Positions 1 to 64,000 of a stretch of DNA of 64,000 nt are shown here, piece after piece. The position numbers and the translations under genes were made by a program. The DNA is from Oerskovia turbata. Its GTDB lineage: Bacteria > Actinomycetota > Actinomycetes > Actinomycetales > Cellulomonadaceae. The stretch lies in the NCBI RefSeq assembly GCF_000718325.1, contig NZ_JOFV01000005.1, positions 317,847 through 381,846 on the forward strand, in the 5' to 3' direction. Positions within the stretch are counted from its first letter, which is position 1; every line of letters begins with the position of its first letter. The notes beneath the pieces are model-generated. The model was not told the origin of the DNA. It saw only the letters and a program-made list of their open reading frames with translations, and did not search any database.

Positions 1-203
1 CGATCGCCTCGCTCACGTTCGACCTGGTCTCGGGTGCCGTGCCCGCTCGCGGGGCCGTGCACCGGCCCGGTGTGCTCGACGAGGACATCCGCGAGCTCAT
101 CGAGGACTACGCCGACCTCACCGACGTCACGCTCGCCGGCATGGTCGTCAGCGAGACCGCGTTCGCCCTCGTCGACCGGATGCTCACCGCGCTCGAGGAG
201 TAG
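1..203 (+). CDS. C-terminal fragment of an unrecognised protein
   Basis: An open frame enters from the left edge and ends at TAG 201-203, giving the last 66 residues or so. The tail is acidic and helical (it includes LDEDIRELIEDYADL and ends in MLTALEE) and shows GC-rich codon use like its neighbours. No family signature is visible; the amphipathic helices would suit the ligand domain of a TetR-type regulator, but that is only a guess. It converges on the SDR gene with 24 bp between stops. Confidence 0.55.
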   Translation, partial: IASLTFDLVSGAVPARGAVHRPGVLDEDIRELIEDYADLTDVTLAGMVVSETAFALVDRMLTALEE

Positions 204-227
204 GTCGCAGCAGGTCGGTCGCCCGGC

Positions 228-1862
228 CTACCTGCCCTCGGCCGCTGCCGCTGCCGCCGCTGCTCGCTCCGCGGCCTCGGCGATGTTCTTCTGCATGCCC
301 CCGAACACGACGCCGTGGAACGGCGCGACCGACCACCAGTACACCTGCCCGGCGAGCCCGTGCGGGTGGAACAGCGCCCGCTGCGCGAAGTAGGACCGTC
401 CCGGCCCGGACGCCTCCTCGGGAGCTGGACCGACGTCGTCGGGCCCCGTGATCTCCTCGGCCGAATCGTCGACGCGCAGCTCGAGCCACGCCAGACCCGG
501 CAGCCGCATCTCGGCACGCAGCAGCAGGCGCCGACCGGGCTCGATGGCCTCGACCCGCCAGAAGTCCAGGACGTCGTCGACCACGAGCGTGCGCTCGTCG
601 CGACGCCCGCGCCGCAGGCCCGGACCGCCCGATAGCCGGTCGAGGAGCCCGCGCACCCGCCACGCGAGCGACCACGAGTACCAGCCGCGCTGCCCGCCGA
701 TCGACTCGATCACGGACCACAGGACGTCGGCGGGGGCGTCGACCACGCGTCGGCGCTCGTCGACGTAGAACGAGCCGCCCGCCCAGTCGGGGTCCGAGGG
801 CAGAGGGTCGCTCGGCGCGCCCTCGACCGCGGCCGACGACCAGCGCGTGGTCACCTCGCCGTCGTGGACGCGCTGGAGCGCGAGCTCGACCGCGCGGCGG
901 AAGCCGATCAGCCCGCCGGGCGGGTCGGGGACGTACCGCGCGATGTCGTGCTCGTCGCACACGACCTCGTGGACCAGGGACTCGACCAGGGGCCGCGCGA
1001 TGCTCGCGGGCACAGGCGTCACAAGACCCACCCAGTGGCTCGACAGGCGCGGGGTCAGGACCGGGACGCTCACGATGAGCCGTCGCGGCAGCCCGGCGAC
1101 CTGCGCGTAGCCCTGCATCATCTGCCGGTAGGTCAGGACGTCGGGCCCGCCGATGTCGAACGCGCGCGAGACGTCGGGGGGCATCGTCGCGCTGCCGACG
1201 AGGTAGCGCAGCACGTCACGGACCGCGATCGGCTGGATGCGGTTGTCGACCCAGCGCGGCGTCGTCATCGCGGGCAGGCGCTCGGTGAGGTAGCGCATCA
1301 TCTCGAACGACGCCGAGCCCGAGCCGAGGATCACCGCGGCCTGGAGCACCGTCGTCGGGACGCCCGAGGCCAGCAGGATCTCGCCCACCTCCTTGCGCGA
1401 GGCCAGGTGCGGCGACAGGTCGGCGTCGTCGACGTCGGGGAACAGGCCGCCCAGGTAGACGATCCGTCCGACGCCCGCCTCGCGGGCCGCCCGGGCGAAC
1501 GTCAGGGCCGTACGCCGGTCACGGGCCGCGAACGAGCGGCCCGTGCCGAGCGAGTGGATCAGGTAGTACGCGACGTCCGCCCCCTGCAGGGCCTCACGGA
1601 TCTGGTCCAGGTCCGACGCGTCCGCCTGCACCAGGTCCACGTGCTGCGCCCAGTCGCGGCCGGCCAGGCGTTCAGGGCGGCGGGCGATCGCGCGGACGCG
1701 GTGCCCGGCGCCCAGGAGCTCGGGGACGAGGCGGCCGCCGACGTAGCCCGTCACGCCCGTGACGGCGACGGTCAGAGGATCCGGACCGGGGGCGGGCCCG
1801 GTGGGCCCTTCGGCGGGGGTGGGCGGAGTGGGCGGGGGAGCGGCGTCGTCGGCTGTGGTCAT
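228..1862 (-). CDS. SDR/NmrA-like oxidoreductase fused to DUF2867 domain
   Basis: The 544-residue protein opens with a proline-rich leader, then a Rossmann NAD(P)-binding fold (VTGVTGYVGG near residue 30, GGxG-type motif) typical of atypical short-chain dehydrogenases of the complex-I NDUFA9/NmrA group. From about residue 330 comes a DUF2867-like region (FYVDERRRVVDAP, then GWYSWSLAWRVRGLLDRL and a C-terminal YFAQRALFHPHGL block). This two-domain architecture is common in actinobacteria and the substrate is unknown. The ATG at 1862 has GGGA about eight bases upstream; an alternative ATG lies at 1874. The open frame continues far upstream to 2300, but that part overlaps the topoisomerase gene and is not likely to be translated. 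It may be co-transcribed with the topoisomerase gene 59 bp upstream. Confidence 0.85.
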   Translation of the reverse strand: MTTADDAAPPPTPPTPAEGPTGPAPGPDPLTVAVTGVTGYVGGRLVPELLGAGHRVRAIARRPERLAGRDWAQHVDLVQADASDLDQIREALQGADVAYYLIHSLGTGRSFAARDRRTALTFARAAREAGVGRIVYLGGLFPDVDDADLSPHLASRKEVGEILLASGVPTTVLQAAVILGSGSASFEMMRYLTERLPAMTTPRWVDNRIQPIAVRDVLRYLVGSATMPPDVSRAFDIGGPDVLTYRQMMQGYAQVAGLPRRLIVSVPVLTPRLSSHWVGLVTPVPASIARPLVESLVHEVVCDEHDIARYVPDPPGGLIGFRRAVELALQRVHDGEVTTRWSSAAVEGAPSDPLPSDPDWAGGSFYVDERRRVVDAPADVLWSVIESIGGQRGWYSWSLAWRVRGLLDRLSGGPGLRRGRRDERTLVVDDVLDFWRVEAIEPGRRLLLRAEMRLPGLAWLELRVDDSAEEITGPDDVGPAPEEASGPGRSYFAQRALFHPHGLAGQVYWWSVAPFHGVVFGGMQKNIAEAAERAAAAAAAAEGR

Positions 1863-1921
1863 GGTGCTTCCCATGGTGACGCGGGCGGCGGCCGCTCGCG
1901 ACCGGCGGCCCTCCGTCCCCC

Positions 1922-2920
1922 TCACCTGAGCAGCTCCAGCACCGCGCGCTCGGCCGCGGCCCGGCTGCGCCGCCTGCCCAGGAGCGGCTCGATGGTCTGC
2001 CCGCGCTCCCAGAGGTCGATCAGCCGCGGGTCGATGTACGACGAGCGTGCGACGGCCGGGGTGTTGCCCAGCTCGTCGGCGACGTCCCGGACCACGCCCG
2101 CGACCACGGCCCGCCGGGCGCGGGCGGACGAGGGCGGTGCGCCCGCGTCCGCGAGAGCGCGGGCGGCGAGGACGGTAGCGTGCCAGGTGCGGAAGTCCTT
2201 CGCGGTCGCGTCCTCGCCCAGGCGCTCCTTGAGGTAGGAGGTCACGTCCGCGCTCGACACGTCGTGCCAGGCGACGCCGCCCGGCGTCTCCTCGCGCCAC
2301 GCGAGCAGGTCGCCCGCGCCCCGACGCCGCACGAGCGTCGTGACGACCTCGCGCACCCGTCCGTCCTCGACGACGACGTCGCGCACCTGCCCCGACTTCG
2401 CGGGGTAGCGGAAGTGGACCGAGCCGTCGCGCCGCACGCGCACGTGCTCGGTGCGCAGCGTCGCGAGCCCGTGGCTGCCGTTCTGCTTCGCGTACGCCTC
2501 GCTGCCGGCGCGGAAGTAGGCGAGGTCCAGGAGCCGGAACGCGAGCGCGAGGACCTTGGCCCGCGGCATCCCGTCCGCCGCGAGGTCCTGGGCGACCCGG
2601 CGGCGCGCGGCAGGGAGCCGCGCGCCGACCGCCAGGACGTGGTCGAACTTGCGCCGGGCCCTGCGCTCACGCCACTGGTCGTGGTACAGGTACTGGCCGC
2701 GTCCTGCGTCGTCGTACCCGAAGGCCTGGATGTGGCCGTTCGGGTAGCGGCAGATCCAGACGTCCGACCAGGCGGGCGGGACGACCAGGCGGGTGCAGCG
2801 CGCGACCTCGTCCGGGTCGCTCAGCCGCGAGCCGTCCACGTCGAGGTACGAGAACCCCTTCCCGTGACGGCGTCGGCCGTACCCGGGAGAGGAGACCGAG
2901 ACGCGGCGCAGGCGGACCAT
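1922..2920 (-). CDS. DNA topoisomerase IB (poxvirus type)
   Basis: The 332-residue protein matches bacterial type IB topoisomerases, which relax supercoils through a 3'-phosphotyrosine intermediate. The N-terminal domain contains YPNGHIQAFGYDDAGRGQY and the catalytic domain contains the KQNGSHGLATLR region, TAKDFRTWHAT, and the active-site tyrosine in SSYIDPRLI (Tyr295). Length and order of motifs agree with the family. The start is the ATG at 2920. In other bacteria these enzymes are accessory to topoisomerase I, and nothing nearby suggests a special role. Confidence 0.93.
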   Translation of the reverse strand: MVRLRRVSVSSPGYGRRRHGKGFSYLDVDGSRLSDPDEVARCTRLVVPPAWSDVWICRYPNGHIQAFGYDDAGRGQYLYHDQWRERRARRKFDHVLAVGARLPAARRRVAQDLAADGMPRAKVLALAFRLLDLAYFRAGSEAYAKQNGSHGLATLRTEHVRVRRDGSVHFRYPAKSGQVRDVVVEDGRVREVVTTLVRRRGAGDLLAWREETPGGVAWHDVSSADVTSYLKERLGEDATAKDFRTWHATVLAARALADAGAPPSSARARRAVVAGVVRDVADELGNTPAVARSSYIDPRLIDLWERGQTIEPLLGRRRSRAAAERAVLELLR

Positions 2921-2968
2921 CCGGTCATCCTGCCCCGCGCCCCAGGGACTCGCTCGTCAGCCGAACGT

Positions 2969-3991
2969 TCAGACCGGCAGCCGCAGCATGCCCTCCTGCG
3001 CGATGCTCGCCACGAGCGTCCCGTCGCGCGTGAAGACGCGGGCGGCGCCGAGGCCCCGCCCGCCCTGCGCGCTCGGGGAGGACTGGACGTAGAGCAGCCA
3101 CTCGTCGACGCGTGCGTCGCGGTGCCACCACATGGCGTGGTCGAGGCTCGCGATCGAGGCACCGGGCGTGACCCAGCTCGACCCGGTCTTGCGCAGCACG
3201 GGCTCGAGCATGATCTGGTCGCACGCGTACGCCATGAGGGCGCGGTGCAGGAGCTGGTCGCCCTCGACGGGCCCGCGGGCCTTCATCCACACCATCTGCT
3301 GGTCGGTGCGCTCGGCACCGGGGCCCAGGTAGAGCGAGCCGCCCACGTGGCGCAGGTCGAACGCGGCCTCGTGCGAGCGCGAGCGCGCGGCGGGGTGCGG
3401 GATCTTGCCGAGCTCGTCGAACGCCGACGGCAGGGTCTCGGGGTCCGGGGCCTCGGGCATGGGCGACGTGTGGTCGACGCCGTCCTGCTCCTCCTGGAAC
3501 GACGCGATCATCGACAGGATCGGCTTGCCGTGCTGGACGGCGTGCGTGCGGCGTGCGCTGAACGAGCGGCCGTCGCGCAGCTTCTCGACGGCGAACTCGA
3601 TGGGGGCGTCGAGGTCGCCCGCGCGCAGGAAGTAGCCGTGCATCGAGTGGGGTCGGCGATCACCCTCGACGGTCAGCCCCGCGGCGATGAGCGCCTGGGC
3701 GAGGACCTGTCCGCCGTAGATCCGGGCGTTGGGCTGGTCGACGCTCAGGCCGCCGAAGCGCACGTCGGCGCCGTCGGAACGCGAGTCGTCGGCAGGCTTC
3801 TGCTGGAGCTGGAGCGCCCGCAGCAGGTTGCCGAGCGGGTCGCGCGCGAGCTCGTCGGCCGTGACCTTGGTGCGCAGGGGCCCGGCCGGAGTGGCCTGGG
3901 CAGCGCGGGCGGTCTCGTCGGGCTGGCCGGGCTGGTGGGTCTGGCCGGGCTGCCGGGTCTGGTCGGCGCGGGGGGCACTCACGTCGGTCAC
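2969..3991 (-). CDS. tesB: Acyl-CoA thioesterase II (TesB family)
   Basis: This 340-residue double-hotdog protein carries TesB features: RIYGGQVLAQALIAAG in the first hotdog, PHSMHGYFLRAGD, and a second hotdog with ASLDHAMWWHRD. TesB hydrolyses medium- and long-chain acyl-CoA to free acid and CoA in the cytoplasm. The first 35 residues are a low-complexity Gln/Pro/Gly-rich extension with repeated TRQPGQTHQPGQP units not found in the enterobacterial enzyme, so the true start could be internal. It begins one base after the globin stop, so the two genes very probably share a transcript. Confidence 0.92.
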   Translation of the reverse strand: MTDVSAPRADQTRQPGQTHQPGQPDETARAAQATPAGPLRTKVTADELARDPLGNLLRALQLQQKPADDSRSDGADVRFGGLSVDQPNARIYGGQVLAQALIAAGLTVEGDRRPHSMHGYFLRAGDLDAPIEFAVEKLRDGRSFSARRTHAVQHGKPILSMIASFQEEQDGVDHTSPMPEAPDPETLPSAFDELGKIPHPAARSRSHEAAFDLRHVGGSLYLGPGAERTDQQMVWMKARGPVEGDQLLHRALMAYACDQIMLEPVLRKTGSSWVTPGASIASLDHAMWWHRDARVDEWLLYVQSSPSAQGGRGLGAARVFTRDGTLVASIAQEGMLRLPV

Positions 3992-3992
3992 G

Positions 3993-4487
3993 TCACTCCT
4001 CGAAGGTGTTGATCAGCGAGTGGGCGGCACGTTCCAGGTAGTCCCAGAGCGTGGCCTCGTGCAGCGGGGCGAGGTCGAGCGAGTCGACGCCGGCACGCAT
4101 GTGCGCGAGCCAGCGGTCCCTCGCGTCGGGGTTGACCTTGAAGGGGGCGTGGCGCATGCGCAGGCGGGGGTGGCCGCGCTGCTCCGAGTACGTCGTGGGG
4201 CCGCCCCAGTACTGCTCGAGGAACATGGTCAGCCGGACCTTGGCGGGGCCGAGGTCCTCCTCGGGGTACATGGGCTTGAGGACGGGGTCCGCGGCCACCC
4301 CCTCGTAGAACACGTCGACGAGCCGCACGAACGTCTCGTGCCCCCCGATCGCGTCGTAGAAGCTGTCCGAGGATGCGACGGACTCGCGCAGGCGCGGGGG
4401 CGCGGCGCTCACCGGGAGGGCAGCGGAGGGGCCTCCAGGCGGCGGCGCGGGCGTGCCGCCGGGGTGGGGGACGGGATCGCTGGTCAC
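3993..4487 (-). CDS. Group II truncated haemoglobin (trHbO type)
   Basis: The 164-residue protein has a proline-rich N-terminus of about 40 residues followed by a 2/2 globin fold: [38 protein letters not shown], the [14 protein letters not shown] segment and [11 protein letters not shown] with proximal His113. The Trp in RWLAHM corresponds to the G8 tryptophan conserved in group II globins. Family members bind O2 or NO and serve in oxidative or nitrosative stress. The TesB gene starts one base after its stop; globin-plus-lipid-enzyme pairs are frequent in actinobacteria, but the functional link is unclear. Confidence 0.92.
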
Positions 4488-4559
4488 GCGGCCATCATCC
4501 CATCCGGTCGCGCACGTCCGGGCGTCCGGGCGACGTGACGCTCGCCGCTGTCGGGCTCC

Positions 4560-6251
4560 TCACAGCCCCAGCCCGTCGAGCTGGGGGAGGGCCGCCCGGA
4601 CCGAGGCGCGCGCGTCGGCCGCGCTCTCGGCCGCGAGCGCGAGCTGCGCGACCTCGCGGCACTCCGCGATCGTGACCGCGCCCAGCAGCGCGGCGACGTC
4701 GGGGATCGCGCGCGCCGTCATCGACAGCGAGGACACGCCGAGCCCGACGAGCACGGCCGCGAGCACGGGGTTCGACGCCGCCTCGCCGCACACGCCCACG
4801 GGCCGCCCCTGGAGGTCCCCGCCGCGGCAGGTCGCGGCGACCAGCTGGAGGACCGCAGGCTGCCACGGGTCGCTGAGCTCGGCGAGCGAGCCCAGGAGGC
4901 GGTCGGCGGCCATGGTGTACTGCGTGAGGTCGTTGGTGCCGATCGAGGCGAAGTGCGCGCGGGCGAGCACGGGACCGGCGAGCAGGGCTGCGCTGGGCAC
5001 CTCGATCATGACGCCCGCGGTGTCCAGCCCGTGGGCCGCGCACCGGGCGACGAACCACTCGGCCTCGGCGACGGTCGAGACCATGGGGGCCATGACCCAC
5101 ACCACGGCCTCCTCGGCCGCGGCTGCGAGCGAGACGGCCTCGAGCTGCTGCTCCAGGAGGTCGGGCCACTTCTCGGCCGTGCGCAGCCCGCGCACCCCCA
5201 GTGCAGGGTTCTCCTCGTCGTCGACCGACAGGAAGTGCAGGGGCTTGTCGGCGCCCGAGTCGAGCGTGCGGATCACGACCTTGCGGCCGGGGAACGCGTG
5301 GAAGACCGTGCGGTAGGCGTCGACCTGCTCGGCGACCGTCGGTGGCTCCTCACGGTCGAGGAACGCGAACTCGGAGCGGAAGAGCCCCACCCCCTCGGCC
5401 CCGGCGGCCGCGGCGGGTTCGGCGCCCGCGGGGTCGCCGATGTTGGCCAGGAGCTGGACCCGGTGGCCGTCCGCGGTGCGTCCTTCGCCCGAGAAGGTCC
5501 GCACGGTCGCGGCGAGCGCCCGGGCGGTCGCGACCTGCTCGTCCGTGGGGTGGACCAGGACGGTCCCGGCCGACCCGTCGACGAGGACCGTGTCGCCCGC
5601 GTCGAGCGCCTCGCTCGCCCCGGCCGCGGCGACGACCGCGGGGATGCCCATGGCGTTGGCGACGATCGCGGTGTGCGACGTGGGCCCGGCGCCGTCGGTC
5701 ACGATCGCGAGCACACGCGCCGGGTCGAGGCCCGCGGTCACCGACGGGGCCAGGTCGAGCGCGACCAGCACGAACGGTTCGGGGTGGTCCGGCACGCCCG
5801 GTGCGGGGCGGCCCGAGAGCGCGGCGACGATCCGGTCGCGCACGTCCGCGATGTCGCGCGCACGCTCGGCGAAGTACCCGCCGAGGGCCTCGAACTGCTG
5901 CGCGACCGACTCGGCGGCCTCCCACACGGCACGCTCGGCGATCAGGTGCTCGTCGACGACGCGCCGGGCGGCGTCGGCCGCGAGCGTGGGGTCGGCGGCC
6001 ATCGCGGCCGTGGCCTCCAGGACGTCGCGCGTGTCCCCGGTCGCGGTGGCCGCAGCCCGTTCGAGGTCCGCCTGCACCTGGGCGGCTGCGACCGGGATAC
6101 GGTCGGCCTCGGCGCGCAGGTCGGCCGTGGGGCGCAGGCGGAGCCCGGGGGAGGGTTCCGCGAGCGGTTCGGGCAGGAAGACGACCGGCCCGACGACCTT
6201 CCCGGGGCACACCCCGATACCGGTGATCGTCCGCTGTTCCTCGCTGGCCAC
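4560..6251 (-). CDS. ptsI: Phosphoenolpyruvate-protein phosphotransferase, PTS enzyme I
   Basis: The 563-residue enzyme I takes phosphate from PEP onto a histidine (GAGPTSHTAIVA, His near residue 192) and passes it to HPr. The C-terminal PEP-binding barrel shows LFRSEFAFLDREEPPT, the IRTLDSGADK stretch, and the signature IGTNDLTQYTMAADR. I place the start at GTG 6251 because AGGAGG lies five bases upstream and the encoded VASEEQRTITGIGVCPG begins where other EI proteins begin. The reading frame stays open to 7178, but that extension lies antisense to EIIB and EIIA. No HPr gene is in the window. It is divergent from EIIB/EIIA across 238 bp. Confidence 0.96.
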   Translation of the reverse strand: MASEEQRTITGIGVCPGKVVGPVVFLPEPLAEPSPGLRLRPTADLRAEADRIPVAAAQVQADLERAAATATGDTRDVLEATAAMAADPTLAADAARRVVDEHLIAERAVWEAAESVAQQFEALGGYFAERARDIADVRDRIVAALSGRPAPGVPDHPEPFVLVALDLAPSVTAGLDPARVLAIVTDGAGPTSHTAIVANAMGIPAVVAAAGASEALDAGDTVLVDGSAGTVLVHPTDEQVATARALAATVRTFSGEGRTADGHRVQLLANIGDPAGAEPAAAAGAEGVGLFRSEFAFLDREEPPTVAEQVDAYRTVFHAFPGRKVVIRTLDSGADKPLHFLSVDDEENPALGVRGLRTAEKWPDLLEQQLEAVSLAAAAEEAVVWVMAPMVSTVAEAEWFVARCAAHGLDTAGVMIEVPSAALLAGPVLARAHFASIGTNDLTQYTMAADRLLGSLAELSDPWQPAVLQLVAATCRGGDLQGRPVGVCGEAASNPVLAAVLVGLGVSSLSMTARAIPDVAALLGAVTIAECREVAQLALAAESAADARASVRAALPQLDGLGL

Positions 6252-6489
6252 GACGTCCTCCTGAGCTCGCCCGGTCCCGGCGGTCGGCCGGGTTCCCCTC
6301 CCTGGCAGTGTTCCCCAGCCGCGAGCCGAGCGCCAAGCGGGCAGGCGGCAGCTCGACGGGGCGGGGGGAAATCGCCCGCTGTTCTCCCTCGGCCGCACGT
6401 GCTGTGAGACTAGGGTGGAGGAAAGAGGCCTGTTCGCAGGCCTTCCCCCCGGCAACGGCGCCCGCAGCACAGGAGTCAGGAGTTCGTAG

Positions 6490-6720
6490 ATGAGCAAGGC
6501 ACAGCAGATCCTCGAGGCGCTCGGCGGACAGTCGAACGTGGTCGACCTCGAACCCTGCATCACCCGGCTGCGCGTCGAGGTGACCAACCCGGCGCTCGTC
6601 GACGAGGTCGGCCTCAAGGCCACGGGGGCGTTCGGCGTGGTGCGCTCGGGCCGCGTCATCCAGGTGATCGTGGGCCCCGAGGCGGACAACCTCGCCGCCG
6701 AGCTCGACACCCTGCGCTGA
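6490..6720 (+). CDS. PTS glucose/sucrose-family EIIB domain as a stand-alone protein
   Basis: The 76-residue protein is a complete EIIB domain of the glucose-glucoside family: KAQQILEALGGQSNVVDLEPCITRLRVEV with the phosphorylatable Cys23 in the EPCITRLR motif, and ending just after the GPEADNLAAELD segment. Usually this domain is fused to EIIC; here it is a separate ORF followed by a separate EIIA nine bases downstream. CAGGAG lies ten bases before the ATG. It would pass phosphate from EIIA to a sugar bound by an EIIC that is not encoded here. Confidence 0.93.
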   Translation: MSKAQQILEALGGQSNVVDLEPCITRLRVEVTNPALVDEVGLKATGAFGVVRSGRVIQVIVGPEADNLAAELDTLR

Positions 6721-6729
6721 CACGAGCAG

Positions 6730-7269
6730 ATGCCACCGACCGGTTCCGCACCTCCAGCGCCCCCCGCAGGTTCCGGCACGTCGACGGACGAGGCCGGGCC
6801 CCGCGAACGCCTACGCGTGGGAGCACCGGTGAGCGGCACGGTCGTGGCGCTGCGCGACGTCCCTGACCCCGTGTTCGCGCAGGCGTTCGCCGGGCCCGGA
6901 CTCGCGATCGAACCCTCGGTGGACGGCGACGGGATCTCCACGGTCGTGGCCCCCGCCGCGGGCACGGTCGGTTCACTGTTCCCGCACGCCTTCGCGCTCG
7001 AGGCGACCGGTGGGCGCACCGTCCTGGTCCACCTGGGCATCGACACGGTGCGGCTCGGGGGAGAGGGGTTCCAGCTCCACGTCGAGCCGGGAGACCGGGT
7101 CGAGGCGGGCGCGACCCTGCTGTCCTGGGAGCCGCCGCGAGTGGCCGCGCTGGGCCTGGCGACAGTGTGCTCGGTCATCGCGCTCCAGGGCGACCCGTCG
7201 CTCCTGACGTCGCTCGTCCGCCCGGGCGCGGCCGTCCGGGCGGGCGATCCGATCCTCGCCTGGGGCTGA
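6730..7269 (+). CDS. crr: PTS glucose-type EIIA
   Basis: The 179-residue protein has a flexible Pro/Ser/Gly-rich leader of about 25 residues and then an EIIA-Glc domain. The two active-site histidines are present: His86 in FPHAFALEATGG and the phosphorylated His101 in VLVHLGIDTVRLGGEGF. The C-terminal GDRVEAGATLL and AVRAGDPIL are also typical. It follows EIIB by nine bases and is probably in the same operon, with phosphate flow EI (divergent gene) to HPr to EIIA to EIIB. The ribosome-binding site is weak, so the exact start within the leader is uncertain. Confidence 0.93.
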   Translation: MPPTGSAPPAPPAGSGTSTDEAGPRERLRVGAPVSGTVVALRDVPDPVFAQAFAGPGLAIEPSVDGDGISTVVAPAAGTVGSLFPHAFALEATGGRTVLVHLGIDTVRLGGEGFQLHVEPGDRVEAGATLLSWEPPRVAALGLATVCSVIALQGDPSLLTSLVRPGAAVRAGDPILAWG

Positions 7270-7270
7270 G

Positions 7271-7289
7271 GACCGGCCCGCTGCCGGTC
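7271..7289. terminator. Short convergent hairpin between EIIA and MscS genes
   Basis: A perfect 7-bp GC-rich stem (7271-7277 with 7283-7289, 5-base loop) fills the 22-bp gap between two convergent stop codons, so it probably ends both transcripts. There is no U-run, as is usual in this group. Confidence 0.55.
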
Positions 7290-7291
7290 GG

Positions 7292-8425
7292 CTACCTGTC
7301 CGGCTGTGCCGGGTCGTCCGGCAGCGCGTCGCGCGTCTGCAGCGAGTCCTTGGCCTGCACCTCGTCCTTCGGCTGCACGACGTCGCGCGCCTGCAGGGCG
7401 TCCGGGTTCTGCGCGGTGTCACGGTTGTGCACCGCGTCCTTGTCGTGCACCGCGTCCTGCGGTGCTGCCTCGAGGGCAGCGGGCGGCTCGGCGCCGGCCA
7501 GCGGCACGTGCGCCGCGGCGAGGCGCTCGCGGACCGTGGTGCGCAGCGCACGGGAGATCTCGCCCTGCATCGAGGCCTGGGTCTTGACGGAGACCTTGAG
7601 GACCATCTCCTCGGGGGTCATCGACTCGATGCCGGACACGGCGGGCTGCTCCAGGAGGTAGGTGCCCAGGACGGGGTCGGCGGCGACGGCCTCGCCGGCC
7701 TCGCGCAGGACCCGCTCGACCTGGTCGAGGTCCGCGAAGTAGGCGACGTGTACCTCGGCCGAGGCGCGGCCCCACTCCTGCGACTTGTTGCCCGTGCGCA
7801 GGATCTCGCCGTTGCGGATGTACCAGAGGGTGCCGTCGCCGTCGCGGACCTTGGTCACGCGCAGCGCGACCTCCTCGACCGTCCCGGCCACGACGCCGAA
7901 GTCGACCGAGTCGCCCACGCCGTACTGGTCCTCGAGCAGCATGAACGTGCCCGACAGGAAGTCCTTGACGAGGCTCTGTGCGCCGAAGCCCAGCGCGACG
8001 CCCACGATCCCGGCGGATGCGAGGAACGGCGCGATGTTCATGCCCAGCTCGGTGAGCACCATGAGGACGATCGTCGATCCGAGCAGGATGTTCGCGGTCG
8101 AGCGCAGGACCGAGCCGATCGTGCGGGCACGCTGGGCCCGACGTGCGCTCGCGAGAGGGTTGGCGCGCAGCAGGACGTTGCCCACGGGCGACGCGGACAG
8201 GCCCTTGAGGCCCGTCATGCCGCGCCGATCGGTGAGGGGGGTGCCGTCGGCGATGTGCTCGGTCACGCGGCGGATGACGCGGCGGATCACGGCCAGCAGG
8301 ACGGAGCCGATCACGACGATGAGGATGATCCGCAGCGGCGTGCCGAGGAACCAGTCGAGCCACACGTTGGCGTGCTCGGCGATCTCGTCGCCGATGTCGG
8401 TGGGGGACGGGGACGGGGAAGCCAT
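7292..8425 (-). CDS. MscS-family mechanosensitive channel with hexapeptide-repeat tail
   Basis: The 377-residue membrane protein has one clear N-terminal membrane segment (LRIILIVVIGSVLLAVI), two more around residues 105-150 (ILLGSTIVLMVL and FLASAGIVGVALGFGAQSLVKDF, the TM3/MscS pore pattern), the beta domain with GVGDSVDFGVVAGTVEEVALR, and a mixed domain (LEQPAVSGIESM). The family gates solute efflux on hypo-osmotic shock. The last 50 residues are not family-like: eight consecutive six-residue units of the form D-x-(V/L/A)-(H/Q/P)-x-(K/R/P/D), see the repeat entry. It converges on EIIA. Confidence 0.92.
   Translation of the reverse strand: MASPSPSPTDIGDEIAEHANVWLDWFLGTPLRIILIVVIGSVLLAVIRRVIRRVTEHIADGTPLTDRRGMTGLKGLSASPVGNVLLRANPLASARRAQRARTIGSVLRSTANILLGSTIVLMVLTELGMNIAPFLASAGIVGVALGFGAQSLVKDFLSGTFMLLEDQYGVGDSVDFGVVAGTVEEVALRVTKVRDGDGTLWYIRNGEILRTGNKSQEWGRASAEVHVAYFADLDQVERVLREAGEAVAADPVLGTYLLEQPAVSGIESMTPEEMVLKVSVKTQASMQGEISRALRTTVRERLAAAHVPLAGAEPPAALEAAPQDAVHDKDAVHNRDTAQNPDALQARDVVQPKDEVQAKDSLQTRDALPDDPAQPDR
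7313..7456 (-). repeat. Eight-copy hexapeptide-coding repeat in MscS C-terminus
   Basis: On the coding strand this 144-bp stretch encodes DAVHDK, DAVHNR, DTAQNP, DALQAR, DVVQPK, DEVQAK, DSLQTR, DALPDD in tandem. Codons differ between units, so the repeat is kept at protein level and is not a fresh DNA expansion. The tail is cytoplasmic by the channel's known topology, highly charged and probably alpha-helical or extended. Confidence 0.85.
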
Positions 8426-8641
8426 CCCGGCAGGTTACCCGCCGCAGCGAGCGGCCCGACGACGTCGGGCGCCTCACGTGACGAGCCTCACCGGCCGCGG
8501 GGGACGGGTCCTGCGGAGGGCCTGTGAGGACGGTGCGCGGGCGGTGTGCGCACGGGTCCGAGGGGCTGAACCTGGCGACCACCCGCGCCACACCGGGCGC
8601 AAGGCCTGCCGTCGCCCCCGTGCTCTGGCAGGATCACCCTC

Positions 8642-10819
8642 GTGAGCGTTCCACAACATGTCGCGGCCGACGTGCCCGAACCGCTGGTCCAGCTGGCCGC
8701 GGCCCATGGTGTCGCGCCCGACTTCTGGGGCTTCGACGGCACGCAGCGTCAGGTGAGCGCGCAGACCCTCGTCGCGGTGCTCGAGGCGCTGGGCGTGCCC
8801 GCGTCGTCCCCCGAGAAGGTCGCCGTGAGCCTCGAGCACTCGGTCGACGACGAGTGGCGGCAGATGCTGCCCCCGACCGTCGTGGTGCGCCAGGGCGACG
8901 AGCTGCGGTTCCCTGTGCACGTCGCCGACGGCGCACCCGTCGAGGTGTGGGTCGAGCTCGAGCCGGTCGAGCCGACCGGGTACCGGTCGACCGCGCCCGC
9001 GGTGCGCGCGCACCGTGCCCTGAGCCAGGTCGACGCGTACGTCGAGCCCCGCACGGTCGACGGCCGGGCGGTCGGGCGGGCGACGTTCGCCGTCCCGGCG
9101 GACCTCCCGCTGGGCTGGCACGAGATCCATGCCACGAGCGAGGGCACGCAGGCGCGAGCCACGCTGGTCGTGACGCCGCAGCGGCTCGAGCTGCCCCGGG
9201 CGGTGCGCGAGGGGCGGGCGTGGGGCCTCATGGCCCAGCTCTACTCGGTGCGGTCCAGGGCGTCGTGGGGCGTGGGGGACCTGGCGGACCTCGCTGACCT
9301 CGCGTGGCTGGGAGCGCACCGGGCGGGGGCCGACTTCGTGCTCGTCAACCCGCTGGCGGCGGCTGAGCCCCGCACCCCCATGACCCCCTCGCCCTACCTG
9401 CCCACGAGCAGGCGCTTCGTGAATCCCCTGTACATCCGTGTCGAGGACGTGCGCGAGACGGGCTATCTCTCGGCCGCGGACCGTTCGCTCGTCGAGTGGG
9501 CCTTCGACCCGGTGCGGGACCTGAGCTCCGACGCGGGCCCGATCGACCGGGACGCTGCCTGGGAGGCGAAGAAGGCCGCGCTCGAGGTCGTCTTCGCGGC
9601 GCCGCGGTCGACCGCGCGCCAGGCGGCGTTCGACGCTTTCCGGGCCGAGCAGGGCAAGGGGCTCGAGGACTTCGCGACGTGGTGCATGCTCGCCGACCAC
9701 TTCGGCGACCGTGACTGGCCCCCGCAGGTGCTCGACCCGACGTCGCCCGCGGTCGCGGCGCTGCGCGAGCAGCTCGACGACCAGGTCGAGTTCTACTGCT
9801 GGCTCCAGTGGGTCGCGGACGAGCAGCTCGAGGTCGCGCAACGCACGGCCCTGGACGCCGGGATGTCGATCGGGATCATGCACGACCTCGCCGTGGGCGT
9901 CCACCCGCACGGGGCCGACGCCTGGGCGCACCACGACGTCCTCGCGGGCGGGGTGACGGTCGGCGCGCCGCCGGACATGTACAACCAGCAGGGGCAGAAC
10001 TGGTCGCAGCCGCCGTGGGACCCGCGTGCCCTGGCCCGCGCCGGGTACGCGCCCTTCCGCGACCTGCTGCGCACGGTGCTGCGTCACGCGGGCGCGATCC
10101 GGGTCGACCACGTCATCGGTCTGTTCCGGCTCTGGTGGATCCCGGGTGCGGCGCGCGCCGACGCCGGGGCCTACGTCCGCTACGACCACGAGGCGCTCGT
10201 GGGCATCCTGTGCCTCGAGGCGCAGCGCGCCGGGGCCATGGTCATCGGCGAGGACCTCGGGGTGTACGAACCCTGGGTCCGCGACTACCTCGCCGAGCGG
10301 GGCATCCTCGGGACCTCCGTGCTGTGGTTCGAGAAGGGCGAGGGCGGGCGTCCGCTGGCCCCCGAGGCGTACCGCCGGCTCGCGCTGGCCACGGTCACGA
10401 CGCACGATCTGCCCCCGACCGCGGGATACCTCGCGGGCGAGCACGTCGACCTGCGTGAGCGTCTGGGCCTGCTCACCGAGCCGGCCACCCAGGTCCGCCA
10501 GGCGGCCCGCGCGGAGCGGGACGGCATGGTGGCCTTCCTGGCAGAGCGCGGGCTGATCGGTGACGACCCGTCCGAGCGTGAGCTCGTCGAGGCGCTGCAC
10601 GTCCTGATCGCGCAGACGCCCGCGGCCCTGATCGGTGTCTCGCTCGCCGACGCGGTGGGGGAGCGTCGCACGCAGAACCAGCCCGGGACGGACCAGGAGT
10701 ACCCCAACTGGAAGGTCCCGCTGGGCGACTCGTCGGGCAACGTGGTGCTGCTCGAGGACCTGTTCGACAACGCCCGTCTGCTCTCGCTCGCGAAGGTCAT
10801 GCGGGAGGCGCTGTCCTGA
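8642..10819 (+). CDS. malQ: 4-alpha-glucanotransferase (amylomaltase)
   Basis: The 725-residue protein matches the long actinobacterial MalQ form, with an N-terminal beta-rich domain of about 170 residues before the GH77 barrel. Recognisable barrel motifs are SPYLPTSRRFVNPLYI, the nucleophile region GIMHDLAVGVHPHGADAWAH, GAPPDMYNQQGQNWSQPPW, the acid/base region IGEDLGVYEPWVRDYL and TTHDLPPTAGYL. It transfers glucan segments between maltodextrins during maltose and glycogen use. GTG 8642 is the start (VSVPQHV). It stands alone; no other maltose gene is near. Confidence 0.95.
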   Translation: MSVPQHVAADVPEPLVQLAAAHGVAPDFWGFDGTQRQVSAQTLVAVLEALGVPASSPEKVAVSLEHSVDDEWRQMLPPTVVVRQGDELRFPVHVADGAPVEVWVELEPVEPTGYRSTAPAVRAHRALSQVDAYVEPRTVDGRAVGRATFAVPADLPLGWHEIHATSEGTQARATLVVTPQRLELPRAVREGRAWGLMAQLYSVRSRASWGVGDLADLADLAWLGAHRAGADFVLVNPLAAAEPRTPMTPSPYLPTSRRFVNPLYIRVEDVRETGYLSAADRSLVEWAFDPVRDLSSDAGPIDRDAAWEAKKAALEVVFAAPRSTARQAAFDAFRAEQGKGLEDFATWCMLADHFGDRDWPPQVLDPTSPAVAALREQLDDQVEFYCWLQWVADEQLEVAQRTALDAGMSIGIMHDLAVGVHPHGADAWAHHDVLAGGVTVGAPPDMYNQQGQNWSQPPWDPRALARAGYAPFRDLLRTVLRHAGAIRVDHVIGLFRLWWIPGAARADAGAYVRYDHEALVGILCLEAQRAGAMVIGEDLGVYEPWVRDYLAERGILGTSVLWFEKGEGGRPLAPEAYRRLALATVTTHDLPPTAGYLAGEHVDLRERLGLLTEPATQVRQAARAERDGMVAFLAERGLIGDDPSERELVEALHVLIAQTPAALIGVSLADAVGERRTQNQPGTDQEYPNWKVPLGDSSGNVVLLEDLFDNARLLSLAKVMREALS

Positions 10820-10823
10820 CCCC

Positions 10824-10878
10824 TCGTCGAGGTAGAGGCCTGTCGTCGAGGTAGAGGGTTCCAGCCCTCTACCTCGAC
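10824..10878. repeat. Two direct copies and one inverted copy of a TCGTCGAGGTAGAGG motif
   Basis: TCGTCGAGGTAGAGG occurs at 10824-10838 and again at 10843-10857. The second copy pairs perfectly over 14 bp (10845-10858) with CCCTCTACCTCGAC at 10865-10878 around a 6-base loop. A degenerate fourth copy (CCTCTATCTCG) follows at about 10886. It lies just after malQ and could end its transcript, but the extra direct copy looks like a dispersed palindromic repeat element. Confidence 0.75.
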
Positions 10879-10902
10879 GTGATTCCTCTATCTCGCGGTC
10901 CC

Positions 10903-10952
10903 GGCCCACGGCCGGGGTGGAGGGAGTCGCCGCTCCACCCCGGCCGTGGGCC
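10903..10952. terminator. Bidirectional terminator between malQ and pepN
   Basis: A perfect 20-bp GC-rich inverted repeat (10903-10922 with 10933-10952) with a 10-base loop lies between convergent malQ and pepN, 14 bp from the pepN stop. Confidence 0.8.
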
Positions 10953-10965
10953 GTCCCTCAGGGCG

Positions 10966-13527
10966 TCAGGCGTCCGCGCCCTGCGCCGTGAGAGCGCGCT
11001 CCACGCCCGCGAGGTTCTCGACGACCAGGCGACGCAGCGCGGGGGCCGCGTCGGTGTGGGCGTCGAGCCAGTCCTGCGTCGCGTCGCGCAGCGCGGTGTT
11101 CGCGAGCGGCGCCGGGTACAGGCCCACGACCAGCGTCTCGGCGATGTGGTAGCTCCGCTCGGCCCACAGCGTGATCAGCGCCGAGAAGTACTTCTCGACC
11201 AGGGGCGCCAGGACCGCAGGGTCGTTGACGTGCTGGAAGCCCTGCGTCGTGGCGCGCACGATCGCGTTCGGGGCCTCGTCCGAGTCCACGAGGGACGCGA
11301 ACGCGGCGAGCTTGGCCTCGGTCGTCGGGGCCGTCGCGGTCGCACGTGCGGCCGACTGCTGGCCCGTGGCCGTGTGATCCTGGGCGAGCGCGGCGTCGAC
11401 CTCGGCCTGGTCCGCACGGCCCAGCAGGACGAGGCCCTCGAGGATCTCCCAGCGCAGGTCGGTGTCGATCTCGAGGCCCTCGAGCGTCACGGCCCCGTCG
11501 AGCAGCCCGCGCAGCGCGTCGGCGTGGGCCGGCGTCGAGGCGAGGTGCGCGAAGAACTTCACGAACTGGAACTGGGAGTCCGTGCCGGCCTGCGCCGACT
11601 GTGCGAGGCGCCACAGCTCGTCACCGACGACCGCGAGCGTCGCGGCCTGCTTGCCGGGCGTCACGTAGGACTTCGCTGCCAGCGCGAGCTGGTTGAGCGT
11701 CGTCCGGATCGTCGTGGACTCGGTCTCGCGGGCGATGTTGCCCAGGACGAGGCGCACGTACTCGCTCGCCGGCGTCTCGCCGTCGCGCGTCGCGTCCCAC
11801 GCCGAGCCCCACACGAGCGAGCGCGCGAGCGGGTCCGTGATGTCCGCGAGGTGCTCGACCGCGACCGCGAGCGACGCCTCGTCGAGACGGATCTTGGCGT
11901 ACGCGAGGTCGTCGTCGTTGAGCAGGACGAGCTGCGGCCGGTCGAGTCCCACGAGCTCGGGGACCTCGGTGCGCTCGCCGTCGACGTCGATCTCGATGCG
12001 GTGCTCGCGCACCAGGTTCCCGTCGACCACGTTGTAGAAGCCGATCGCCAGACGGTGCGGGCGGATCGTCGGGTAGTCGGCCGGGGCCTCCTGCAGCACC
12101 GCGAACGAGACGATGCGGCCGTGCGCGTCGAGCTCGATCTCGGGGCGCAGCGTGTTGACGCCCGCGGTCTCGAGCCACAGGCGCGCCCACGAGCCGAGCT
12201 CGCGCCCGCTCGTGGCCTCGAGCTCGGTCAGGAGGTCGGTGAGCTCGGTGTTCTTGTACTCGTGCTTCTTGAAGTACTGGGCGACGCCGGCCATGAACGC
12301 GTCGATGCCGACCCAGGCCACGAGCTGCTTGAGGACCGAGCCGCCCTTGGCGTACGTGATGCCGTCGAAGTTGACCTGCACGTCCTCGAGGTCGTTGATG
12401 GTCGCGACGATCGGGTGCGTCGAGGGGAGCTGGTCCTGGCGGTAGGCCCACGACTTCTCCATGGCCGCGAACGTCGTCCAGGCCTCGTGCCACTCGGTGG
12501 CCTCGGCGGTCGCGAGCGTCGAGGCCCACTCCGCGAAGGACTCGTTGAGCCACAGGTCGTTCCACCACTTCATGGTGACCAGGTCGCCGAACCACATGTG
12601 CGCGAGCTCGTGCAGGACCGTCACGACGCGACGCTCCTTGATGGCGTCGGTGACCTTGGACCGGAAGACGTACGTCTCGGTGAACGTCACGGCGCCGGCG
12701 TTCTCCATGGCCCCGGCGTTGAACTCGGGCACGAAGAGCTGGTCGTACTTCGCGAACGGGTACGGGTAGTCGAACTTCTCCTCGAAGAACGCGAAGCCCT
12801 GACGGGTCTTCTCGAAGATGTAGTCCGCGTCGAGGTGGGGCGCGAGCGACCTGCGCGCGAACACGCCGAGCGGGATCACGCGACCGTCCGAGGACGTGAG
12901 CTCGCTGCGCTCGACCACGTAGGGGCCCGCGACGATCGCCGTGATGTAGGTCGAGATGACCGGCGTGGGCTCGAACGTCCACGTCGAGGCGTCCACGGCG
13001 GAGTCGGTCGCGTGGGTCGCGGGGACGGGCTCGGGCGTGGGCGAGTTGGAGACGACCTGCCAGGCGGAGGGCGCCGTGACCGTGAACTGGAACGTGGCCT
13101 TGAGGTCGGGCTGCTCGAACGCGGCGAACACGCGGCGCGAGTCGGGGACCTCGAACTGGCTGTACAGGTAGACCTCGCCGTCGACGGGGTCGACGAAGCG
13201 GTGCAGGCCCTCGCCCGAGTTGGTGTACGCGGCGTCCGCGACGACGCGGAGCTCGTTCTCGGCGGCGAGACCGTCGAGCCGGATGCGGGAGTCGGCGAAG
13301 ACGTCGGCGACGTCGAGCGGCTCGCCGTTGAGCACGACCTCGTGGACGGCCGGCGCGATCAGGTCGATGAAGGTGCTCGCCCCGGCGGTCGCGGCGAACC
13401 GCACCACCGTGGTCGAGCCGAACGTCGTGGGTCCGGTCGTGAGGTCGAGAGCGACCTCGTAGGAACGGACGGTGACGACACCGGCGCGCTCGGCGGCTTC
13501 GGCGCGGGTGAGGTTCTCTCCGGGCAC
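10966..13527 (-). CDS. pepN: Aminopeptidase N (M1 metallopeptidase)
   Basis: The 853-residue M1 zinc aminopeptidase contains the substrate-recognition motif GAMEN (near residue 274) and the zinc site HELAHMWFGD (near 305) with the downstream glutamate in NESFAEW. It removes N-terminal residues from peptides in the cytoplasm. Length fits the actinobacterial PepN form with an ERAP1-like C-terminal domain. Start is GTG 13527 with GGAG five bases upstream, encoding PGENLTRAEAAERAG. It is divergent from the DsbA-like gene across 193 bp. Confidence 0.96.
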   Translation of the reverse strand: MPGENLTRAEAAERAGVVTVRSYEVALDLTTGPTTFGSTTVVRFAATAGASTFIDLIAPAVHEVVLNGEPLDVADVFADSRIRLDGLAAENELRVVADAAYTNSGEGLHRFVDPVDGEVYLYSQFEVPDSRRVFAAFEQPDLKATFQFTVTAPSAWQVVSNSPTPEPVPATHATDSAVDASTWTFEPTPVISTYITAIVAGPYVVERSELTSSDGRVIPLGVFARRSLAPHLDADYIFEKTRQGFAFFEEKFDYPYPFAKYDQLFVPEFNAGAMENAGAVTFTETYVFRSKVTDAIKERRVVTVLHELAHMWFGDLVTMKWWNDLWLNESFAEWASTLATAEATEWHEAWTTFAAMEKSWAYRQDQLPSTHPIVATINDLEDVQVNFDGITYAKGGSVLKQLVAWVGIDAFMAGVAQYFKKHEYKNTELTDLLTELEATSGRELGSWARLWLETAGVNTLRPEIELDAHGRIVSFAVLQEAPADYPTIRPHRLAIGFYNVVDGNLVREHRIEIDVDGERTEVPELVGLDRPQLVLLNDDDLAYAKIRLDEASLAVAVEHLADITDPLARSLVWGSAWDATRDGETPASEYVRLVLGNIARETESTTIRTTLNQLALAAKSYVTPGKQAATLAVVGDELWRLAQSAQAGTDSQFQFVKFFAHLASTPAHADALRGLLDGAVTLEGLEIDTDLRWEILEGLVLLGRADQAEVDAALAQDHTATGQQSAARATATAPTTEAKLAAFASLVDSDEAPNAIVRATTQGFQHVNDPAVLAPLVEKYFSALITLWAERSYHIAETLVVGLYPAPLANTALRDATQDWLDAHTDAAPALRRLVVENLAGVERALTAQGADA

Positions 13528-13720
13528 AACAACTCCTCAGTACGGGTCGGGCTGGCCGGGTGGGCCGCGTCGATTGTCCCACGGGGCACCTCGCGGGTCG
13601 CCGTGTTTGCCGCGGACTCCAGCGGGTCGGAATGTCCGGGTCATCGGGCGTGTTGGGTCTGCCGGGGGAGCGGGTCCGCGCCCCCTCCCGACCTTCCCAC
13701 CCGCTGAGGAGAGCTGCCCC

Positions 13721-14377
13721 GTGACTGCTGTGACGACGTCGGACACCGCCCGAGACCTGCACGCGAGCGACGCGCCCGTGCGTACCGCCGACTTCTGGTT
13801 CGACCCGCTGTGCCCGTGGGCGTGGATGACGAGCCGGTGGATGGACGAGGTCTCGAAGGTCCGCGACGTGAGCGTGCGCTGGCACGTCATGAGCCTGTCG
13901 GTCCTCAACGAGGGCCGCGAGCTGCCCGAGAAGTACCGCGACCTCATGGAGCGGGGCTGGGGCCCGGTCCGCGTCGTGGTCGCGGCGCAGCAGGAGCACG
14001 GCGACGAGGTCGTCAAGCCGCTCTACGACGCGATCGGCACGCGCCTGCACCCGGGCGGGCGCAGCGACTTCGACGCCGTGATCGCCGAGGCGCTCGCGGA
14101 GGTCGGCCTGCCCGCCTCGCTCGCCGAGCACGCGACGAGCGACCGCTACGACGCCGAGCTGCGCGCCTCGCACGCCGAGGGCATCTCGCGCGTGGGTGAG
14201 GACGTCGGCACGCCCGTCGTCGCGTTCGGCGACGTCGCGTTCTTCGGCCCCGTCGTGACGCCCGCACCCCAGGGCGAGGACGCGGGACGGCTGTGGGACG
14301 GGTGCGTCCTGGTCGCCTCGACGCCCGGCTTCTTCGAGCTCAAGCGCACGCGCACGCAGGACCCGGTCTTCGACTGA
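13721..14377 (+). CDS. DsbA-fold, Rv2466c-like (mycothiol nitroreductase family) protein with CPWA motif
   Basis: This 218-residue thioredoxin-fold protein matches the Rv2466c family of mycothiol-dependent nitroreductases: FWFDPLCPWAWMTSRW near the N-terminus, VRWHVMSLSVLNEGRELPE, and the GTPVVAFGDVAFFGPVVTPAP cis-proline region. Rv2466c has a CPWC active site; here the second cysteine is alanine (Cys31-Pro-Trp-Ala34), which leaves a monothiol site. It may still work through a mixed disulphide with mycothiol. Start is GTG 13721, with GAGGAGAG about ten bases upstream. Confidence 0.88.
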   Translation: MTAVTTSDTARDLHASDAPVRTADFWFDPLCPWAWMTSRWMDEVSKVRDVSVRWHVMSLSVLNEGRELPEKYRDLMERGWGPVRVVVAAQQEHGDEVVKPLYDAIGTRLHPGGRSDFDAVIAEALAEVGLPASLAEHATSDRYDAELRASHAEGISRVGEDVGTPVVAFGDVAFFGPVVTPAPQGEDAGRLWDGCVLVASTPGFFELKRTRTQDPVFD

Positions 14378-14427
14378 CAGGTCGACGGGTCCGCCGACCT
14401 GCCGGCACCGGCAGACGCCACCCGCCC

Positions 14428-14464
14428 GACGGCGCATCCTCGCCCCGCGCGAGGGTGCGCCGTC
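14428..14464. terminator. Terminator after the DsbA-like gene
   Basis: A 16-bp stem (14428-14443 with 14449-14464, one G-T pair, 5-base loop) lies 50 bp after the stop and just before the next gene. A smaller hairpin (14379-14385 with 14396-14402) precedes it. Confidence 0.7.
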
Positions 14465-14521
14465 CGCACGGGGCGCGGGACGACGACCCGGACCCCGACG
14501 AGCCGTGGAAGGATCGACGCC

Positions 14522-14992
14522 ATGGCCACCTGGAAGCAGCTCGTCGACGACGCCCCCGACCTCGCCGCCCGCGTGCGCTCCCGTTTCGAGGCCGCTGACC
14601 GGCACGTCCTGGCGACCCGGACGCTCACGGGCTCGCCGCGCGTCAGCGGCACCGAGGTCGGGTTCTGGCGGGACGAGGTGTGGATCGGTTCCACCTCACG
14701 CTCCGGCAGGTCGATGGACCTGCTCGTCGACCCACGGTTCGTGCTCCACTCGAACCCCGGCGACGGGTCGCGCGCGGACGGGGACGTCAAGGTCGACGGG
14801 ACGGTCCGCAGCGCCCCGCGGGACGACCCGGACCGTGCGGCCGTCCTGGCCGAGACCGGCGGCGCCGAGCCGTTCCAGCTCTTCTGGCTCGACCTGACCC
14901 GGGTCGTTCTCACCACGGTCGAGGGCGCCGTGACACGGGCCGAGACCTGGCGTCCCGGGACCGGCGTCGACGTCGTCGAGCAGCGGGACTGA
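14522..14992 (+). CDS. Pyridoxamine 5'-phosphate oxidase-like (PPOX) flavin/F420-binding protein
   Basis: The 156-residue protein has the split-barrel pattern of the PPOX superfamily: HVLATRTLTGSPRVSGTEVGFWRDEVWIGST, a SGRSMDLLVDPRFVLHS helix-strand, and FQLFWLDLTRVVLTTVEG. In actinobacteria many such proteins bind F420 or flavin and reduce or bind small molecules; cofactor and substrate cannot be read from this sequence. Start ATG 14522; GGAAGGATCG lies just upstream. It appears monocistronic. Confidence 0.85.
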   Translation: MATWKQLVDDAPDLAARVRSRFEAADRHVLATRTLTGSPRVSGTEVGFWRDEVWIGSTSRSGRSMDLLVDPRFVLHSNPGDGSRADGDVKVDGTVRSAPRDDPDRAAVLAETGGAEPFQLFWLDLTRVVLTTVEGAVTRAETWRPGTGVDVVEQRD

Positions 14993-15155
14993 GACGGGAC
15001 GGAAGGTCGGCGCGGCTCCGGGGCGAACCGACCTCGCGTCGGGGGCATACGGGACCGATCGGACAGGGCGGCGGTTCGACCGAGGCGGGACGGCCGTGCA
15101 ATGCTGCGTACTTCTGCCCCGAAACTGCGGGGTCCGAGTCCCCTGAGGAGCTGTG

Positions 15156-16112
15156 ATGTCCGGCAACGCCCCCGTGCCTCCGCCGCCCCCGCACTCCGAG
15201 CCTGCCCAGCAGCCTCCGGTCTTCCGGCCCGGGGCGCAGCAGTCCCACCAGCCGCCCGCGTACCAGCCCCCGGCGCCGCCCGCCTACCAGCAGCAGCCGG
15301 CGCAGCCCGCGTACCAGCCGCCGCCCGCCTTCGCCCCCGGCAGTGGTCAGCAGGCCGCCTACCCAGCGCAGCCGGTCGCCCCGCAGCCTGGGTTCGCCCC
15401 GCAGCAGCCCGCGCAGTACGCGTACCAGCCGCAGCCCGCGTACCAGCCGCAGTACGCCCCTCAGCAGCCGCAGCAGCAGACCTACCAGCCCGCACCGCAG
15501 CAGCAGGCGACGGCACCCGCCCCCGGTGGCGGGTCGGGCAACGGCTCGGGTGACCGTCCGGGCAGGAGCGGACGTCGGCTCAGCCCCGGGTGGATCGCCT
15601 TCATCGCGCTCGACGTGATCCTCGTCGGCATCGTCATCGCGTTCGCGATCAACCTCGCCGGAGGTGCTCCCGGACCGGCTCCGGCCGAGGGGGCGGGCAC
15701 GTCCGTCGAGGCACCGGCCGAGACCCCCGACGCCCCGGCCGAGAACCCCGGTCCGGTCGCCGTCACGGGAGAGTCCGTGACCAGCCCCAGCCGGAACATC
15801 ACCTGCACGATCGGTGAGCAGGGCGTCTCGTGCGGCATCGCCGAGCTCGCGAACCAGCCCGCCCCGGTGGACGGCTGCAAGGGCACCACGGGCTACGTCG
15901 TCACGCTCACCGCCGAGGGCGTCGAGATCCCGTGCGTCCCGACCGCGGACCAGCCGAAGAAGGCAGGGGACGACGTCACCGTGCTCGACTACGACCAGAC
16001 CGAGACCGTCGGGTCGTTCACGTGCACGAGCTCCAAGACCGGCATGCGCTGCACGGACAGCGAGACCGGCAAGGGGTTCAACGTGGCCAAGGCGGGCCTC
16101 TCCTCGTTCTGA
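15156..16112 (+). CDS. Proline/glutamine-rich single-pass membrane protein
   Basis: The 318-residue protein starts with about 125 residues rich in Pro, Gln, Tyr and Ala with degenerate AYQPQ/QPAYQP units, then one membrane segment (WIAFIALDVILVGIVIAFAINL, about 150-171). The extracellular C-terminal part has six cysteines (for example NITCTIGEQGVSCGI) and resembles small disulphide-stabilised domains of actinobacterial surface proteins. The start is ATG 15156 with GAGGAG seven bases before; a GTG lies in frame one codon earlier. Function is not recognised; proline-rich cytoplasmic regions of this type often mediate protein contacts. Confidence 0.85.
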   Translation: MSGNAPVPPPPPHSEPAQQPPVFRPGAQQSHQPPAYQPPAPPAYQQQPAQPAYQPPPAFAPGSGQQAAYPAQPVAPQPGFAPQQPAQYAYQPQPAYQPQYAPQQPQQQTYQPAPQQQATAPAPGGGSGNGSGDRPGRSGRRLSPGWIAFIALDVILVGIVIAFAINLAGGAPGPAPAEGAGTSVEAPAETPDAPAENPGPVAVTGESVTSPSRNITCTIGEQGVSCGIAELANQPAPVDGCKGTTGYVVTLTAEGVEIPCVPTADQPKKAGDDVTVLDYDQTETVGSFTCTSSKTGMRCTDSETGKGFNVAKAGLSSF

Positions 16113-16148
16113 GCAGTGCGGTGAGCAGCCCGCTCCCTGCCCGACGAC

Positions 16149-16188
16149 GCCGCTCGCTCCGGTGCACTCGTGCACCGGGGCGAGCGGC
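16149..16188 (+). terminator. Terminator after the proline-rich membrane protein gene
   Basis: A 19-bp near-perfect stem (16149-16167 with 16170-16188, one wobble) follows the stop by 36 bp and separates this gene from the LuxR-type regulator. Confidence 0.75.
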
Positions 16189-16329
16189 GCTCCCGGGCGA
16201 GTGACGCCGTCGGGCATGACGGGCCGGACTACCGGGGCGCCGCCGCGGACAGGAACCGACCACGCACCGGTCTCTGCGCCCACCGGCCGGAACGGTAGGC
16301 AGAATGGAGGGCGGAGGGAGACGCCCCAC

Positions 16330-18945
16330 ATGCCCAAGCCCGTCCCCGGGTCCGCCCCCGCGACCCACCCCGAACCCTCGCCGGTCCGTCCCACCAAGGA
16401 CGACGTCGTGCTCCACGCCCGCTATCTCGAGCAGGTGCTCGGATACCTGCGCGACGGCACCAACGTCAACGTGGTCGGCATGCGGTCCTCAGGTCGATCG
16501 GCTCTCGTGCGCCGCGTCATCGAGAGGCTCAACGCCGGCGGGGCCTCGGTGACCCGCATCTGCGGGGTGCGCGCGCTGCAGGACCGTCCGCTGAGCGCGC
16601 TCGCCGTCGCAGGGGTGCAGATCGCCGCCACCCCCGGGCAGCTGCCCGCCCTCAGCTCGGCCGTCGGGTCCCTCGAGGTCCTGCTGTCCGCGCGCCCCTC
16701 CGTGCTCGTTATCGACGACGCCGACGACCTGGACCCCACGACGGTCGGTGCGATCGTCGCCGTCCACTCGCGCGCCCGGACACCCGTGCTCACCACGTCC
16801 CGTCCGGGCGGGCGCCGCCAGCCGGGTACGAGCGCCCTGACGGCCGAGCTGCAGCCCGGAGCGCGCGTCACCCTCGCCCCGCTGCGCTTCGAGGGGGTCC
16901 ACACGCTCGTCCACGACCTGCTCGGCGGCGCCGTCGACCCGGCCACGGTCGCGCGCGTCGCGGCGAAGTCGGGCGGGCTGCCCGGCCTCGTCGCGGCCGT
17001 CGTCGACACCGGCCGCCGGGAGAACCGGATCGTCCAGCGCGACGGGCTCTGGGTCACGCGGGACAGCCTGTGGACGACGGCGATGTCCCAGTCCGTCGAG
17101 CCGTTCCTCACCGACATCGACGACGCAGGGCTCGACGCCGTGACCCTGCTGTCGTTCGCCGGGACCCTGCCCCTGCGCACGGCGCAGCGCATGGTGGCGC
17201 CCGACACCCTCGCGTCGCTCGACGACGCCGGGCTGCTGCAGGTCCTGGCAGACGGCGACGAGCCGGTCGTGGGCGTGTTCCCGCCGCTCGTCGCCGAGTT
17301 CATCACCCACGAGGGAGCGACGATGCGCAACCTCCTGGCCCGGGACCGGCTCGCCGAGGTCGACCGGCACGTCGTCCCCGTGGTGCACGTGGACCGGGGC
17401 GCGGAGGCGGCGGGCGGCCCGCTCGAGGCGCGCCTGCTCGCGCAGCACTGGACCGCCGAGCGCGTCGCCCGACGGGATGCCTGGGAGAGGAGCGCGACGC
17501 CCGCGGCAGCGGTCGCGCTCCTGGAGTCGGTGGTCCTCACCACCGGAGCCCACCACGAGGTGGAGGCCGTGCTGCAGGGCACCTCCGCCGAGGGCACGGC
17601 GCTCGAGCGTGCCCGGCTCGTCGCGTGGACCGCGACCCACCGCGCCCTGTCGTCCGGCACGGCCGCCGGAGCCCTGGGCGAGGTCGACCGGTACCGTGGC
17701 ACGCTGCCGGGCTGCGAGAGCCTGCTCGACGCGGCGGCGATCGACGTCAGCCTCCTGGTGGGTGCCGTGCCCGCCGCCGCGCTCGACGCCGCGGCACCGC
17801 CCGCCGACGACGAGCCTGTCGCCCGCGCGGCTCTCCTCGTGAGCCGGGCGGCCGCCGCGCTCGCCGCGGGTCGCCCGGCCCGCGCCGACGAGCTGCTCGA
17901 CGCCGTCCCTGACGTGGACGGGCGGCGGGAGCACGTCGCCTCGCTGCGTGCCCTGTCGAGGCTGCTGGCCTGCGACGTGCGCGGCGCCGTCGACGATGCT
18001 CTCGCCGGGGTCGAACGTGCCCGTCGCGACCTGGCACCCGAGGCGCTGCACGAGCACGCGTACGTCGCCGGCTACGGTATGCAGCTCCAGGGTCGGGTCG
18101 TGGAGCTCGACGAGCTCACGTCGTCGGTCCTCGCGCTCGGCACGGCGCCACGGCATCTGCCGCACGTCCAGGCGGCGCTGCTGACCTTCGCCGCGAACGC
18201 CGCTGAGTGGCAGGGCAGGCGGGACTACGCCCGCACCACGGCCCTGCAGGCCTCGGCCCTGCGCGGCCCCCGTGGCCCGCACCCGTGGATGTCCGCGGAC
18301 CTGCTCTCGGCGCTCGCGCACGACGCCGACGACGACACGGCCGCGGACGCGATCTGGCAGGTCGCCCTGGAGCGGGCCGAGGCCGGGTTCCTCGCCGCCG
18401 CGGTCACGGCCGGTGTGCGAGCCGTCGAGCGTTCGCCGTCGGTCGAGCGGGCCACCCAGGTGGCTGCGATGGCGGCCACCTGCGAAGCGCCCCTTCTCAG
18501 CCGTCTCGCCGACTATGCCGTCGCGATCGCGTCGGGCGACGAGGAGCAGCTAGCGGTGCAGGAGTCGGCGCTGTACCGCGCGGGTCTGCGCCAGTTCGCC
18601 GTGCGGACCGCGGTCTCCCGGTCCGTCCTCCTGCTCGAGGCGGGCGAGGCGCAGGCCGCGCTCGAGCACGCCGACTCCGCCTGGAGCCAGGCGGGCCTGC
18701 GGGGCCGAGACCTGTGCGGGCTGTTCGCGCCGCTCGACCGCGCGGTGAACCTCACGGTGCGCGAGCGCGAGGTGGCCGTCCTCGTCGCCCGCGGGTACTC
18801 GCTCCCGGAGATCGCCGCACGCATGGTGCTCAGCGTCCGTACGGTCGAGAACCACGTCTTCAGCGCCAGCCACAAGGTCGGCGCGGACGGTCGCGAGGGG
18901 CTGGCGCGCGCGGCACGCACCTGGCTCACGTGCGGTCGGCGCTGA
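16330..18945 (+). CDS. LuxR-type transcriptional regulator with N-terminal ATPase domain
   Basis: The 871-residue regulator has an AAA/STAND-like N-terminal domain, a long alpha-helical (TPR-like) middle and a C-terminal LuxR helix-turn-helix: LTVREREVAVLVARGYSLPEIAARM then VRTVENHV, about residues 806-871. The Walker A stretch is G50-MRSS-G-R-S, with Arg56 where the catalytic lysine is expected; Walker B is LVIDDADDLD at about 127-135. Signal and targets are unknown. Start ATG 16330 has GAGGGAGA ten bases upstream; the open frame extends further 5' but overlaps the previous gene. It converges on fixX, and as the only nearby regulator it might control that operon, but nothing in sequence proves this. 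Confidence 0.85.
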   Translation: MPKPVPGSAPATHPEPSPVRPTKDDVVLHARYLEQVLGYLRDGTNVNVVGMRSSGRSALVRRVIERLNAGGASVTRICGVRALQDRPLSALAVAGVQIAATPGQLPALSSAVGSLEVLLSARPSVLVIDDADDLDPTTVGAIVAVHSRARTPVLTTSRPGGRRQPGTSALTAELQPGARVTLAPLRFEGVHTLVHDLLGGAVDPATVARVAAKSGGLPGLVAAVVDTGRRENRIVQRDGLWVTRDSLWTTAMSQSVEPFLTDIDDAGLDAVTLLSFAGTLPLRTAQRMVAPDTLASLDDAGLLQVLADGDEPVVGVFPPLVAEFITHEGATMRNLLARDRLAEVDRHVVPVVHVDRGAEAAGGPLEARLLAQHWTAERVARRDAWERSATPAAAVALLESVVLTTGAHHEVEAVLQGTSAEGTALERARLVAWTATHRALSSGTAAGALGEVDRYRGTLPGCESLLDAAAIDVSLLVGAVPAAALDAAAPPADDEPVARAALLVSRAAAALAAGRPARADELLDAVPDVDGRREHVASLRALSRLLACDVRGAVDDALAGVERARRDLAPEALHEHAYVAGYGMQLQGRVVELDELTSSVLALGTAPRHLPHVQAALLTFAANAAEWQGRRDYARTTALQASALRGPRGPHPWMSADLLSALAHDADDDTAADAIWQVALERAEAGFLAAAVTAGVRAVERSPSVERATQVAAMAATCEAPLLSRLADYAVAIASGDEEQLAVQESALYRAGLRQFAVRTAVSRSVLLLEAGEAQAALEHADSAWSQAGLRGRDLCGLFAPLDRAVNLTVREREVAVLVARGYSLPEIAARMVLSVRTVENHVFSASHKVGADGREGLARAARTWLTCGRR

Positions 18946-18968
18946 CGTCGGCGCAGGGCCCTGCCCGC

Positions 18969-19005
18969 GTGGTCCGGGCGTCCTGCCCGAGGGCGCCCGG
19001 ACCAC
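18969..19005. terminator. Bidirectional terminator between luxR-type gene and fixX
   Basis: A perfect 12-bp GC-rich inverted repeat (18969-18980 with 18994-19005) sits between the convergent stops. Confidence 0.7.
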
Positions 19006-19019
19006 CGGTGCGTGAGAGC

Positions 19020-19337
19020 TCAGCCCTCGCGGAGCGAGATGCCCGTGCCGCCGCGCGGGTAGCGCCAGGTGAGCACCCCGGGCTCGGCCACGGCGGCGCA
19101 GGCGCCGCACTCGAAGCACGCGGCGTACTCGACGGAGATCGTCCCGTCGGCCTCCTCCGCGTAGACCTTGGCCGGGCAGATCGCGACCAGCCGTCGCGCG
19201 CACCCGGTGGTGCGGGCGAGGTCCTGGTCGAGGTGGATGTGGCTCTCCTCCTCGTCGGTCTCGTACCGGTTGCCGGCCAGCCGATCGGCCACGGTCCCGA
19301 TCCTGAGCCCCCGGGTCACGGATCCAGTCGTCGTCAC
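19020..19337 (-). CDS. fixX: FixX-type ferredoxin-like protein
   Basis: The 105-residue protein is the last gene of the cai/fix-like operon. It has the FixX pattern: an N-terminal RLAGNRYETDEEESHI segment, CARRLVAICPAKVY, and AACFECGAC. Cys54, Cys74, Cys77 and Cys80 can hold one [4Fe-4S] cluster, and Cys46 is an extra cysteine. FixX accepts electrons from FixC in FixABCX complexes. The GTG start (19337) overlaps the fixC stop in a GTGA, which implies translational coupling. Confidence 0.92.
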   Translation of the reverse strand: MTTTGSVTRGLRIGTVADRLAGNRYETDEEESHIHLDQDLARTTGCARRLVAICPAKVYAEEADGTISVEYAACFECGACAAVAEPGVLTWRYPRGGTGISLREG

Positions 19338-20638
19338 AGCGCACGCACCCCCGCCAGCCCGTCGGAGAACAGGTCCCGCAGGCGCACGGGCGAGCGCTTG
19401 AAGGCCCTCTTCGCCACGTCGCGCAGATGGCGGCGCGGACTGAGGTCGTGGTTGAAGGCGCCGTACATGATGTCGGCGAGGAGCGAGCCGTACTGCTCGT
19501 ACATGCGCTCGCGCTCGAGGAACGCGGGCGCCTTGGCGTAGGTCTGCATGTCCTGTCCGGCGAACGACGCGGTCAGCGCCGTCCGATACCCCGCCAGCCC
19601 GGCCTTGGACGTGTCTCCCGCAGCCAGCGCCGCATCGATCCCCGTGGCCGCGGCGATGCCGGAGGCCGCGGCGAGGTCCATGCCGCGGACGGTCAGGCCC
19701 GTGTTGAGCGTCAGGCCCGCGGCGTCGCCCACGACGACCATGCCGTCCGTGGTGATCTCGCGGACCATGTCCAGGCCGCCCTCGGCGACCAGGTGGCTCG
19801 CGTACTCCGACACCTCGCCGCCCGCGAGCAGCGGGGCGACGAACGGGTGGGTCAGGAAGTGCTCGAACACCTCCGACGACGGCACGCCCTTGGCGACGAG
19901 GTCGTCGAGCCGCAGCACCACACCGACCGAGATCGAGTCGCGGTTCGTGTACAGGAACCCGCCGCCGCCGATCCCGAGCGTGCAGTCGCCGACGACGGCG
20001 TAGGCCACGCCCTCGTCGTCGGCGCAGTGGAACCGTTCCTCGATGGTCGACGCGGGCAGCGAGACGACCGCCTTCACGCCGAGCGCCAGGTGGTTGGTCG
20101 GCTCCTGGGGGCGCAGGCCTGCGGCGCGCGCCAGGAAGGAGTTGACGCCGTCGGCGGCCACGACCACGTGGGCGCGCAGCTCGTCGTCGCCGGCGCGGAC
20201 GCCCACGACCTTGCCGTCCTCGGTGAGGACCTCGTCGACGCGGACCCCCGGCATGAGGAACACGCCGGCCTCCTCGCACTTCTCGCCCAGCCACGCGTCG
20301 AGCCGGGCGCGCAGCACGGTCACCGCGTTCACGGGGTCGGACAGCCGCGAGTCCTGGTAGTCGATCCCGACCGACGACGTGCCGTTGAGGAACTGCACGT
20401 AGTTGCGGGTGATGCGCCGCTCGACGGGGGCCTGCGTGAGGAAGTCGGGGAAGACCTCCTCCATGACCCGCGAGTAGAGCACGCCGCCCGACAGGTTCTT
20501 GGAGCCGGGCGCCTCGCCCCGCTCGATGAGCACGACCGAGCGGCCGGCCTCGGCGAGCCGGTACGCGGTCACGCACCCGGCGACGCCGGCACCGACGACG
20601 ATGACGTCGAAGTCGGGCTCGACCGCCTCGCTCGTCAT
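19334..20638 (-). CDS. fixC: FixC-type FAD-dependent oxidoreductase (ETF-quinone oxidoreductase family)
   Basis: The 434-residue flavoprotein begins FDVIVVGAGVAGCVTAYRLAEAGRSV (FAD Rossmann GxGxxG), followed by GSKNLSGGVLYSR typical of ETF-QO/FixC, and later GDAAGLTLNTGLTVRGMDLA, the second FAD contact. FixC takes electrons from the FixAB electron-transfer flavoprotein and passes them to FixX, quinone or another acceptor. Its ATG overlaps the fixB stop in an ATGA and its stop overlaps the fixX start. Confidence 0.94.
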   Translation of the reverse strand: MTSEAVEPDFDVIVVGAGVAGCVTAYRLAEAGRSVVLIERGEAPGSKNLSGGVLYSRVMEEVFPDFLTQAPVERRITRNYVQFLNGTSSVGIDYQDSRLSDPVNAVTVLRARLDAWLGEKCEEAGVFLMPGVRVDEVLTEDGKVVGVRAGDDELRAHVVVAADGVNSFLARAAGLRPQEPTNHLALGVKAVVSLPASTIEERFHCADDEGVAYAVVGDCTLGIGGGGFLYTNRDSISVGVVLRLDDLVAKGVPSSEVFEHFLTHPFVAPLLAGGEVSEYASHLVAEGGLDMVREITTDGMVVVGDAAGLTLNTGLTVRGMDLAAASGIAAATGIDAALAAGDTSKAGLAGYRTALTASFAGQDMQTYAKAPAFLERERMYEQYGSLLADIMYGAFNHDLSPRRHLRDVAKRAFKRSPVRLRDLFSDGLAGVRAL

Positions 20639-21534
20639 GACAGCGCCGCCGTGAGGGCCGGGACGACCTGGTACAGGTCGCCGACGACGCAGTAGTCGGC
20701 CTCGGCGAAGAAGGGCGCGTCCTTGTCGGAGTTGATCGCGACGACGGTGCGCGCGCCACGGGCACCGACCGTGTGCTGGAGCTGCCCGGAGATCCCCACC
20801 GCGAGGTACAGCTCGGGGGAGACCTGCTGGCCGGTGACGCCGACGTAGCGGTCGTGCGTGTACCACCCGAGGCCCTCGGCGAGGGGGCGGGAGCACGCGG
20901 TCTCGGCGCCGAGCGCCGCCGCGAGGGACTCGACGAGCCCGAGGTCGTCCTTGGCCTTGACGCCGCGTCCGGCCGACACGATGCGCTGTGCGCGACCGAG
21001 GTCGACGACGGCGCGCTCGGCCGGGCGGTTCTCCGTGACCGTGAGCGTGGGGATCGCCGAGGCCGTGACCTCGGCGATCGCGGCGCTGCCGCCCGTGGCG
21101 ACGGCACCGCCGTCGACCACGACGACCGCCGGGCCGGAGACCTGGTCGGTCTCCTGCGCGATGCCGCCGAAGACCGACCGGGTCAGCTCGACGCCGTCGG
21201 CCACGACCGTCACCGCGGAGACCTGGGTGAACGCCGGTGCACCGAGGACGGCGGCCGCGGCCCCCGCGAGGACCCGGTCCGCCGGGCGGCTCGAGGCGAG
21301 GACGACGTCCGGCTGGGCGGACGCGACCAGGGTGGCGACCGTCGAGGCGTAGGCCTCGACCGGGGCGTCGCCCGGCTCGCCGAGCCAGGTGACGGCGTCC
21401 ACGCCCGAGGCCGCGACGGCCTCCGCGACGGACCGCGTGCCGACGACGACCGCGGTGGTGCTGGTGCCCTGGGCGAGCTCGACGAGGGCGTCGATGCGGG
21501 CGTCCCCGGCGACGAGGATGTAGGTGGTGCTCAT
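20635..21534 (-). CDS. fixB: FixB-type electron-transfer flavoprotein alpha subunit
   Basis: The 299-residue protein has the ETF-alpha C-terminal FAD site: IVSAGRGVKAKDDL, ETACSRPLAEGL, VGVTGQQVSPELYLAVGISG, and VVAINSDKDAPFFAEADY with VVGDLYQVVPAL. The N-terminal half is shorter and more variable, as in FixB. With FixA it forms the heterodimeric ETF that feeds or takes electrons from the acyl-CoA dehydrogenase of the same operon. It starts 32 bp after fixA. Confidence 0.94.
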   Translation of the reverse strand: MSTTYILVAGDARIDALVELAQGTSTTAVVVGTRSVAEAVAASGVDAVTWLGEPGDAPVEAYASTVATLVASAQPDVVLASSRPADRVLAGAAAAVLGAPAFTQVSAVTVVADGVELTRSVFGGIAQETDQVSGPAVVVVDGGAVATGGSAAIAEVTASAIPTLTVTENRPAERAVVDLGRAQRIVSAGRGVKAKDDLGLVESLAAALGAETACSRPLAEGLGWYTHDRYVGVTGQQVSPELYLAVGISGQLQHTVGARGARTVVAINSDKDAPFFAEADYCVVGDLYQVVPALTAALS

Positions 21535-21566
21535 GAGGGTGTTCCTTCCCGGGAGATCGGGGGTGG

Positions 21567-22343
21567 TCAGAGGACGTTGTCGGCGCGCAGGGCGGCGACG
21601 AGCTCGGCGGCTGCGGCCACCGGGTCGGAACCGTCGATCACGTGCTGCTTGCGCGCTGCGAGGGTGGGGCGGGCCGTGGCGACGACCGCGGTGGCGGCGA
21701 CGGGTGCGGCAGGCGTGACGTCGGCGAGCGAGAGCACCTCGACGGGGCGCTTGCCGGCCGCCAGGATGTCCTTCATGCCCGGCACGCGCGGCACGACGGC
21801 GTCGGTCGCGGCCGCGAGGACGACGGGGCCCGTGGCGTGCAGCACCTGCGAGCCGGAGTCCTGCAGGCGCTCGACGACGAGGTCGCCCGCGCCGCCCGAG
21901 ATCGCCGTGACGTTCGCGAGGGCGGGCCAGCCGAGCGCGCCGGCGAGGATCGCGGGGACGAGCTGCGCGCCGACGTCCTGCGAGGAGTCGCCCGTCAGGA
22001 CCAGGTCGACGTCGCCGACGTGCTTGACGACCTCGGCGAGGACCGTGGCGGTGAGCGTCGGGCCGGCGCCTTCGAGCGCCGGGTCCGCGACGACGACCGC
22101 GCGGTCGAATCCTCGGGACAGCGCGGACTTGCGGGCCATCGGCGACGTGACGTCGGGGCCGCCCACACTGATGCCGACGAGCTCGGCGCCCGTGGCGTCC
22201 GCGAGGCGGCGGCCGAGCTCCGCGGCGACCGGGTCGTACTCGGACACCGACGCCTTGGCGCGGACCCAGTCGACGGTCCCGTCGGCTCCCACCGCGGCAT
22301 CCTGCGGGTTCGGTGCCCACTTGTAGGCAACGGCAATCTTCAT
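21567..22343 (-). CDS. fixA: FixA-type electron-transfer flavoprotein beta subunit
   Basis: The 258-residue protein starts MKIAVAYKWAPNPQDAAV, the FixA/ETF-beta N-terminus that contacts the nucleotide, and continues with AKASVSEYDPVAAELGRRL, LVLTGDSSQDVGAQLVPAIL and RVPGMKDILAAGKRPVEVL. In FixABCX complexes this subunit carries the flavin or nucleotide that decides between bifurcating and simple electron transfer. Its start overlaps the upstream MFS stop (ATGA), with AAGGAGATGG a few bases before it inside the MFS gene. Confidence 0.94.
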   Translation of the reverse strand: MKIAVAYKWAPNPQDAAVGADGTVDWVRAKASVSEYDPVAAELGRRLADATGAELVGISVGGPDVTSPMARKSALSRGFDRAVVVADPALEGAGPTLTATVLAEVVKHVGDVDLVLTGDSSQDVGAQLVPAILAGALGWPALANVTAISGGAGDLVVERLQDSGSQVLHATGPVVLAAATDAVVPRVPGMKDILAAGKRPVEVLSLADVTPAAPVAATAVVATARPTLAARKQHVIDGSDPVAAAAELVAALRADNVL

Positions 22344-23770
22344 CGTGATCCATCTCCTTGGAGGTCGCCGCGGGGTCCGCGGTCGCTGGTGGTGAGGGGG
22401 GTGCCCGTCCCCGTCGGGGAGTCGGGCGTCCCGGCCGTGCGGGGGCCGGAGCCCGCCCGCCGGCCTCGGACGCCGAGGCGCAGCGCACTGGCCTCGACGA
22501 GGGTCAGGCCGCGGGTCTCGGGTGCCCACAGCACCGAGACGAGCAGGCCCAGGCCGGAGATGACGGCGCCCGCCGTCATCGTGGCGCGGGTGCCGTAGGC
22601 GGCGAGGAAGCCGGGCAGCACGTAGGTCGAGACCACGGTGCCGATGCGGCTGAAGGCCATGGCGGCCCCGACGGCGGAGGCCCGGATGTCCGTCGGGAAC
22701 AGCTCGTTCGGGTACAGCCACTGCAGGTTGCCGGGGCCGCCCGAGAAGAAGGCGTACAGGGCGAGGCAGACGATCACGACGGGCATGGCGGCGGTGGGCA
22801 GGACACCCAGGACAGCCAGCGCGACGGTCATGATCGCGAAGCTGCCGACGAGCAGCTTGCGCCGCCCCATCGAGTTCGCCCAGAACATGGCCGGGATGCA
22901 CCCGACCATGAAGAACGTGCCGATGATCATCTCGCCGATCGTCGCCGTCTGGCCGGCTCCGAACCCGAACTCCGTCATGATCCGGGGGCCGAACGTGTAG
23001 ATCGCGAACATGGGCACGGCCTGGCACATCCAGATCGTCCCGACGAACAGGATCTTGCCGACGTACCCGCGGCGGAAGAGCGTCGCGTACCCGACCTTCG
23101 AGGTGGTCTCTGGCTCGAGCTCGACGTCCGCGCCGAAGATGCGACGCACGATCGCGCGCGCCTCCTCGCCCCGCCCCTTGCGGGCGAGCCAGCGGGGCGA
23201 CTCGGGGATGTCCCAACGGCCGACGAGGATGACGAGGCACGGCACGACGGCGCTCGCGAGCATCCACCGCCAGCCGCCGTCGACGTCCATGAGGAGGTAG
23301 CCGACGAGGAAGGCGACGTTCGCGCCGAGGTACCACGCGGCCGCGACGATGCCCATGGAGATCGCGCGGTGCTTGCGCGGGGTGAACTCCGCGATGAGCG
23401 ACGTCGCGATCGGGTAGTCGGCACCGATGACGATGCCGATCAGGAACCGCATGACGACGAGCATGAGCGGCGTGCCCACGAACGCGGTGCCGACCGAGAG
23501 GACCGCGATCGCCACGATGTCGATGACGAACATCTTCTTGCGCCCGATGACGTCGGTCAGCCAACCGCCGACCGAGGTCCCCAGGAAGAGGCCGACGAGC
23601 GCGGCCACCCCGACGACGGCCGTCCAGGTCGCGTCGAGGTCGAGCGCGGGGCCGAGCTGGATGAGGGCGACGCCGATGATGGACAGCACGTAGCCGTCGA
23701 GGAACGGGCCCCCCGACGAGAAGAGGGTGACCCGCTTGAGGAACGGGGTCATCTCGACGTCGTCGAGCAT
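22340..23770 (-). CDS. MFS transporter, sugar-porter/organic-ion type (operon-internal)
   Basis: The 476-residue protein has twelve predicted membrane helices. Family signatures are GGWLTDVIGRKKMF in loop 2-3, DIPESPRWLARKGR before the central loop (residues about 182-195) and SMGRRKLLVG in loop 8-9. PESPRWL is shared by sugar porters, bacterial aromatic/organic acid symporters and SLC22 carriers (which include animal carnitine transporters), so the class suits a zwitterion or acid but does not name it. The C-terminal 30 residues are polar and low-complexity. ATG 23770 is the only in-frame start after the previous gene. Confidence 0.9.
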   Translation of the reverse strand: MLDDVEMTPFLKRVTLFSSGGPFLDGYVLSIIGVALIQLGPALDLDATWTAVVGVAALVGLFLGTSVGGWLTDVIGRKKMFVIDIVAIAVLSVGTAFVGTPLMLVVMRFLIGIVIGADYPIATSLIAEFTPRKHRAISMGIVAAAWYLGANVAFLVGYLLMDVDGGWRWMLASAVVPCLVILVGRWDIPESPRWLARKGRGEEARAIVRRIFGADVELEPETTSKVGYATLFRRGYVGKILFVGTIWMCQAVPMFAIYTFGPRIMTEFGFGAGQTATIGEMIIGTFFMVGCIPAMFWANSMGRRKLLVGSFAIMTVALAVLGVLPTAAMPVVIVCLALYAFFSGGPGNLQWLYPNELFPTDIRASAVGAAMAFSRIGTVVSTYVLPGFLAAYGTRATMTAGAVISGLGLLVSVLWAPETRGLTLVEASALRLGVRGRRAGSGPRTAGTPDSPTGTGTPLTTSDRGPRGDLQGDGSR

Positions 23771-23829
23771 GACCCGCGCGGGGGCCGCGGTGACGACCGC
23801 CGCCCCCGTGGGGCGACGGTCGTCCTGGC

Positions 23830-24684
23830 TCAGGCCCACTCGATCACGCCGAAGTTGAGGAAGGGCTTGGCCGACGGGTCGTCGGCGTCCACCAGGCGGA
23901 AGTGCACCCGCCCGTCCTCCATGCGCCACATCTGCGTCGCCACCCGGGTCCCCGGCAGGACGGAGGCGGTGATGCGCGTCTTGAAGCGCTTGAGCCGCTC
24001 GGGCTCGCCCGGGACGAACGCGCGCACGAAGTGGCGGCACACGATGCCGGCGAAGCTCACGGCGTGCAGGATCGGGCGGGGCTGGCCGTTCTCGGCCGCG
24101 TACTCCCAGTCGACGTGCTGCGGGTGGTAGTCGCCCGAGAGGCGGTAGATCAGCGCCTGGTTCTCCGGGATGGTCTCGATGGTCTCGACGTCGGGCTCCC
24201 GGTCGGGCATCTCGACGATGTCCTTCGGCGCGGCAGGCCCACCCCACCCGCCGTCGTAGATGAGGCAGTCCCAGCTCTCGTTCGTGAAGAGAAGGTTGCC
24301 CTCGTCGTCGTAGGTGTCGCCGACGTGCTGGGCGAGCAGCCCCTTGCCCTCGCCCCGGTCGTACAGGCCCTTGAGCAGCACCTTGGTCGAGAGCTTCCCG
24401 TCCAGCTGGGTGATCGGCCGGTGGAAGGTGACGTCGAAGCTCCAGTGCAGCGACCCGGCGTAGTTATAGCCGTAGTCGATGGTCCGGGTGACCTCGGAGT
24501 CGACGATCGGCATCGCGGCGAAGGTCGGCAGGACCTTCATGTCCTTCTCGTACACGTACTCGAGGTCGGTGCGACCGTCGATCGCGCAGCCGGAGCCGAG
24601 GGCGAACAGGCTCAGGTCGCGGAAGGTGTACTCGCGCTCGAACGGGCCGAACCACTGGCCGACCATCTCGGTCTTGATGACCAT
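23830..24684 (-). CDS. Double-hotdog MaoC/hydratase-2-like acyl-CoA hydratase candidate
   Basis: The 284-residue protein has two hotdog halves like the MFE-2/hydratase-2 group. The C-terminal half carries YRLSGDYHPQHVDWEYA, matching the hydratase-2 signature with catalytic Asp185 and His190 (the usual Asn is His), then PRPILHAVSFAGIVCRHFV. Hydratase 2 adds water to trans-2-enoyl-CoA to give the (R)-3-hydroxyacyl-CoA. It lies between caiC-like and MFS genes, where enterobacterial cai operons would have the crotonase CaiD, so I infer that it hydrates or dehydrates the pathway's acyl-CoA. A thioesterase role is possible but the D-x4-H motif favours hydratase. Confidence 0.82.
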   Translation of the reverse strand: MVIKTEMVGQWFGPFEREYTFRDLSLFALGSGCAIDGRTDLEYVYEKDMKVLPTFAAMPIVDSEVTRTIDYGYNYAGSLHWSFDVTFHRPITQLDGKLSTKVLLKGLYDRGEGKGLLAQHVGDTYDDEGNLLFTNESWDCLIYDGGWGGPAAPKDIVEMPDREPDVETIETIPENQALIYRLSGDYHPQHVDWEYAAENGQPRPILHAVSFAGIVCRHFVRAFVPGEPERLKRFKTRITASVLPGTRVATQMWRMEDGRVHFRLVDADDPSAKPFLNFGVIEWA

Positions 24685-24775
24685 CGTTTCCTACTCTCTG
24701 CGTGCTCTGCGCGCGTCCGGGGGACGTGCGCGGGTTTCGGGATGCGGGAGCCGACCGGCCCCCGCGACGTCGACC

Positions 24776-26308
24776 TCAGACCAGCGCGGCCTTGGCGACC
24801 TTGAAGGTGTTGGTGCGGGGCAGGTCGTCGACGACCTCCACGATCGTGGGGACCTTGAAGTCCGCGAGGTGGGCGGCGCAGTGCGCGCGCACCTGCGCCA
24901 CGGTGACGACCTGGCCCGGGACGAGCACGACGAACGCCTTGACGGCCTCGTCGTGCACGGGGTCGGGGACGCCGATCACGGCGGCCTCGGCGACGGCCGG
25001 GTGCCGGGTGAGCACCTCCTCGACCTCGGTCGGGGAGACGTTCTCGCCCGAGCGCTTGACGAAGTGCGCGCGGCGGTCGACGAACCAGTGCCAGCCGTCG
25101 GCGTCCACGCGACCGAGGTCGCCCGTGCGGAACCAGCCCTCGGGGGTGATCGCGGCCGCCGTGGCCTCGGGGTCGCGGAAGTACTCCTTCATGAGCGTGC
25201 GGCCGGGCACCCCGCGCACCTGGATCTCGCCCACGGTGTCGACCGGGACCTCGTGCCCGTCGCCGTCGGCGATGCGCACCTCGTACCCGAGGCCCACGCG
25301 GCCCACGGACGGCCAGCGGCGCTCGCCCACGGGCGGGTCCGTGAGGACCCCGACGAGGGTCTCGCTCGTGCCGTAGGAGTTGAGGAGGCGCACCCCGAAG
25401 CGCTGCTCGTAGGCGGCCTTCTCCTCGTCCGTGACGGGCAGGTAGTAGAGGATCTCGCGCACCTGGTGGTCACGCTCGTCCGGGGCGACGGGCTGGAGCA
25501 TGGTCGTGCGCAGCATCATGGCGATGCTCTGCACCACGGTCGCGCGGTGCTCACGCACCTGCCCCCAGAACCGCCGCGCGCTGAACCGCTCGACGGCGAC
25601 CAGGGTCGCCCCGGCCGTGAGCACGGGCATGAGGGCGTTGAGCTGGAAGTTCACGTGGCACGCGGGCATGGTCGTCAGGAGCCGGTCCTGCGCCGTCATC
25701 GTGGCCTGCCAGTCGACGAACAGCCCGCTGAACAGCAGGTTCGCGTGGGTCAGCACGACGCCCTTGGGACACGCGGTGGAACCGGACGTGAAGACGATGC
25801 CGACCGGGTCCTCGCTCGCGAGCGGGACGCGGTCCACCAGGACGTCCGGCTGGGCGTCGCGGGCGGGGCCGTACGGCGTGGTGCCGGGGACGTCGTGCTG
25901 CGCGCGGGCGAGCAGGATGCGCGGGTCGCCGGCGTAGCCGTCCTCGGGCAGGACGTCGGGCTCGGCGACCACGACGCGCGCCCCGACCCGGCGCTGGACG
26001 TCGTTGCACTCGGTCGCCGTGCTGCGGGGGTGGAACGGGACGCTGACGGCGCCGACGAGCGCCAGGCCGAAGAGGCACTCGAGCATCTCGGGGCAGTTGC
26101 CGAGGTGGACGCCGACGTGGTCGCCCGGGGCGACGCCCCAGGAGCGGAAGAGGTTGGCCGTGCGGACGATCCGCACGGCGAACTGGCCGTACGTCCACTC
26201 CCTCACGACGCTGTCCCGGTCCTCGAAGACGAGGAAGGTCCTGTCCGCTGAGGTGCGGGCGAGCTCCTCCCACAGGTCTCGCAGCGTCCTGTTCCCCACG
26301 ATGTCCAT
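24776..26308 (-). CDS. caiC: CaiC-like acyl-CoA ligase (crotonobetaine/carnitine-CoA ligase type)
   Basis: The 510-residue AMP-forming ligase resembles Escherichia coli CaiC along its whole length as I remember that sequence: MDIVGNRTLRDLWEEL, RTANLFRSWGVAPGDHV, the P-loop FTSGSTACPKGVVLTHANL, FSARRFWGQVREHRATV, RFGVRLLNSYGTSETLVG, RRWPSVGRVG and DRRAHFVKRSGENVS. It would activate a carboxylate (in E. coli carnitine, crotonobetaine or butyrobetaine) with ATP and CoA. I chose ATG 26308 because CaiC starts MDI; a GTG at 26317 with AGGAA upstream is an alternative. Ninety-four bases separate it from caiB. Confidence 0.88.
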   Translation of the reverse strand: MDIVGNRTLRDLWEELARTSADRTFLVFEDRDSVVREWTYGQFAVRIVRTANLFRSWGVAPGDHVGVHLGNCPEMLECLFGLALVGAVSVPFHPRSTATECNDVQRRVGARVVVAEPDVLPEDGYAGDPRILLARAQHDVPGTTPYGPARDAQPDVLVDRVPLASEDPVGIVFTSGSTACPKGVVLTHANLLFSGLFVDWQATMTAQDRLLTTMPACHVNFQLNALMPVLTAGATLVAVERFSARRFWGQVREHRATVVQSIAMMLRTTMLQPVAPDERDHQVREILYYLPVTDEEKAAYEQRFGVRLLNSYGTSETLVGVLTDPPVGERRWPSVGRVGLGYEVRIADGDGHEVPVDTVGEIQVRGVPGRTLMKEYFRDPEATAAAITPEGWFRTGDLGRVDADGWHWFVDRRAHFVKRSGENVSPTEVEEVLTRHPAVAEAAVIGVPDPVHDEAVKAFVVLVPGQVVTVAQVRAHCAAHLADFKVPTIVEVVDDLPRTNTFKVAKAALV

Positions 26309-26402
26309 CCACCTCACCCGTTCCTCGGTGCGCCCGGTTCTCCGGGCGCGCTGTGTCGGTCGGCGGGTGCGCGCGGTCCTCGTCCCGCGCGCACCCGATC
26401 GC

Positions 26403-27608
26403 TCAGCCCCTGCGGATCGTGCCGTTCTCGGCGAGTGCCTGGATCTGCTCGGGGGTCCAGCCGGCCTCGGTCAGCACGGCGTCGGTGTCCATGCCGAGCG
26501 AGGGCATGGGGCGCCAGATCCTGCCGGGGTTGCGGGAGAACTTGGGCACGATGCCGACCCCCTTGACGGGCGTCCCGTCGAGCGTGTCCCACTCGACGAT
26601 CGCCTCGCGCTGGGCGACGTGGTCCTCGGCGAGGAGCTGGTCGAACTCCAGCACGGCGTTGGCGGCGATCCCGACGGCGGAGAACTCCTCCTCGAGCTCG
26701 ACGGCCTTCTGCGTGAGGCAGAACGCGTCCAGGTGGCGCTCGATGAGCTCGGCCTGCGGTCCGTCGAGCCACAGGGCGCTGGTGTCCTCGGGGTACTCCT
26801 CGGTGCCCCAGAGGTGTCCCAGGCCGATGCGCTCCAGCAGGTACTTGTTCTGCTTGACGCCGTAGACGCACAGGCCCACGAAGCCGTCCGACGTGCGGTA
26901 CTCGCCGATCCCGCACAGGTTGGGGTGGCGGGCGCCAGGGCGCGGGTAGACGGTGCCCGCGTTGAGGAAGTCCATCATGTAGTAGGCCCCGACCCGCATG
27001 AGGACCTCGTACATCGCGACGTCGACGCTCTCGCCCTGGCCGGTCGTGCGCGCCTTCTGCAGCGCGGCGAGCGCGGACGAGGTCACCATGAGCGACGTGA
27101 AGTAGTCGCCCACGTACGGCACCGCGGCCATGGGCTGATCGGGGGTGCCGTTCTGCGCCATGTACCCGCTGTAGGCCTGGACCGTGAGGTCGTACGCGGC
27201 GCGGTTGACGCGCGTCTCGACGCCGTACTGGCCGAAGCCCGAGACGTGCACGATGACCAGGCGCGGGTTGTGCTCCCACAGGATCTCGTCGGTGATCCCT
27301 CGGCGGGCGTAGGTGGGGCCCTTGGAGGACTCGATGAAGACGTCCGCGTCCTTGACGAGCGAGAACAGGACCTCGCGGCCCTCCTCGGTGAACGGGTTCA
27401 TCGAGATCGAGCGCTGGTTGCGCCGTTCCATCTCCTTGACGAAGGTGGTGTCGCGCATCGAGTCACCCGTGCGCGTGTTCTCGATCCAGACGACGTCGGC
27501 GCCCCACTCGGCCATGACGGCGGCCGCGGACGGGGCGGCGATCTCGACCGCCGAGTAGACGACCTTGACGCCCTCGAGGACGCCGAAGCCCGGGATCGGG
27601 CCGGACAT
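26403..27608 (-). CDS. caiB: CaiB-like class III CoA-transferase
   Basis: The 401-residue protein is collinear with E. coli CaiB (405 residues): LEGVKVVYSAVEIAAPSAA, AEWGADVVWIEN, SKGPTYARRGITDEILWEHNP, HVSGFGQYG, and PYVGDYF in which Asp168 corresponds to the catalytic Asp169 that forms the aspartyl-CoA anhydride. KFSRNPGRIWR and PSLGMDTDAVL near the end also match. CaiB moves CoA between betainyl-CoA species, so the cycle needs ATP only for priming. Its ATG overlaps the caiA stop (TGATG), which indicates coupled expression. Confidence 0.9.
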   Translation of the reverse strand: MSGPIPGFGVLEGVKVVYSAVEIAAPSAAAVMAEWGADVVWIENTRTGDSMRDTTFVKEMERRNQRSISMNPFTEEGREVLFSLVKDADVFIESSKGPTYARRGITDEILWEHNPRLVIVHVSGFGQYGVETRVNRAAYDLTVQAYSGYMAQNGTPDQPMAAVPYVGDYFTSLMVTSSALAALQKARTTGQGESVDVAMYEVLMRVGAYYMMDFLNAGTVYPRPGARHPNLCGIGEYRTSDGFVGLCVYGVKQNKYLLERIGLGHLWGTEEYPEDTSALWLDGPQAELIERHLDAFCLTQKAVELEEEFSAVGIAANAVLEFDQLLAEDHVAQREAIVEWDTLDGTPVKGVGIVPKFSRNPGRIWRPMPSLGMDTDAVLTEAGWTPEQIQALAENGTIRRG

Positions 27609-28741
27609 CAGCGGTACTCCTTGAGTGCTGCGCGGCCGGCGGCGAGGATCATCATCTCGTCGGTGCCGCCGGAGATCCGCTCCACGCGCAGGTCGCGGTA
27701 GAAGCGGGCCACGCGGTGGTCGCCGGTGACGCCGATGCCGCCGAGCACCTGGATGGCGTCGTCCACGACCTCGGACGCGGCGCGCGTGCAGTACAGCTTG
27801 GCCATGGAGCAGTCGCCCTTGCCGAGCAGCCCGTTCTCGGCCTTCCAGGCGATCTCGTAGACCATGTTGCGCATGTTCGTGAGCTTGATCTTCATGTTCG
27901 CGAACTTCTCCTGGATGAGCTGGTAGCGGGCGATCGCCTCGCCGCCCTGCACCCGCTGGTTCGCGTAGCGTGCGGCGTCCTCGAACGCGCACAACGCCCA
28001 TCCGTAGTCGCACGCGGCGACGAGGAAGCGCTCCAGGTCGAAGTCCGCGACGGTGCGCGCGAAGCCCTCGCCCTCACCGCCGAACATGTCCTCCTCGCGG
28101 AGCTCGACGTCGTCGAGGTAGATCTCGCAGCACGAGTCCATGCGCAGGCCGAGCTTGTCGAGGGGCTCCTTGCTGATGCCGGGGAGCGTCATGTCGACGA
28201 AGAACTCGGAGTACTGGTCCATGTCCTCGGCGTTGCGCGCCATGACGACGAGGTAGGGCACGTGCTTGGACGACGTGATGAAGGTCTTGTGGCCGTTGAG
28301 GTAGATCTTGCCGTCGCGGCGCGTGTAGGTCGTGGACATCTTGGCGAAGCTCGAGCCGGCGCCCGGCTCCGTCATCGCGAAGTTCCAGATCTGCTTGCCG
28401 GTGCCGACCAGGGCGAGGATCTTCTCGATCTGCTCGGGGCTGCCGACGCGCAGGACGGTCTCGAGCGTGGGGAGCTGGTAGAGCACGTACGTGGGGACGC
28501 CGAGGCGTCCGAGCTCCTCCCAGACCGCCGCGATCGTGGTCCAGCCGGCGTCGAGGCCGCCGCGGTCCTCGGGCAGGAGGATCGTGTCGACGCCGAGCTC
28601 GGCGAGCTCGGCGACGAACCGCTCCGGGTACTCGTGGTCCTTGTCGCACCGGGCGAAGTAGGTGTCCCAGTTCTCGCGGGCCATGAGCTCGCGGATTGCC
28701 TGGACCATCAGTTCCTGGTCCTCGGTGAGGGAGAAGTCCAT
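27608..28741 (-). CDS. caiA: CaiA-like acyl-CoA dehydrogenase (crotonobetainyl-CoA reductase type)
   Basis: The 377-residue flavoprotein is collinear with E. coli CaiA (380 residues): [105 protein letters not shown], and [28 protein letters not shown]. CaiA reduces crotonobetainyl-CoA to butyrobetainyl-CoA using electrons from FixABCX. These stretches are far closer to CaiA than to beta-oxidation dehydrogenases, judged by eye from memory. The start ATG is 28741 and the gene overlaps caiB. Confidence 0.9.
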
Positions 28742-28784
28742 GAGAGGGCCTTTCGTTCGGGGTGGTGGGGGAGTCGTGGTGCGC

Positions 28785-29750
28785 TCAGACGAGCGCGGCG
28801 GCCACGCGCCGGTGGAACGCGGCGCCCTCCGCGAGGACCTCGCGGGCCTCGGGCAGCATCCGCGAGTGGTGCAGGAAGCCGTGCAGGACACCGTCGACGA
28901 CGTGCAGACGGTGCTCGACGCCGTGCGCGGCGAGCAGCGCGGCGAGTGCTCGGCTGTCGTCGAGCAGGGGGTCGAGGGCGCTCGCCACGAGGTACGTCGG
29001 AGGGATGCCCTGCGAGAGGTCCGCGGAGAGGCAGTCCAGGGACGGGCTGCGAAGGTCCTGCGGGCCCGAGGTGTAGGCAGCCAGGTAGCCGTCGAGGTCC
29101 TCCGGTGCCAGCCCGTCCCACGCCCCGCCGAACAGTCGGCGGGACACGGAGTCGCGCAGGCCGAAGAGGCCGTAGTAGAGCAGGAGCGACTCGACCGCGG
29201 GGCCGCCGTGGTCGCGGAGCCAAAGGGTCGCGGCGAGCGCCAGGTTGGCCCCGCCGGAGTCGCCGGCGAACGCGACTCGTCCACCGGTGACCCCGATCTC
29301 GTTCGCGTGCTCCGCCACATGACGGGCGACGGCTGCGCACTCCTCGACGGCCTGCGGGAGCTTCGCCTCGGGGGACAGGGCGTAGTCCACACCGACGACC
29401 ACGGCCCCGGTCGCGTCCGCGAGGGCACGCATGATGCGGTCGTGCGTGTCGAGGCTCCCGACGACGAAGCCGCCGCCGTGGACGTAGAGGAGGGCGGCGC
29501 CGTCGACCTGCTGGACGGGGTGGTACCGGCGGATCCGGACCGGCCCGTACGGCCCGGCCACGGTGTCGTCGACGGTCCGCGCCATGCGGGGGCCGCCCTC
29601 GTTCCAGTACACGCGCTCGGTGGCGTACCGGCAGCGCTGCTCGCGGACGGTGGCGTCCGGGGCGAGCGCCGGTCCCTGGAGCCGCTCCTGGAGGGTGAGG
29701 ACCTCACGCATGCGGGGCGTCAGGCGGGCGAGGACGTCGACGGCGGACAT
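28785..29750 (-). CDS. aes: Aes-like acetyl esterase (hormone-sensitive-lipase family)
   Basis: The 321-residue alpha/beta hydrolase has the HSL-family oxyanion motif [17 protein letters not shown], the nucleophile [10 protein letters not shown], the acid in [13 protein letters not shown] and the His in [13 protein letters not shown]. It is strikingly like E. coli Aes, sharing [17 protein letters not shown] and [19 protein letters not shown]. Aes cleaves short-chain acyl esters. It lies between MFS 1 and caiA; its ATG overlaps the MFS stop (TGATG). In this setting it could release a free hydroxy acid from an imported O-acyl ester, for example an acylcarnitine-type compound, which is an inference. 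Confidence 0.9.
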
Positions 29751-31126
29751 CAGGCGTTCACGGGCTCGGGCTCGGCGGACTCGCCGGCGGCGAGAGCCTG
29801 TGCGGCCTCGTACCGCGCGTCGAGCTTCGCCTGGTTGGTGCGCACGTAGCGGTTGAGCAGCAGCGCGCAGGCGGACGCGACGACGGCGGAGCCCACGAGG
29901 ATCCAGAAGATCTGCGGGTAGGCCGCGCCTTCGTTCCCAGCGGCGTCGGCCTTGTCGATGATCGAGCCGAACCAGGTGCTCGAGAAGGTGTCCGGCAGGA
30001 AGCCGACGAGCGACACGACCCCGGTCGCGGCACCGAACGCGGCGAGCGGGACCTTGCCCTCGGTGAGCTGGGACGACACGATGCCGAACACCCCGTTGGC
30101 GATGAAGCCGAGCGCGACGCCGATCAGCGCGACGGACAGGATCAGGCCGGTGCCGGCGGGCAGGACGCCCGGCACGGGCACGATCGCGAGCACGGCGATG
30201 CCGGCGGCGGCGATCAGCGAACCGATCCAGATGACACGCGACGGCTTCTTCGCCCGGAAGGCGAGGGCGCCGAAGACGGGGCCGGCGAACAGGGTCACGC
30301 CGTACTGGCGCAGGACGCTGAGGATGTTGTTGAGCGTGGCGTCGGCGCCGAGGTAGGTCAGGTAGGTCGTCGCGTAGTTGACGCCCGTGTAGTAGAAGTA
30401 CACGAAGAAGACGGTGACCGCGGTGATGAGAACGACGGGGTTCGTCAGGGCGCGCCCGGTGTCGACGAGGACCTGCTTGGCGGAGCGGACGCTGCCGATC
30501 TCGCCCTCGAACTTCGGGATCATGACGAACGCGAGCACGCCGAGCAGGAGGATGAGCACGGCGTAGAAGAGGAGGAAGGTCCGGAAGGCGCCGGCGGCGT
30601 CGCCCGCCGCGCGGGCGAGGACCCAGGTGCCGACGAGGCCGGCGAGGAAGCCCGCGAGGCCGTAGAAGCCGTAGCTGATGCCGATGTTGCGCGAGTACTC
30701 GTTCTCGGCCGAGACCAACCGCACGAGCTTGTAGCGGCAGCCCCACCACAGCAGGATCGTGGTGATGCCCATGGCGACGAAGATCAGCAGGAGCGTGCCG
30801 TAGGACGGCAGCATCGCGTACCAAAAGGTCAGGGCCGCGGTGAGGACGAACCCGGTCGAGCACAGGGTGCGCATGCGGACGCGGTCGGCGACGAGGCCCG
30901 AGGGCAGGTAGCAGATCGTCGCGGTGATGGCGTAGGCGCCGAGCAGTGCGCCGATCTGCGTGTTGGACAGGCCGAGCGCGGACTTCTGCGCGTCGTAGAA
31001 GGCCTGCTTCAGGTAGGCCGGGCCGTAGATGGTGCTGCTCCCGGCGCTGACCAGGATCAGGATGAACCACCGACGGAAGGTCGTGAGGTCCGCGGCCTTC
31101 TTCTCTCCTTTGGCGACGATCGCCAT
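29750..31126 (-). CDS. MFS transporter, first gene of the cai/fix-like operon
   Basis: The 458-residue protein has about twelve membrane helices, starting RRWFILILVSAGSSTIYGPAYLK and with SGLVADRVRMRTLC in loop 2-3 in place of the usual G-x-x-x-D-R-x-G-R motif. It looks like the YihN-type/organophosphate-antiporter-like MFS group rather than a BCCT carrier, which is what CaiT is. Substrate unknown; uptake of the operon's substrate or exchange of product is inferred. GAGGAGGGCAC lies just before ATG 31126. Confidence 0.9.
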   Translation of the reverse strand: MAIVAKGEKKAADLTTFRRWFILILVSAGSSTIYGPAYLKQAFYDAQKSALGLSNTQIGALLGAYAITATICYLPSGLVADRVRMRTLCSTGFVLTAALTFWYAMLPSYGTLLLIFVAMGITTILLWWGCRYKLVRLVSAENEYSRNIGISYGFYGLAGFLAGLVGTWVLARAAGDAAGAFRTFLLFYAVLILLLGVLAFVMIPKFEGEIGSVRSAKQVLVDTGRALTNPVVLITAVTVFFVYFYYTGVNYATTYLTYLGADATLNNILSVLRQYGVTLFAGPVFGALAFRAKKPSRVIWIGSLIAAAGIAVLAIVPVPGVLPAGTGLILSVALIGVALGFIANGVFGIVSSQLTEGKVPLAAFGAATGVVSLVGFLPDTFSSTWFGSIIDKADAAGNEGAAYPQIFWILVGSAVVASACALLLNRYVRTNQAKLDARYEAAQALAAGESAEPEPVNA

Positions 31127-31523
31127 GTGCCCTCCTCAGAGCTGTCACGCACTCTCGTAGTGCGACGTGGACCACACTGCGCTCTCGAGGAGATGACAAG
31201 GGAGGGTTTCGGCGTCATGACGACAAGGTGCGTAGGGGGTGCTGCGGACCTGAGTAGAGGAGCGGCCGAGCTTGAGTGCGCGAACCTGCTTACCGGGCGG
31301 TCGGTTTCAACGGGAAGGCTCGCGAGGCCCGGAAACAAGCGGCTTGTACTTTTCTTCACAAGAAGTGGCGTACGTGCTCCGGTACGACCGGGCCCCCGGC
31401 AGGGGGCCGACGACGGCCCGGGCGCTCCCGGAGACCACGACGGCCGGTGCCGCACCCCGTGGGGGCTGCACCGGCCGCCGGGCCGCTCGAACGTGACGCC
31501 GCGAGACCCGCGGCGCCCACGTG
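31127..31523 (-). promoter_or_regulatory. Leader and promoter region of the cai/fix-like operon
   Basis: This 397-bp gap contains no gene that I can support. It holds several dyads: GCACTCTCGTAGTGC at 31151-31165, ACCGGGCGGTCGGT at 31292-31305 (12 of 14 positions fit the TetR-type palindrome ACCGACCGGTCGGT) and a perfect 13-bp palindrome ACAAGCGGCTTGT at 31335-31347. The stretch around 31330-31380 is locally AT-richer. I cannot name a convincing -35/-10 pair. The distal end carries the terminator of the M13 peptidase gene. Confidence 0.55.
31441..31477 (-). terminator. Terminator of the M13 peptidase gene
   Basis: A 10-bp outer stem (31441-31450 with 31468-31477) encloses a C/G-rich inner stem, about 45 bp after the peptidase stop in its direction of transcription. 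Confidence 0.65.
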
Positions 31524-33578
31524 TCACCAGATGCGGACGCGCTCCGTGGGGGCGAGGTACAGCGCGTCGGACTCCGCCACGTCGTACGCCTCGTAGAACT
31601 CGTCGAGGTTGCGCACCACGCCGTTGCAGCGGAACTCGTTGGGCGCGTGCGGGTCGGTCGCGAGTCGGCGCACGATCTCCTCGTCGCGGCCCTTCGCCTG
31701 CCACACCTGCGCCCAGCCGAGGAACACTCGCTCGATGCCCGTCAGGCCGTCGACCACGGGCGCCTCGGACAGCGGACGGCCCAGCGCGATCCGGTAGGCC
31801 TTGAGCGCGATCGACAGCCCGCCCAGGTCCCCGATGTTCTCCCCGATCGTCAGCGCGCCGTTGACGTGCGGGCCGTCGTCGGGCAGCTGGACGGGGCGGA
31901 ACGCGTCGTACTGCGCGATGAGGGCCTTGGTGCGGACCTCGAACTCGGCCCGGTCCTGCGGCGTCCACCAGTCCTCGAGGCGGCCGTCGCCGTCGTACTT
32001 GGAGCCCTGGTCGTCGAACCCGTGCCCGATCTCGTGGCCGATCACGGCCCCGATCCCGCCGTAGTTGACCGCGTCCTCGGCGTCCGGGTCGAAGAACGGC
32101 GGCTGGAGGATCGCCGCAGGGAAGACGATCTCGTTCATGCCCGGGTTGTAGTACGCGTTGACCGTCTGCGGGGTCATGAACCACTCGTCGCGGTCGAGCG
32201 GCTTGCCGATCTTGCCCAGCTCGCGGTCCTGGTCGAACGCGTTCGAGCGGCGCACGTTGCCCAGCAGGTCGTCGGCCTCGATCACGAGGGCCGAGTAGTC
32301 GCGCCACTTCACGGGGTACCCGATCTTGGGCGTGAAGGCCTCGAGCTTGGCGAGCGCCTTGACCTTGGTCTCCTCGGTCATCCAGTCGAGGCCCTCGATG
32401 GACTCGCGGTAGGCCGCGACGAGGTACGCGACGAGCTCCTCCATGCGCGCCTTGTGCGCGGGCGGGAAGTGCCGCTCGACGTACACCGCGCCCACAGCCT
32501 CGCCCAGGGCGCCCTCGACGAGCGAGACTCCGCGCTTCCAGCGCTCACGGACCTCCTGCGCCCCCGACAGCGTGCGGCCGTAGAAGTCGAAGTTCGCCTC
32601 GACCAGCTCGTCCGTGAGGTACGGCGCGCGCGCCGAGACCAGGTGGTACACGGCCCACAGCTTCCAGTCCTCGACCGGGACCGACTGCCACAGCTCCGCG
32701 AAGCCCGTCGCGAAGCCGGGCTCGCGGACCACGAGGGAGTCGAGCGAGCCGGCCGGGGCGCCCAGGGCCAGGACCCACGCGTGCCAGTCGAAGCCCGGGG
32801 CCGACTCGGCCAGGGCGCGCAGCGTCATGGGGTTGTACGTGAGGTCCGCGTCGCGGTCGCGCACGACGTCCCAGTGGTGCGCCGCGAGCTGCGTCTCGAG
32901 GGCCAGCACGCGCTCGGCCGCCTCCTCGGGGGAAGCGCCCCAGGTGTCCGCCGTGACGCCCGCGAGCGTGAGCATGCGCGCGACGTGCGGCGCGTACTTG
33001 GCGCGGATCTCCGCGTACTGGTCCTCGCGGTAGTACGCCTCGTCGGGCAGGCCCAGCCCGCCCTGATAGAGGTAGGCGACGTACTTCTCGGGGTCCTTGG
33101 CGTCGTTGTCGACCCAGAACCCGAACGCGCCCGCCCCGCCCGTGCGCTGCAATGCACCCAGGGCCCCCGTGAGCTCGGCCTGGTTCGTGGCGGCGGCGAT
33201 CAGCGCGAGGTCCGGCGCGAGCGGGCTCACGCCGCGCGCCTCGATCGTGTCGGTGTCCATGAAGCTCGCGAAGAGCGCGCCGATCTGCGCCTGGACGCCC
33301 GTGGCGTTCCCGGCCTCGACCGCGGCCGCGGCGTCGTTGATGATCTCGCGCACGTGCTCCTCGGCCTGGTCGTGCAGCGCGCGGAACGCGCCGTCCATCG
33401 ACCGGTCGGCGGGGATCTCGTGGGTGGCGAGCCAGCGGCCGTTGACGTGCCGGTACAGGTCGTCCTGCGGGCGGACGGCCGGGTCGAGCGCGGACAGGTC
33501 GATGCCGGAGGCCGTCGTGCGCGCGGCGCCCGCGGCGCTCGCTGCCTGGTCCGCGGCGGAGGGTGAGGTCTGTGTCAT
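31524..33578 (-). CDS. pepO: M13-family zinc endopeptidase (PepO/neprilysin type)
   Basis: The 684-residue protein matches bacterial M13 peptidases: an N-terminal helical domain starting DDLYRHVNGRWLATHEIPADRS, VNAYYNPGMNEIVFPAAIL with the M13 substrate residues, the zinc site GHEIGHGFDDQGSKYD (HEIGH near residue 514) and the third ligand in GENIGDLGGL. No signal peptide is present, so it is cytoplasmic or released without Sec. It cleaves short peptides. It is transcribed towards the cai/fix-like operon but a terminator separates them. Confidence 0.95.
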   Translation of the reverse strand: MTQTSPSAADQAASAAGAARTTASGIDLSALDPAVRPQDDLYRHVNGRWLATHEIPADRSMDGAFRALHDQAEEHVREIINDAAAAVEAGNATGVQAQIGALFASFMDTDTIEARGVSPLAPDLALIAAATNQAELTGALGALQRTGGAGAFGFWVDNDAKDPEKYVAYLYQGGLGLPDEAYYREDQYAEIRAKYAPHVARMLTLAGVTADTWGASPEEAAERVLALETQLAAHHWDVVRDRDADLTYNPMTLRALAESAPGFDWHAWVLALGAPAGSLDSLVVREPGFATGFAELWQSVPVEDWKLWAVYHLVSARAPYLTDELVEANFDFYGRTLSGAQEVRERWKRGVSLVEGALGEAVGAVYVERHFPPAHKARMEELVAYLVAAYRESIEGLDWMTEETKVKALAKLEAFTPKIGYPVKWRDYSALVIEADDLLGNVRRSNAFDQDRELGKIGKPLDRDEWFMTPQTVNAYYNPGMNEIVFPAAILQPPFFDPDAEDAVNYGGIGAVIGHEIGHGFDDQGSKYDGDGRLEDWWTPQDRAEFEVRTKALIAQYDAFRPVQLPDDGPHVNGALTIGENIGDLGGLSIALKAYRIALGRPLSEAPVVDGLTGIERVFLGWAQVWQAKGRDEEIVRRLATDPHAPNEFRCNGVVRNLDEFYEAYDVAESDALYLAPTERVRIW

Positions 33579-33637
33579 GCGTCTCAGGTTATGCGAGCAG
33601 TGGCGCGGGCGGGGAGCAGATCGGGGATGATGGGGCC

Positions 33638-34096
33638 ATGCGCGTTCACATTGCAGCGGACCACGCGGGGTACGAGCTCAAGGCTCACCTCGTCACGCAC
33701 CTCAAGAGCTCGGGCCACGACGTCGTGGACCACGGCGCCCACGAGTACGACGCCCTCGACGACTACCCGTCGTTCTGCATCGCGGCCGGCGAGGCCGTCG
33801 TCGCGGAGCCGGGCAGCCTCGGCGTCGTGATCGGCGGCTCGGGCAACGGCGAGCAGATCGCCGCCAACAAGGTCGACGGCGTGCGTGCCGCCCTGGCCTG
33901 GAACCTCGACACCGCGAGGCTGGCCCGCCAGCACAACGACGCCAACGTCATCTCGGTCGGCGGGCGCCAGCACACGGTCGAGGAGGCCACGTCGTTCGTC
34001 GACGCGTTCCTCGCCGAGCCCTTCAGCGGCGACGCGCGCCACCAGCGCCGCATCGACCAGCTCGCGGCCTACGAGGCCTCGCGCCACCAGGCGTGA
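33638..34096 (+). CDS. rpiB: Ribose-5-phosphate isomerase B
   Basis: The 152-residue protein begins MRVHIAADHAGYELKAHL, the RpiB phosphate-binding start, and contains GVVIGGSGNGEQIAANKVDGVRAAL; the mycobacterial-type catalytic glutamate is the E in GNGEQ (enterobacterial RpiB has Cys at another position). It interconverts ribose 5-phosphate and ribulose 5-phosphate. Length is standard. The ATG at 33638 is 60 bp from the divergent M13 gene and 39 bp before the glycosylase gene, with which it is often paired in actinobacteria. Confidence 0.95.
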   Translation: MRVHIAADHAGYELKAHLVTHLKSSGHDVVDHGAHEYDALDDYPSFCIAAGEAVVAEPGSLGVVIGGSGNGEQIAANKVDGVRAALAWNLDTARLARQHNDANVISVGGRQHTVEEATSFVDAFLAEPFSGDARHQRRIDQLAAYEASRHQA

Positions 34097-34135
34097 CGTC
34101 GCCGCGTCGCGCGCGCACGGTGGACGGCGTGGCCC

Positions 34136-35179
34136 GTGCCTGAGGGGCACACCGTCCACCGCCTCGCGCGCACGTTCACCGAGCTCTTCGCGGGGCAGGT
34201 GCTGGCCGTCTCGAGCCCGCAAGGCCGGTTCGCGGCCGGGGCCGTGCTGCTCGACGGAACGCGCCTGGTCGCGTCCCGCGCCTGGGGCAAGCAGCTCTTC
34301 CTGGGCTTCGCGGACCCGTCCGCGAAGCCTGCAGCGGGACTCGACGAAACGCCGTCCGACGACGACCTGCGCTGGCTGCGCGTCCACCTGGGTCTCTACG
34401 GGGCCTGGACGTTCGCGGGTGACGGGAGCGCCGCCGTCGTGCACGCGATCGGCGCGCCCCGCAAGCGCATCGGCGAGCGGGACTCGGTGCCGACCGGTCC
34501 GCTCGCGTCGCTCCCTGCCGCAGGAGACGACTGGGCTCCTCCAGCGCCTCGTGGCGCGGTGCGGGTGCGCCTGGTCGGCGACCACGCGGTCGCGGACCTC
34601 ACGGGCCCCACGGCCTGCGAGGTCGTCTCGGCGGACGAGGTGCGCGCGGTCGAGGCGCGCCTGGGCCCCGACCCGATCCGGGACGACCCCGCCCCCGCCG
34701 GCGGGCCCGACCGTTTCGTGGCGGCCGTGCGGCGCTCGCGCACGACCGTCGGGCAGCTCCTCATGAACCAGGACGTCGTCGCCGGGGTGGGCAACATCTA
34801 CCGCGCCGAGGTGCTGTTCCGCGCGGGGCTGGACCCGCTCACGCCCGGTCGCGACGTGCCCGCCGAGACGTTGCGGGGGATCTGGGACGACCTGGTCGTC
34901 CTCATGCGTGACGGCGCGACCACGGGCGCGATCGTCACGACCCGCCCCCAGGACCGCGAGCCCGACGGCGCCACGCCCCCGGGAGCGCCGCCTCGCCCAG
35001 GAGCCGGGCGTCAGGAGGTGCGCCAGAACACCGACGGCACCGCCGGGGCCGTGCCCGCCGACCAGGCATTCTACGTCTACCACCGCGACGGCCTGCCGTG
35101 CCGGGTGTGCGGGACGCCGGTCCTCCTGAAGGACCTCGCGGGTCGCAAGCTCTACTGGTGCCCGACGTGCCAGCGGTGA
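34136..35179 (+). CDS. nei: Fpg/Nei-family DNA glycosylase (endonuclease VIII-like)
   Basis: The 347-residue protein begins GTG-encoded MPEGHTVHRLA: Pro2 and Glu3 are the catalytic residues of the family, and the GHTVHRLAR continuation is Nei rather than MutM type. The H2TH region is VRRSRTTVGQLLMNQDVVAGVGNIYRAEVLFRAG, and the C-terminal zinc finger is CRVCGTPVLLKDLAGRKLYWCPTC followed by Q-R. It excises oxidised pyrimidines and cleaves the abasic site. An insert of about 45 residues (near 285-325, rich in Pro/Arg/Gly) lies before the zinc finger. It ends 10 bp from the convergent Eis-type gene. Confidence 0.94.
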   Translation: MPEGHTVHRLARTFTELFAGQVLAVSSPQGRFAAGAVLLDGTRLVASRAWGKQLFLGFADPSAKPAAGLDETPSDDDLRWLRVHLGLYGAWTFAGDGSAAVVHAIGAPRKRIGERDSVPTGPLASLPAAGDDWAPPAPRGAVRVRLVGDHAVADLTGPTACEVVSADEVRAVEARLGPDPIRDDPAPAGGPDRFVAAVRRSRTTVGQLLMNQDVVAGVGNIYRAEVLFRAGLDPLTPGRDVPAETLRGIWDDLVVLMRDGATTGAIVTTRPQDREPDGATPPGAPPRPGAGRQEVRQNTDGTAGAVPADQAFYVYHRDGLPCRVCGTPVLLKDLAGRKLYWCPTCQR

Positions 35180-35189
35180 CCCGGGACCT

Positions 35190-36530
35190 CTAGAACACCC
35201 AGCTCGAGACGGGCGCCACGGGCCAGCCGAACGCAGCGCTCGCCGCGGCGAGCGCACCCGGACGGTGCTCGGACACGAGCCCGGCGGTCGCGAGCGAGGC
35301 GAGCGAGACGCCGCCCAGGAACGCCGAGCCCAGCTCGCGCACGTCGAGCGACACGTCGGCCGGGTCCTCGGTGCGCTCGCACGCCGCGTCCCCGAACGCC
35401 GTGGCACGCAGGCGCCAGTGCCCCGAGTTCTCCGGGACGCGCGCGTCGGTCACGTGCAGCACCACGTCGACGTCGCCCGCGTACCGCCTCCCCGCGAGGG
35501 CAGCGGGGACGTCGAGCACGCGGACCCACAGGTTGTCCGCGACCCGGCCCGCCGCGGCCCGCGGGTTCACGAGGAGGTGCGTGACGACGTCGTCCACGGG
35601 GATCATGAACGGCTCGACCTCGCTCGTCAGGTCGAGGTCCGTCAGGACGCCCCACAGGGCGCGAGCGGCCGCGGCGTCGAGCGCGACGACCTCGCCCGTG
35701 CTCACGGTCCCGCGCGGACCCGTCGTCTCCCACGACAGCTTGCGGCGGAACGTCGCGTAACCCCGCGGCTCGCCGTCCCGCTCGACGACGACGATGCGCT
35801 GCGACTCGCGGCCACGGCGGAACGCCGCCGGGTCGGACCACCAGGCCTCCTGCAGCTCGGGCGACTCACGCGTGACCCAGCCGGGCCGGTTGACGCCCGT
35901 GCCGTGCCCGCCCGGGTCCGCACCCGCCGCGCGGTGCAGCGAGTCGACGAGCTCGCCGTGGCGCGCCCGGTCGGCCTTCTCGATGCGGACCGTGTGCTCG
36001 TCGGCGCCCGGGACGTCCCGCAGGGCCGCGCCGCGCGGGATCGTCAGGCGCAGGTCCTGGGCCGCCTGGCCGTAGCCGAACCGGCCGTAGATGGCCGCCT
36101 CGGCCGCGAAGAGCGCCGAGACCGGTTCGCCTGCGGCCCGCGCCTGCTCGAAGTGCACGTCGATCATGGCGCTGAGGATGCCGCGACGACGGTGCTGCGG
36201 ATGGACCCCGACCCACGTCAGGCCGCTCACGGGCAACGTCGCGCCCGGCACGGGGAACTCCGCGAACGGGTACGAGGCGTGCATGGCCGCGAGCTCGCTC
36301 ACGGTCGGGACCGCGCCGTCGAACGGCACGGCGTCGGTGTCCTCGTGCTCGCACACGACCCCGAACGTCCGGGACCACGTGAGCGGGAGCGGGTGCTGGA
36401 CCTGCTCGTCGAGGTCGACCTCGGACGGGAACGCCCAGGTGTCGACCTCGAGGACGGCGCGCTTGTCCGCCTCCGTCAACGGCGTGAGGCGGTAGCCGGC
36501 GGGCAGGGGACGGTGGGTGGGTTCGGTCAT
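35190..36530 (-). CDS. Eis-like GNAT acetyltransferase
   Basis: The 446-residue protein has the three-part Eis architecture: an N-terminal GNAT domain with the acetyl-CoA loop VHPQHRRRGILSAMI, a second degenerate GNAT region, and a sterol-carrier-like C-terminal domain ending in the aromatic SSWVF, whose terminal carboxylate is catalytic in Eis. Eis enzymes acetylate amines of aminoglycosides or peptides; the natural substrate here is unknown. I chose ATG 36530 (MTEPTHRPLPAGYRL); an ATG at 36584 would add 18 unlikely residues. It is divergent from the ATL gene. Confidence 0.9.
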   Translation of the reverse strand: MTEPTHRPLPAGYRLTPLTEADKRAVLEVDTWAFPSEVDLDEQVQHPLPLTWSRTFGVVCEHEDTDAVPFDGAVPTVSELAAMHASYPFAEFPVPGATLPVSGLTWVGVHPQHRRRGILSAMIDVHFEQARAAGEPVSALFAAEAAIYGRFGYGQAAQDLRLTIPRGAALRDVPGADEHTVRIEKADRARHGELVDSLHRAAGADPGGHGTGVNRPGWVTRESPELQEAWWSDPAAFRRGRESQRIVVVERDGEPRGYATFRRKLSWETTGPRGTVSTGEVVALDAAAARALWGVLTDLDLTSEVEPFMIPVDDVVTHLLVNPRAAAGRVADNLWVRVLDVPAALAGRRYAGDVDVVLHVTDARVPENSGHWRLRATAFGDAACERTEDPADVSLDVRELGSAFLGGVSLASLATAGLVSEHRPGALAAASAAFGWPVAPVSSWVF

Positions 36531-36599
36531 GGACCCATCCTGCTGGGCCGGAGGCGGGCGGGGCCAGGGGAATAGCTCGCGCACACGCCTTCGCGACGC

Positions 36600-36669
36600 C
36601 TCCGCCGAGAAGTGAGCTGACGCCCTAGATCTGCCCGGATCAGGGGCATCAACTCACTTCTCGGCGGAG
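36600..36669. repeat. 70-bp near-perfect palindrome in a divergent promoter region
   Basis: Two 32-base arms (36600-36631 and 36638-36669) are inverted copies with about four mismatches around a 6-base centre; the arms contain CTCCGCCGAGAAGTGAG and CTCACTTCTCGGCGGAG. The region lies between two divergent genes, so it is not a normal terminator. It may be a REP-like element or a large operator. Confidence 0.85.
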
Positions 36670-36697
36670 CGGGGACGCGCGCAGGTACGCTCGCCCC

Positions 36698-37096
36698 GTG
36701 AACCAGGCGCGCGAGCAGGAGCGGGGGGCCGGGCGGCAGGCAGGCGCGGAGGACGCCCGCCAGGAGTACGCCGACGCCGTGCTGGCCCTCGTCGAGTCGA
36801 TCCCGCCCGGGCGGGCCATGACGTACGGGCTCGTCGCGGAGATCGTCGCGGAGACCCTCGGGCGGGGCGGTCCGCGGCAGGTGGGGCAGGTCCTCGCGAC
36901 GTCCGACGGCGACGGCCCGGGTGGCCCGGGGCTGCCCTGGTGGCGCGTCGTCAACGCGGCCGGCTCGCCGCCTGCGCACCACCTGGGGACCGCGCTCGCG
37001 AACCTGCGCGCCGAGGGGTGTCCGCTGCGCCCGGGCGGCGAGCGCGTGGACCTGCGGCGGTCGGTCTGGTTCCCGGAGCAGGGCCCGGACCGCTGA
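36698..37096 (+). CDS. Alkyltransferase-like (ATL) DNA-binding protein
   Basis: The 132-residue protein is an MGMT-domain protein: ADAVLALVESIPPGRAMTYGLVAEIVAE contains the helix-turn-helix wing, and the active-site motif reads PWWRVVNAAG where O6-methylguanine methyltransferases have PCHRV. Trp replaces the alkyl-acceptor Cys, which defines ATL proteins that bind alkylated guanine and hand it to nucleotide excision repair. The N-terminal 25 residues are polar and variable. It starts at ATG 36698, 28 bp after the palindrome. Confidence 0.92.
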   Translation: MNQAREQERGAGRQAGAEDARQEYADAVLALVESIPPGRAMTYGLVAEIVAETLGRGGPRQVGQVLATSDGDGPGGPGLPWWRVVNAAGSPPAHHLGTALANLRAEGCPLRPGGERVDLRRSVWFPEQGPDR

Positions 37097-37177
37097 GCGC
37101 GGAGCAGCCGTCGCGGGTCGCGACAGCCGGCCCGCACTCAGCGGCGAGTCCTGCCGGGGTCCGGACGCGCGTCCGGC

Positions 37178-38227
37178 TCAGCGACCCGGGACCGGGGCGA
37201 GCAGTCCCGCGACGGTGCGTACCGCCGTCGGGTCCCCCTGGACGAGGAGCATCGTGACCGCGGTCGCGCGCCACGCCTCGAGGTCGCGCGCGATCTTGGC
37301 CGCTGGACCGACGAGGGCCACGTCCTCGACCAGTGCCGTGGGGACCGCCGCGACGGCCTCGGCCTTGCGGCCGGCCAGGTAGTGCGCCTGGATCTCGTCG
37401 CACGCGTCCGCGTACCCGAGCCGGTCGAGCGCGTCGCGGTGGAAGTTCGCGCCCTTGGCGCCCATGCCGCCCACGTAGAGCGCGATGAAGGGCCGTACCG
37501 TGTCGGCGGCCTGCTCGACGTCGTCGGCCACCACGACCGGGACGGTCGCCGATACCTCGAAGTCGGCTGCGGGGGAGCGCTCGGACGAGCGCTTCGCGAA
37601 ACCGTCGTCGAGCAGCCCGCGGAACATCGCGTCCATGCGCGGGCTGTAGAACAGGGGGAGCCAGCCGTCCGCGACCTCGGCTGCCAGCGCGACGTTCTTG
37701 GGCCCCTCGGCCGCGAGGTGGATCGGGATCTCGGGCCGCAAGGGGTGCACGGTCGAGCGCAGCGCCTTGCCGAGACCCGTGGTGCCCTCGCCGGTGAGGG
37801 GGAGCTGGTAGAACTGGCCGTCGTAGGTCACGGGGCCCCGACGGGCGATCACGTCCCGCACGATCTCGACGTACTCGCGCGTGCGGGCCAGCGGTCGGGG
37901 GTAGGGCTGGCCGTACCAGCCCTCGACGACCTGCGGGCCGGAGACCCCCAGCCCGAGGATCGCCCGGCCGCCCGAGAGGTGGTCGAGCGTGAGCGCTGCC
38001 ATGGCGGTCGCGGTGGGGGTGCGAGCGGACATCTGCGCGACCGCGGTACCGAGCCGGATGCGTGAGGTGTGCGAGCCCCACCAGGCGAGCGGCGTGAACG
38101 CGTCGGACCCGTAGGCCTCCGCGGTCCAGACCGAGTCGACCCCGAGACGGTCCGCGGCGACGACCGCCTCCTGGATCCCGGGCGGGGGGCCGGCCGACCA
38201 GTAGCCGGTGTGGATGCCGATGCGCAT
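37178..38227 (-). CDS. LLM-class F420-dependent oxidoreductase
   Basis: The 349-residue protein is a luciferase-like TIM-barrel enzyme: RIGIHTGYWSAGPPPGIQEAV at the start, VDSVWTAEAYGSDAFTPLAW, LDHLSGGRAILGLGVSGPQVVEGWYG and PIHLAAEGPKNVALAAEVADGWLP, the pattern of F420-dependent LLM oxidoreductases. The substrate is unknown. F420 use in this organism is supported by the cofE gene at 61661. It stands alone, with a palindrome upstream. Confidence 0.9.
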   Translation of the reverse strand: MRIGIHTGYWSAGPPPGIQEAVVAADRLGVDSVWTAEAYGSDAFTPLAWWGSHTSRIRLGTAVAQMSARTPTATAMAALTLDHLSGGRAILGLGVSGPQVVEGWYGQPYPRPLARTREYVEIVRDVIARRGPVTYDGQFYQLPLTGEGTTGLGKALRSTVHPLRPEIPIHLAAEGPKNVALAAEVADGWLPLFYSPRMDAMFRGLLDDGFAKRSSERSPAADFEVSATVPVVVADDVEQAADTVRPFIALYVGGMGAKGANFHRDALDRLGYADACDEIQAHYLAGRKAEAVAAVPTALVEDVALVGPAAKIARDLEAWRATAVTMLLVQGDPTAVRTVAGLLAPVPGR

Positions 38228-38289
38228 GCGTTCTCCTCGTTGATCCTCGGCGCTGAGGTGCGGACGGGTCCGCGTGCCCGACGAGCGTC

Positions 38290-38332
38290 GAGCGACGGTT
38301 CCCAGGACCGGGAGTCCTAGGAACCGTCGCTC
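38290..38332. repeat. 43-bp palindrome between DUF1648 and LLM genes
   Basis: GAGCGACGGTTCC (38290-38302) pairs with GGAACCGTCGCTC (38320-38332); after one mismatch the stem continues with AGGAC/GTCCT around CGGGA. It could terminate the gntR-DUF1648 transcript or be a dispersed palindromic unit. Confidence 0.75.
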
Positions 38333-38375
38333 AATCTACCGTGCTCCTCGACCAGCCCACCGGCCGGCCCTCGAC

Positions 38376-39371
38376 CTACCGTGCCCGGTCCGCGAGCGAG
38401 GTGAGGAGCGCCGCCCCTGCCGCGGCGTCGTCGACCGTCACGACGAGCACGCGCCCGCCCGTGCGCCGGACCTCCAGGCCCGGCCCCTTGCGGACCACGA
38501 TGCCGACGCGGCCCCCGCGACCGGTGCGCCAGCCCCAGCCGCCGAACTCCCGGAACGGGTCGACCGTGACCTCGCGAGCGCCCTCGACCTCGTCGAGCGG
38601 CACGAACGTGCGCGGCACCCCGACCGCCGAGCGCACCTCGAGCCCCGACGCGTCGACCGTCACGGTCCACGACATCATCGAGGCCATGACCAGCCCCAGG
38701 GTCACGGGCAGCAGGATCATCCACCACAGGCCTGTGACGACCACGAGGACGAGCGTCCCGACCACGGCGGCGCCGGCGACGGCCATGCCCGGCCCGCCGC
38801 GGGCCGTGCGGATCCAGGCGGCGCGCTCGTCGGCGCCCAGCGGGGCACGCGGGTCGGCCGGTGAGACCGGGACCTCGGCGGGCAGGTGGGCGTCGCGCGG
38901 CGCGAGGAGCCCGACCAGGACACCCACCACGAGGCCTGCGCCGAGGGCCACCGCGATGGCCGCGCCCACGTCGGGCGCCTGTGCGGCGTCGTCGAGCCCG
39001 CGCTGCACCCAGAGCGTGCCGAGCAGCGTCGCGCCCAGGAACGTCGCCGTGCCCGCGCTCACCCCCACGGCTGTCCGCCGGTTCGACGCGGACTGGCCGA
39101 GGAACCAGCCGACGAGCCAGAACCCCACCGCGAGGACCGCGCCGATCGCGAGCGGGACCACTGCGCTCGCCGCGAGCGACCCGAACCCGTCGGCGGTCCC
39201 GGCGGCGTCCCAGTGCGTCGCGACCGGGTCGGGCAGGTCGTCGCGCCACGAGAACGCGATCGCGGCGCTCGCGCCCAGGACCGTGAGAGGCAGCACCAGT
39301 CCCAGGAGCGTGGTGGACAGGCGGTGCGGGGCGGGGGTCCGGCGGCGGGTGCCGGTCGGCTTGGCGGTCAT
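38376..39371 (-). CDS. DUF1648-type multi-pass membrane protein
   Basis: The 331-residue protein has an N-terminal membrane helix (LLGLVLPLTVLGASAAIAF) followed by DLPDPVATHWDAAGTADGFGS, the DUF1648 signature, and further membrane segments around residues 60-80, 95-125, 140-155 and 195-235. The C-terminal 90 residues are a soluble PH-like domain. Such genes are typically paired with a small GntR regulator, as here, where its ATG overlaps the regulator's stop (ATGA). The function is unknown; SdpI-type relatives are immunity or envelope-stress proteins. Confidence 0.85.
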   Translation of the reverse strand: MTAKPTGTRRRTPAPHRLSTTLLGLVLPLTVLGASAAIAFSWRDDLPDPVATHWDAAGTADGFGSLAASAVVPLAIGAVLAVGFWLVGWFLGQSASNRRTAVGVSAGTATFLGATLLGTLWVQRGLDDAAQAPDVGAAIAVALGAGLVVGVLVGLLAPRDAHLPAEVPVSPADPRAPLGADERAAWIRTARGGPGMAVAGAAVVGTLVLVVVTGLWWMILLPVTLGLVMASMMSWTVTVDASGLEVRSAVGVPRTFVPLDEVEGAREVTVDPFREFGGWGWRTGRGGRVGIVVRKGPGLEVRRTGGRVLVVTVDDAAAGAALLTSLADRAR

Positions 39372-39721
39372 CGCAGTGCCTCCTTGAGCAGGGCGAGGGT
39401 GGTCTCGGGGGGCAGGGAGAGTGTGCGGCTCTCCCGCACGACGGCGTCGATCGCCGCTCGCAGGTCCGTGTAGTCGTGCGCGGCCCGGGCCGTGACGACG
39501 GCGCCGCGTCCTCGGCGCAGGTCGACCAGGCCCTCGTCGCGCAGCTCCTGGTAGGCGCGCAGCACGGTGTGGACGTTGAGGTCGAGCGAGGCCGCGAGGT
39601 CGCGGGCTGCGGGGAGCCGCTCGCCGGGGTGCACCGTGCCTGCGGCGACCGCGAGGCGCACCTGGGCGGCGAGCTGCGCGAAGAGCGGCTCGCCCGCGGT
39701 GGGGTCGATGCGGAAGATCAT
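39368..39721 (-). CDS. GntR-family (YtrA subfamily) transcriptional regulator
   Basis: The 117-residue protein has an N-terminal winged helix (EPLFAQLAAQVRLAVAAGTVHPGERLPAARDLAASLDLNVHTV, then RGRGAVVTARA) and only a short C-terminal dimerisation helix, which is the YtrA subfamily. Such regulators usually repress their own operon of membrane or ABC proteins. It is co-transcribed with the DUF1648 gene, and a perfect dyad lies 13 bp upstream of its start. Confidence 0.93.
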   Translation of the reverse strand: MIFRIDPTAGEPLFAQLAAQVRLAVAAGTVHPGERLPAARDLAASLDLNVHTVLRAYQELRDEGLVDLRRGRGAVVTARAAHDYTDLRAAIDAVVRESRTLSLPPETTLALLKEALR

Positions 39722-39733
39722 GTCGCCATACTA

Positions 39734-39755
39734 CTAGTTGTTACTGTGCAACTAG
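39734..39755. promoter_or_regulatory. Candidate operator of the GntR regulator
   Basis: CTAGTTG (39734-39740) and CAACTAG (39749-39755) form a perfect 7-bp inverted repeat with an 8-base spacer in an AT-rich island of an otherwise GC-rich region. It overlaps the expected promoter of the gntR-DUF1648 operon, so autoregulation is likely. Confidence 0.7.
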
Positions 39756-39767
39756 AACAATGGAGGT

Positions 39768-39808
39768 CGAGGAGAGGGGCGACGCGCACGGCGTCGCCCC
39801 TCTCCTCG
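39768..39808 (-). terminator. Terminator of the cysK-cysE operon
   Basis: A perfect 18-bp inverted repeat (39768-39785 with 39791-39808, 5-base loop) begins 17 bp after the cysE stop. Confidence 0.85.
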
Positions 39809-39824
39809 AACAGCCCTCAGCGGC

Positions 39825-40433
39825 TCAGATCACGTACTCGATGAGCAACGACGGGTCCTCGACCGGGTCGACCGCCGGCGGCACGGAGGGCTGCGGGACG
39901 CGATTGCGTGCGGGTACCCCCACGGCGACCGATCCGGCGGGCACGTCCTTGACCACCACGGCGTTCGCCCCGACCTGGACGTCGTCACCGACCCAGACCG
40001 GCCCGAGGATCTTGGCCCCGGCGCCCACGACGACCCGGTCACCCAGCGTCGGGTGCCGCTTGCCGCGCTTCATGGACCGGCCGCCCAGGGTGGACCCGTG
40101 GAAGAGCAGCACGTCGTCTCCCACGACCGCCGTCTCCCCGATGACCACGCCCATGCCGTGGTCGATGAACAGGCGCCGCCCGATCTTCGCTCCCGGGTGG
40201 ATCTCCACGCCCGTGGCTGCCCGGGCGATCTGCGCGATCACGCGTGCGGGCAGACGCAGGGCCGGCTCACGCCACATGCGGTGCGTGAGCCGGTAGGTCC
40301 AGACCGCGTGCAGACCGGGGTAGACGAGCGCGACCTCGAAGCCGCTCCGCGCCGCGGGATCGCGGTGGCGGGCGGCCTCGAGGTCCTCCCTGAGAACCCT
40401 CAGGAAGCGTCGCAGGGGACTGGGAGGTCTCAT
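39825..40433 (-). CDS. cysE: Serine O-acetyltransferase (EpsC/short CysE type)
   Basis: The 202-residue enzyme has a short helical N-terminus, then left-handed beta-helix hexapeptide repeats: [63 protein letters not shown] and [24 protein letters not shown]. It acetylates serine with acetyl-CoA, the first step of cysteine synthesis. The C-terminus ends SLLIEYVI; a terminal Ile is the residue that CysE inserts into the CysK active site in the cysteine synthase complex. Its start overlaps the cysK stop (TGATG). Confidence 0.95.
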
Positions 40434-41368
40434 CAGTCCAGCAGGTCGGCGTACAGCACGGAGGTCAGGTAGCGCTCGCCGAACGACGGGATGATCACGA
40501 CGATGAGCTTGCCCGCGTTCTCGGGACGCTCCGCGAGGCGCAGCGCCGCGGCGATCGCGGCACCGGACGAGATGCCCACGAGCAGGCCCTCCTCCTTGGC
40601 GGCGCGACGCGCGTACTCGACGGCGGTCTCGGCGTTGATGTCGATGACCTCGTCGTACACGCTCGTGTCGAGGATCTCGGGCACGAAGTTCGCGCCGATG
40701 CCCTGGATCTTGTGCGGGCCGGGGGCGCCGCCGTTGAGGATCGCGGACTCCTCGGGCTCGACCGCGACGATCTGCACGCCCGGCTTGCGCTCCTTGAGGA
40801 CCTGGCCGACGCCCGTGATGGTGCCGCCCGTGCCGATGCCGGCGACGACGATGTCGACCTCGCCGTCCGTGTCGGCCCAGATCTCCTCGGCCGTCGTGGC
40901 GCGGTGGATCGCCGGGTTCGCCTCGTTGGCGAACTGGCGGGCCAGGATCGCGCCCTCGCGCTCGGCCACGATCTCGTCGGCCTTGTTGACGGCCCCCTTC
41001 ATGCCCTCGGAGCCCGGCGTGAGGATGAGCTCGGCGCCGAACGCGCGCAGCAGGGCGCGACGCTCCTTGGACATGGTCTCGGGCATCGTCAGGACGATGT
41101 CGTAGCCACGGGCAGCGCCCACCATGGCCAGGGCGATGCCCGTGTTGCCGGAGGTCGCCTCGACGATCGTGCCGCCCGGCTTGAGCTCGCCCGAGGCCTC
41201 GGCCGCGTCGATGATCGCGACACCGATGCGGTCCTTGACGGAGTTGGCGGGGTTGTAGAACTCGAGCTTGCCCACGACCGTGGCGCCGAGGCCCTCGGTG
41301 AGCTTGTTCAGGCGGACGAGGGGCGTGTTGCCGACGAGCTTCGTGACGTCGTCGTAGATGCGTGCCAT
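40433..41368 (-). CDS. cysK: Cysteine synthase A (O-acetylserine sulfhydrylase)
   Basis: The 311-residue PLP enzyme has the lysine motif [11 protein letters not shown], the substrate loop [13 protein letters not shown], the PLP-phosphate loop [13 protein letters not shown] and [11 protein letters not shown]. It joins O-acetylserine and sulfide to make cysteine. It lies first in the cysK-cysE operon, with GAAGAGGAAG before ATG 41368. A cysteine-rich leader ORF lies 152 bp upstream, so expression is probably controlled by cysteinyl-tRNA supply. Confidence 0.96.
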
Positions 41369-41520
41369 GACTTCCTCTTCATCGTTGGTGGCCTGCGGCG
41401 GAGAGCCGGGACCGAGGGGGATCAGCGGGAGCTGTGCGGGGGTGGCACGGAGCTGCGCCGGGCAGGACGCGCCACGGGGCCTGTCGTCGGGTGGGGCGCC
41501 GACCGCGGGGGAGGGGCGCT

Positions 41521-41607
41521 CTAGCGACAGGGGCGACACGGACAACAGGACAGGGCGCGCGCGGGGGTGCTCACCGCGCGGGAGGAGTCGGCGTGACGTG
41601 TGGTCAT
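41521..41607 (-). CDS. Cysteine-rich 28-residue leader peptide upstream of cysK
   Basis: A short ORF starting at ATG 41607 has a strong ribosome-binding site (GAGGAGGGCGACC just before the start) and encodes 28 residues ending [11 protein letters not shown], with four Cys codons in the last eight positions, then TAG. It sits between a promoter candidate and cysK. By analogy with amino-acid leader peptides and with polycysteine leader ORFs reported in mycobacteria, ribosome stalling at Cys codons under cysteine shortage would change the folding of the 152-base region before cysK. The ORF and its Shine-Dalgarno are seen directly; the mechanism is inference. Confidence 0.8.
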
Positions 41608-41697
41608 GGTCGCCCTCCTCGTCCTGTGCCGTCGCTCGCAGGTGCTGCCCGCTGCCGTGTCGGCGCGGTGCCCTGCGAAGTCCTGGTGTCTGGCCCG

Positions 41698-41726
41698 AGG
41701 CTATCGGCACCCGGACCGCGCTGCAA
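41698..41726 (-). promoter_or_regulatory. Candidate promoter of the cysK-cysE operon
   Basis: Reading the minus strand, TTGCAG (41726-41721) and TAGCCT (41703-41698) are separated by 17 bp, giving a start near 41690 and an untranslated leader of about 80 bases before the leader peptide. Confidence 0.5.
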
Positions 41727-41750
41727 TGCCGTCTCATCCCCGTCGTCCTG

Positions 41751-41780
41751 TGAGGTCGGGTGAGGTCGGGGGAGGTCGGG
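41751..41780. repeat. Three tandem 10-bp repeats upstream of the cys promoter
   Basis: TGAGGTCGGG is repeated at 41751, 41761 and, with one change, 41771. The 10-bp period is one helical turn, and the array ends 25 bp upstream of the candidate -35, where an activator would bind. The remaining 300 bp up to tRNA-Gly shows no gene that I can support. Confidence 0.75.
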
Positions 41781-42080
41781 TCCCGCTCCAGGTGCCGGTC
41801 GTTCGCGAGGGTGCCGCTTCGCGCGAGGGATCGCGAGAGGAGGCTGTCGGGTGGTCCGCCGAGGGGTGGTCCCGGGAAGGGGGCATGTCGACCCAACGAC
41901 GCGAGGCCGACATTCCTTCCCGGGCGACCGGTGCTCCGCGTACCGCCCCGGACGTACGGGCAGCTGGGCCGCTCGGTCGGTGCAGCACACCGCAGCGGTG
42001 CGGCACCCGCGGCTCAGGACTGCGAGTGCGTGAACGACGGCGGCGGCTCCGAGGATCTCGGAGCCGCCGCCGTGTCGTGC

Positions 42081-42154
42081 TGGAGCGGATGACGGGAATC
42101 GAACCCGCGTGATCAGTTTGGAAGACTGAGGCTCTACCATTGAGCTACATCCGC
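42081..42154 (-). tRNA. tRNA-Gly(TCC)
   Basis: The minus strand reads GCGGATGTAGCTCAATGG..., anticodon loop CTTCCAA (anticodon TCC), T-arm GGTTCGATTCC and acceptor end ATCCGCT followed by an encoded CCA. All four stems pair. A -10-like TAAGGT lies at 42195-42200 on the same strand. Confidence 0.97.
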
Positions 42155-42396
42155 GCAGAGGAACGCTCGCCGGGGTGGCGAGGTCTGCGGCGCTACCTTA
42201 GCAAACGTCGGGCCGGTCGCGGGACTCGGTGCTGGTGGGTCCGTTCGCGCCGGTCGCTGCGACGACGTGCCGACCGGGGTGGCGCTGGTCGCTCCTCGGG
42301 ACCCCGTACACTTGGCCGTTGCCGATGGTGTGCGGCGGGTCCTCCCGACGCAGGTCCGTCGGTCGCGTCGGTCGCTGTCGTCGGGCTGCGCATGTT

Positions 42397-42471
<75 letters not shown>

Positions 42472-42478
42472 GATCGTG

Positions 42479-42518
42479 AAGGCCCTCGGCCCTGCCTCTG
42501 TGCAGGGCCGAGGGCCTT
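42479..42518 (+). terminator. Terminator of tRNA-Pro
   Basis: A perfect 17-bp stem (42479-42495 with 42502-42518, 6-base loop), followed by a mildly T-rich tail, starts eight bases after the tRNA. Confidence 0.85.
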
Positions 42519-42824
42519 CGTCGTTCCTGTCTCCTCGCAGGGACCGCGCCGGCGTCGCCGCGCGACACGAAATGCCGACCGGTTGGCTCTGATCGCGCCT
42601 GCAACGGAGGCTGTGCGCTGCAGCAATCTGACAAACCTCTCCAATCTGTCTTATGGGATGAGACGCTGCGATGGATTTAGTCGTTTTGTTCAGAACGTCC
42701 GAGCGTAAATCGTTAGCGTTCCTCCCATATCGGTCTCCCGGACCGGTTGCCGCCGAGTCAGCGTCGCCGCGGCGAGCCATCCCACGCCCTCGGGCGTCAC
42801 TTGGTATCGAAGCGGAGAACACCT
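42519..42824 (+). promoter_or_regulatory. Leader of the exopolysaccharide operon; no gene seen
   Basis: This 306-bp stretch is distinctly AT-richer than its surroundings at 42600-42740 and carries the only plausible promoter region for the downstream glycosyltransferase operon. I see no convincing ORF or RNA in it. Confidence 0.45.
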
Positions 42825-44576
42825 GTGACACTGCTGCACGGCACGAGACCCACCCCGCACCCGACCGGTCGTCCACCGGCATCCCACGACCGGGCAGGTC
42901 GCCCGCGCCACGGGGGCTCGGCCCACACCTCGGGACCCGCCCCCCGCCCGGGCCCTCCGGCGCGTACACCGCCCACCGCCCACCACCTGCTGCCCTCACC
43001 GCCCGCCGACGAGGACGTCTACCAGGACCTCGCGCGGTCCCAGCGCTGGGTTCAGCCCGTCGGCGTCGCGGCGACCCTGCCGATCCTCGTCGCGGTGTGC
43101 GTGTTCGCGGCGCGCTCGCCGTGGCTGTGGTGGCTCTACGCCACGGTCGCGCTGACGCTCGTGAGCATCGTCCTGTGGCTCCTGACCGGCACCGCGAGAG
43201 GACGCGTCACGCGCGCCTCGCACGAGCGGACGATCACGGCCTGGGCACCCGAGGCGTACCCCGCCGTCGACGTCTTCCTGCCCGTGTGCGGCGAGGACGT
43301 CGAGGTGCTCGACAACACCTTCCGCCACGTCGCACGGCTCGACTGGCCGGGCGCCGTCGAGGTCTGGGTGCTCGACGACGGCGCCGACCCGCGCGTCGCG
43401 GACCTGGCCGAGCGGCACGGGTTCCGCTACCGGGTGCGTCCCGACCGGGGGCACCTCAAGAAGGCCGGGAACCTGCGGTCGGCCTGCGCGGTGACCGAGG
43501 GTGACGTGATCGCGATCTTCGACGCCGACTTCTGCCCCCGGCCGGACTTCCTGCGCCACCTCGTGCCCTATCTGGACGACCCGACCGTCGGCATCGTCCA
43601 GAGCCCGCAGGACTTCGACACCGACGAACGCATGGGCTGGCTGCAGCGCACCGCCGGGGCGACCCAGGAGATCTTCTACCGCTGGGTCCAGCCGTCGCGC
43701 GACCGCTACGGGGCCACCGTCTGCTGCGGTACCAACGCCCTGTACCGGCGGTCGGCGCTCGACGCCATCGGGGGGTTCCCCGAGATCGACCACAGCGAGG
43801 ACATGTACACCGGGATCGAGCTGCTGCGTGCCGGGTTCGTCACGCGCTTCGTCCCGGTGCGGCTGGCCCGTGGTCTGTGCCCCGACGAGCTGGGTCCGTT
43901 CCTGACCCAGCAGTACCGGTGGGCCAACGGCTCGGTCGCGCTCGTCGCCGACGGGGCGCAGGGCAGGGCAGGCCTCGACCGGCGCCAGCGTCTCGCGGTG
44001 TGGGCAGGGTTCGTCTACTACTCCGAGACGGCGCTCTTCGTCGTCAACCTGTACGTGCCGTCCGTCGTGATGTGCTTCTGGTACCCCGACCAGGTCAGTC
44101 CGACGAGCCTCCTGGTGTTCCTGCCGAGCCTGTGGGTGCTCCTCGTCCTGTACCCCGTCGTCCATCGCACCCGGTGGCGCCCCGAGGTCCTGCGGGTCCA
44201 GCTCGCCCAGAGCTTCAGCCACCTCGTCGTGCTGGGGCACGCGATGGTCGGCCACCACGCGGGGTGGGTCCCGACGGGCGGCAAGGGGTCGTCGAGCGCC
44301 CTCGCGCGGACCATCGCGCGCGTCATGGTGGCGACCCTCGTCGTCGGGACCGTCGCGTGGGCCGTGGGGATCTCCCGCGGCGTCGCGGCGTACGGCATCG
44401 ACAGCTACTGGGCCATGATCCTGCTCGCCGGGTTCTACGCCTACGTCTCGGTGCCGCTCGTCGTGGCGGGGCTCCAGGTCCTGGCGCCCCGCCGGGCCGC
44501 CGTCGCCCGGACGGGCACGGAGCCGACCGGCGCCGTCGGGGCCGCCGGGGCCGCCGTGCAGGAGGTGCAGGCATGA
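42825..44576 (+). CDS. Cellulose-synthase-like membrane glycosyltransferase (GT2)
   Basis: The 583-residue protein has a Pro/His-rich leader of about 60 residues, two membrane helices (79-120), a GT2 domain and several C-terminal helices. The processive beta-glycan synthase motifs are all present: VLDDG (Asp184/185), DAD at 233-235, SEDM with the catalytic-base Asp near 326, and QQYRW at 362-366. There is no PilZ domain, so c-di-GMP control like BcsA is not seen. It should polymerise UDP-sugars into an extracellular glycan. I chose GTG 42825 (VTLLHGTRPT) for its GGAG site; the frame is open to 42747. Confidence 0.88.
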   Translation: MTLLHGTRPTPHPTGRPPASHDRAGRPRHGGSAHTSGPAPRPGPPARTPPTAHHLLPSPPADEDVYQDLARSQRWVQPVGVAATLPILVAVCVFAARSPWLWWLYATVALTLVSIVLWLLTGTARGRVTRASHERTITAWAPEAYPAVDVFLPVCGEDVEVLDNTFRHVARLDWPGAVEVWVLDDGADPRVADLAERHGFRYRVRPDRGHLKKAGNLRSACAVTEGDVIAIFDADFCPRPDFLRHLVPYLDDPTVGIVQSPQDFDTDERMGWLQRTAGATQEIFYRWVQPSRDRYGATVCCGTNALYRRSALDAIGGFPEIDHSEDMYTGIELLRAGFVTRFVPVRLARGLCPDELGPFLTQQYRWANGSVALVADGAQGRAGLDRRQRLAVWAGFVYYSETALFVVNLYVPSVVMCFWYPDQVSPTSLLVFLPSLWVLLVLYPVVHRTRWRPEVLRVQLAQSFSHLVVLGHAMVGHHAGWVPTGGKGSSSALARTIARVMVATLVVGTVAWAVGISRGVAAYGIDSYWAMILLAGFYAYVSVPLVVAGLQVLAPRRAAVARTGTEPTGAVGAAGAAVQEVQA

Positions 44577-44791
44577 GCGCGCCGAGCGTCGTCCGACCCG
44601 TCGGCCCGGCAGGGGCGCCGGACGGGCCGGATCCCGAGGTGGCGGGCGCGGCGGGCGACGTCGACCCGACTGCGCCCGCGCGACCGCGCAGCTCGCTGCA
44701 GTGGCCCGCGGTCGTCGCCCTCACGACGGCCCTGGCCTTCGCCGGCCTCGTCGCCACAGGGGTCTTCGATCCCATGATCGAGGCGCTGTGA
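44573..44791 (+). CDS. Small single-pass membrane protein between GT2 and acyltransferase
   Basis: The 72-residue protein starts at ATG 44573, overlapping the GT2 stop (ATGA) with GGAGGTGCAGG upstream, and its stop overlaps the next start (GTGA). It has a Pro/Ala/Gly-rich first half and one membrane helix (LQWPAVVALTTALAFAGLVATGV). No family is recognised. Tight coupling on both sides implies that it is a subunit of the glycan machinery. Confidence 0.75.
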   Translation: MSAPSVVRPVGPAGAPDGPDPEVAGAAGDVDPTAPARPRSSLQWPAVVALTTALAFAGLVATGVFDPMIEAL

Positions 44792-46866
44792 GCACCCGGA
44801 CGGGGAGCGACCGCCCCGCCTTCCGAGGTGACGTCGAGGGCCTGCGGGCGCTCGCCGTCGTGCTCGTGCTGCTCTTCCATGCCGAGGTCCCCGGCGTGAT
44901 GGGCGGGTACGTGGGTGTCGACGTCTTCTTCGCGATCTCCGGCTTCCTCATCACGGGGATCCTGCTGCGGCAGCTCGCGTCGACCGGACGTATCGCGCTG
45001 CCCGCGTTCTACGCGGGCCGGGCGCGCCGCATCCTGCCCGCGGCGTCCGTGGTCCTGGTGGGCACGGCGCTCGCGGCCTGGCTCGTGCTGCCGCCGCTGC
45101 GGGCGCGCGACACCATGGTCGACGTCGTCGCGAGCGCGCTCCAGGTCGCGAACCTGCGCTTCATCGCGCAGGAGACGGACTACATGGCGGCCTCGGCGGC
45201 GCCGAGCCCGGTGCTGCACTACTGGTCGCTCGCGGTCGAGGAGCAGTTCTACCTCGTGGTCCCGTTGCTGCTCGCACTCGTCGGGGTCGTCGCGGCACGT
45301 GTGCGCCGGAGCCCTCTGCCGGCGGCGATCGCGGTCCTGGCGGTCGGCACGGTCGCCTCGTTCGTCGTCTCGCTCGTGCTGACGTCGAGCGACCCGGCCC
45401 TCGCCTACATGTCGCCCCTCACGCGGGCGTGGCAGTTCGGGCTGGGCGGTCTCCTGGCGGCGGCCGTGCTGTCCAGGCCCGACGGCGCCACGCCCCTCCT
45501 GCGGGACGGGGTCACCGGGGGCACGGGTCACCCCGTCCTGCGGCGCGTCGCGTGGACCCTGGCCGGATGGGCCGGGCTGGGCACCGTCGTGTGGTCGGCC
45601 GTGGTCCACGACGAGTCGACCCCCTTCCCGGGGACGGCGGCGCTCTGGCCGACGCTCGGGACGGTCGCGCTCCTCGCGGTCCCGGCGACGGTCCGGACGG
45701 CGCGGGGGAGCGTGGGGCACCTGCTCGCGCTGCCGCCCGTCCGGGCGGTGGGACGGCTGTCCTTCGCCTGGTACCTCGTGCACTGGCCCGTGCTCGTCCT
45801 GGCCGACGCGGTCTGGGGACCGCTCGCCTGGCCCGAGCGCGTCGTGCTGACGCTCGGTGCGGGCGGGGTGGCCTGGCTCGTCCTCCACGGGGTCGAGTCG
45901 CCGCTGCGGCGCTCACCGGTCGTCGCGCTGAGACCGTCGGCGAGCTACTCGGTGGGGTTCACGGGGGTCGTGCTCGCGCTCGTCGCGAGCCTCGGCGCAG
46001 GCTCGGCCGTGTACGCGAGGCTGGACGGGGCCGCGTCCGCGCAGGTCAGGCTCGACACGATCTTCGAACCGGCCGCGCTCGCACGCACCGGTGGGCCGGT
46101 GACCCCGGGCCTGACGCAGGCCGCGCTCGACGCCCCGCCCGCGGAGACCCCGTGCCTGGGGGCGTTGGGACTGAGCGAGACGACCTGGCCGGCCGAGTGC
46201 GTCGTCGGGCCGGAAGACGGGCTGGAGGTCGTGCTGTTCGGCGACTCGAAGGCCTTCCAGTGGAGCGGGGCCCTGCGGGACGTCGCGCTGGCCCAGGGGT
46301 GGCACCTGTCGATCGTGACCAAGGGCGGGTGCGCGCCGGCCGACCTGCCGCAGGCCCTGCTCGAGGAGTCGCTGCACTGCGAGGCGTGGCGCGACGCGCA
46401 GATCGACAAGATCGTCGCGCGGGCCGACGTCGTCGTCGTGGGGTCGAGCGCGGCGTACTTCGAGGGCGAGGAGGCGGCCGACCGGCGAGACGCCGCCTGG
46501 GGGAGCACGCTCGGGCGGTTCGCCGCGGCAGGCGTGCCGGTGGTCTACCTGCGGGACACCCCCACACCGGGCGTCGACGTCCCGAGCTGCGTCTCCGGGG
46601 CGATCGACGACTGGGACGCGTGCTCCTTCCCGAGGGCGCGGGCGTTGCCGGCCGACCCGTTGGTCGTCGACGTCGCGCTCGGCGACGTGCCCGGCGTCGA
46701 GGTCGTCGACCTCTCGGGGGTCGTCTGCGCGCAGGAGCGCTGCCCGGCCGTCCTCGGCGGCCTGCTCCTGTACCGCGACGGCAGCCACCTGACCGCCACG
46801 GCCGTCGAGGCGCTGCGTCCCGAGCTCGAACGGCGGCTCGTCGAGACGAGCGCGCTCGGAGGCTGA
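44788..46866 (+). CDS. OafA-type membrane acyltransferase with SGNH domain
   Basis: The 692-residue protein starts with the acyltransferase-3 domain: FRGDVEGLRALAVVLVLLFHAEVP with the conserved RALAV and His, GGYVGVDVFFAISGFLI, the RRILPAA arginine motif, and about ten membrane helices. From about residue 470 comes an SGNH hydrolase-like domain (FGDSKAFQWSG block I, DGSHLTA block V with the catalytic Asp-His). Such two-domain proteins move acetyl groups across the membrane onto glycans, as in peptidoglycan or O-antigen acetylation. Here the likely acceptor is the glycan made by the GT2 enzyme. GTG 44788 overlaps the upstream stop. Confidence 0.93.
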   Translation: MSTRTGSDRPAFRGDVEGLRALAVVLVLLFHAEVPGVMGGYVGVDVFFAISGFLITGILLRQLASTGRIALPAFYAGRARRILPAASVVLVGTALAAWLVLPPLRARDTMVDVVASALQVANLRFIAQETDYMAASAAPSPVLHYWSLAVEEQFYLVVPLLLALVGVVAARVRRSPLPAAIAVLAVGTVASFVVSLVLTSSDPALAYMSPLTRAWQFGLGGLLAAAVLSRPDGATPLLRDGVTGGTGHPVLRRVAWTLAGWAGLGTVVWSAVVHDESTPFPGTAALWPTLGTVALLAVPATVRTARGSVGHLLALPPVRAVGRLSFAWYLVHWPVLVLADAVWGPLAWPERVVLTLGAGGVAWLVLHGVESPLRRSPVVALRPSASYSVGFTGVVLALVASLGAGSAVYARLDGAASAQVRLDTIFEPAALARTGGPVTPGLTQAALDAPPAETPCLGALGLSETTWPAECVVGPEDGLEVVLFGDSKAFQWSGALRDVALAQGWHLSIVTKGGCAPADLPQALLEESLHCEAWRDAQIDKIVARADVVVVGSSAAYFEGEEAADRRDAAWGSTLGRFAAAGVPVVYLRDTPTPGVDVPSCVSGAIDDWDACSFPRARALPADPLVVDVALGDVPGVEVVDLSGVVCAQERCPAVLGGLLLYRDGSHLTATAVEALRPELERRLVETSALGG

Positions 46867-47199
46867 GGCCGACGGGCGAGGCGGCGTGTTCGTGCCGGGT
46901 GGCGACCGGCACGGCCACGCCGTCCTGCCCGGGCGGATGCCGGGCAGGATCGAGCCGGTGCCGGGCTGCCGCGCATCGGGCCCACGAGGTGTGGCGTACC
47001 ATGGACGGGTTGTCCGTGCGCCCTTTCCGGCGGAGGTCCTCCGAGGCTCCTGCCGCACCGCTCGAGGCGACGCGATCGACCAGGCGTCAGCGTCTGCCAC
47101 CGATCGATGAACGTTCGAACAGGTCCCGCTGCAACCGGCGGGACATGCACGCACCCCGTTGCCGCACGTCGGCTCCCCGATCAGTTGGAGATCATCGAA
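46867..47199 (+). promoter_or_regulatory. Gap between the acyltransferase and tig
   Basis: A 10-bp hairpin for the upstream operon lies at 46923-46949. A TACCAT hexamer at 46997-47002 is a possible -10 of the tig promoter, giving a long leader of about 190 bases. No gene is seen in it. Confidence 0.45.
46923..46949 (+). terminator. Terminator of the exopolysaccharide operon
   Basis: TCCTGCCCGG (46923-46932) and CCGGGCAGGA (46940-46949) form a perfect 10-bp stem with a 7-base loop, 56 bp after the acyltransferase stop. Confidence 0.65.
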
Positions 47200-48588
47200 G
47201 TGAAGAGCGCCGTCGAGACCCTGGACCCCACCAAGGTCAAGTTGACCGTCGAGGTGGAGTACGACGAGCTCAAGCCGAGCATCGACCACGCCTACAAGCA
47301 CATCGCGGAGCAGGTGAACGTCCCCGGCTTCCGCAAGGGCAAGATCCCTGCGCGCATCATCGACCAGCGCGTCGGTCGTGCTGCCGTGCTCGAGCACGCC
47401 ATCAACGACGGCCTGTCCGGCTTCTACCGCCAGGCCGTCAACGAGACGGGCATCCGCCCGCTCGGCCAGCCCGACGTCGAGGTGACCGAGGTCCCGCTCG
47501 ACGCCGAGGGTGCGCTGCACTTCACGGCCACGGTCGAGGTCCGCCCGGAGATCGAGATCCCCGCGCTCGACTCGGTCACGCTCACGGTCGAGGCCGCCGA
47601 GGTCTCCGCCGACGACATCGCCGAGCGCCTCGACGCGCTGCGCGAGCGCTTCGGCACGCTGGTCGGCGTCGACCGCCCGGCCGCCGAGGGCGACTTCGTC
47701 GTCATCGACCTGAAGGCCGTCATCGGCGACGAGGAGATCGACTCGGTCTCCGGCATCAGCTACCAGATCGGCTCGGGCAACATGCTCGAGGGCCTCGACG
47801 AGGCGCTCACGGGCCTCTCGGCCGGCGAGACCACGACCTTCAAGGCGCCGCTCGCGGGTGGCGACCATGAGGGCAAGGAGTCCGAGGTCACGGTCACGGC
47901 CACCTCGGTCAAGCAGCGCGACCTGCCCGAGGCCGACGACGAGTTCGCCGAGCTCGCGTCCGAGTTCGACACGATCGAGGAGCTCAAGGCGGACCTGCGC
48001 GAGCAGGTCGCGAGCATCAAGACCTCGAACCAGGCCGTCGCAGCCCGTGACGCTCTCGTCGAGCACCTCCTCGAGAACACCGAGATCCCCGTGCCCCAGG
48101 GCGCCGTCGAGGCCGAGGTGCACCGTCACCTCGAGTCCGAGGGACGACTCGAGGACGAGGCGCACCGTGCCGAGGTCGAGGTCGACGCCGCCAAGGCGCT
48201 CAAGAACCAGATCCTCCTCGACACGCTCGCGGAGCAGCTGAAGATCAAGGTCGCCCAGAACGAGCTCCTGGACTACCTCGTGAACGCCTCGCGCCAGTAC
48301 GGGATGGACCCGAACCAGTTCATCCAGTCGCTCGACCAGGGCGGCCAGATCCCCGCCATGGTCGGCGAGGTCGCCCGCTCGAAGTCGCTCGCCGTGGCCC
48401 TGCGCCAGGTCGAGGTCAAGGACTCCGAGGGCAACGTCGTGGACCTGAGCGAGTTCATCGGCTCGGACGAGGAGGACGCGGCCGCTGACGCCGCGGCCGC
48501 CGCCGCCGGCGAGGACGTCACCGGCATCACCGACGAAGAGGGCATCGAGGTCGTCTCCGAGGACGAGGCGACGGCCGACAAGGCCTGA
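47200..48588 (+). CDS. tig: Trigger factor (ribosome-associated chaperone and prolyl isomerase)
   Basis: The 462-residue protein has the ribosome-binding signature VNVPGFRKGKIPARIIDQR (GFRxGKxP) in its N-terminal domain, the FKBP-like domain around GDFVVIDLKAV to ATSVKQRDLPEADDEFA, and the helical C-terminal arm. The last 35 residues are acidic and Ala/Glu-rich, which is common in actinobacteria. GTG 47200 (VKSAVETLDPTKVKL) with GGAG upstream is the start; the open frame upstream is not supported. It heads the conserved tig-clpP1-clpP2-clpX order. Confidence 0.96.
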   Translation: MKSAVETLDPTKVKLTVEVEYDELKPSIDHAYKHIAEQVNVPGFRKGKIPARIIDQRVGRAAVLEHAINDGLSGFYRQAVNETGIRPLGQPDVEVTEVPLDAEGALHFTATVEVRPEIEIPALDSVTLTVEAAEVSADDIAERLDALRERFGTLVGVDRPAAEGDFVVIDLKAVIGDEEIDSVSGISYQIGSGNMLEGLDEALTGLSAGETTTFKAPLAGGDHEGKESEVTVTATSVKQRDLPEADDEFAELASEFDTIEELKADLREQVASIKTSNQAVAARDALVEHLLENTEIPVPQGAVEAEVHRHLESEGRLEDEAHRAEVEVDAAKALKNQILLDTLAEQLKIKVAQNELLDYLVNASRQYGMDPNQFIQSLDQGGQIPAMVGEVARSKSLAVALRQVEVKDSEGNVVDLSEFIGSDEEDAAADAAAAAAGEDVTGITDEEGIEVVSEDEATADKA

Positions 48589-48622
48589 CCCTTCCGGACG
48601 CGGCTCGCCCGCCCCGCCCGAC

Positions 48623-48657
48623 GACGGCCCCCACCTCCCGCGGAGGTGGGGGCCGTC
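48623..48657 (+). terminator. Terminator after tig
   Basis: A perfect 16-bp GC-rich stem (48623-48638 with 48642-48657) begins 34 bp after the tig stop, so the clp genes are probably transcribed from their own promoter. Confidence 0.8.
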
Positions 48658-48804
48658 GCGCGTGGTGGGAACGGCCCGCCCGGGTGAGGGCCCGCAACCG
48701 CCCGCCCGGACCCGTGCGGGCGCCCGGACGAGGCCCGCGCCGGGGGCCGGGAACACCCGGTGCGCGGCGCCGTCGGGCATCGGGGGCGTCCTTCCTGCGC
48801 CGAC

Positions 48805-48916
48805 AGCGAAAACCCCGGATATCGGGACGGTTTCCGCTCCCCGCCCGCGTTAGGGTCACAGCAACGGTGAGTCCGTCCAGACGGAGGAGCCGACCAGCCG
48901 CGACGCTCGAGCGTCG
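48805..48916 (+). promoter_or_regulatory. clpP operon promoter region with two dyads
   Basis: A -10-like TAGGGT lies at 48851-48856. Just upstream, AGCGAAAAC (48805-48813) and GTTTCCGCT (48830-48838) are an inverted pair with one mismatch that would overlap the -35. Downstream, CGACGCTCGAGCGTCG at 48901-48916 is a perfect 16-bp palindrome in the untranslated leader. ClgR controls clpP genes in actinobacteria, but neither site fits its published motif well enough to name it. The rest of 48658-48949 shows no gene. Confidence 0.5.
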
Positions 48917-48949
48917 CGAGCGACAGAGGGATCGACGAAGGAGATGGAC

Positions 48950-49570
48950 GTGAGCGATCAGTTTCCGGTGGCACGAGCCGAGGGGCCGGGACTCGGCCTG
49001 AACGACTCCATCTACAACCGGCTGCTCAAGGAGCGCATCATCTGGTTGGGCTCGGAGGTGCGCGACGAGAACGCGAACGCCATCTGCGCCCAGATGATGC
49101 TGCTCGCCGCGGAGGACCCCGACAAGGACATCTGGCTCTATATCAACTCGCCGGGCGGGTCGATCACGGCCGGCATGGCGATCTACGACACCATGCAGTA
49201 CATCCAGCCGGACGTCGCGACCATCGCGATGGGCATGGCGGCCTCGATGGGGCAGTTCCTGCTCTCCTCGGGCACCAAGGGCAAGCGCTACGCGACGCCC
49301 CACGCCCGCGTCATGATGCACCAGCCCTCGGGCGGCATCGGCGGCACGGCGACCGACGTGCGCATCAACGCGCAGCTCATCATGCACATGAAGAAGGTGC
49401 TCTCCGAGCTCACGGCCGAGCAGACCGGCCAGCCGCTCGAGAAGATCCTCAAGGACAACGACCGTGACAGCTGGTTCACGGCGCCCGAAGCCCTCGAGTA
49501 CGGCTTCATCGACCACGTCGTGACGAACGCTTCGTCGGTGACGGGTGGCGGCGGCACGGCGAGCAGCTGA
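48950..49570 (+). CDS. clpP1: ATP-dependent Clp protease proteolytic subunit 1
   Basis: The 206-residue serine protease subunit has the Ser in [14 protein letters not shown], His in [11 protein letters not shown] and the acidic residue in the [21 protein letters not shown] region, with the oxyanion INSPGGS. It assembles with ClpP2 into a mixed tetradecamer fed by ClpX or ClpC1. I placed the start at GTG 48950 because AAGGAG at 48938-48943 is six bases away; the ATG at 48944 would abut the Shine-Dalgarno. Confidence 0.96.
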
Positions 49571-49620
49571 GCTCACCGACGCACCGGCCCCCGACCCACG
49601 ATCCCACCCGAGGAGACACC

Positions 49621-50337
49621 TTGAGCTACGCAAGCCAGGAATCCCAGTACATCTCGACCGCTCAGCGCCTCGCGGGCGCGGGCGCCGGCGGCGGCATCGC
49701 CCTCCCGCACGGCGCGCCGTCCTCGCGCTACGTGCTCCCGCAGTTCGAGGAGCGCACGGCCTACGGCTTCAAGCGCCAGGACCCGTACACCAAGCTGTTC
49801 GAGGACCGCATCATCTTCCTGGGCGTCCAGGTCGACGACGCGTCCGCCGACGACGTCATGGCGCAGCTCCTCGTCCTGGAGAGCCAGGACCCGGACCGCG
49901 ACATCATCCTGTACATCAACTCGCCCGGCGGCTCGTTCACGGCCATGACGGCGCTGTACGACACCATGCAGTACATCAAGCCGCAGATCCAGACCGTGTG
50001 CCTCGGGCAGGCCGCGTCCGCCGCGGCCGTGCTGCTCGCGGCCGGTCAGCCCGGCAAGCGTCTCGCGCTGCCCAACGCCCGCGTGCTGATCCACCAGCCC
50101 GCGATGGAGGGCGGCGGCTACGCGCAGGCGTCGGACATCGAGATCCACGCGAACGAGCTCATCCGCATGCGCGAGTGGCTCGAGGACACCCTGGCCATGC
50201 ACTCGGGCCGCGACGTCGCGCAGGTCCGTGAGGACATCGAGCGTGACAAGATCCTCACGGCCAAGCAGGCGCAGGAGTACGGTCTGGTCGACCAGGTCCT
50301 GGAGAGCCGCAAGCCGGTCATCCAGAACAAGCCCTGA
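49621..50337 (+). CDS. clpP2: ATP-dependent Clp protease proteolytic subunit 2
   Basis: The 238-residue subunit carries [17 protein letters not shown], catalytic Ser in [15 protein letters not shown], His in [11 protein letters not shown], and ends [13 protein letters not shown] Gly/Ala-rich N-terminal extension of about 35 residues, probably a propeptide, precedes the conserved core. It starts with a rare TTG (49621) preceded by GAGGAGACACC. ClpP1 and ClpP2 together form the active actinobacterial protease. It is 50 bp after clpP1. Confidence 0.95.
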
Positions 50338-50485
50338 TCTCGACATTTCCCCCCGACCCACCGGGGTGCCCGGCTGACAACGGGCCCCCGGTGGTGTGCA
50401 ATGGTGGTAGGTCGGCGCGTGTCGTCCCAGATCGCGGGGGCCTCAGTCCCGGCGCAGCAGCAAGACCGAGGCTAGGAGGCTCGTA

Positions 50486-51757
50486 GTGGCTCGGATCGGA
50501 GATGGTGCAGACCTGCTGAAGTGTTCCTTCTGCGGCAAGTCCCAGAAGCAGGTCAAGAAGCTCATCGCGGGCCCCGGCGTGTACATCTGCGACGAGTGCA
50601 TCGAGCTCTGCAACGAGATCATCGAGGAAGAGCTGTCGGAAGCGGCCGAGCTCGGGCTCGTCGAGCTCCCCAAGCCGCGGGAGATCTTCGACTTCCTCGA
50701 GCAGTACATCATCGGGCAGGACGCCGCGAAGCGGGCGCTGGCAGTGGCGGTCTACAACCACTACAAGCGGATCCAGGCCGGGGAGCACGCACGCCCCTCG
50801 GACGAGTCCCAGGTGGAGATCGCCAAGTCGAACATCCTGCTGATCGGCCCCACGGGCACCGGCAAGACGTACCTGGCGCAGACGCTCGCAAAGATGCTCA
50901 ACGTGCCGTTCGCGATCGCGGACGCCACGGCTCTCACGGAGGCGGGGTACGTCGGCGAGGACGTCGAGAACATCCTCCTCAAGCTCATCCAGGCCGCCGA
51001 CTACGACGTCAAGAAGGCCGAGACGGGCATCATCTACATCGACGAGGTCGACAAGGTCGCCCGCAAGTCGGAGAACCCCTCGATCACGCGCGACGTGTCG
51101 GGTGAGGGCGTGCAGCAGGCCCTGCTGAAGATCATCGAGGGCACCACGGCCTCGGTGCCCCCGCAGGGCGGGCGCAAGCACCCGCACCAGGAGTTCATCC
51201 AGATCGACACGACCAACGTCCTGTTCATCGTGGCAGGGGCGTTCGCCGGGCTCGACGAGATCGTGGCAACCCGCTCGCGCAAGCGCGGGGTCGGCTTCGG
51301 TGCTCCGATGGACTCGCACGAGGAGGCGGACCTCTTCGCCGAGGTACGTCCCGAGGACCTGCAGAAGTACGGGCTGATCCCCGAGTTCATCGGGCGTCTG
51401 CCCATCATCACGTCGGTCGCGAAGCTCGACCAGGAGGCGCTCGTGCGCATCCTCACCGAGCCCCGCAACGCGCTGGTCAAGCAGTACCAGCGCATGTTCC
51501 AGATCGACGGCGTCGAGCTCGAGTTCGAGGACGACGCGATCAGCGCGATCGCCGACCAGGCGCTGCTGCGTGGCACGGGCGCCCGTGGGCTCCGCGCCAT
51601 CATGGAGGAGGTCCTCCAGCAGGCCATGTTCGACGTCCCCAGCAGGGACGACGTCGAGCGTGTGGTCATCACTCGCGAAGCCGTGCTCGACAACGTCAAC
51701 CCGACCCTCGTCCCGCGGTCCGCGCTCAAGCGGGCGCCGCGCGAGAAGAGCGCCTAG
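50486..51757 (+). CDS. clpX: ATP-dependent Clp protease ATPase subunit ClpX
   Basis: The 423-residue AAA+ unfoldase has the N-terminal zinc finger (CSFCGKSQ ... CDECIEL), Walker [16 protein letters not shown], Walker [15 protein letters not shown], the ClpP-contact loop in [13 protein letters not shown] and the arginine finger region [16 protein letters not shown]. It feeds tagged proteins to ClpP1P2. Start GTG 50486 has AGGAGG nine bases upstream. It ends the tig-clp block and converges on the fadD15-like gene. Confidence 0.97.
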
Positions 51758-51775
51758 GGAGCACGTTCGACGAAG

Positions 51776-51801
51776 GGCCCCGGAACCTCGGTTCCGGGGC
51801 C
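51776..51801. terminator. Bidirectional terminator between clpX and fadD15-like gene
   Basis: GGCCCCGGAACC and GGTTCCGGGGCC form a 12-bp stem just after clpX; the sequence behind it (51806-51840) is T-rich with CCGTTCTG direct repeats. Confidence 0.75.
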
Positions 51802-51910
51802 GTTCGTGGTTCTGCCCGTTCTGTCGTTCTGCCCGTTCTGCAGTGCGGCGAGCTGTTCTCGGACGGACGTGCTGGTCGCGGCGGTGCAGCGGCGCGGCGA
51901 GCGTCGGGCC

Positions 51911-53731
51911 TCAGGCGTCCGCGTTCGCGGGGGCGCCGTAGAGGTCGTCGATCGTCGTCGTGAAGTCCCGCAGCACCAGGTTGCGCTTGACCTTGAGCGA
52001 CGGCGTGAGATAGCCGTTCTGCTCCGTGAAGTCGGTCGTGAGGACCTGGATCTTGCGGATGGACTCGGCCCGGGAGACCGCTTCGTTGGCGCGCGTGACG
52101 GCACGGTCGAGGGCCGCGAGCACGGTCGGGTTCGTCGCGGCCGTCGTGACGTCCATGGCGGGCAGGCCGTGCGTCGCGAGCCAGCCGGGGAGCATCTCGT
52201 GGTCGATCGTGACCAGGGCGCCGATGAAGGGCCGCTGGTCGCCGACGACGACGACCTGGCTCACGAGCGGGTGGGCGCGCAGGCGGTCCTCGAGCTGGGC
52301 GGGAGCGACGTTCTTGCCGCCCGCCGTCACGATGATCTCCTTCTTGCGCCCCGTGATCCGCAGGTAGCCGTCCTCGTCGAGCGAGGCGAGGTCGCCCGTG
52401 CGGAACCAGCCGTCCTGGAGGACCTCGGCGGTCAGCTCGGGCTGGTTGTGGTAGCCCCGGAAGACGTGGTCGCCCTTGACGAAGAGTTCGCCCTCGGCGT
52501 CCACCTTGAGCGCGGTCCCGGGGAACGCGGGGCCGACGGTGCCGATCTTGAGACGGCTCGGCAGGTTCACCGCACACGGAGCCGTGGTCTCGGTCAGACC
52601 GTAGCCCTCGAGGATCGTGAGCCCGACTCCTCGGAAGAAGTGGCCCAGGCGTTCGCCGAGCGGCGCCCCGCCCGAGATCGAGTGGGTCAGGTCGCCGCCC
52701 AGGGCAGTGCGCATCGAGCCGAACACGAGCCGGTCGGCGAGGGCGTGCTGCGCCTTGAGGACGAGCGAGGGACCAGAGGTCGAGTCGAGCGCGCGCGAGT
52801 ACGTGATGGCGACCTTGGCCGACCAGTGGAAGATGCGTCGCTTGGCGCCCGCCCCGGCCTTCTGCTCGGCCGCGTTGTAGACCTTCTCGAACACGCGCGG
52901 GACCGCGAGGAGGAACGTCGGCCTGAACGATCCCAGGTCCGGCACGAGCTTCTTGATGTCGGAGCTGTGCGCGAGGACCGCGGTGGGCGACGCGATGCAC
53001 ACGACCTGGACGAACCGTGCGAACACGTGTGCGAGGGGCAGGAAGAGCAGCGTGCGGGCGTCGGGCGTCGCGACGATCTCGGCCAGGCCCGCGACGCCGT
53101 TGCGGGTCAGGTGCACGAAGTTGAGGTGCGTGAGCTCGACACCCTTGGGGCGCCCGGTCGCACCCGACGTGTAGATGATCGTCGCGAGGTCGTCGCGGCT
53201 GGTGGCGGCGCGTCGTGCGTCGACCTCGTCGCGCGTCACCTCTGAGCCGTCCGCCCGCAGGTCGTCGACCGCGCCGCCGTCGATCACCAGGACGTCGCGC
53301 AGGAGCGGGAGCCGCTCGCGGACGCTCTCGACGGTCGCGGCGTGCGCGGACGTCTCGACGAGGGCGACGCTCACGCCCGAGTCCGACAGGATCCACTCGA
53401 CCTGGTCGGCCGAGGACGTCTCGTAGACGGGGATGGGCACGCCGCCCGCGGCCCAGACCGCGAAGTCGAGCAGCGTCCACTCGTAGCGGGTGCGTGACAT
53501 GATCGCGACGCGGTCGCCGGCCTGCACCCCGCGCGCGATCAGCCCTCGGGCCACGTCGATCACGTCGTCGTCGAAGGCGCGCGCGCTCACGGGCTGCCAG
53601 GGGCCGCCCGGCGTGAGGCGTCGCTCGATCACCGCGTCGTCCCCGGAACGCTCGACGCGGTCGGTGAGAAGCGTGCTGATGCTGCTGGTGGCCGGTACCT
53701 CGACGAGGCTCGGCGACGCGAATTCGGTCAT
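51911..53731 (-). CDS. fadD15: Long-chain fatty-acid-CoA ligase (FadD15-like)
   Basis: The 606-residue AMP-forming ligase contains the P-loop YTSGATGRPKGVELTHLN, LFLPLAHVFARFVQVV, ILEGYGLTETTAPCAVN, GWFRTGDLASLDEDGYLRITGRKKEIIVTAGGKNV and an extended C-terminal domain. This matches actinobacterial FadD15, which activates long-chain fatty acids with CoA and ATP at the inner face of the membrane. Start ATG 53731 (MTEFASPSLVEV). It is divergent from the chorismate mutase gene across 109 bp and convergent with clpX. Confidence 0.93.
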   Translation of the reverse strand: MTEFASPSLVEVPATSSISTLLTDRVERSGDDAVIERRLTPGGPWQPVSARAFDDDVIDVARGLIARGVQAGDRVAIMSRTRYEWTLLDFAVWAAGGVPIPVYETSSADQVEWILSDSGVSVALVETSAHAATVESVRERLPLLRDVLVIDGGAVDDLRADGSEVTRDEVDARRAATSRDDLATIIYTSGATGRPKGVELTHLNFVHLTRNGVAGLAEIVATPDARTLLFLPLAHVFARFVQVVCIASPTAVLAHSSDIKKLVPDLGSFRPTFLLAVPRVFEKVYNAAEQKAGAGAKRRIFHWSAKVAITYSRALDSTSGPSLVLKAQHALADRLVFGSMRTALGGDLTHSISGGAPLGERLGHFFRGVGLTILEGYGLTETTAPCAVNLPSRLKIGTVGPAFPGTALKVDAEGELFVKGDHVFRGYHNQPELTAEVLQDGWFRTGDLASLDEDGYLRITGRKKEIIVTAGGKNVAPAQLEDRLRAHPLVSQVVVVGDQRPFIGALVTIDHEMLPGWLATHGLPAMDVTTAATNPTVLAALDRAVTRANEAVSRAESIRKIQVLTTDFTEQNGYLTPSLKVKRNLVLRDFTTTIDDLYGAPANADA

Positions 53732-53840
53732 GTCAACTCTCCGCTGAGTGGTGGGACAAGGACCGATTTTACTGTGTACCGAGCGTCCCACGTTCCGTCG
53801 GCCGCCCTGGCGGCACCTCGTGCGAGCCTAGGATCGACGG

Positions 53841-54194
53841 ATGAGCGAGCACCCCGTCCCCACCACGCCGTCGCATCCTGTCCCCACCGAGATCCTCAGG
53901 CTGCGCGAGAGCATCGACAACATCGACGCCGCCCTGATGCACCTGCTCGCCGAACGCTTCAAGTTCACGCGCCGGGTGGGCGAGCTCAAGGCGCAGGGAG
54001 GACTTCCGCCGGCGGACCCGGCGCGCGACCAGCAGCAGATCGCCCGCCTGACCGGCATCGCCGAGTCCTCCGGCCTCGACCCGGCGTTCGCCGAGCAGTT
54101 CCGTGAGTTCATCGTGAGCGAGGTCATCCGGCACCACCAGCGGATCGCCCGCGAGCACCTGGACGAGCCCCCGGTGCTGGACACCTACTCCTGA
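53841..54194 (+). CDS. AroQ-type chorismate mutase
   Basis: The 117-residue all-helical protein has the AroQ pattern: LRESIDNIDAALMHLLAERFKFTRRVGELKAQGG with the active-site Arg and Lys, then RDQQQIARLTGIAESSGLDP and FREFIVSEVIRHHQRIA. It rearranges chorismate to prephenate for Phe and Tyr. No signal peptide, so it is the cytoplasmic form, which in actinobacteria often works bound to DAHP synthase. Confidence 0.92.
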   Translation: MSEHPVPTTPSHPVPTEILRLRESIDNIDAALMHLLAERFKFTRRVGELKAQGGLPPADPARDQQQIARLTGIAESSGLDPAFAEQFREFIVSEVIRHHQRIAREHLDEPPVLDTYS

Positions 54195-54195
54195 A

Positions 54196-54220
54196 CGGCC
54201 GACGGCCGACGGCCGACGGC
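54196..54220. repeat. Tandem 7-bp repeat CGGCCGA
   Basis: Three and a half copies of CGGCCGA follow the chorismate mutase stop directly. It is in non-coding DNA before the release-factor-like gene and may vary in length between strains. Confidence 0.8.
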
Positions 54221-54375
54221 ACTCGCCCGCGGGGATCGCGGGGGTCGCTGCGACACCTCGCCCCGTGACGTCGTCCCCGGTGGCGGTCGTCGGCCACGTG
54301 CCGCAGGCTGGGGAGGACATCGGGGCGGTCGGCCTCCGACCGTCCCTCCGACGATGGATGTCTAGAGGTGCCTGC

Positions 54376-55575
54376 ATGAAGATCGACTGGCTCAAGCCCC
54401 TGCTCGGCCACCCCGGCCCGTTCGCGACCGTCTATCTCGACGCGACACGTGGCGACGAGGCCACCGCACGCGAGGTCGAGAACCGGTGGAAGGGAGTGCG
54501 CCGGGCGCTCGCCGCAGCGGGAGCCCCGGCGAGCATCATCGACGAGCTCGAGGAGTCCGTCACCCTCCCCACGAGGATGCCCGGCCCGCACGGGCGCGTC
54601 CTCATCGCCGACGAGGAAGGCGTGCTCGTCGACCGGGTCCTGAAGGACCCTCCCGCTGTCACCAAGGGACTCTGGGGGCCCGTCCCCGCCCTGCTCCAGG
54701 CGGCGCGCGCGGCGGACGAGTCCGTGGACTACGTCCGCGTCGTCGTCGACCGTCAGGGGGCGGACCTCACGTGGTCCGTCGCCGGGGGGCACCTGCCCTA
54801 CGGTGACGCGGAGTCCGTCGAGGGCGGGCACGACGTCATCAACAAGGTCCGCACGGGCGGCCTGTCGCACAAGCGGATCGAGGCGCGCGCCGAGGACTCC
54901 TGGGAGCGCAACGCCGAGGCGGTCGCGGCCGAGCTCGACCGGCAGGTCCTCGACCACCGGCCCGAGCTGGTCCTCATGACGGGCGACGTGCGTGCGGTGC
55001 CGCTCGTGCGTGCCGCGCTCACCAAGTCCACCGACGAGCTCGTGGTCGAGGTGGCGGGCGGCGGTCGTGCCCCGGGCATCAACGAGGGGGCGTTCGAGAC
55101 GAAGGTCGCCGAGGCGCTCGAGAGCTTCCGTGAGCGGCGCCGCGAGTCCGTGCTGGCCGAGTTCCGGCAGGAGCAGGGCCGCGAGGCGGCCGCCGTGACG
55201 TCCCTCGAGGACGTGGTCGCGGTGCTCTCACGCGGTCAGGTCAAGGAGCTGATCCTCGCGGACGAGTACGGCCAGGACACCGAGCTCGACGGGCGCACCC
55301 TGTGGGTCGGGCCGAGCCCGCTGCACATCGGTTCCTCGCGGTCCGACATCACCGACCTGGGCGTGAGCGAGGGGATCGAGGAGCTGCCCGCGACCGTGGC
55401 CCTGGTCCGGGCCGCGATCGGCCAGGACGCGGGGCTCACGTTCTCGCCCGACGGCAGCGTCGAGCTCATCGAGGGGGTCGGCGCGACGCTGCGGTGGAAC
55501 GACGACGGGACGCCCAACGAGGTCGCCGCGACCATGTCGGGGGACGACGCGCGGCTGCGGGGCGAGATGGTCTGA
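54376..55575 (+). CDS. Rv2629/Balon-like bacterial homologue of archaeo-eukaryotic release factor 1
   Basis: The 399-residue protein matches the actinobacterial Rv2629 family (bacterial aeRF1 family 2): GPFATVYLDATRG near the start, RGRVLIAD-like GPHGRVLIADEEGVLVD, VVDRQGADLTW, and a C-terminal L7Ae-like domain with SRGQVKELILADEYG and the ending GVGATLRWNDDGT. Family members include the ribosome-hibernation factor Balon and the DosR-regulated Rv2629, so this protein probably occupies the ribosomal A site in dormancy or stress. No GGQ motif of true release factors is visible. Start ATG 54376 has GAGGTG six bases upstream. Confidence 0.82.
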   Translation: MKIDWLKPLLGHPGPFATVYLDATRGDEATAREVENRWKGVRRALAAAGAPASIIDELEESVTLPTRMPGPHGRVLIADEEGVLVDRVLKDPPAVTKGLWGPVPALLQAARAADESVDYVRVVVDRQGADLTWSVAGGHLPYGDAESVEGGHDVINKVRTGGLSHKRIEARAEDSWERNAEAVAAELDRQVLDHRPELVLMTGDVRAVPLVRAALTKSTDELVVEVAGGGRAPGINEGAFETKVAEALESFRERRRESVLAEFRQEQGREAAAVTSLEDVVAVLSRGQVKELILADEYGQDTELDGRTLWVGPSPLHIGSSRSDITDLGVSEGIEELPATVALVRAAIGQDAGLTFSPDGSVELIEGVGATLRWNDDGTPNEVAATMSGDDARLRGEMV

Positions 55576-55586
55576 TCGCCGACCGG

Positions 55587-55632
55587 ACGACGCAGGGCCC
55601 CGACCGCACGCGCGGTCGGGGCCCTGCGTCGT
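55587..55632. terminator. Bidirectional terminator between the Rv2629-like gene and valS
   Basis: A perfect 21-bp inverted repeat (55587-55607 with 55612-55632, 4-base loop) fills the gap between convergent stops. It is the longest perfect stem in the window. Confidence 0.9.
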
Positions 55633-55643
55633 CCGGGGGAGCG

Positions 55644-58397
55644 TCAGCCGCGGTTGCGGACCTCGGGCTCACCGAGCTCGGAGTGCACGACGACGATCCC
55701 GCCCTGGACGGCAGGGTCGCCCTGGCCGTCGGCCGTCTCGACCAGGTCGAGCGTCCCGGTCACGCGGCCTGCGCCACGGACGTCCTCCGCCGCGGCGCGC
55801 ACGCCCTCGATCGAGGTGGCGGGGACGGCCAGCGTGACCGCGAGGATCGGGGTGCGCATCGACACCTTGGCCTCGGACTTGACCTTGCGCAGCGCGGCCA
55901 GCGCGTGACCTGCGGCGGTCAGGACCGCGGGGTCGGCGTCGCCCGCGCCCGTGCGCAGACCGGTCGACGTCGGCCACGGCGCGCGGTGCACCGAACCCGT
56001 GCGCCACCACGACCACACCTCTTCGGTCGCGAACGGCAGGTACGGTGCGAACAGCCGCAGCATCGTGTCGAGTGCCAGGGCGAGCGCGACCCGAGCCGAC
56101 TGCGTCGCGGAAGCCACCGCGTCGGGCGCTGCGTTCGCCGTTCCGGCGCCGTAGGCGCGGTCCTTGACGAGCTCGAGGTAGTCGTCGCAGAACGCCCAGA
56201 AGAACGTCTCCGAGAGCTCCAGGGCGCGCGTGTGGTCGTAGGTCTCGAGCGCCTCGGTCGCGCGGTCCACGACGTCGGCGAGGCCCGCGAGCATCGCGCG
56301 GTCGATCGTCTCGGTCACCAGAGCGGGGTCGAGCGTGATCTCGCTGCCGCCGAACGACAGCGCGAACTTCGACGCGTTGAGGACCTTGATCGCGAGGCGG
56401 CGGCCGATCTTCATCTGGCCGACCTCGAACGCCGCGTCGGTACCCAGGCGCGCCGAGGCCGCCCAGTAACGGACCGCGTCGGAGCCGTGCTCCTCGAGCA
56501 GGCCCATGGGCGTGACGACGTTGCCCTTGGACTTGGACATCTTCTTGCGGTCGGGGTCCAGGATCCAGCCCGAGATCGCGGCGTTGGTCCAGGGCAGCGA
56601 GCCGTGCTCGAGGTGCGAGCGGACCACCGTGGAGAAGAGCCAGGTGCGGATGATGTCCTGGCCCTGGGGGCGCAGGTCCATGGGGAAGACGCGCTCGAAC
56701 AGGTCTGGGTCGGACTCCCAGCCGCCCGCGATCTGCGGGGTCAGCGACGAGGTGGCCCAGGTGTCCATGACGTCGGGCTCGCCCACGAAGCCGCCCGGGA
56801 CGCCGCGCTGGTCGGCCGTGTAGCCGGCCGGGACGTCGGAGGACGGGTCGATCGGCAGGAGCGCCTCGTCGGGGACGATCGGGTGCTCGTAGTCGGTCTC
56901 GCCCGACTCCAGGACGGGGTACCACAGCGGGATCGCGACGCCGAAGAAGCGCTGGCGCGAGACGAGCCAGTCACCGTTGAGGCCCCCGACCCAGTTCTCG
57001 TAGCGCACCTGCATGAACTCGGGGTGGAAGTCGAGCTCCTTGCCGCGTGCGAGCAGCTCCTCGCGCAGCGCCACGTCCCGACCGCCGTTGCGGATGTACC
57101 ACTGGCGCGAGGTGACGATCTCGAGGGGCTTGTCGCCCTTCTCGAAGAAGTTCGCCTTGCGCTGGGTCGCGACGGGCTCGCCGTCCAGGTCGCCGGCCTC
57201 ACGCAGCGCGTCGACGACGGCCGTGCGCGCCGAGAACGTCGTCTTGCCCGCGATCTCCTCGAACAGCGCGACGGACCGCTCGGACGTGAGCCACGCGGGG
57301 GTCTCGCGCGTGACGCGTCCGTCGCGGTTGATGATCGAGCGCGTCGGGAGCTGCAGCTCGCGCCACCACTGGACGTCGGTCAGGTCGCCGAACGTGCAGC
57401 ACATCGCGATGCCCGCACCCTTGTCCGTCTGCGCGGCGGGGTGCGCCAGGACGGGCACCTCGACGTCGAACAGGGGAGAGGTGACCGTGGTGCCGAACAG
57501 GCCCTGGTAGCGCTCGTCGTCGGGGTGCGCGATGAGGGCCACGCAGGCCGCGAGCAGCTCGGGGCGCGTCGTCTCGATGTAGACCTTCTCGCCGCCGGGC
57601 GCGTGGAACGCGACCTTGTGGAAGTGGCCGGGGTAGTCGCGCGCCTCGAGCTCGGCCTGTGCGACCGCCGTCTGGAACGTGACGTCCCACAGGCCCGGGG
57701 CCTCGGACTGGTACGCCTCGCCGCGCGAGAGGTTCCGCAGGAACGCCTTCTGCGCCACGATACGGGCCGGGACGCCGATGGTCTGGTAGTGGTGCGACCA
57801 GTCGACCGACAGGCCCAGGCGGCGCCACAGCTCCTCGAACTGGACCTCGTCCTCGGCCGTCAGGCGCTCGCACAGCTCGACGAAGTTGCGACGCGAGACG
57901 GGCTGCTGGTCGGAGAGCTTCGGCGCCTTGCCCCCTGCGCTGTGATCGCCCTGGAGCGGCGGCTCGTAGCCCTCGACGTACGGCAGCGACGGGTCGCAGC
58001 GCACGCCGTAGTAGTTCTGCACGCGGCGCTCGGTCGGCAGGCCGTTGTCGTCCCAGCCCATGGGGTAGAAGACCTCGCGGCCGCGCATGCGCTGGAAGCG
58101 GGCGACGACGTCGGTGTGCGTGTAGGAGAACACGTGCCCCACGTGCAGCGAGCCGGAGACCGTGGGCGGCGGGGTGTCGATCGAGTAGACCTGCTCGCGC
58201 GTCCTGGTGCGGTCGAACGAGTAGGTGCCCTGCTCGGTCCAGGCCGCGTCGAACTTGGTCTCGAGGCCGTCGAGGCTCACCTTGTCCGGTACCTCGCCGA
58301 CCACGGCGCGGACTACCTCGGTGCCCTCGGCAGGGGCGGGTGCGGCGGTGGTCTGGGTGGCGGGTGCGGGCGTGGTGCCCTCGGCGGGTGAGCTCAT
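55644..58397 (-). CDS. valS: Valyl-tRNA synthetase
   Basis: The 917-residue class I synthetase has the HIGH-type motif GSLHVGHVFSYTH near residue 78, the editing domain with VYIETTRPELLAACVALIAHPDD, the KMSKS motif (KKMSKSKGNVVTP near 620) and a helical anticodon-binding domain. It charges tRNA-Val and edits threonine. I place the start at ATG 58397 because GGGAGA lies nine bases upstream; an ATG at 58406 directly abuts that site. The N-terminal 25 residues are Thr/Pro/Ala-rich. No long C-terminal coiled-coil arm is evident. Confidence 0.95.
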   Translation of the reverse strand: MSSPAEGTTPAPATQTTAAPAPAEGTEVVRAVVGEVPDKVSLDGLETKFDAAWTEQGTYSFDRTRTREQVYSIDTPPPTVSGSLHVGHVFSYTHTDVVARFQRMRGREVFYPMGWDDNGLPTERRVQNYYGVRCDPSLPYVEGYEPPLQGDHSAGGKAPKLSDQQPVSRRNFVELCERLTAEDEVQFEELWRRLGLSVDWSHHYQTIGVPARIVAQKAFLRNLSRGEAYQSEAPGLWDVTFQTAVAQAELEARDYPGHFHKVAFHAPGGEKVYIETTRPELLAACVALIAHPDDERYQGLFGTTVTSPLFDVEVPVLAHPAAQTDKGAGIAMCCTFGDLTDVQWWRELQLPTRSIINRDGRVTRETPAWLTSERSVALFEEIAGKTTFSARTAVVDALREAGDLDGEPVATQRKANFFEKGDKPLEIVTSRQWYIRNGGRDVALREELLARGKELDFHPEFMQVRYENWVGGLNGDWLVSRQRFFGVAIPLWYPVLESGETDYEHPIVPDEALLPIDPSSDVPAGYTADQRGVPGGFVGEPDVMDTWATSSLTPQIAGGWESDPDLFERVFPMDLRPQGQDIIRTWLFSTVVRSHLEHGSLPWTNAAISGWILDPDRKKMSKSKGNVVTPMGLLEEHGSDAVRYWAASARLGTDAAFEVGQMKIGRRLAIKVLNASKFALSFGGSEITLDPALVTETIDRAMLAGLADVVDRATEALETYDHTRALELSETFFWAFCDDYLELVKDRAYGAGTANAAPDAVASATQSARVALALALDTMLRLFAPYLPFATEEVWSWWRTGSVHRAPWPTSTGLRTGAGDADPAVLTAAGHALAALRKVKSEAKVSMRTPILAVTLAVPATSIEGVRAAAEDVRGAGRVTGTLDLVETADGQGDPAVQGGIVVVHSELGEPEVRNRG

Positions 58398-58610
58398 GGT
58401 CGACATTCTCCCAGAATCTCGGGGGCGCCTGTGAAACGGCCGGTCCCCGGACGGAGCCCGGGTGCCCGAGTTTTCCCGAATGAAACAAAGGTCAAAGGTC
58501 CCTGGTTGACATGGTCATCGGCTCGTAACCTTCAAGCAAAGGCGGGGGCGTACGTGGACGCGCCCCATCATCTCGACGCCTTTCGTTCGAGGCCCGACCC
58601 AGGAGTTGCC

Positions 58611-60551
58611 ATGACATTGATCGACAGCGTCGCCGTGCACGGAACCGGGAGCATCTCGTCCGGCATCCCCTCCGGCGTGGTCCTTCCCCCCGCTGTCCAG
58701 GCCGCCCTGGACACGTGCGCGAACGTCGTCGTCCCGTCCTCCCGCGAGGAGCTCTACCGGCTCGCGCTCGGACCCGAGGGCGGACCGTGGTTCACCGTCG
58801 AGTACGACGTGCTCGGCACCGCGGTCCCCGAGGCCGAGGTCGTGCGGTGCAAGAACGGCATCGCGGTGAACTACCCCGAGGACTACATGCGCCGTCGCGA
58901 CCCCGACTGCATGCGCATCGCCGACGACCTGCCGACCGACAAGCCGCGCTACCGCGACGTGTTCGGGACCGAGTTCGCCGCCGTCAAGGCCGAGACGCTC
59001 GACTGGCTCGCGGGGCAGGACCTCGTCGTCGTGCCCTTCAAGGCAGGTGGCCTCACGCACGGCTACCCCTCCCTCGCGATCTGCCCCGTCAACTCCGCGT
59101 TCTTCGCGCTGACGCTCGTGGACCTGCAGGGCTGGGTCACGTTCGAGGAGCTCGGCCCGTTCGAGCCGCGCTCGATCCTGTACGTCGCACCGCCCTTCCG
59201 CCACACGCACTTCGACGGCCGCCAGGTCGTGGTCCACGACCGCTCCGAGACGCTGCACGAGGTCTTCGCGTACAACCTCTACCCGGGACCCAGCGCCAAG
59301 AAGGGCGTCTTCTCCGTCCTGCTCGACGTCGGCGAGCAGGAGGGGTGGGTCACCGCGCACGCGTCCTCGGTCCGCGTCACGACCCCGTACGAGAACGAGA
59401 CCGTCATCATGCACGAGGGAGCCTCGGGCGGCGGCAAGTCCGAGATGTGCCAGGAGATCCGTCGCCAGGAGGACGGGCGCATCCTGCTCGGCACCAACGT
59501 CGTGACCGACGAGCCCTACGTCATCAACCTCGGCGAGACCAGCGCCCTGGACCCCGTGACCGACGACATGACCCTGTGCCACGTCGACCTCCAGACGGGC
59601 GACGGGCGCCTCGTGGTCGCCGACGCCGAGGACGGCTGGTTCGTGCGCGTCGACAACCTCACGGGCTACGGCCAGGACGCGCACCTCGAACGGGCCTGCA
59701 TCCACCCCGACCAGCCGCTCGTCTTCTTCAACATCGACGGCGTGCCGGACGCGACCGTGCTGCCCTGGGAGCACACGCTCGACTCGACGGGCAAGCGCTG
59801 CCCCAACCCGCGCGTGGTCGTGCCCCGCCACCTCCTGACCGACGTCGCCGGCGCCGAGGAGGTCGACGTGCGGACCTTCGGCGCCCGGATGCCGGCCTGC
59901 ACCCGCGACAACCCGACCTACGGGATCATGGGCATGATGCACGTCGTGCCGCCGTCGCTCGCATGGATCTGGCGCCTCATCGCCCCGCGCGGGGACAAGA
60001 ACCCGTCGATCGGCGAGTCCAAGACCGCGACCGACAGACTGGCCCACGGCGGCATGGTCGCCGAGGGCGTCGGTTCGTACTGGCCCTTCTCGACCGGCAC
60101 CAAGGTCGCGGCCGCGAACCTGCTGCTGCGCCAGCTCGTCGACATGGACCGCACCCGCTACGTGCTCACGCCCAACCAGCACATCGGCGCCTACAAGGTC
60201 GACTTCGCGGCCGAGTGGCTCACGCGCGAGTACCTGGCGCGGCGCGGCGGCGGCAAGTTCCGCACCGAGGAGCTGACGCCCTCGCGGTGCCCGCTGTTCG
60301 GGTACACGCTCCAGGAGATGAAGATCGACGGGCAGCTCGTCCGCCCGACGTTCCTCCAGCCCGAGATGCAGTCCCAGGTGGGTGTCGAGGCGTACGACGC
60401 GGGCGCGAAGATCATCACCGACTTCTTCAAGAGCGAGCTCCAGCAGTTCCTCACCGACGACCTGGACCCGCTGGGACGTCAGATCATCGAGGTCTGCCTG
60501 CGCGACGGCTCGGTCGAGGAGTACGCGGCGCTGACCCCGCTGTTCACCTGA
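58611..60551 (+). CDS. PEPCK-like P-loop protein of unknown function (DUF4914-like)
   Basis: The 646-residue protein carries a clear phosphate-binding loop, EGASGGGKSEM (G270 to S277, K276), of the kind found in PEP carboxykinase and HPr kinase, but it lacks the conserved motifs of GTP- or ATP-dependent PEPCK that I know. Other marked stretches are CKNGIAVNYPEDYMRRRDPDC, TEFAAVKAETLDWL, HGYPSLAICPVNSAFF and FGARMPACTRDNPTYGIMG. Length and pattern fit DUF4914. AGGAG lies six bases before ATG 58611. Upstream are TTGACA (58506) and TAACCT (58526), only 14 bp apart, and a direct repeat AAAGGTCAAAGGTC. It stands alone, divergent from valS. Confidence 0.75.
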   Translation: MTLIDSVAVHGTGSISSGIPSGVVLPPAVQAALDTCANVVVPSSREELYRLALGPEGGPWFTVEYDVLGTAVPEAEVVRCKNGIAVNYPEDYMRRRDPDCMRIADDLPTDKPRYRDVFGTEFAAVKAETLDWLAGQDLVVVPFKAGGLTHGYPSLAICPVNSAFFALTLVDLQGWVTFEELGPFEPRSILYVAPPFRHTHFDGRQVVVHDRSETLHEVFAYNLYPGPSAKKGVFSVLLDVGEQEGWVTAHASSVRVTTPYENETVIMHEGASGGGKSEMCQEIRRQEDGRILLGTNVVTDEPYVINLGETSALDPVTDDMTLCHVDLQTGDGRLVVADAEDGWFVRVDNLTGYGQDAHLERACIHPDQPLVFFNIDGVPDATVLPWEHTLDSTGKRCPNPRVVVPRHLLTDVAGAEEVDVRTFGARMPACTRDNPTYGIMGMMHVVPPSLAWIWRLIAPRGDKNPSIGESKTATDRLAHGGMVAEGVGSYWPFSTGTKVAAANLLLRQLVDMDRTRYVLTPNQHIGAYKVDFAAEWLTREYLARRGGGKFRTEELTPSRCPLFGYTLQEMKIDGQLVRPTFLQPEMQSQVGVEAYDAGAKIITDFFKSELQQFLTDDLDPLGRQIIEVCLRDGSVEEYAALTPLFT

Positions 60552-60571
60552 TCCTCGCCCGCTGGGAACGA

Positions 60572-60606
60572 GACGGCCGCCCGGTCCGCGGGACCGGGCG
60601 GCCGTC
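60572..60606 (+). terminator. Terminator after the PEPCK-like gene
   Basis: A perfect 16-bp stem (60572-60587 with 60591-60606) begins 20 bp after the stop. Confidence 0.85.
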
Positions 60607-60665
60607 CTCCGGCAAGTATCAGATACCGGCGCTCGGGCGCGGGGGGCCCGTACTAAGGTCGGTCC

Positions 60666-61664
60666 ATGGACTTGACGATCGGCTACGCCGCCATGCTCGA
60701 GCAGTTCCACCCGACCGAGGTCATCGCCCTGGCCGAGCACGCCGAGAGCAAGGGGTTCTCCGGCGTCATGGCCGCGGACCACTTCCAGCCCTGGGTCCCC
60801 GCGCAGGGGCACTCGGCGTTCGTGTGGAACGTCCTGTCGGCCCTCGGTGAGCGCACGCGCGGCGACCTGGGACCGGGCGTCACGGCGCCCACGTTCCGTT
60901 GGCACCCCGCGATGGTCGCGCAGGCCTCGGCGACGCTCGCCGCGATGTACCCGGGGCGCCACTGGCTGGGCCTGGGCTCGGGCGAGGCCCTCAACGAGCA
61001 CGTCACCGCCCAGTACTGGCCCGAGGCCCCCGAGCGCATCAACCGCATGTTCGAGGCCATCGACATCATCAAGAAGCTCTTCGCCGCGTCGCTCGCGGGC
61101 AAGGACACCAAGCACTCGGGGCAGTTCTACAAGCACGAGTCCACGCGCCTGTGGACCATGCCAGAGGTCGCCCCGGAGATCCTCGTCGCGACCGCGGGGC
61201 CCGTCACGGCCAAGCGCGCGGGCAAGCACGCCGACGGGCTCATCACCGTGGGAGCGCCGCTCGAGAAGATCTCGATGCTGTTCGGCAAGTTCGACGACGG
61301 CGTCCGCGAGTCGGGCCGCGACCCGCAGACCATGCCCAAGGTCCTCCAGCTCCACATGTCGTGGGCCGAGACCGACGAGGAGGCCCTCGCGAACGCCATG
61401 ACGGAGTGGCCCAACGGCGGCATGAAGTTCCCCAAGGCCGACATCCGCTCACCGTTCGACTTCGAGCAGATGGCCAAGCTCGTACGCCCCGAGGACTTCG
61501 AGGGCCGCCTCGTCATCTCGTCCGACCCCGACGTGCACCGCGCCTACATCCAGAAGTTCGTCGACCTGGGCTTCGACCGCATCTACCTGCACAACGTGGG
61601 CCGCAACCAGCGCGAGTGGATCGACACGTTCTCGCGCGACGTCCTGCCGAAGCTCGTCCGATGA
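60666..61664 (+). CDS. F420-dependent LLM oxidoreductase, glucose-6-phosphate dehydrogenase-like subgroup
   Basis: The 332-residue barrel enzyme resembles the F420-dependent glucose-6-phosphate dehydrogenase group: [80 protein letters not shown] and [19 protein letters not shown]. The last segment also fits (RWI-like [15 protein letters not shown], then [15 protein letters not shown]). The exact substrate is unclear, as this subgroup also contains hydroxymycolate and sugar-phosphate enzymes. Its stop overlaps the start of cofE (ATGA), so oxidoreductase and F420 tailoring are co-expressed. Confidence 0.9.
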
Positions 61665-62617
61665 CAGGCCCGTCCGCCCCGCTGCCCGACGGCGGAGCTC
61701 ACCCCGGTCCAGCGGCGTCGCCTGGGGCGGGGAACGCCGAGGGCGACGAGACCCGCTTCACGGTCGCGGCGCCGTCGGGCATCGGGGAGATCGCGCCAGG
61801 GGACGACCTCGCGCGCATCGTGGGGGACGCGCTCGACCGCGAGGGCGGGCTCCGCGACGGGGACGTCGTGGTCGTGACGAGCAAGGTCGTGTCCAAGGCC
61901 GAGGGGCGCGTCGTCGCGGCCTCCGACCGCGAGGAGGCCATCACCGACGAGACCGTGCGCGTCGTCGCGACACGGCCGTCCCCCGGGGGCGTGCTGCGGA
62001 TCGTCGAGAACCGGCTCGGCCTCGTCATGGCCGCCGCCGGTGTCGACGCCTCGAACACCCCGGAGGGCACCGTGCTGCTGCTGCCCGTCGACCCCGACGC
62101 CTCGGCGCGCGCACTGCGGGCGGCGCTCGCGGAACGGTTCGGGGTGCGCCTCGGGGTCGTCGTGGCCGACACGGCCGGGCGCGCGTGGCGCGAAGGACTC
62201 ACGGACCTCGCGATCGGCGTCGCCGGGGTCGTCGCGCTCGACGACCTGCGCGGCCGCGTCGACTCCCACGGGCGCGAGCTGTCCGTGACCGTGACCGCCG
62301 TCGCGGACCAGATCGCCGCGGCGTCCGAGCTCGTGCGCGGCAAGGCCGCAGGGCGACCCGTCGCCGTGGTGCGCGGGCTCGGTCGGTTCGTCACCGACGA
62401 CGACGGGCCAGGGGCGCGCGTGCTCGTGCGGGCCGCCGAGACCGACATGTTCCGGGAAGGGTCCGCCGAGGCGTACGCGCGGGGAGTGACCGCGGGACAG
62501 GTGGCCGGCCGGGACGCGATCGAACGGGTCGCCCACGAGGCCGGGTACGCCGACGGGTACCGCGAAGGATTCGCGGAAGGATTCCGCGAGGGGACGGGCA
62601 ACCCTCAGCAGGGCTGA
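61661..62617 (+). CDS. cofE: Coenzyme F420-0:L-glutamate ligase with repeat-like C-terminal tail
   Basis: The 318-residue protein has the CofE/FbiB N-terminal domain: [83 protein letters not shown] and [27 protein letters not shown]. It adds gamma-linked glutamates to F420-0. The nitroreductase-like domain of mycobacterial FbiB is absent; instead the last 50 residues run [15 protein letters not shown], then [16 protein letters not shown], a Gly/aromatic helical repeat. A proline/glycine-rich leader of about 30 residues precedes the domain. It overlaps the LLM gene. Confidence 0.9.
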
Positions 62618-63030
62618 CGTTACGGGAGCCGAGAACGAGGTCGAGGTCGTTCTGATGCGCTGTGCGACCGGAAGGACGTGTTCGAGTGCGGGAAAGGTCG
62701 TGGTCGGGGGGTGGTGCCCACGTCCGGTCTCGGGTCCGTAGGGTCTCGGTGCTGAGCATGCGGTTGGCGTCGAGTTTCGGGCTGATCGGGACGTCAACCG
62801 CATGGTCGGGTGACGCTCACCGCATGTTCGGCTCGTGCTGGGTGCTGGGTGCTGGGCCGTGGGGTGTGCGGCGGGAACCAGTGTGGGTGGGAGAGGTCGA
62901 GGGTTGTCCACAGCCTGGGACGAGGGGTTCCGGTGGGGTGGTTTGACCCGTTAGGTTCCTGGGGTGGTAGGGGGCGGTGTGGCCCTGTGCCGGGTACCTA
63001 GAGCACGATGGGCGGATTCCCGCAGGGGGC
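62618..63030 (+). other. 413-bp gap with inverted repeat and short direct repeats
   Basis: No gene is supported here. An inverted repeat pairs 62757-62771 with 62790-62804 (CATGCGGTTGGCGTC and GACGTCAACCGCATG, one wobble, 18-base loop), and ACCGCATG-GTCGG / ACCGCATG-TTCGG is a direct repeat at 62797 and 62819. GTGCTGG repeats follow at about 62835-62850. This could be the regulatory region of the lipoprotein gene. Confidence 0.55.
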
Positions 63031-63669
63031 GTGGGATGGACGAGGCCGGGGAACGGTTCTGCTTCTGGTTCAGGTGCTCGACGACGGCGCAGGGGTGCGT
63101 TGGTGCTGATGGCGGGCGTCGTGCTCGTGGGGGTGGTGGCCGGGTGTTCGTCGGCTGAGCCGGTCGTCGAGTCTCCGGTGCCGGTGGTGAGCGAGGAACC
63201 GAGCCCGAGCCCGAGCCCAACTCCTGCGGCGACGGGCCCGGTCAAGCCCGAGCGGCCGGCCGACATGGACCGAACCGACGAGGTCGGTGCTGCTGCTGCG
63301 GCGACGTACTTCCTCGAGCTCTACCCGTACGTCATGGCGACCGGCGACCTGACCGAGTGGGACGCCATGACGTGGGCGGAGCTCTGTTCCTTTTGCACGG
63401 CGTCGAGGGACCGGCAGCTTCAACGAGCTGCCGCGAGCGAGACGTACGAGGGAGGTGAAGTCAAGGTCGACGTCGAACAGTCGTTCCCTTTGGACACGCT
63501 GATCGGTGGATACCCCCTCGACATCCGGCTCGAACAAGCAGAGGCGATCATCCGTGACGCTGCCGGTGCGGAGAAGGATCGCCAAGAGGGCTTCACTGGC
63601 ACCTTCCGAGTTGAGATGCTCCACGACGGGACGAACTGGCGAGTTCTCACGGTCGGAACTGAAGAGTGA
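63031..63669 (+). CDS. Lipoprotein of the DUF6318 type
   Basis: The 212-residue protein has a lipoprotein signal: ARRRRRG then ALVLMAGVVLVGVVAGC with a VAGC lipobox, followed by a Ser/Pro-rich linker (EEPSPSPSPTPAATGP) and a domain of about 140 residues including AAAATYFLELYPYVMATGD, MTWAELCSFC and NWRVLTVGTEE. This fits DUF6318, a common actinobacterial lipoprotein of unknown function. The start is uncertain: I use GTG 63031; GTG 62977 or a start nearer the arginines are alternatives. It overlaps the next gene by ATGA-type coupling (start 63666). Confidence 0.75.
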   Translation: MGWTRPGNGSASGSGARRRRRGALVLMAGVVLVGVVAGCSSAEPVVESPVPVVSEEPSPSPSPTPAATGPVKPERPADMDRTDEVGAAAAATYFLELYPYVMATGDLTEWDAMTWAELCSFCTASRDRQLQRAAASETYEGGEVKVDVEQSFPLDTLIGGYPLDIRLEQAEAIIRDAAGAEKDRQEGFTGTFRVEMLHDGTNWRVLTVGTEE

Positions 63670-64000
63670 GCGCCACGGCCTTGGTTGTGTCATTCGTGTT
63701 GGCCACGGTGGTCGCTGCGTCACCTTCCGATCTGGCCGTGGATGCGAAGGGAGACGGCTTCGACCTCCAGGCGATCGATGTCTCGGCCGACGGGTCGGTG
63801 TATCGGCCGCGGAACGTGGATGGTTCGCCGGCGTCGGTGGAGTTTCGGCGGATGCCTGCGTCGATCTGTTTCACGCAGGACTTTCCTACGTCCTTGGGGC
63901 AGGTCGGTGCGTGTCCGTGGACCTGGCGGCCTTGGCCGAGGCCGAGTTCCAGCGGCTGACGATCGCGCCGTCGCCGGTCACGATCCAGCCGCCGGACGGG
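63666..64000 (+). pseudogene. Secreted protein gene with apparent frameshift, cut by window end
   Basis: The frame starts at GTG 63666 with a signal-like hydrophobic stretch (ATALVVSFVLATVVAASP) and reads to TGA 63957-63959. After codon CCG at 63916-63918 the protein turns into a Trp/Pro/Arg-rich nonsense tail (PWTWRPWPRP), while a neighbouring frame reads VDLAALAEAEFQRLTIAPSPVTIQPPDG to the window edge. AEAEFQRL..PSPVTIQPP is the usual continuation of actinobacterial surface genes that follow DUF6318 lipoproteins. A one-base loss near 63918 would explain it. Sequencing error is equally possible. Confidence 0.65.

Follow-up and report, generated by a model that had tools for sequence, protein, structure and literature searches.

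A caiABC–fixABCX-type operon with a MaoC-family protein in place of CaiD in Oerskovia turbata, a probable pathway of anaerobic acylcarnitine and carnitine utilization

A stretch of 64,000 nucleotides from Oerskovia turbata, hereafter the window, contains homologs of the Escherichia coli carnitine enzymes CaiA, CaiB and CaiC in one run with FixA, FixB, FixC and FixX. This arrangement raises the question of which substrate such a gene set would handle in an actinomycete, and of which protein would act as the hydratase in the place where E. coli uses CaiD.

Gene organization of the locus

Eleven collinear open reading frames were found on the minus strand between positions 19020 and 31126 with gaps of no more than 91 bases, confirming the layout given in the original prediction (Table 1). 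That prediction had called the caiABC–fixABCX set complete, which holds for caiABC and fixABCX, but no homolog of caiT, caiD or caiE is present among the eleven genes. Four genes had been left unnamed: two code for MFS transporters, one for a hydrolase resembling acetyl esterases and one for a two-domain MaoC protein of the hydratase-2 type. An alternative start of MFS2 at 23794 is possible and would leave a gap of 35 bases to MaoC.

Table 1. Positions and assignments of the operon genes, from the first gene onward, and of the LuxR-type neighbor
Protein	Positions	Strand	Assignment	Model or domain	Spacing (bases)
MFS1	29750..31126	-	458-aa MFS transporter, first gene	Pfam MFS_1	
EST	28785..29750	-	321-aa alpha/beta hydrolase	Abhydrolase_3	overlap 1 with MFS1
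CaiA	27608..28741	-	predicted crotonobetainyl-CoA reductase	NF002885	gap 43 after hydrolase
CaiB	26403..27608	-	predicted carnitine CoA-transferase, Asp168	NF002914	overlap 1 with CaiA
CaiC	24776..26317	-	predicted carnitine/crotonobetaine-CoA ligase	NF005947	gap 85 after CaiB
MaoC	23830..24684	-	two-domain hydratase-2 protein, in CaiD's place		gap 91 after CaiC
MFS2	22340..23752	-	homolog of E. coli YaaU		gap 77 after MaoC
FixA	21567..22343	-	ETF beta-type subunit	Pfam ETF	overlap 4 with MFS2
FixB	20635..21534	-	ETF alpha-type subunit	Pfam ETF, ETF_alpha	gap 32 after FixA
FixC	19334..20638	-	ETF-quinone-oxidoreductase-like flavoprotein		overlap 4 with FixB
FixX	19020..19337	-	ferredoxin-like protein, GTG start		overlap 4 with FixC
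LuxR-type	16330..18945	+		GerE over cutoff, AAA_16 under cutoff	

The LuxR-type gene is convergent to the operon end, and its product is a possible regulator of the operon. Homologs occupy the same place in two related loci, with 51% identity over 838 aa in L035 and 49% over 407 aa in L034. A consensus scan of positions 18900 to 31560 gave no match to a sigma-70 promoter; its single terminator-like match lies on the opposite strand. A search for operators gave nothing useful.

Carnitine enzymes and electron-transfer proteins

The three Cai proteins each scored above the cutoff of the corresponding NCBI equivalog model, at 684 bits against 540 for CaiA, 663 against 413 for CaiB and 672 against 651 for CaiC, the narrow margin of the last counting against a role in carnitine metabolism. 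By BLASTP they share 65.5%, 47.2% and 41.7% identity, respectively, with the E. coli proteins, and their lengths, originally described as the same, are close to but not equal to those in strain K-12 (377 versus 380, 401 versus 405 and 513 versus 517 aa). CaiB matched PDB entry 1xk6 (E 1.5e-124) and keeps the catalytic aspartate, as had been predicted, with residue 168 of the window protein aligned with the E. coli residue that we take to be Asp169.

In phylogenetic trees, CaiA from the window joins E. coli CaiA against YdiO (81/96), placing it in the carnitine clade, and CaiB joins E. coli CaiB against 16 other CoA-transferases (100/100), likewise within that clade; CaiC is assigned by its equivalog cutoff. 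For CaiA and CaiB, the outcome that the original prediction had named as refuting it, a position outside the carnitine clade among general acyl-CoA enzymes, was not obtained. Both trees drew on 24 of the 31 loci retrieved by similarity to CaiB of the window, leaving aside L050, L051, L054, L055, L060 and L062 as likely near copies and L033 as the window's own kin, and L063 was dropped from the CaiB tree by length. The CaiB outgroup comprised 16 of 29 fetched loci of other CoA-transferases, and the CaiA outgroup consisted of three rows, two of its four own acyl-CoA dehydrogenase stretches giving no match. The equivalog scores and the CaiA and CaiB trees support that part of the earlier proposal which links FixABCX to a CoA-dependent pathway of the carnitine type in a Gram-positive bacterium.

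The four fixABCX genes form the 3′ end of the operon, beside the cai genes, and their products share 40.5% (FixA), 38.1% (FixB), 43.2% (FixC) and 36.4% (FixX) identity with those of E. coli by BLASTP. All four remain below the NCBI cutoffs, and FixB and FixC score higher with E. coli YdiR and YdiS than with their E. coli namesakes, FixC being 46.3% identical to YdiS; both observations count against a carnitine role. FixX matched the FixX model with E 3.5e-16, yet with 59 bits against a cutoff of 166, and the ETFQO_UQ-bd domain match of FixC lies below its Pfam cutoff. A search for Rnf gave one match of 42 bits, below the RnfC cutoff of 246.

Transporters and the hydrolase

No CaiT-type BCCT antiporter was found in the operon by Pfam, the two MFS proteins being present instead, and the one BCCT match elsewhere in the genome is on another contig and only 27% identical to CaiT. 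MFS1, which has no useful similarity to CaiT, is likely responsible for uptake of acylcarnitine or carnitine. Its position corresponds to that of the transporter tied to acylcarnitines in the published passages on Propionibacterium freudenreichii (PMC11007987), and it is present in 29 of the 31 loci, the L036 copy being only 30% identical. CaiT occupies the place of the missing MFS1–EST pair in L037 and L039, both from Bacillota, which we count in favor of carnitine as substrate. EST is likely an acylcarnitine deacylase; it scored 381.6 bits against an acetyl esterase model, just below the cutoff of 389, matched the acetyl esterase of PDB entry 3ga7 (E 2.1e-84) and occurs in 28 of the 31 loci. 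MFS2, found in 29 of 31, is 58% identical over 429 aa to YaaU, whose gene lies directly 3′ of fixX in E. coli K-12, and this homology offers a clue to what YaaU, a transporter without an assigned role in E. coli, may do.

A hydratase-2 protein in place of CaiD

Pfam identified no crotonase-family CaiD in the operon, and the MaoC protein stands in its place. Two crotonase matches elsewhere in the genome reached 61 and 66 bits against a CaiD cutoff of 500 and were rejected; with no CaiD over the cutoff in this genome, MaoC is the local hydratase candidate. A clean swap of MaoC for CaiD between sister clusters was also considered and discarded. L059, the one locus without MaoC, has a crotonase, but at 200 bits against the same cutoff, and related clusters carry MaoC and crotonase together: in family f66, five of the six genomes with MaoC also have, within about 10 kb of it, a CaiD-like crotonase that is about 40% identical to the E. 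coli protein.

MaoC has the double hot-dog hydratase-2 fold, with residues D185, H187, Q189, H190 and A208. The catalytic Asp/His dyad, D185 and H190, is kept in 25 of 25 aligned cai-linked copies (those of the window and of 24 loci, L033, L050, L051, L056, L060 and L063 being left out of the 30 that carry MaoC). In the wider homologue alignment A1, which drew on 37 of the 120 listed MaoC proteins, the Asp is kept in 37 of 38 and the His in all 38, one protein (P0103) carrying Asn instead of the Asp. The hydratase-2 motif has been given as Y-R-L-S-G-D-X-N-X-L-H (PMC3823801), from which the window protein departs by reading Y-R-L-S-G-D-Y-H-P-Q-H. The motif Asn position is His in all 25 cai-linked copies and in 35 of 38 in the wider alignment; among the 120 matches listed of 3112, it is His in 114 and Phe in 3, with 3 unread by the pattern. 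Alanine at the position of human Gly-533 was examined as a further signature and rejected, as it is found in 25 of 25 cai-linked copies but Gly is kept in 8 of the 38 wider sequences and the change is therefore not diagnostic. The motif His is the better marker.

The arrangement of L-carnitine is the spatial form of (S)-3-hydroxyacyl-CoA, and the (R) form corresponds to D-carnitine. In the account of PMC2698920 the hydratase-2 family produces (R)-3-hydroxyacyl-CoA, which is at odds with L-carnitine and counts against a carnitine role. Either the MaoC subfamily would be inverted, or the substrate would be D-carnitine or another hydroxy acid.

Occurrence of the gene set

The eleven-gene order of the window was found on one strand in 21 of the 31 loci, which is more than chance, although these loci were picked by similarity to the window CaiB and so favor its kin, and L047, L050, L051 and L060 among them look like near copies. 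MaoC is present in 30 of the 31. Among 396 Actinomycetota genomes, MaoC matched at E ≤ 1e-50 in 7, all of which belong to the 8 genomes with CaiB over the cutoff and carry the two genes no more than about 2.2 kb apart; the two scans were taken as the same draw on the basis of equal sample size and matching handles. The eighth genome, G573, lacks MaoC and, like L059, counts against carnitine as substrate. The gene set occurs in relatives of Cellulomonas, Sanguibacter, Actinomycetaceae, Propionibacteriaceae and Coriobacteriia, and Bacillota versions are rearranged. Among 72,556 plasmid records, MaoC matched in 2 and CaiB in 12 (9 Escherichia, 2 Proteus and 1 Curtobacterium), and the two occur together only in the Curtobacterium record, whose caiB is broken.

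Discussion

Gene content, gene order, membership of CaiA, CaiB and CaiC in their families and the genomic linkage of MaoC to CaiB are direct observations, and we infer all enzyme activities in O. turbata. The operon most likely serves anaerobic use of acylcarnitines, with carnitine as an electron acceptor that is reduced to γ-butyrobetaine (probability about 0.8). Acylcarnitine or carnitine is the likely substrate because a cluster of the same composition has been published with metabolite data, as far as its passages on the cluster go (PMC11007987). In the proposed pathway, MFS1 would bring in acylcarnitine and EST would cleave off the acyl chain; CaiC would prime the cycle with CoA, and CaiB would then shift CoA from the product onto incoming carnitine. 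The MaoC protein, replacing CaiD, would dehydrate carnitinyl-CoA to crotonobetainyl-CoA, which CaiA would reduce to γ-butyrobetainyl-CoA with electrons from FixABCX, and MFS2, of the YaaU type, may transport the product or another betaine.

To act on L-carnitine, MaoC would have to add water on the face opposite to that used by an ordinary hydratase-2. We tentatively suggest, at slightly less than even odds, that the cai-linked MaoC subfamily, recognizable by Asp-x-His-Pro-Gln-His, evolved independently into a second crotonobetainyl-CoA hydratase. It would reach the opposite face perhaps by holding the enoyl thioester in a flipped conformation, and the change at the motif Asn position, accompanied in many members by one at Gly-533, would account for this. 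It is unlikely that MaoC is instead an ordinary (R)-hydratase in a pathway handling D-carnitine, alone or beside L-carnitine, although the hydratase-2 fold agrees with this, as do the f66 genomes with both MaoC and a CaiD-like crotonase, a pairing to be expected if each enantiomer had its own enzyme. Natural acylcarnitines are L-forms, the motif Asn is altered in the cai-linked subfamily, and the window's genome is without a CaiD-like crotonase, all of which speak against D-carnitine. The (R) product reported for the family has the arrangement of D-carnitine (PMC2698920), whereas the P. freudenreichii link, in the passages concerned, is to acylcarnitines in yoghurt (PMC11007987).

The operon could also run in reverse under air, CaiA oxidizing γ-butyrobetainyl-CoA, MaoC hydrating the product and FixABCX passing electrons to quinone. 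Oerskovia is able to grow with air and FixC has a resemblance, weak by Pfam, to ETF-quinone oxidoreductases, but CaiA groups with the E. coli reductase in the tree. Putative γ-butyrobetaine was moreover reported as higher, not lower, in yoghurts with P. freudenreichii isolates carrying both the MFS and hydrolase genes (PMC11007987), and we consider reversal very improbable. Action of merely carnitine-like enzymes on a different 3-hydroxy or enoyl acid would fit the replacement of CaiD by MaoC and of CaiT by MFS and esterase proteins, and trees and models give kinship rather than substrate; however, CaiA, CaiB and CaiC each exceed an equivalog cutoff and the same-composition cluster is associated with acylcarnitines in its published passages (PMC11007987), making another substrate quite improbable.

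γ-Butyrobetaine formed from carnitine is described as feeding a gut route to trimethylamine (PMC8364193). Surveys in which the marker is caiD or caiT of E. coli would probably overlook this gene set. The MaoC protein is a direct enzymological test case, being a member of the hydratase-2 family with a presumed substrate of the wrong handedness. Searches of the open-licence literature found no paper joining Oerskovia and carnitine, which is no proof of absence from print, and one paper joining carnitine, MaoC and crotonobetaine, which by its listing concerns thiodipropionate.

Compared with known systems, E. coli shares homologs of CaiA, CaiB, CaiC and FixABCX, and its yaaU after fixX matches MFS2. 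It differs in having caiTABCDE and fixABCX as two divergent operons, as originally stated, and in the antiporter CaiT, the crotonase CaiD, CaiE and CaiF, and its 12.7-kb cai–fix region, unlike the window, has no esterase or MaoC gene annotated. The window MaoC shares fold and Asp/His dyad with human MFE-2 (1s9c; eukaryotic 2-enoyl-CoA hydratase 2) and Mycobacterium tuberculosis MaoC (3khp), but differs from them by His for the motif Asn, Gln for Leu and Ala at the Gly-533 equivalent. The bbu pathway for γ-butyrobetaine has anaerobic quaternary-amine metabolism in common with the window set, and the passages describing it report bbu bacteria without cai and cai bacteria without bbu (PMC8364193). 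A Propionibacterium reconstruction, in the part concerned, comes to the same inference by way of homologs of caiABC and fixABCX (PMC7650540). The closest system is the P. freudenreichii cluster of Röder et al. 2024 (PMC11007987), described, as in the window, as MFS, hydrolase, caiABC, enoyl-CoA hydratase, MFS and then fixABCX, without a caiD or caiT homolog. It belongs to another organism, its hydratase is compared by description, the name MaoC occurring nowhere in the text of the paper, and the passages on the cluster mention no LuxR gene, unlike the window. Its MFS and hydrolase genes were linked there to altered acylcarnitines, and in yoghurts with isolates carrying both genes putative γ-butyrobetaine was more, not less, abundant; as carnitine itself increased, as did some other (putative) acylcarnitines, and γ-butyrobetaine is only putative, dehydration is not clearly shown by those data. 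The window gene set is thus not new in kind, a cluster of the same composition having already been described in P. freudenreichii (PMC11007987).

Results

As the original prediction described, the eleven genes are collinear on the minus strand, with neighbours overlapping by 1-4 bases or separated by no more than 91. An 11.4 kb stretch of the window running upstream from maoC is 96.5% identical in DNA to an Oerskovia rustica contig that stops just past maoC. The LuxR-type gene converging on the operon end has homologues at the corresponding position in Sanguibacter (51% over 838 aa) and Cellulomonas denverensis (49% over 407 aa).

Coordinates of the operon and associated features
Feature	Location	Strand	Remark
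MFS1, EST, caiA, caiB, caiC, maoC, MFS2, fixA, fixB, fixC, fixX	31126-19020	minus	operon order
LuxR-type gene	16330-18945	plus	converges on operon end
MFS2 / YaaU pair	22340-23752; L072:408-1739
MBL-fold-like gene	L038:15213-16474; L045:14926-15633; L052:9284-10572		by eye
MFS1-EST-CaiA partial repeat	L047:4080-9978		tandem
MFS1, caiB, caiC, maoC	L071:7562-12711		partial cluster
Annotated MBL-fold gene	L071:12887-13519		after maoC

CaiA scored 684 bits against the NCBI crotonobetainyl-CoA dehydrogenase model (cut-off 540) and 460 against the second-best model, PRK12341 (cut-off 537); it shares 65.5% identity with E. coli CaiA and 47.0% with YdiO. On their own NCBI models CaiB reached 663 bits (cut-off 413; second-best model 158) and CaiC 672 (cut-off 651; second-best 342). 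The E. coli protein falls among 26 carnitine rows that the CaiA tree splits from YdiO, with support of 81/96 and in 83% of bootstrap trees; the outgroup is small, comprising 3 rows of which two are very long. The CaiB tree separated 25 rows, E. coli among them, from 16 other actinobacterial CoA-transferases at 100/100. Trees placing the three Cai proteins outside the carnitine clade had been named as the refuting outcome; since CaiA and CaiB separate from their outgroups, that refutation fails for both. The carnitine reading of the operon is strengthened. By model score and identity, CaiC is a putative carnitine enzyme.

Using window CaiB as query, 31 loci were recovered, 21 of which carry all eleven genes in window order on one strand (L034, L035, L038, L040, L041, L044-L052, L054-L056, L060-L063); CaiB of L063 matches as two pieces, and L047 has an additional partial MFS1-EST-CaiA beside its complete set. 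This repeat, in an Actinomyces marseillensis record, may be genuine or may stem from the assembly. L033 and L053 are truncated by contig ends, L036, L037, L039, L042, L057 and L058 are rearranged, with the antiporter CaiT replacing MFS1-EST in L037 and L039, and L043 lacks MFS2. MaoC was found in 30 of the 31 loci, the exception being the Eggerthellaceae locus L059. The cluster is patchily distributed: CaiB exceeded the cut-off in 1 of 394 genomes in the class sample, the window's own, and in 8 of 396 in the phylum sample. Gene coordinates are almost the same in L047, L050, L051 and L060, three of the source records bearing the name Actinomyces and one Trueperella pyogenes; the Trueperella entry may carry a wrong label or contain mixed material.

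Over 429 aa, MFS2 shares 58% identity with E. coli YaaU, an unassigned transporter whose gene lies directly after fixX. That such genes accompany cai genes in different phyla suggests a role for YaaU in carnitine metabolism; none of the papers listed in a search of open-licence literature contained both yaaU and carnitine.

In three inspected clusters, two from Actinomycetaceae and one from Propionibacteriaceae, MFS2 is followed by an additional gene that by eye resembles an MBL-fold hydrolase, and a TetR-like gene lies on the opposite strand in L038 and L052. The Curtobacterium plasmid NZ_CP126272 (L071) holds a partial cluster in which caiB appears as two tblastn pieces with no annotated gene; no caiA or fix matches were found in its 19.2 kb stretch.

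Discussion

The hydratase poses a stereochemical puzzle. L-carnitine is (R), and crotonases form (S)-3-hydroxyacyl products. The same spatial arrangement at C3 is named R in carnitine and S in a plain 3-hydroxyacyl-CoA because the nitrogen-bearing C4 outranks C2, and L-carnitine therefore resembles an (S)-3-hydroxyacyl chain. Hydratase-2/MaoC enzymes yield (R)-3-hydroxyacyl-CoA (PMC2698920). MaoC would therefore be an inverted hydratase acting on L-carnitinyl-CoA, or its substrate would be D-carnitine, or something other than either. The MaoC relatives P0113, P0115 and P0119, 52-55% identical to window MaoC, carry the motif D-x-F-K-V-H and may use a different substrate.

In family f66 (CaiB 74-80% identical to the L059 protein), five of six MaoC-bearing clusters have a crotonase about 40% identical to the E. 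coli hydratase CaiD no more than about 10 kb from MaoC, and both MaoC-less loci (L059, L094) have such a crotonase near the cluster. None of these crotonases passed the CaiD cut-off. The pattern is compatible with redundancy or with a division of labour. The 4.03 Mb genome containing the window has no crotonase of this kind, so MaoC would be the sole hydratase there, if the pathway runs as drawn.

For P. freudenreichii and P. acnes, a propionibacterial metabolic reconstruction proposes that carnitine conversion serves as a terminal electron-accepting route (PMC7650540). In P. freudenreichii, Röder et al. (2024) describe MFS transporter and hydrolase genes adjoining caiABC, an enoyl-CoA hydratase, an MFS gene and fixABCX. 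They associate the first two genes with less acylcarnitine in yoghurt, above all octanoyl- and decanoylcarnitine, and with higher levels of carnitine, of putative gamma-butyrobetaine and of some other putative acylcarnitines, and suggest the hydratase and the other MFS as possible stand-ins for caiD and caiT. That hydratase is probably of the MaoC type, by analogy with Brooklawnia (L052, Propionibacteriaceae), which has all eleven genes, MaoC included. By family and order, the P. freudenreichii cluster and the window operon are of the same kind. Novelty is low because the cluster is already in print.
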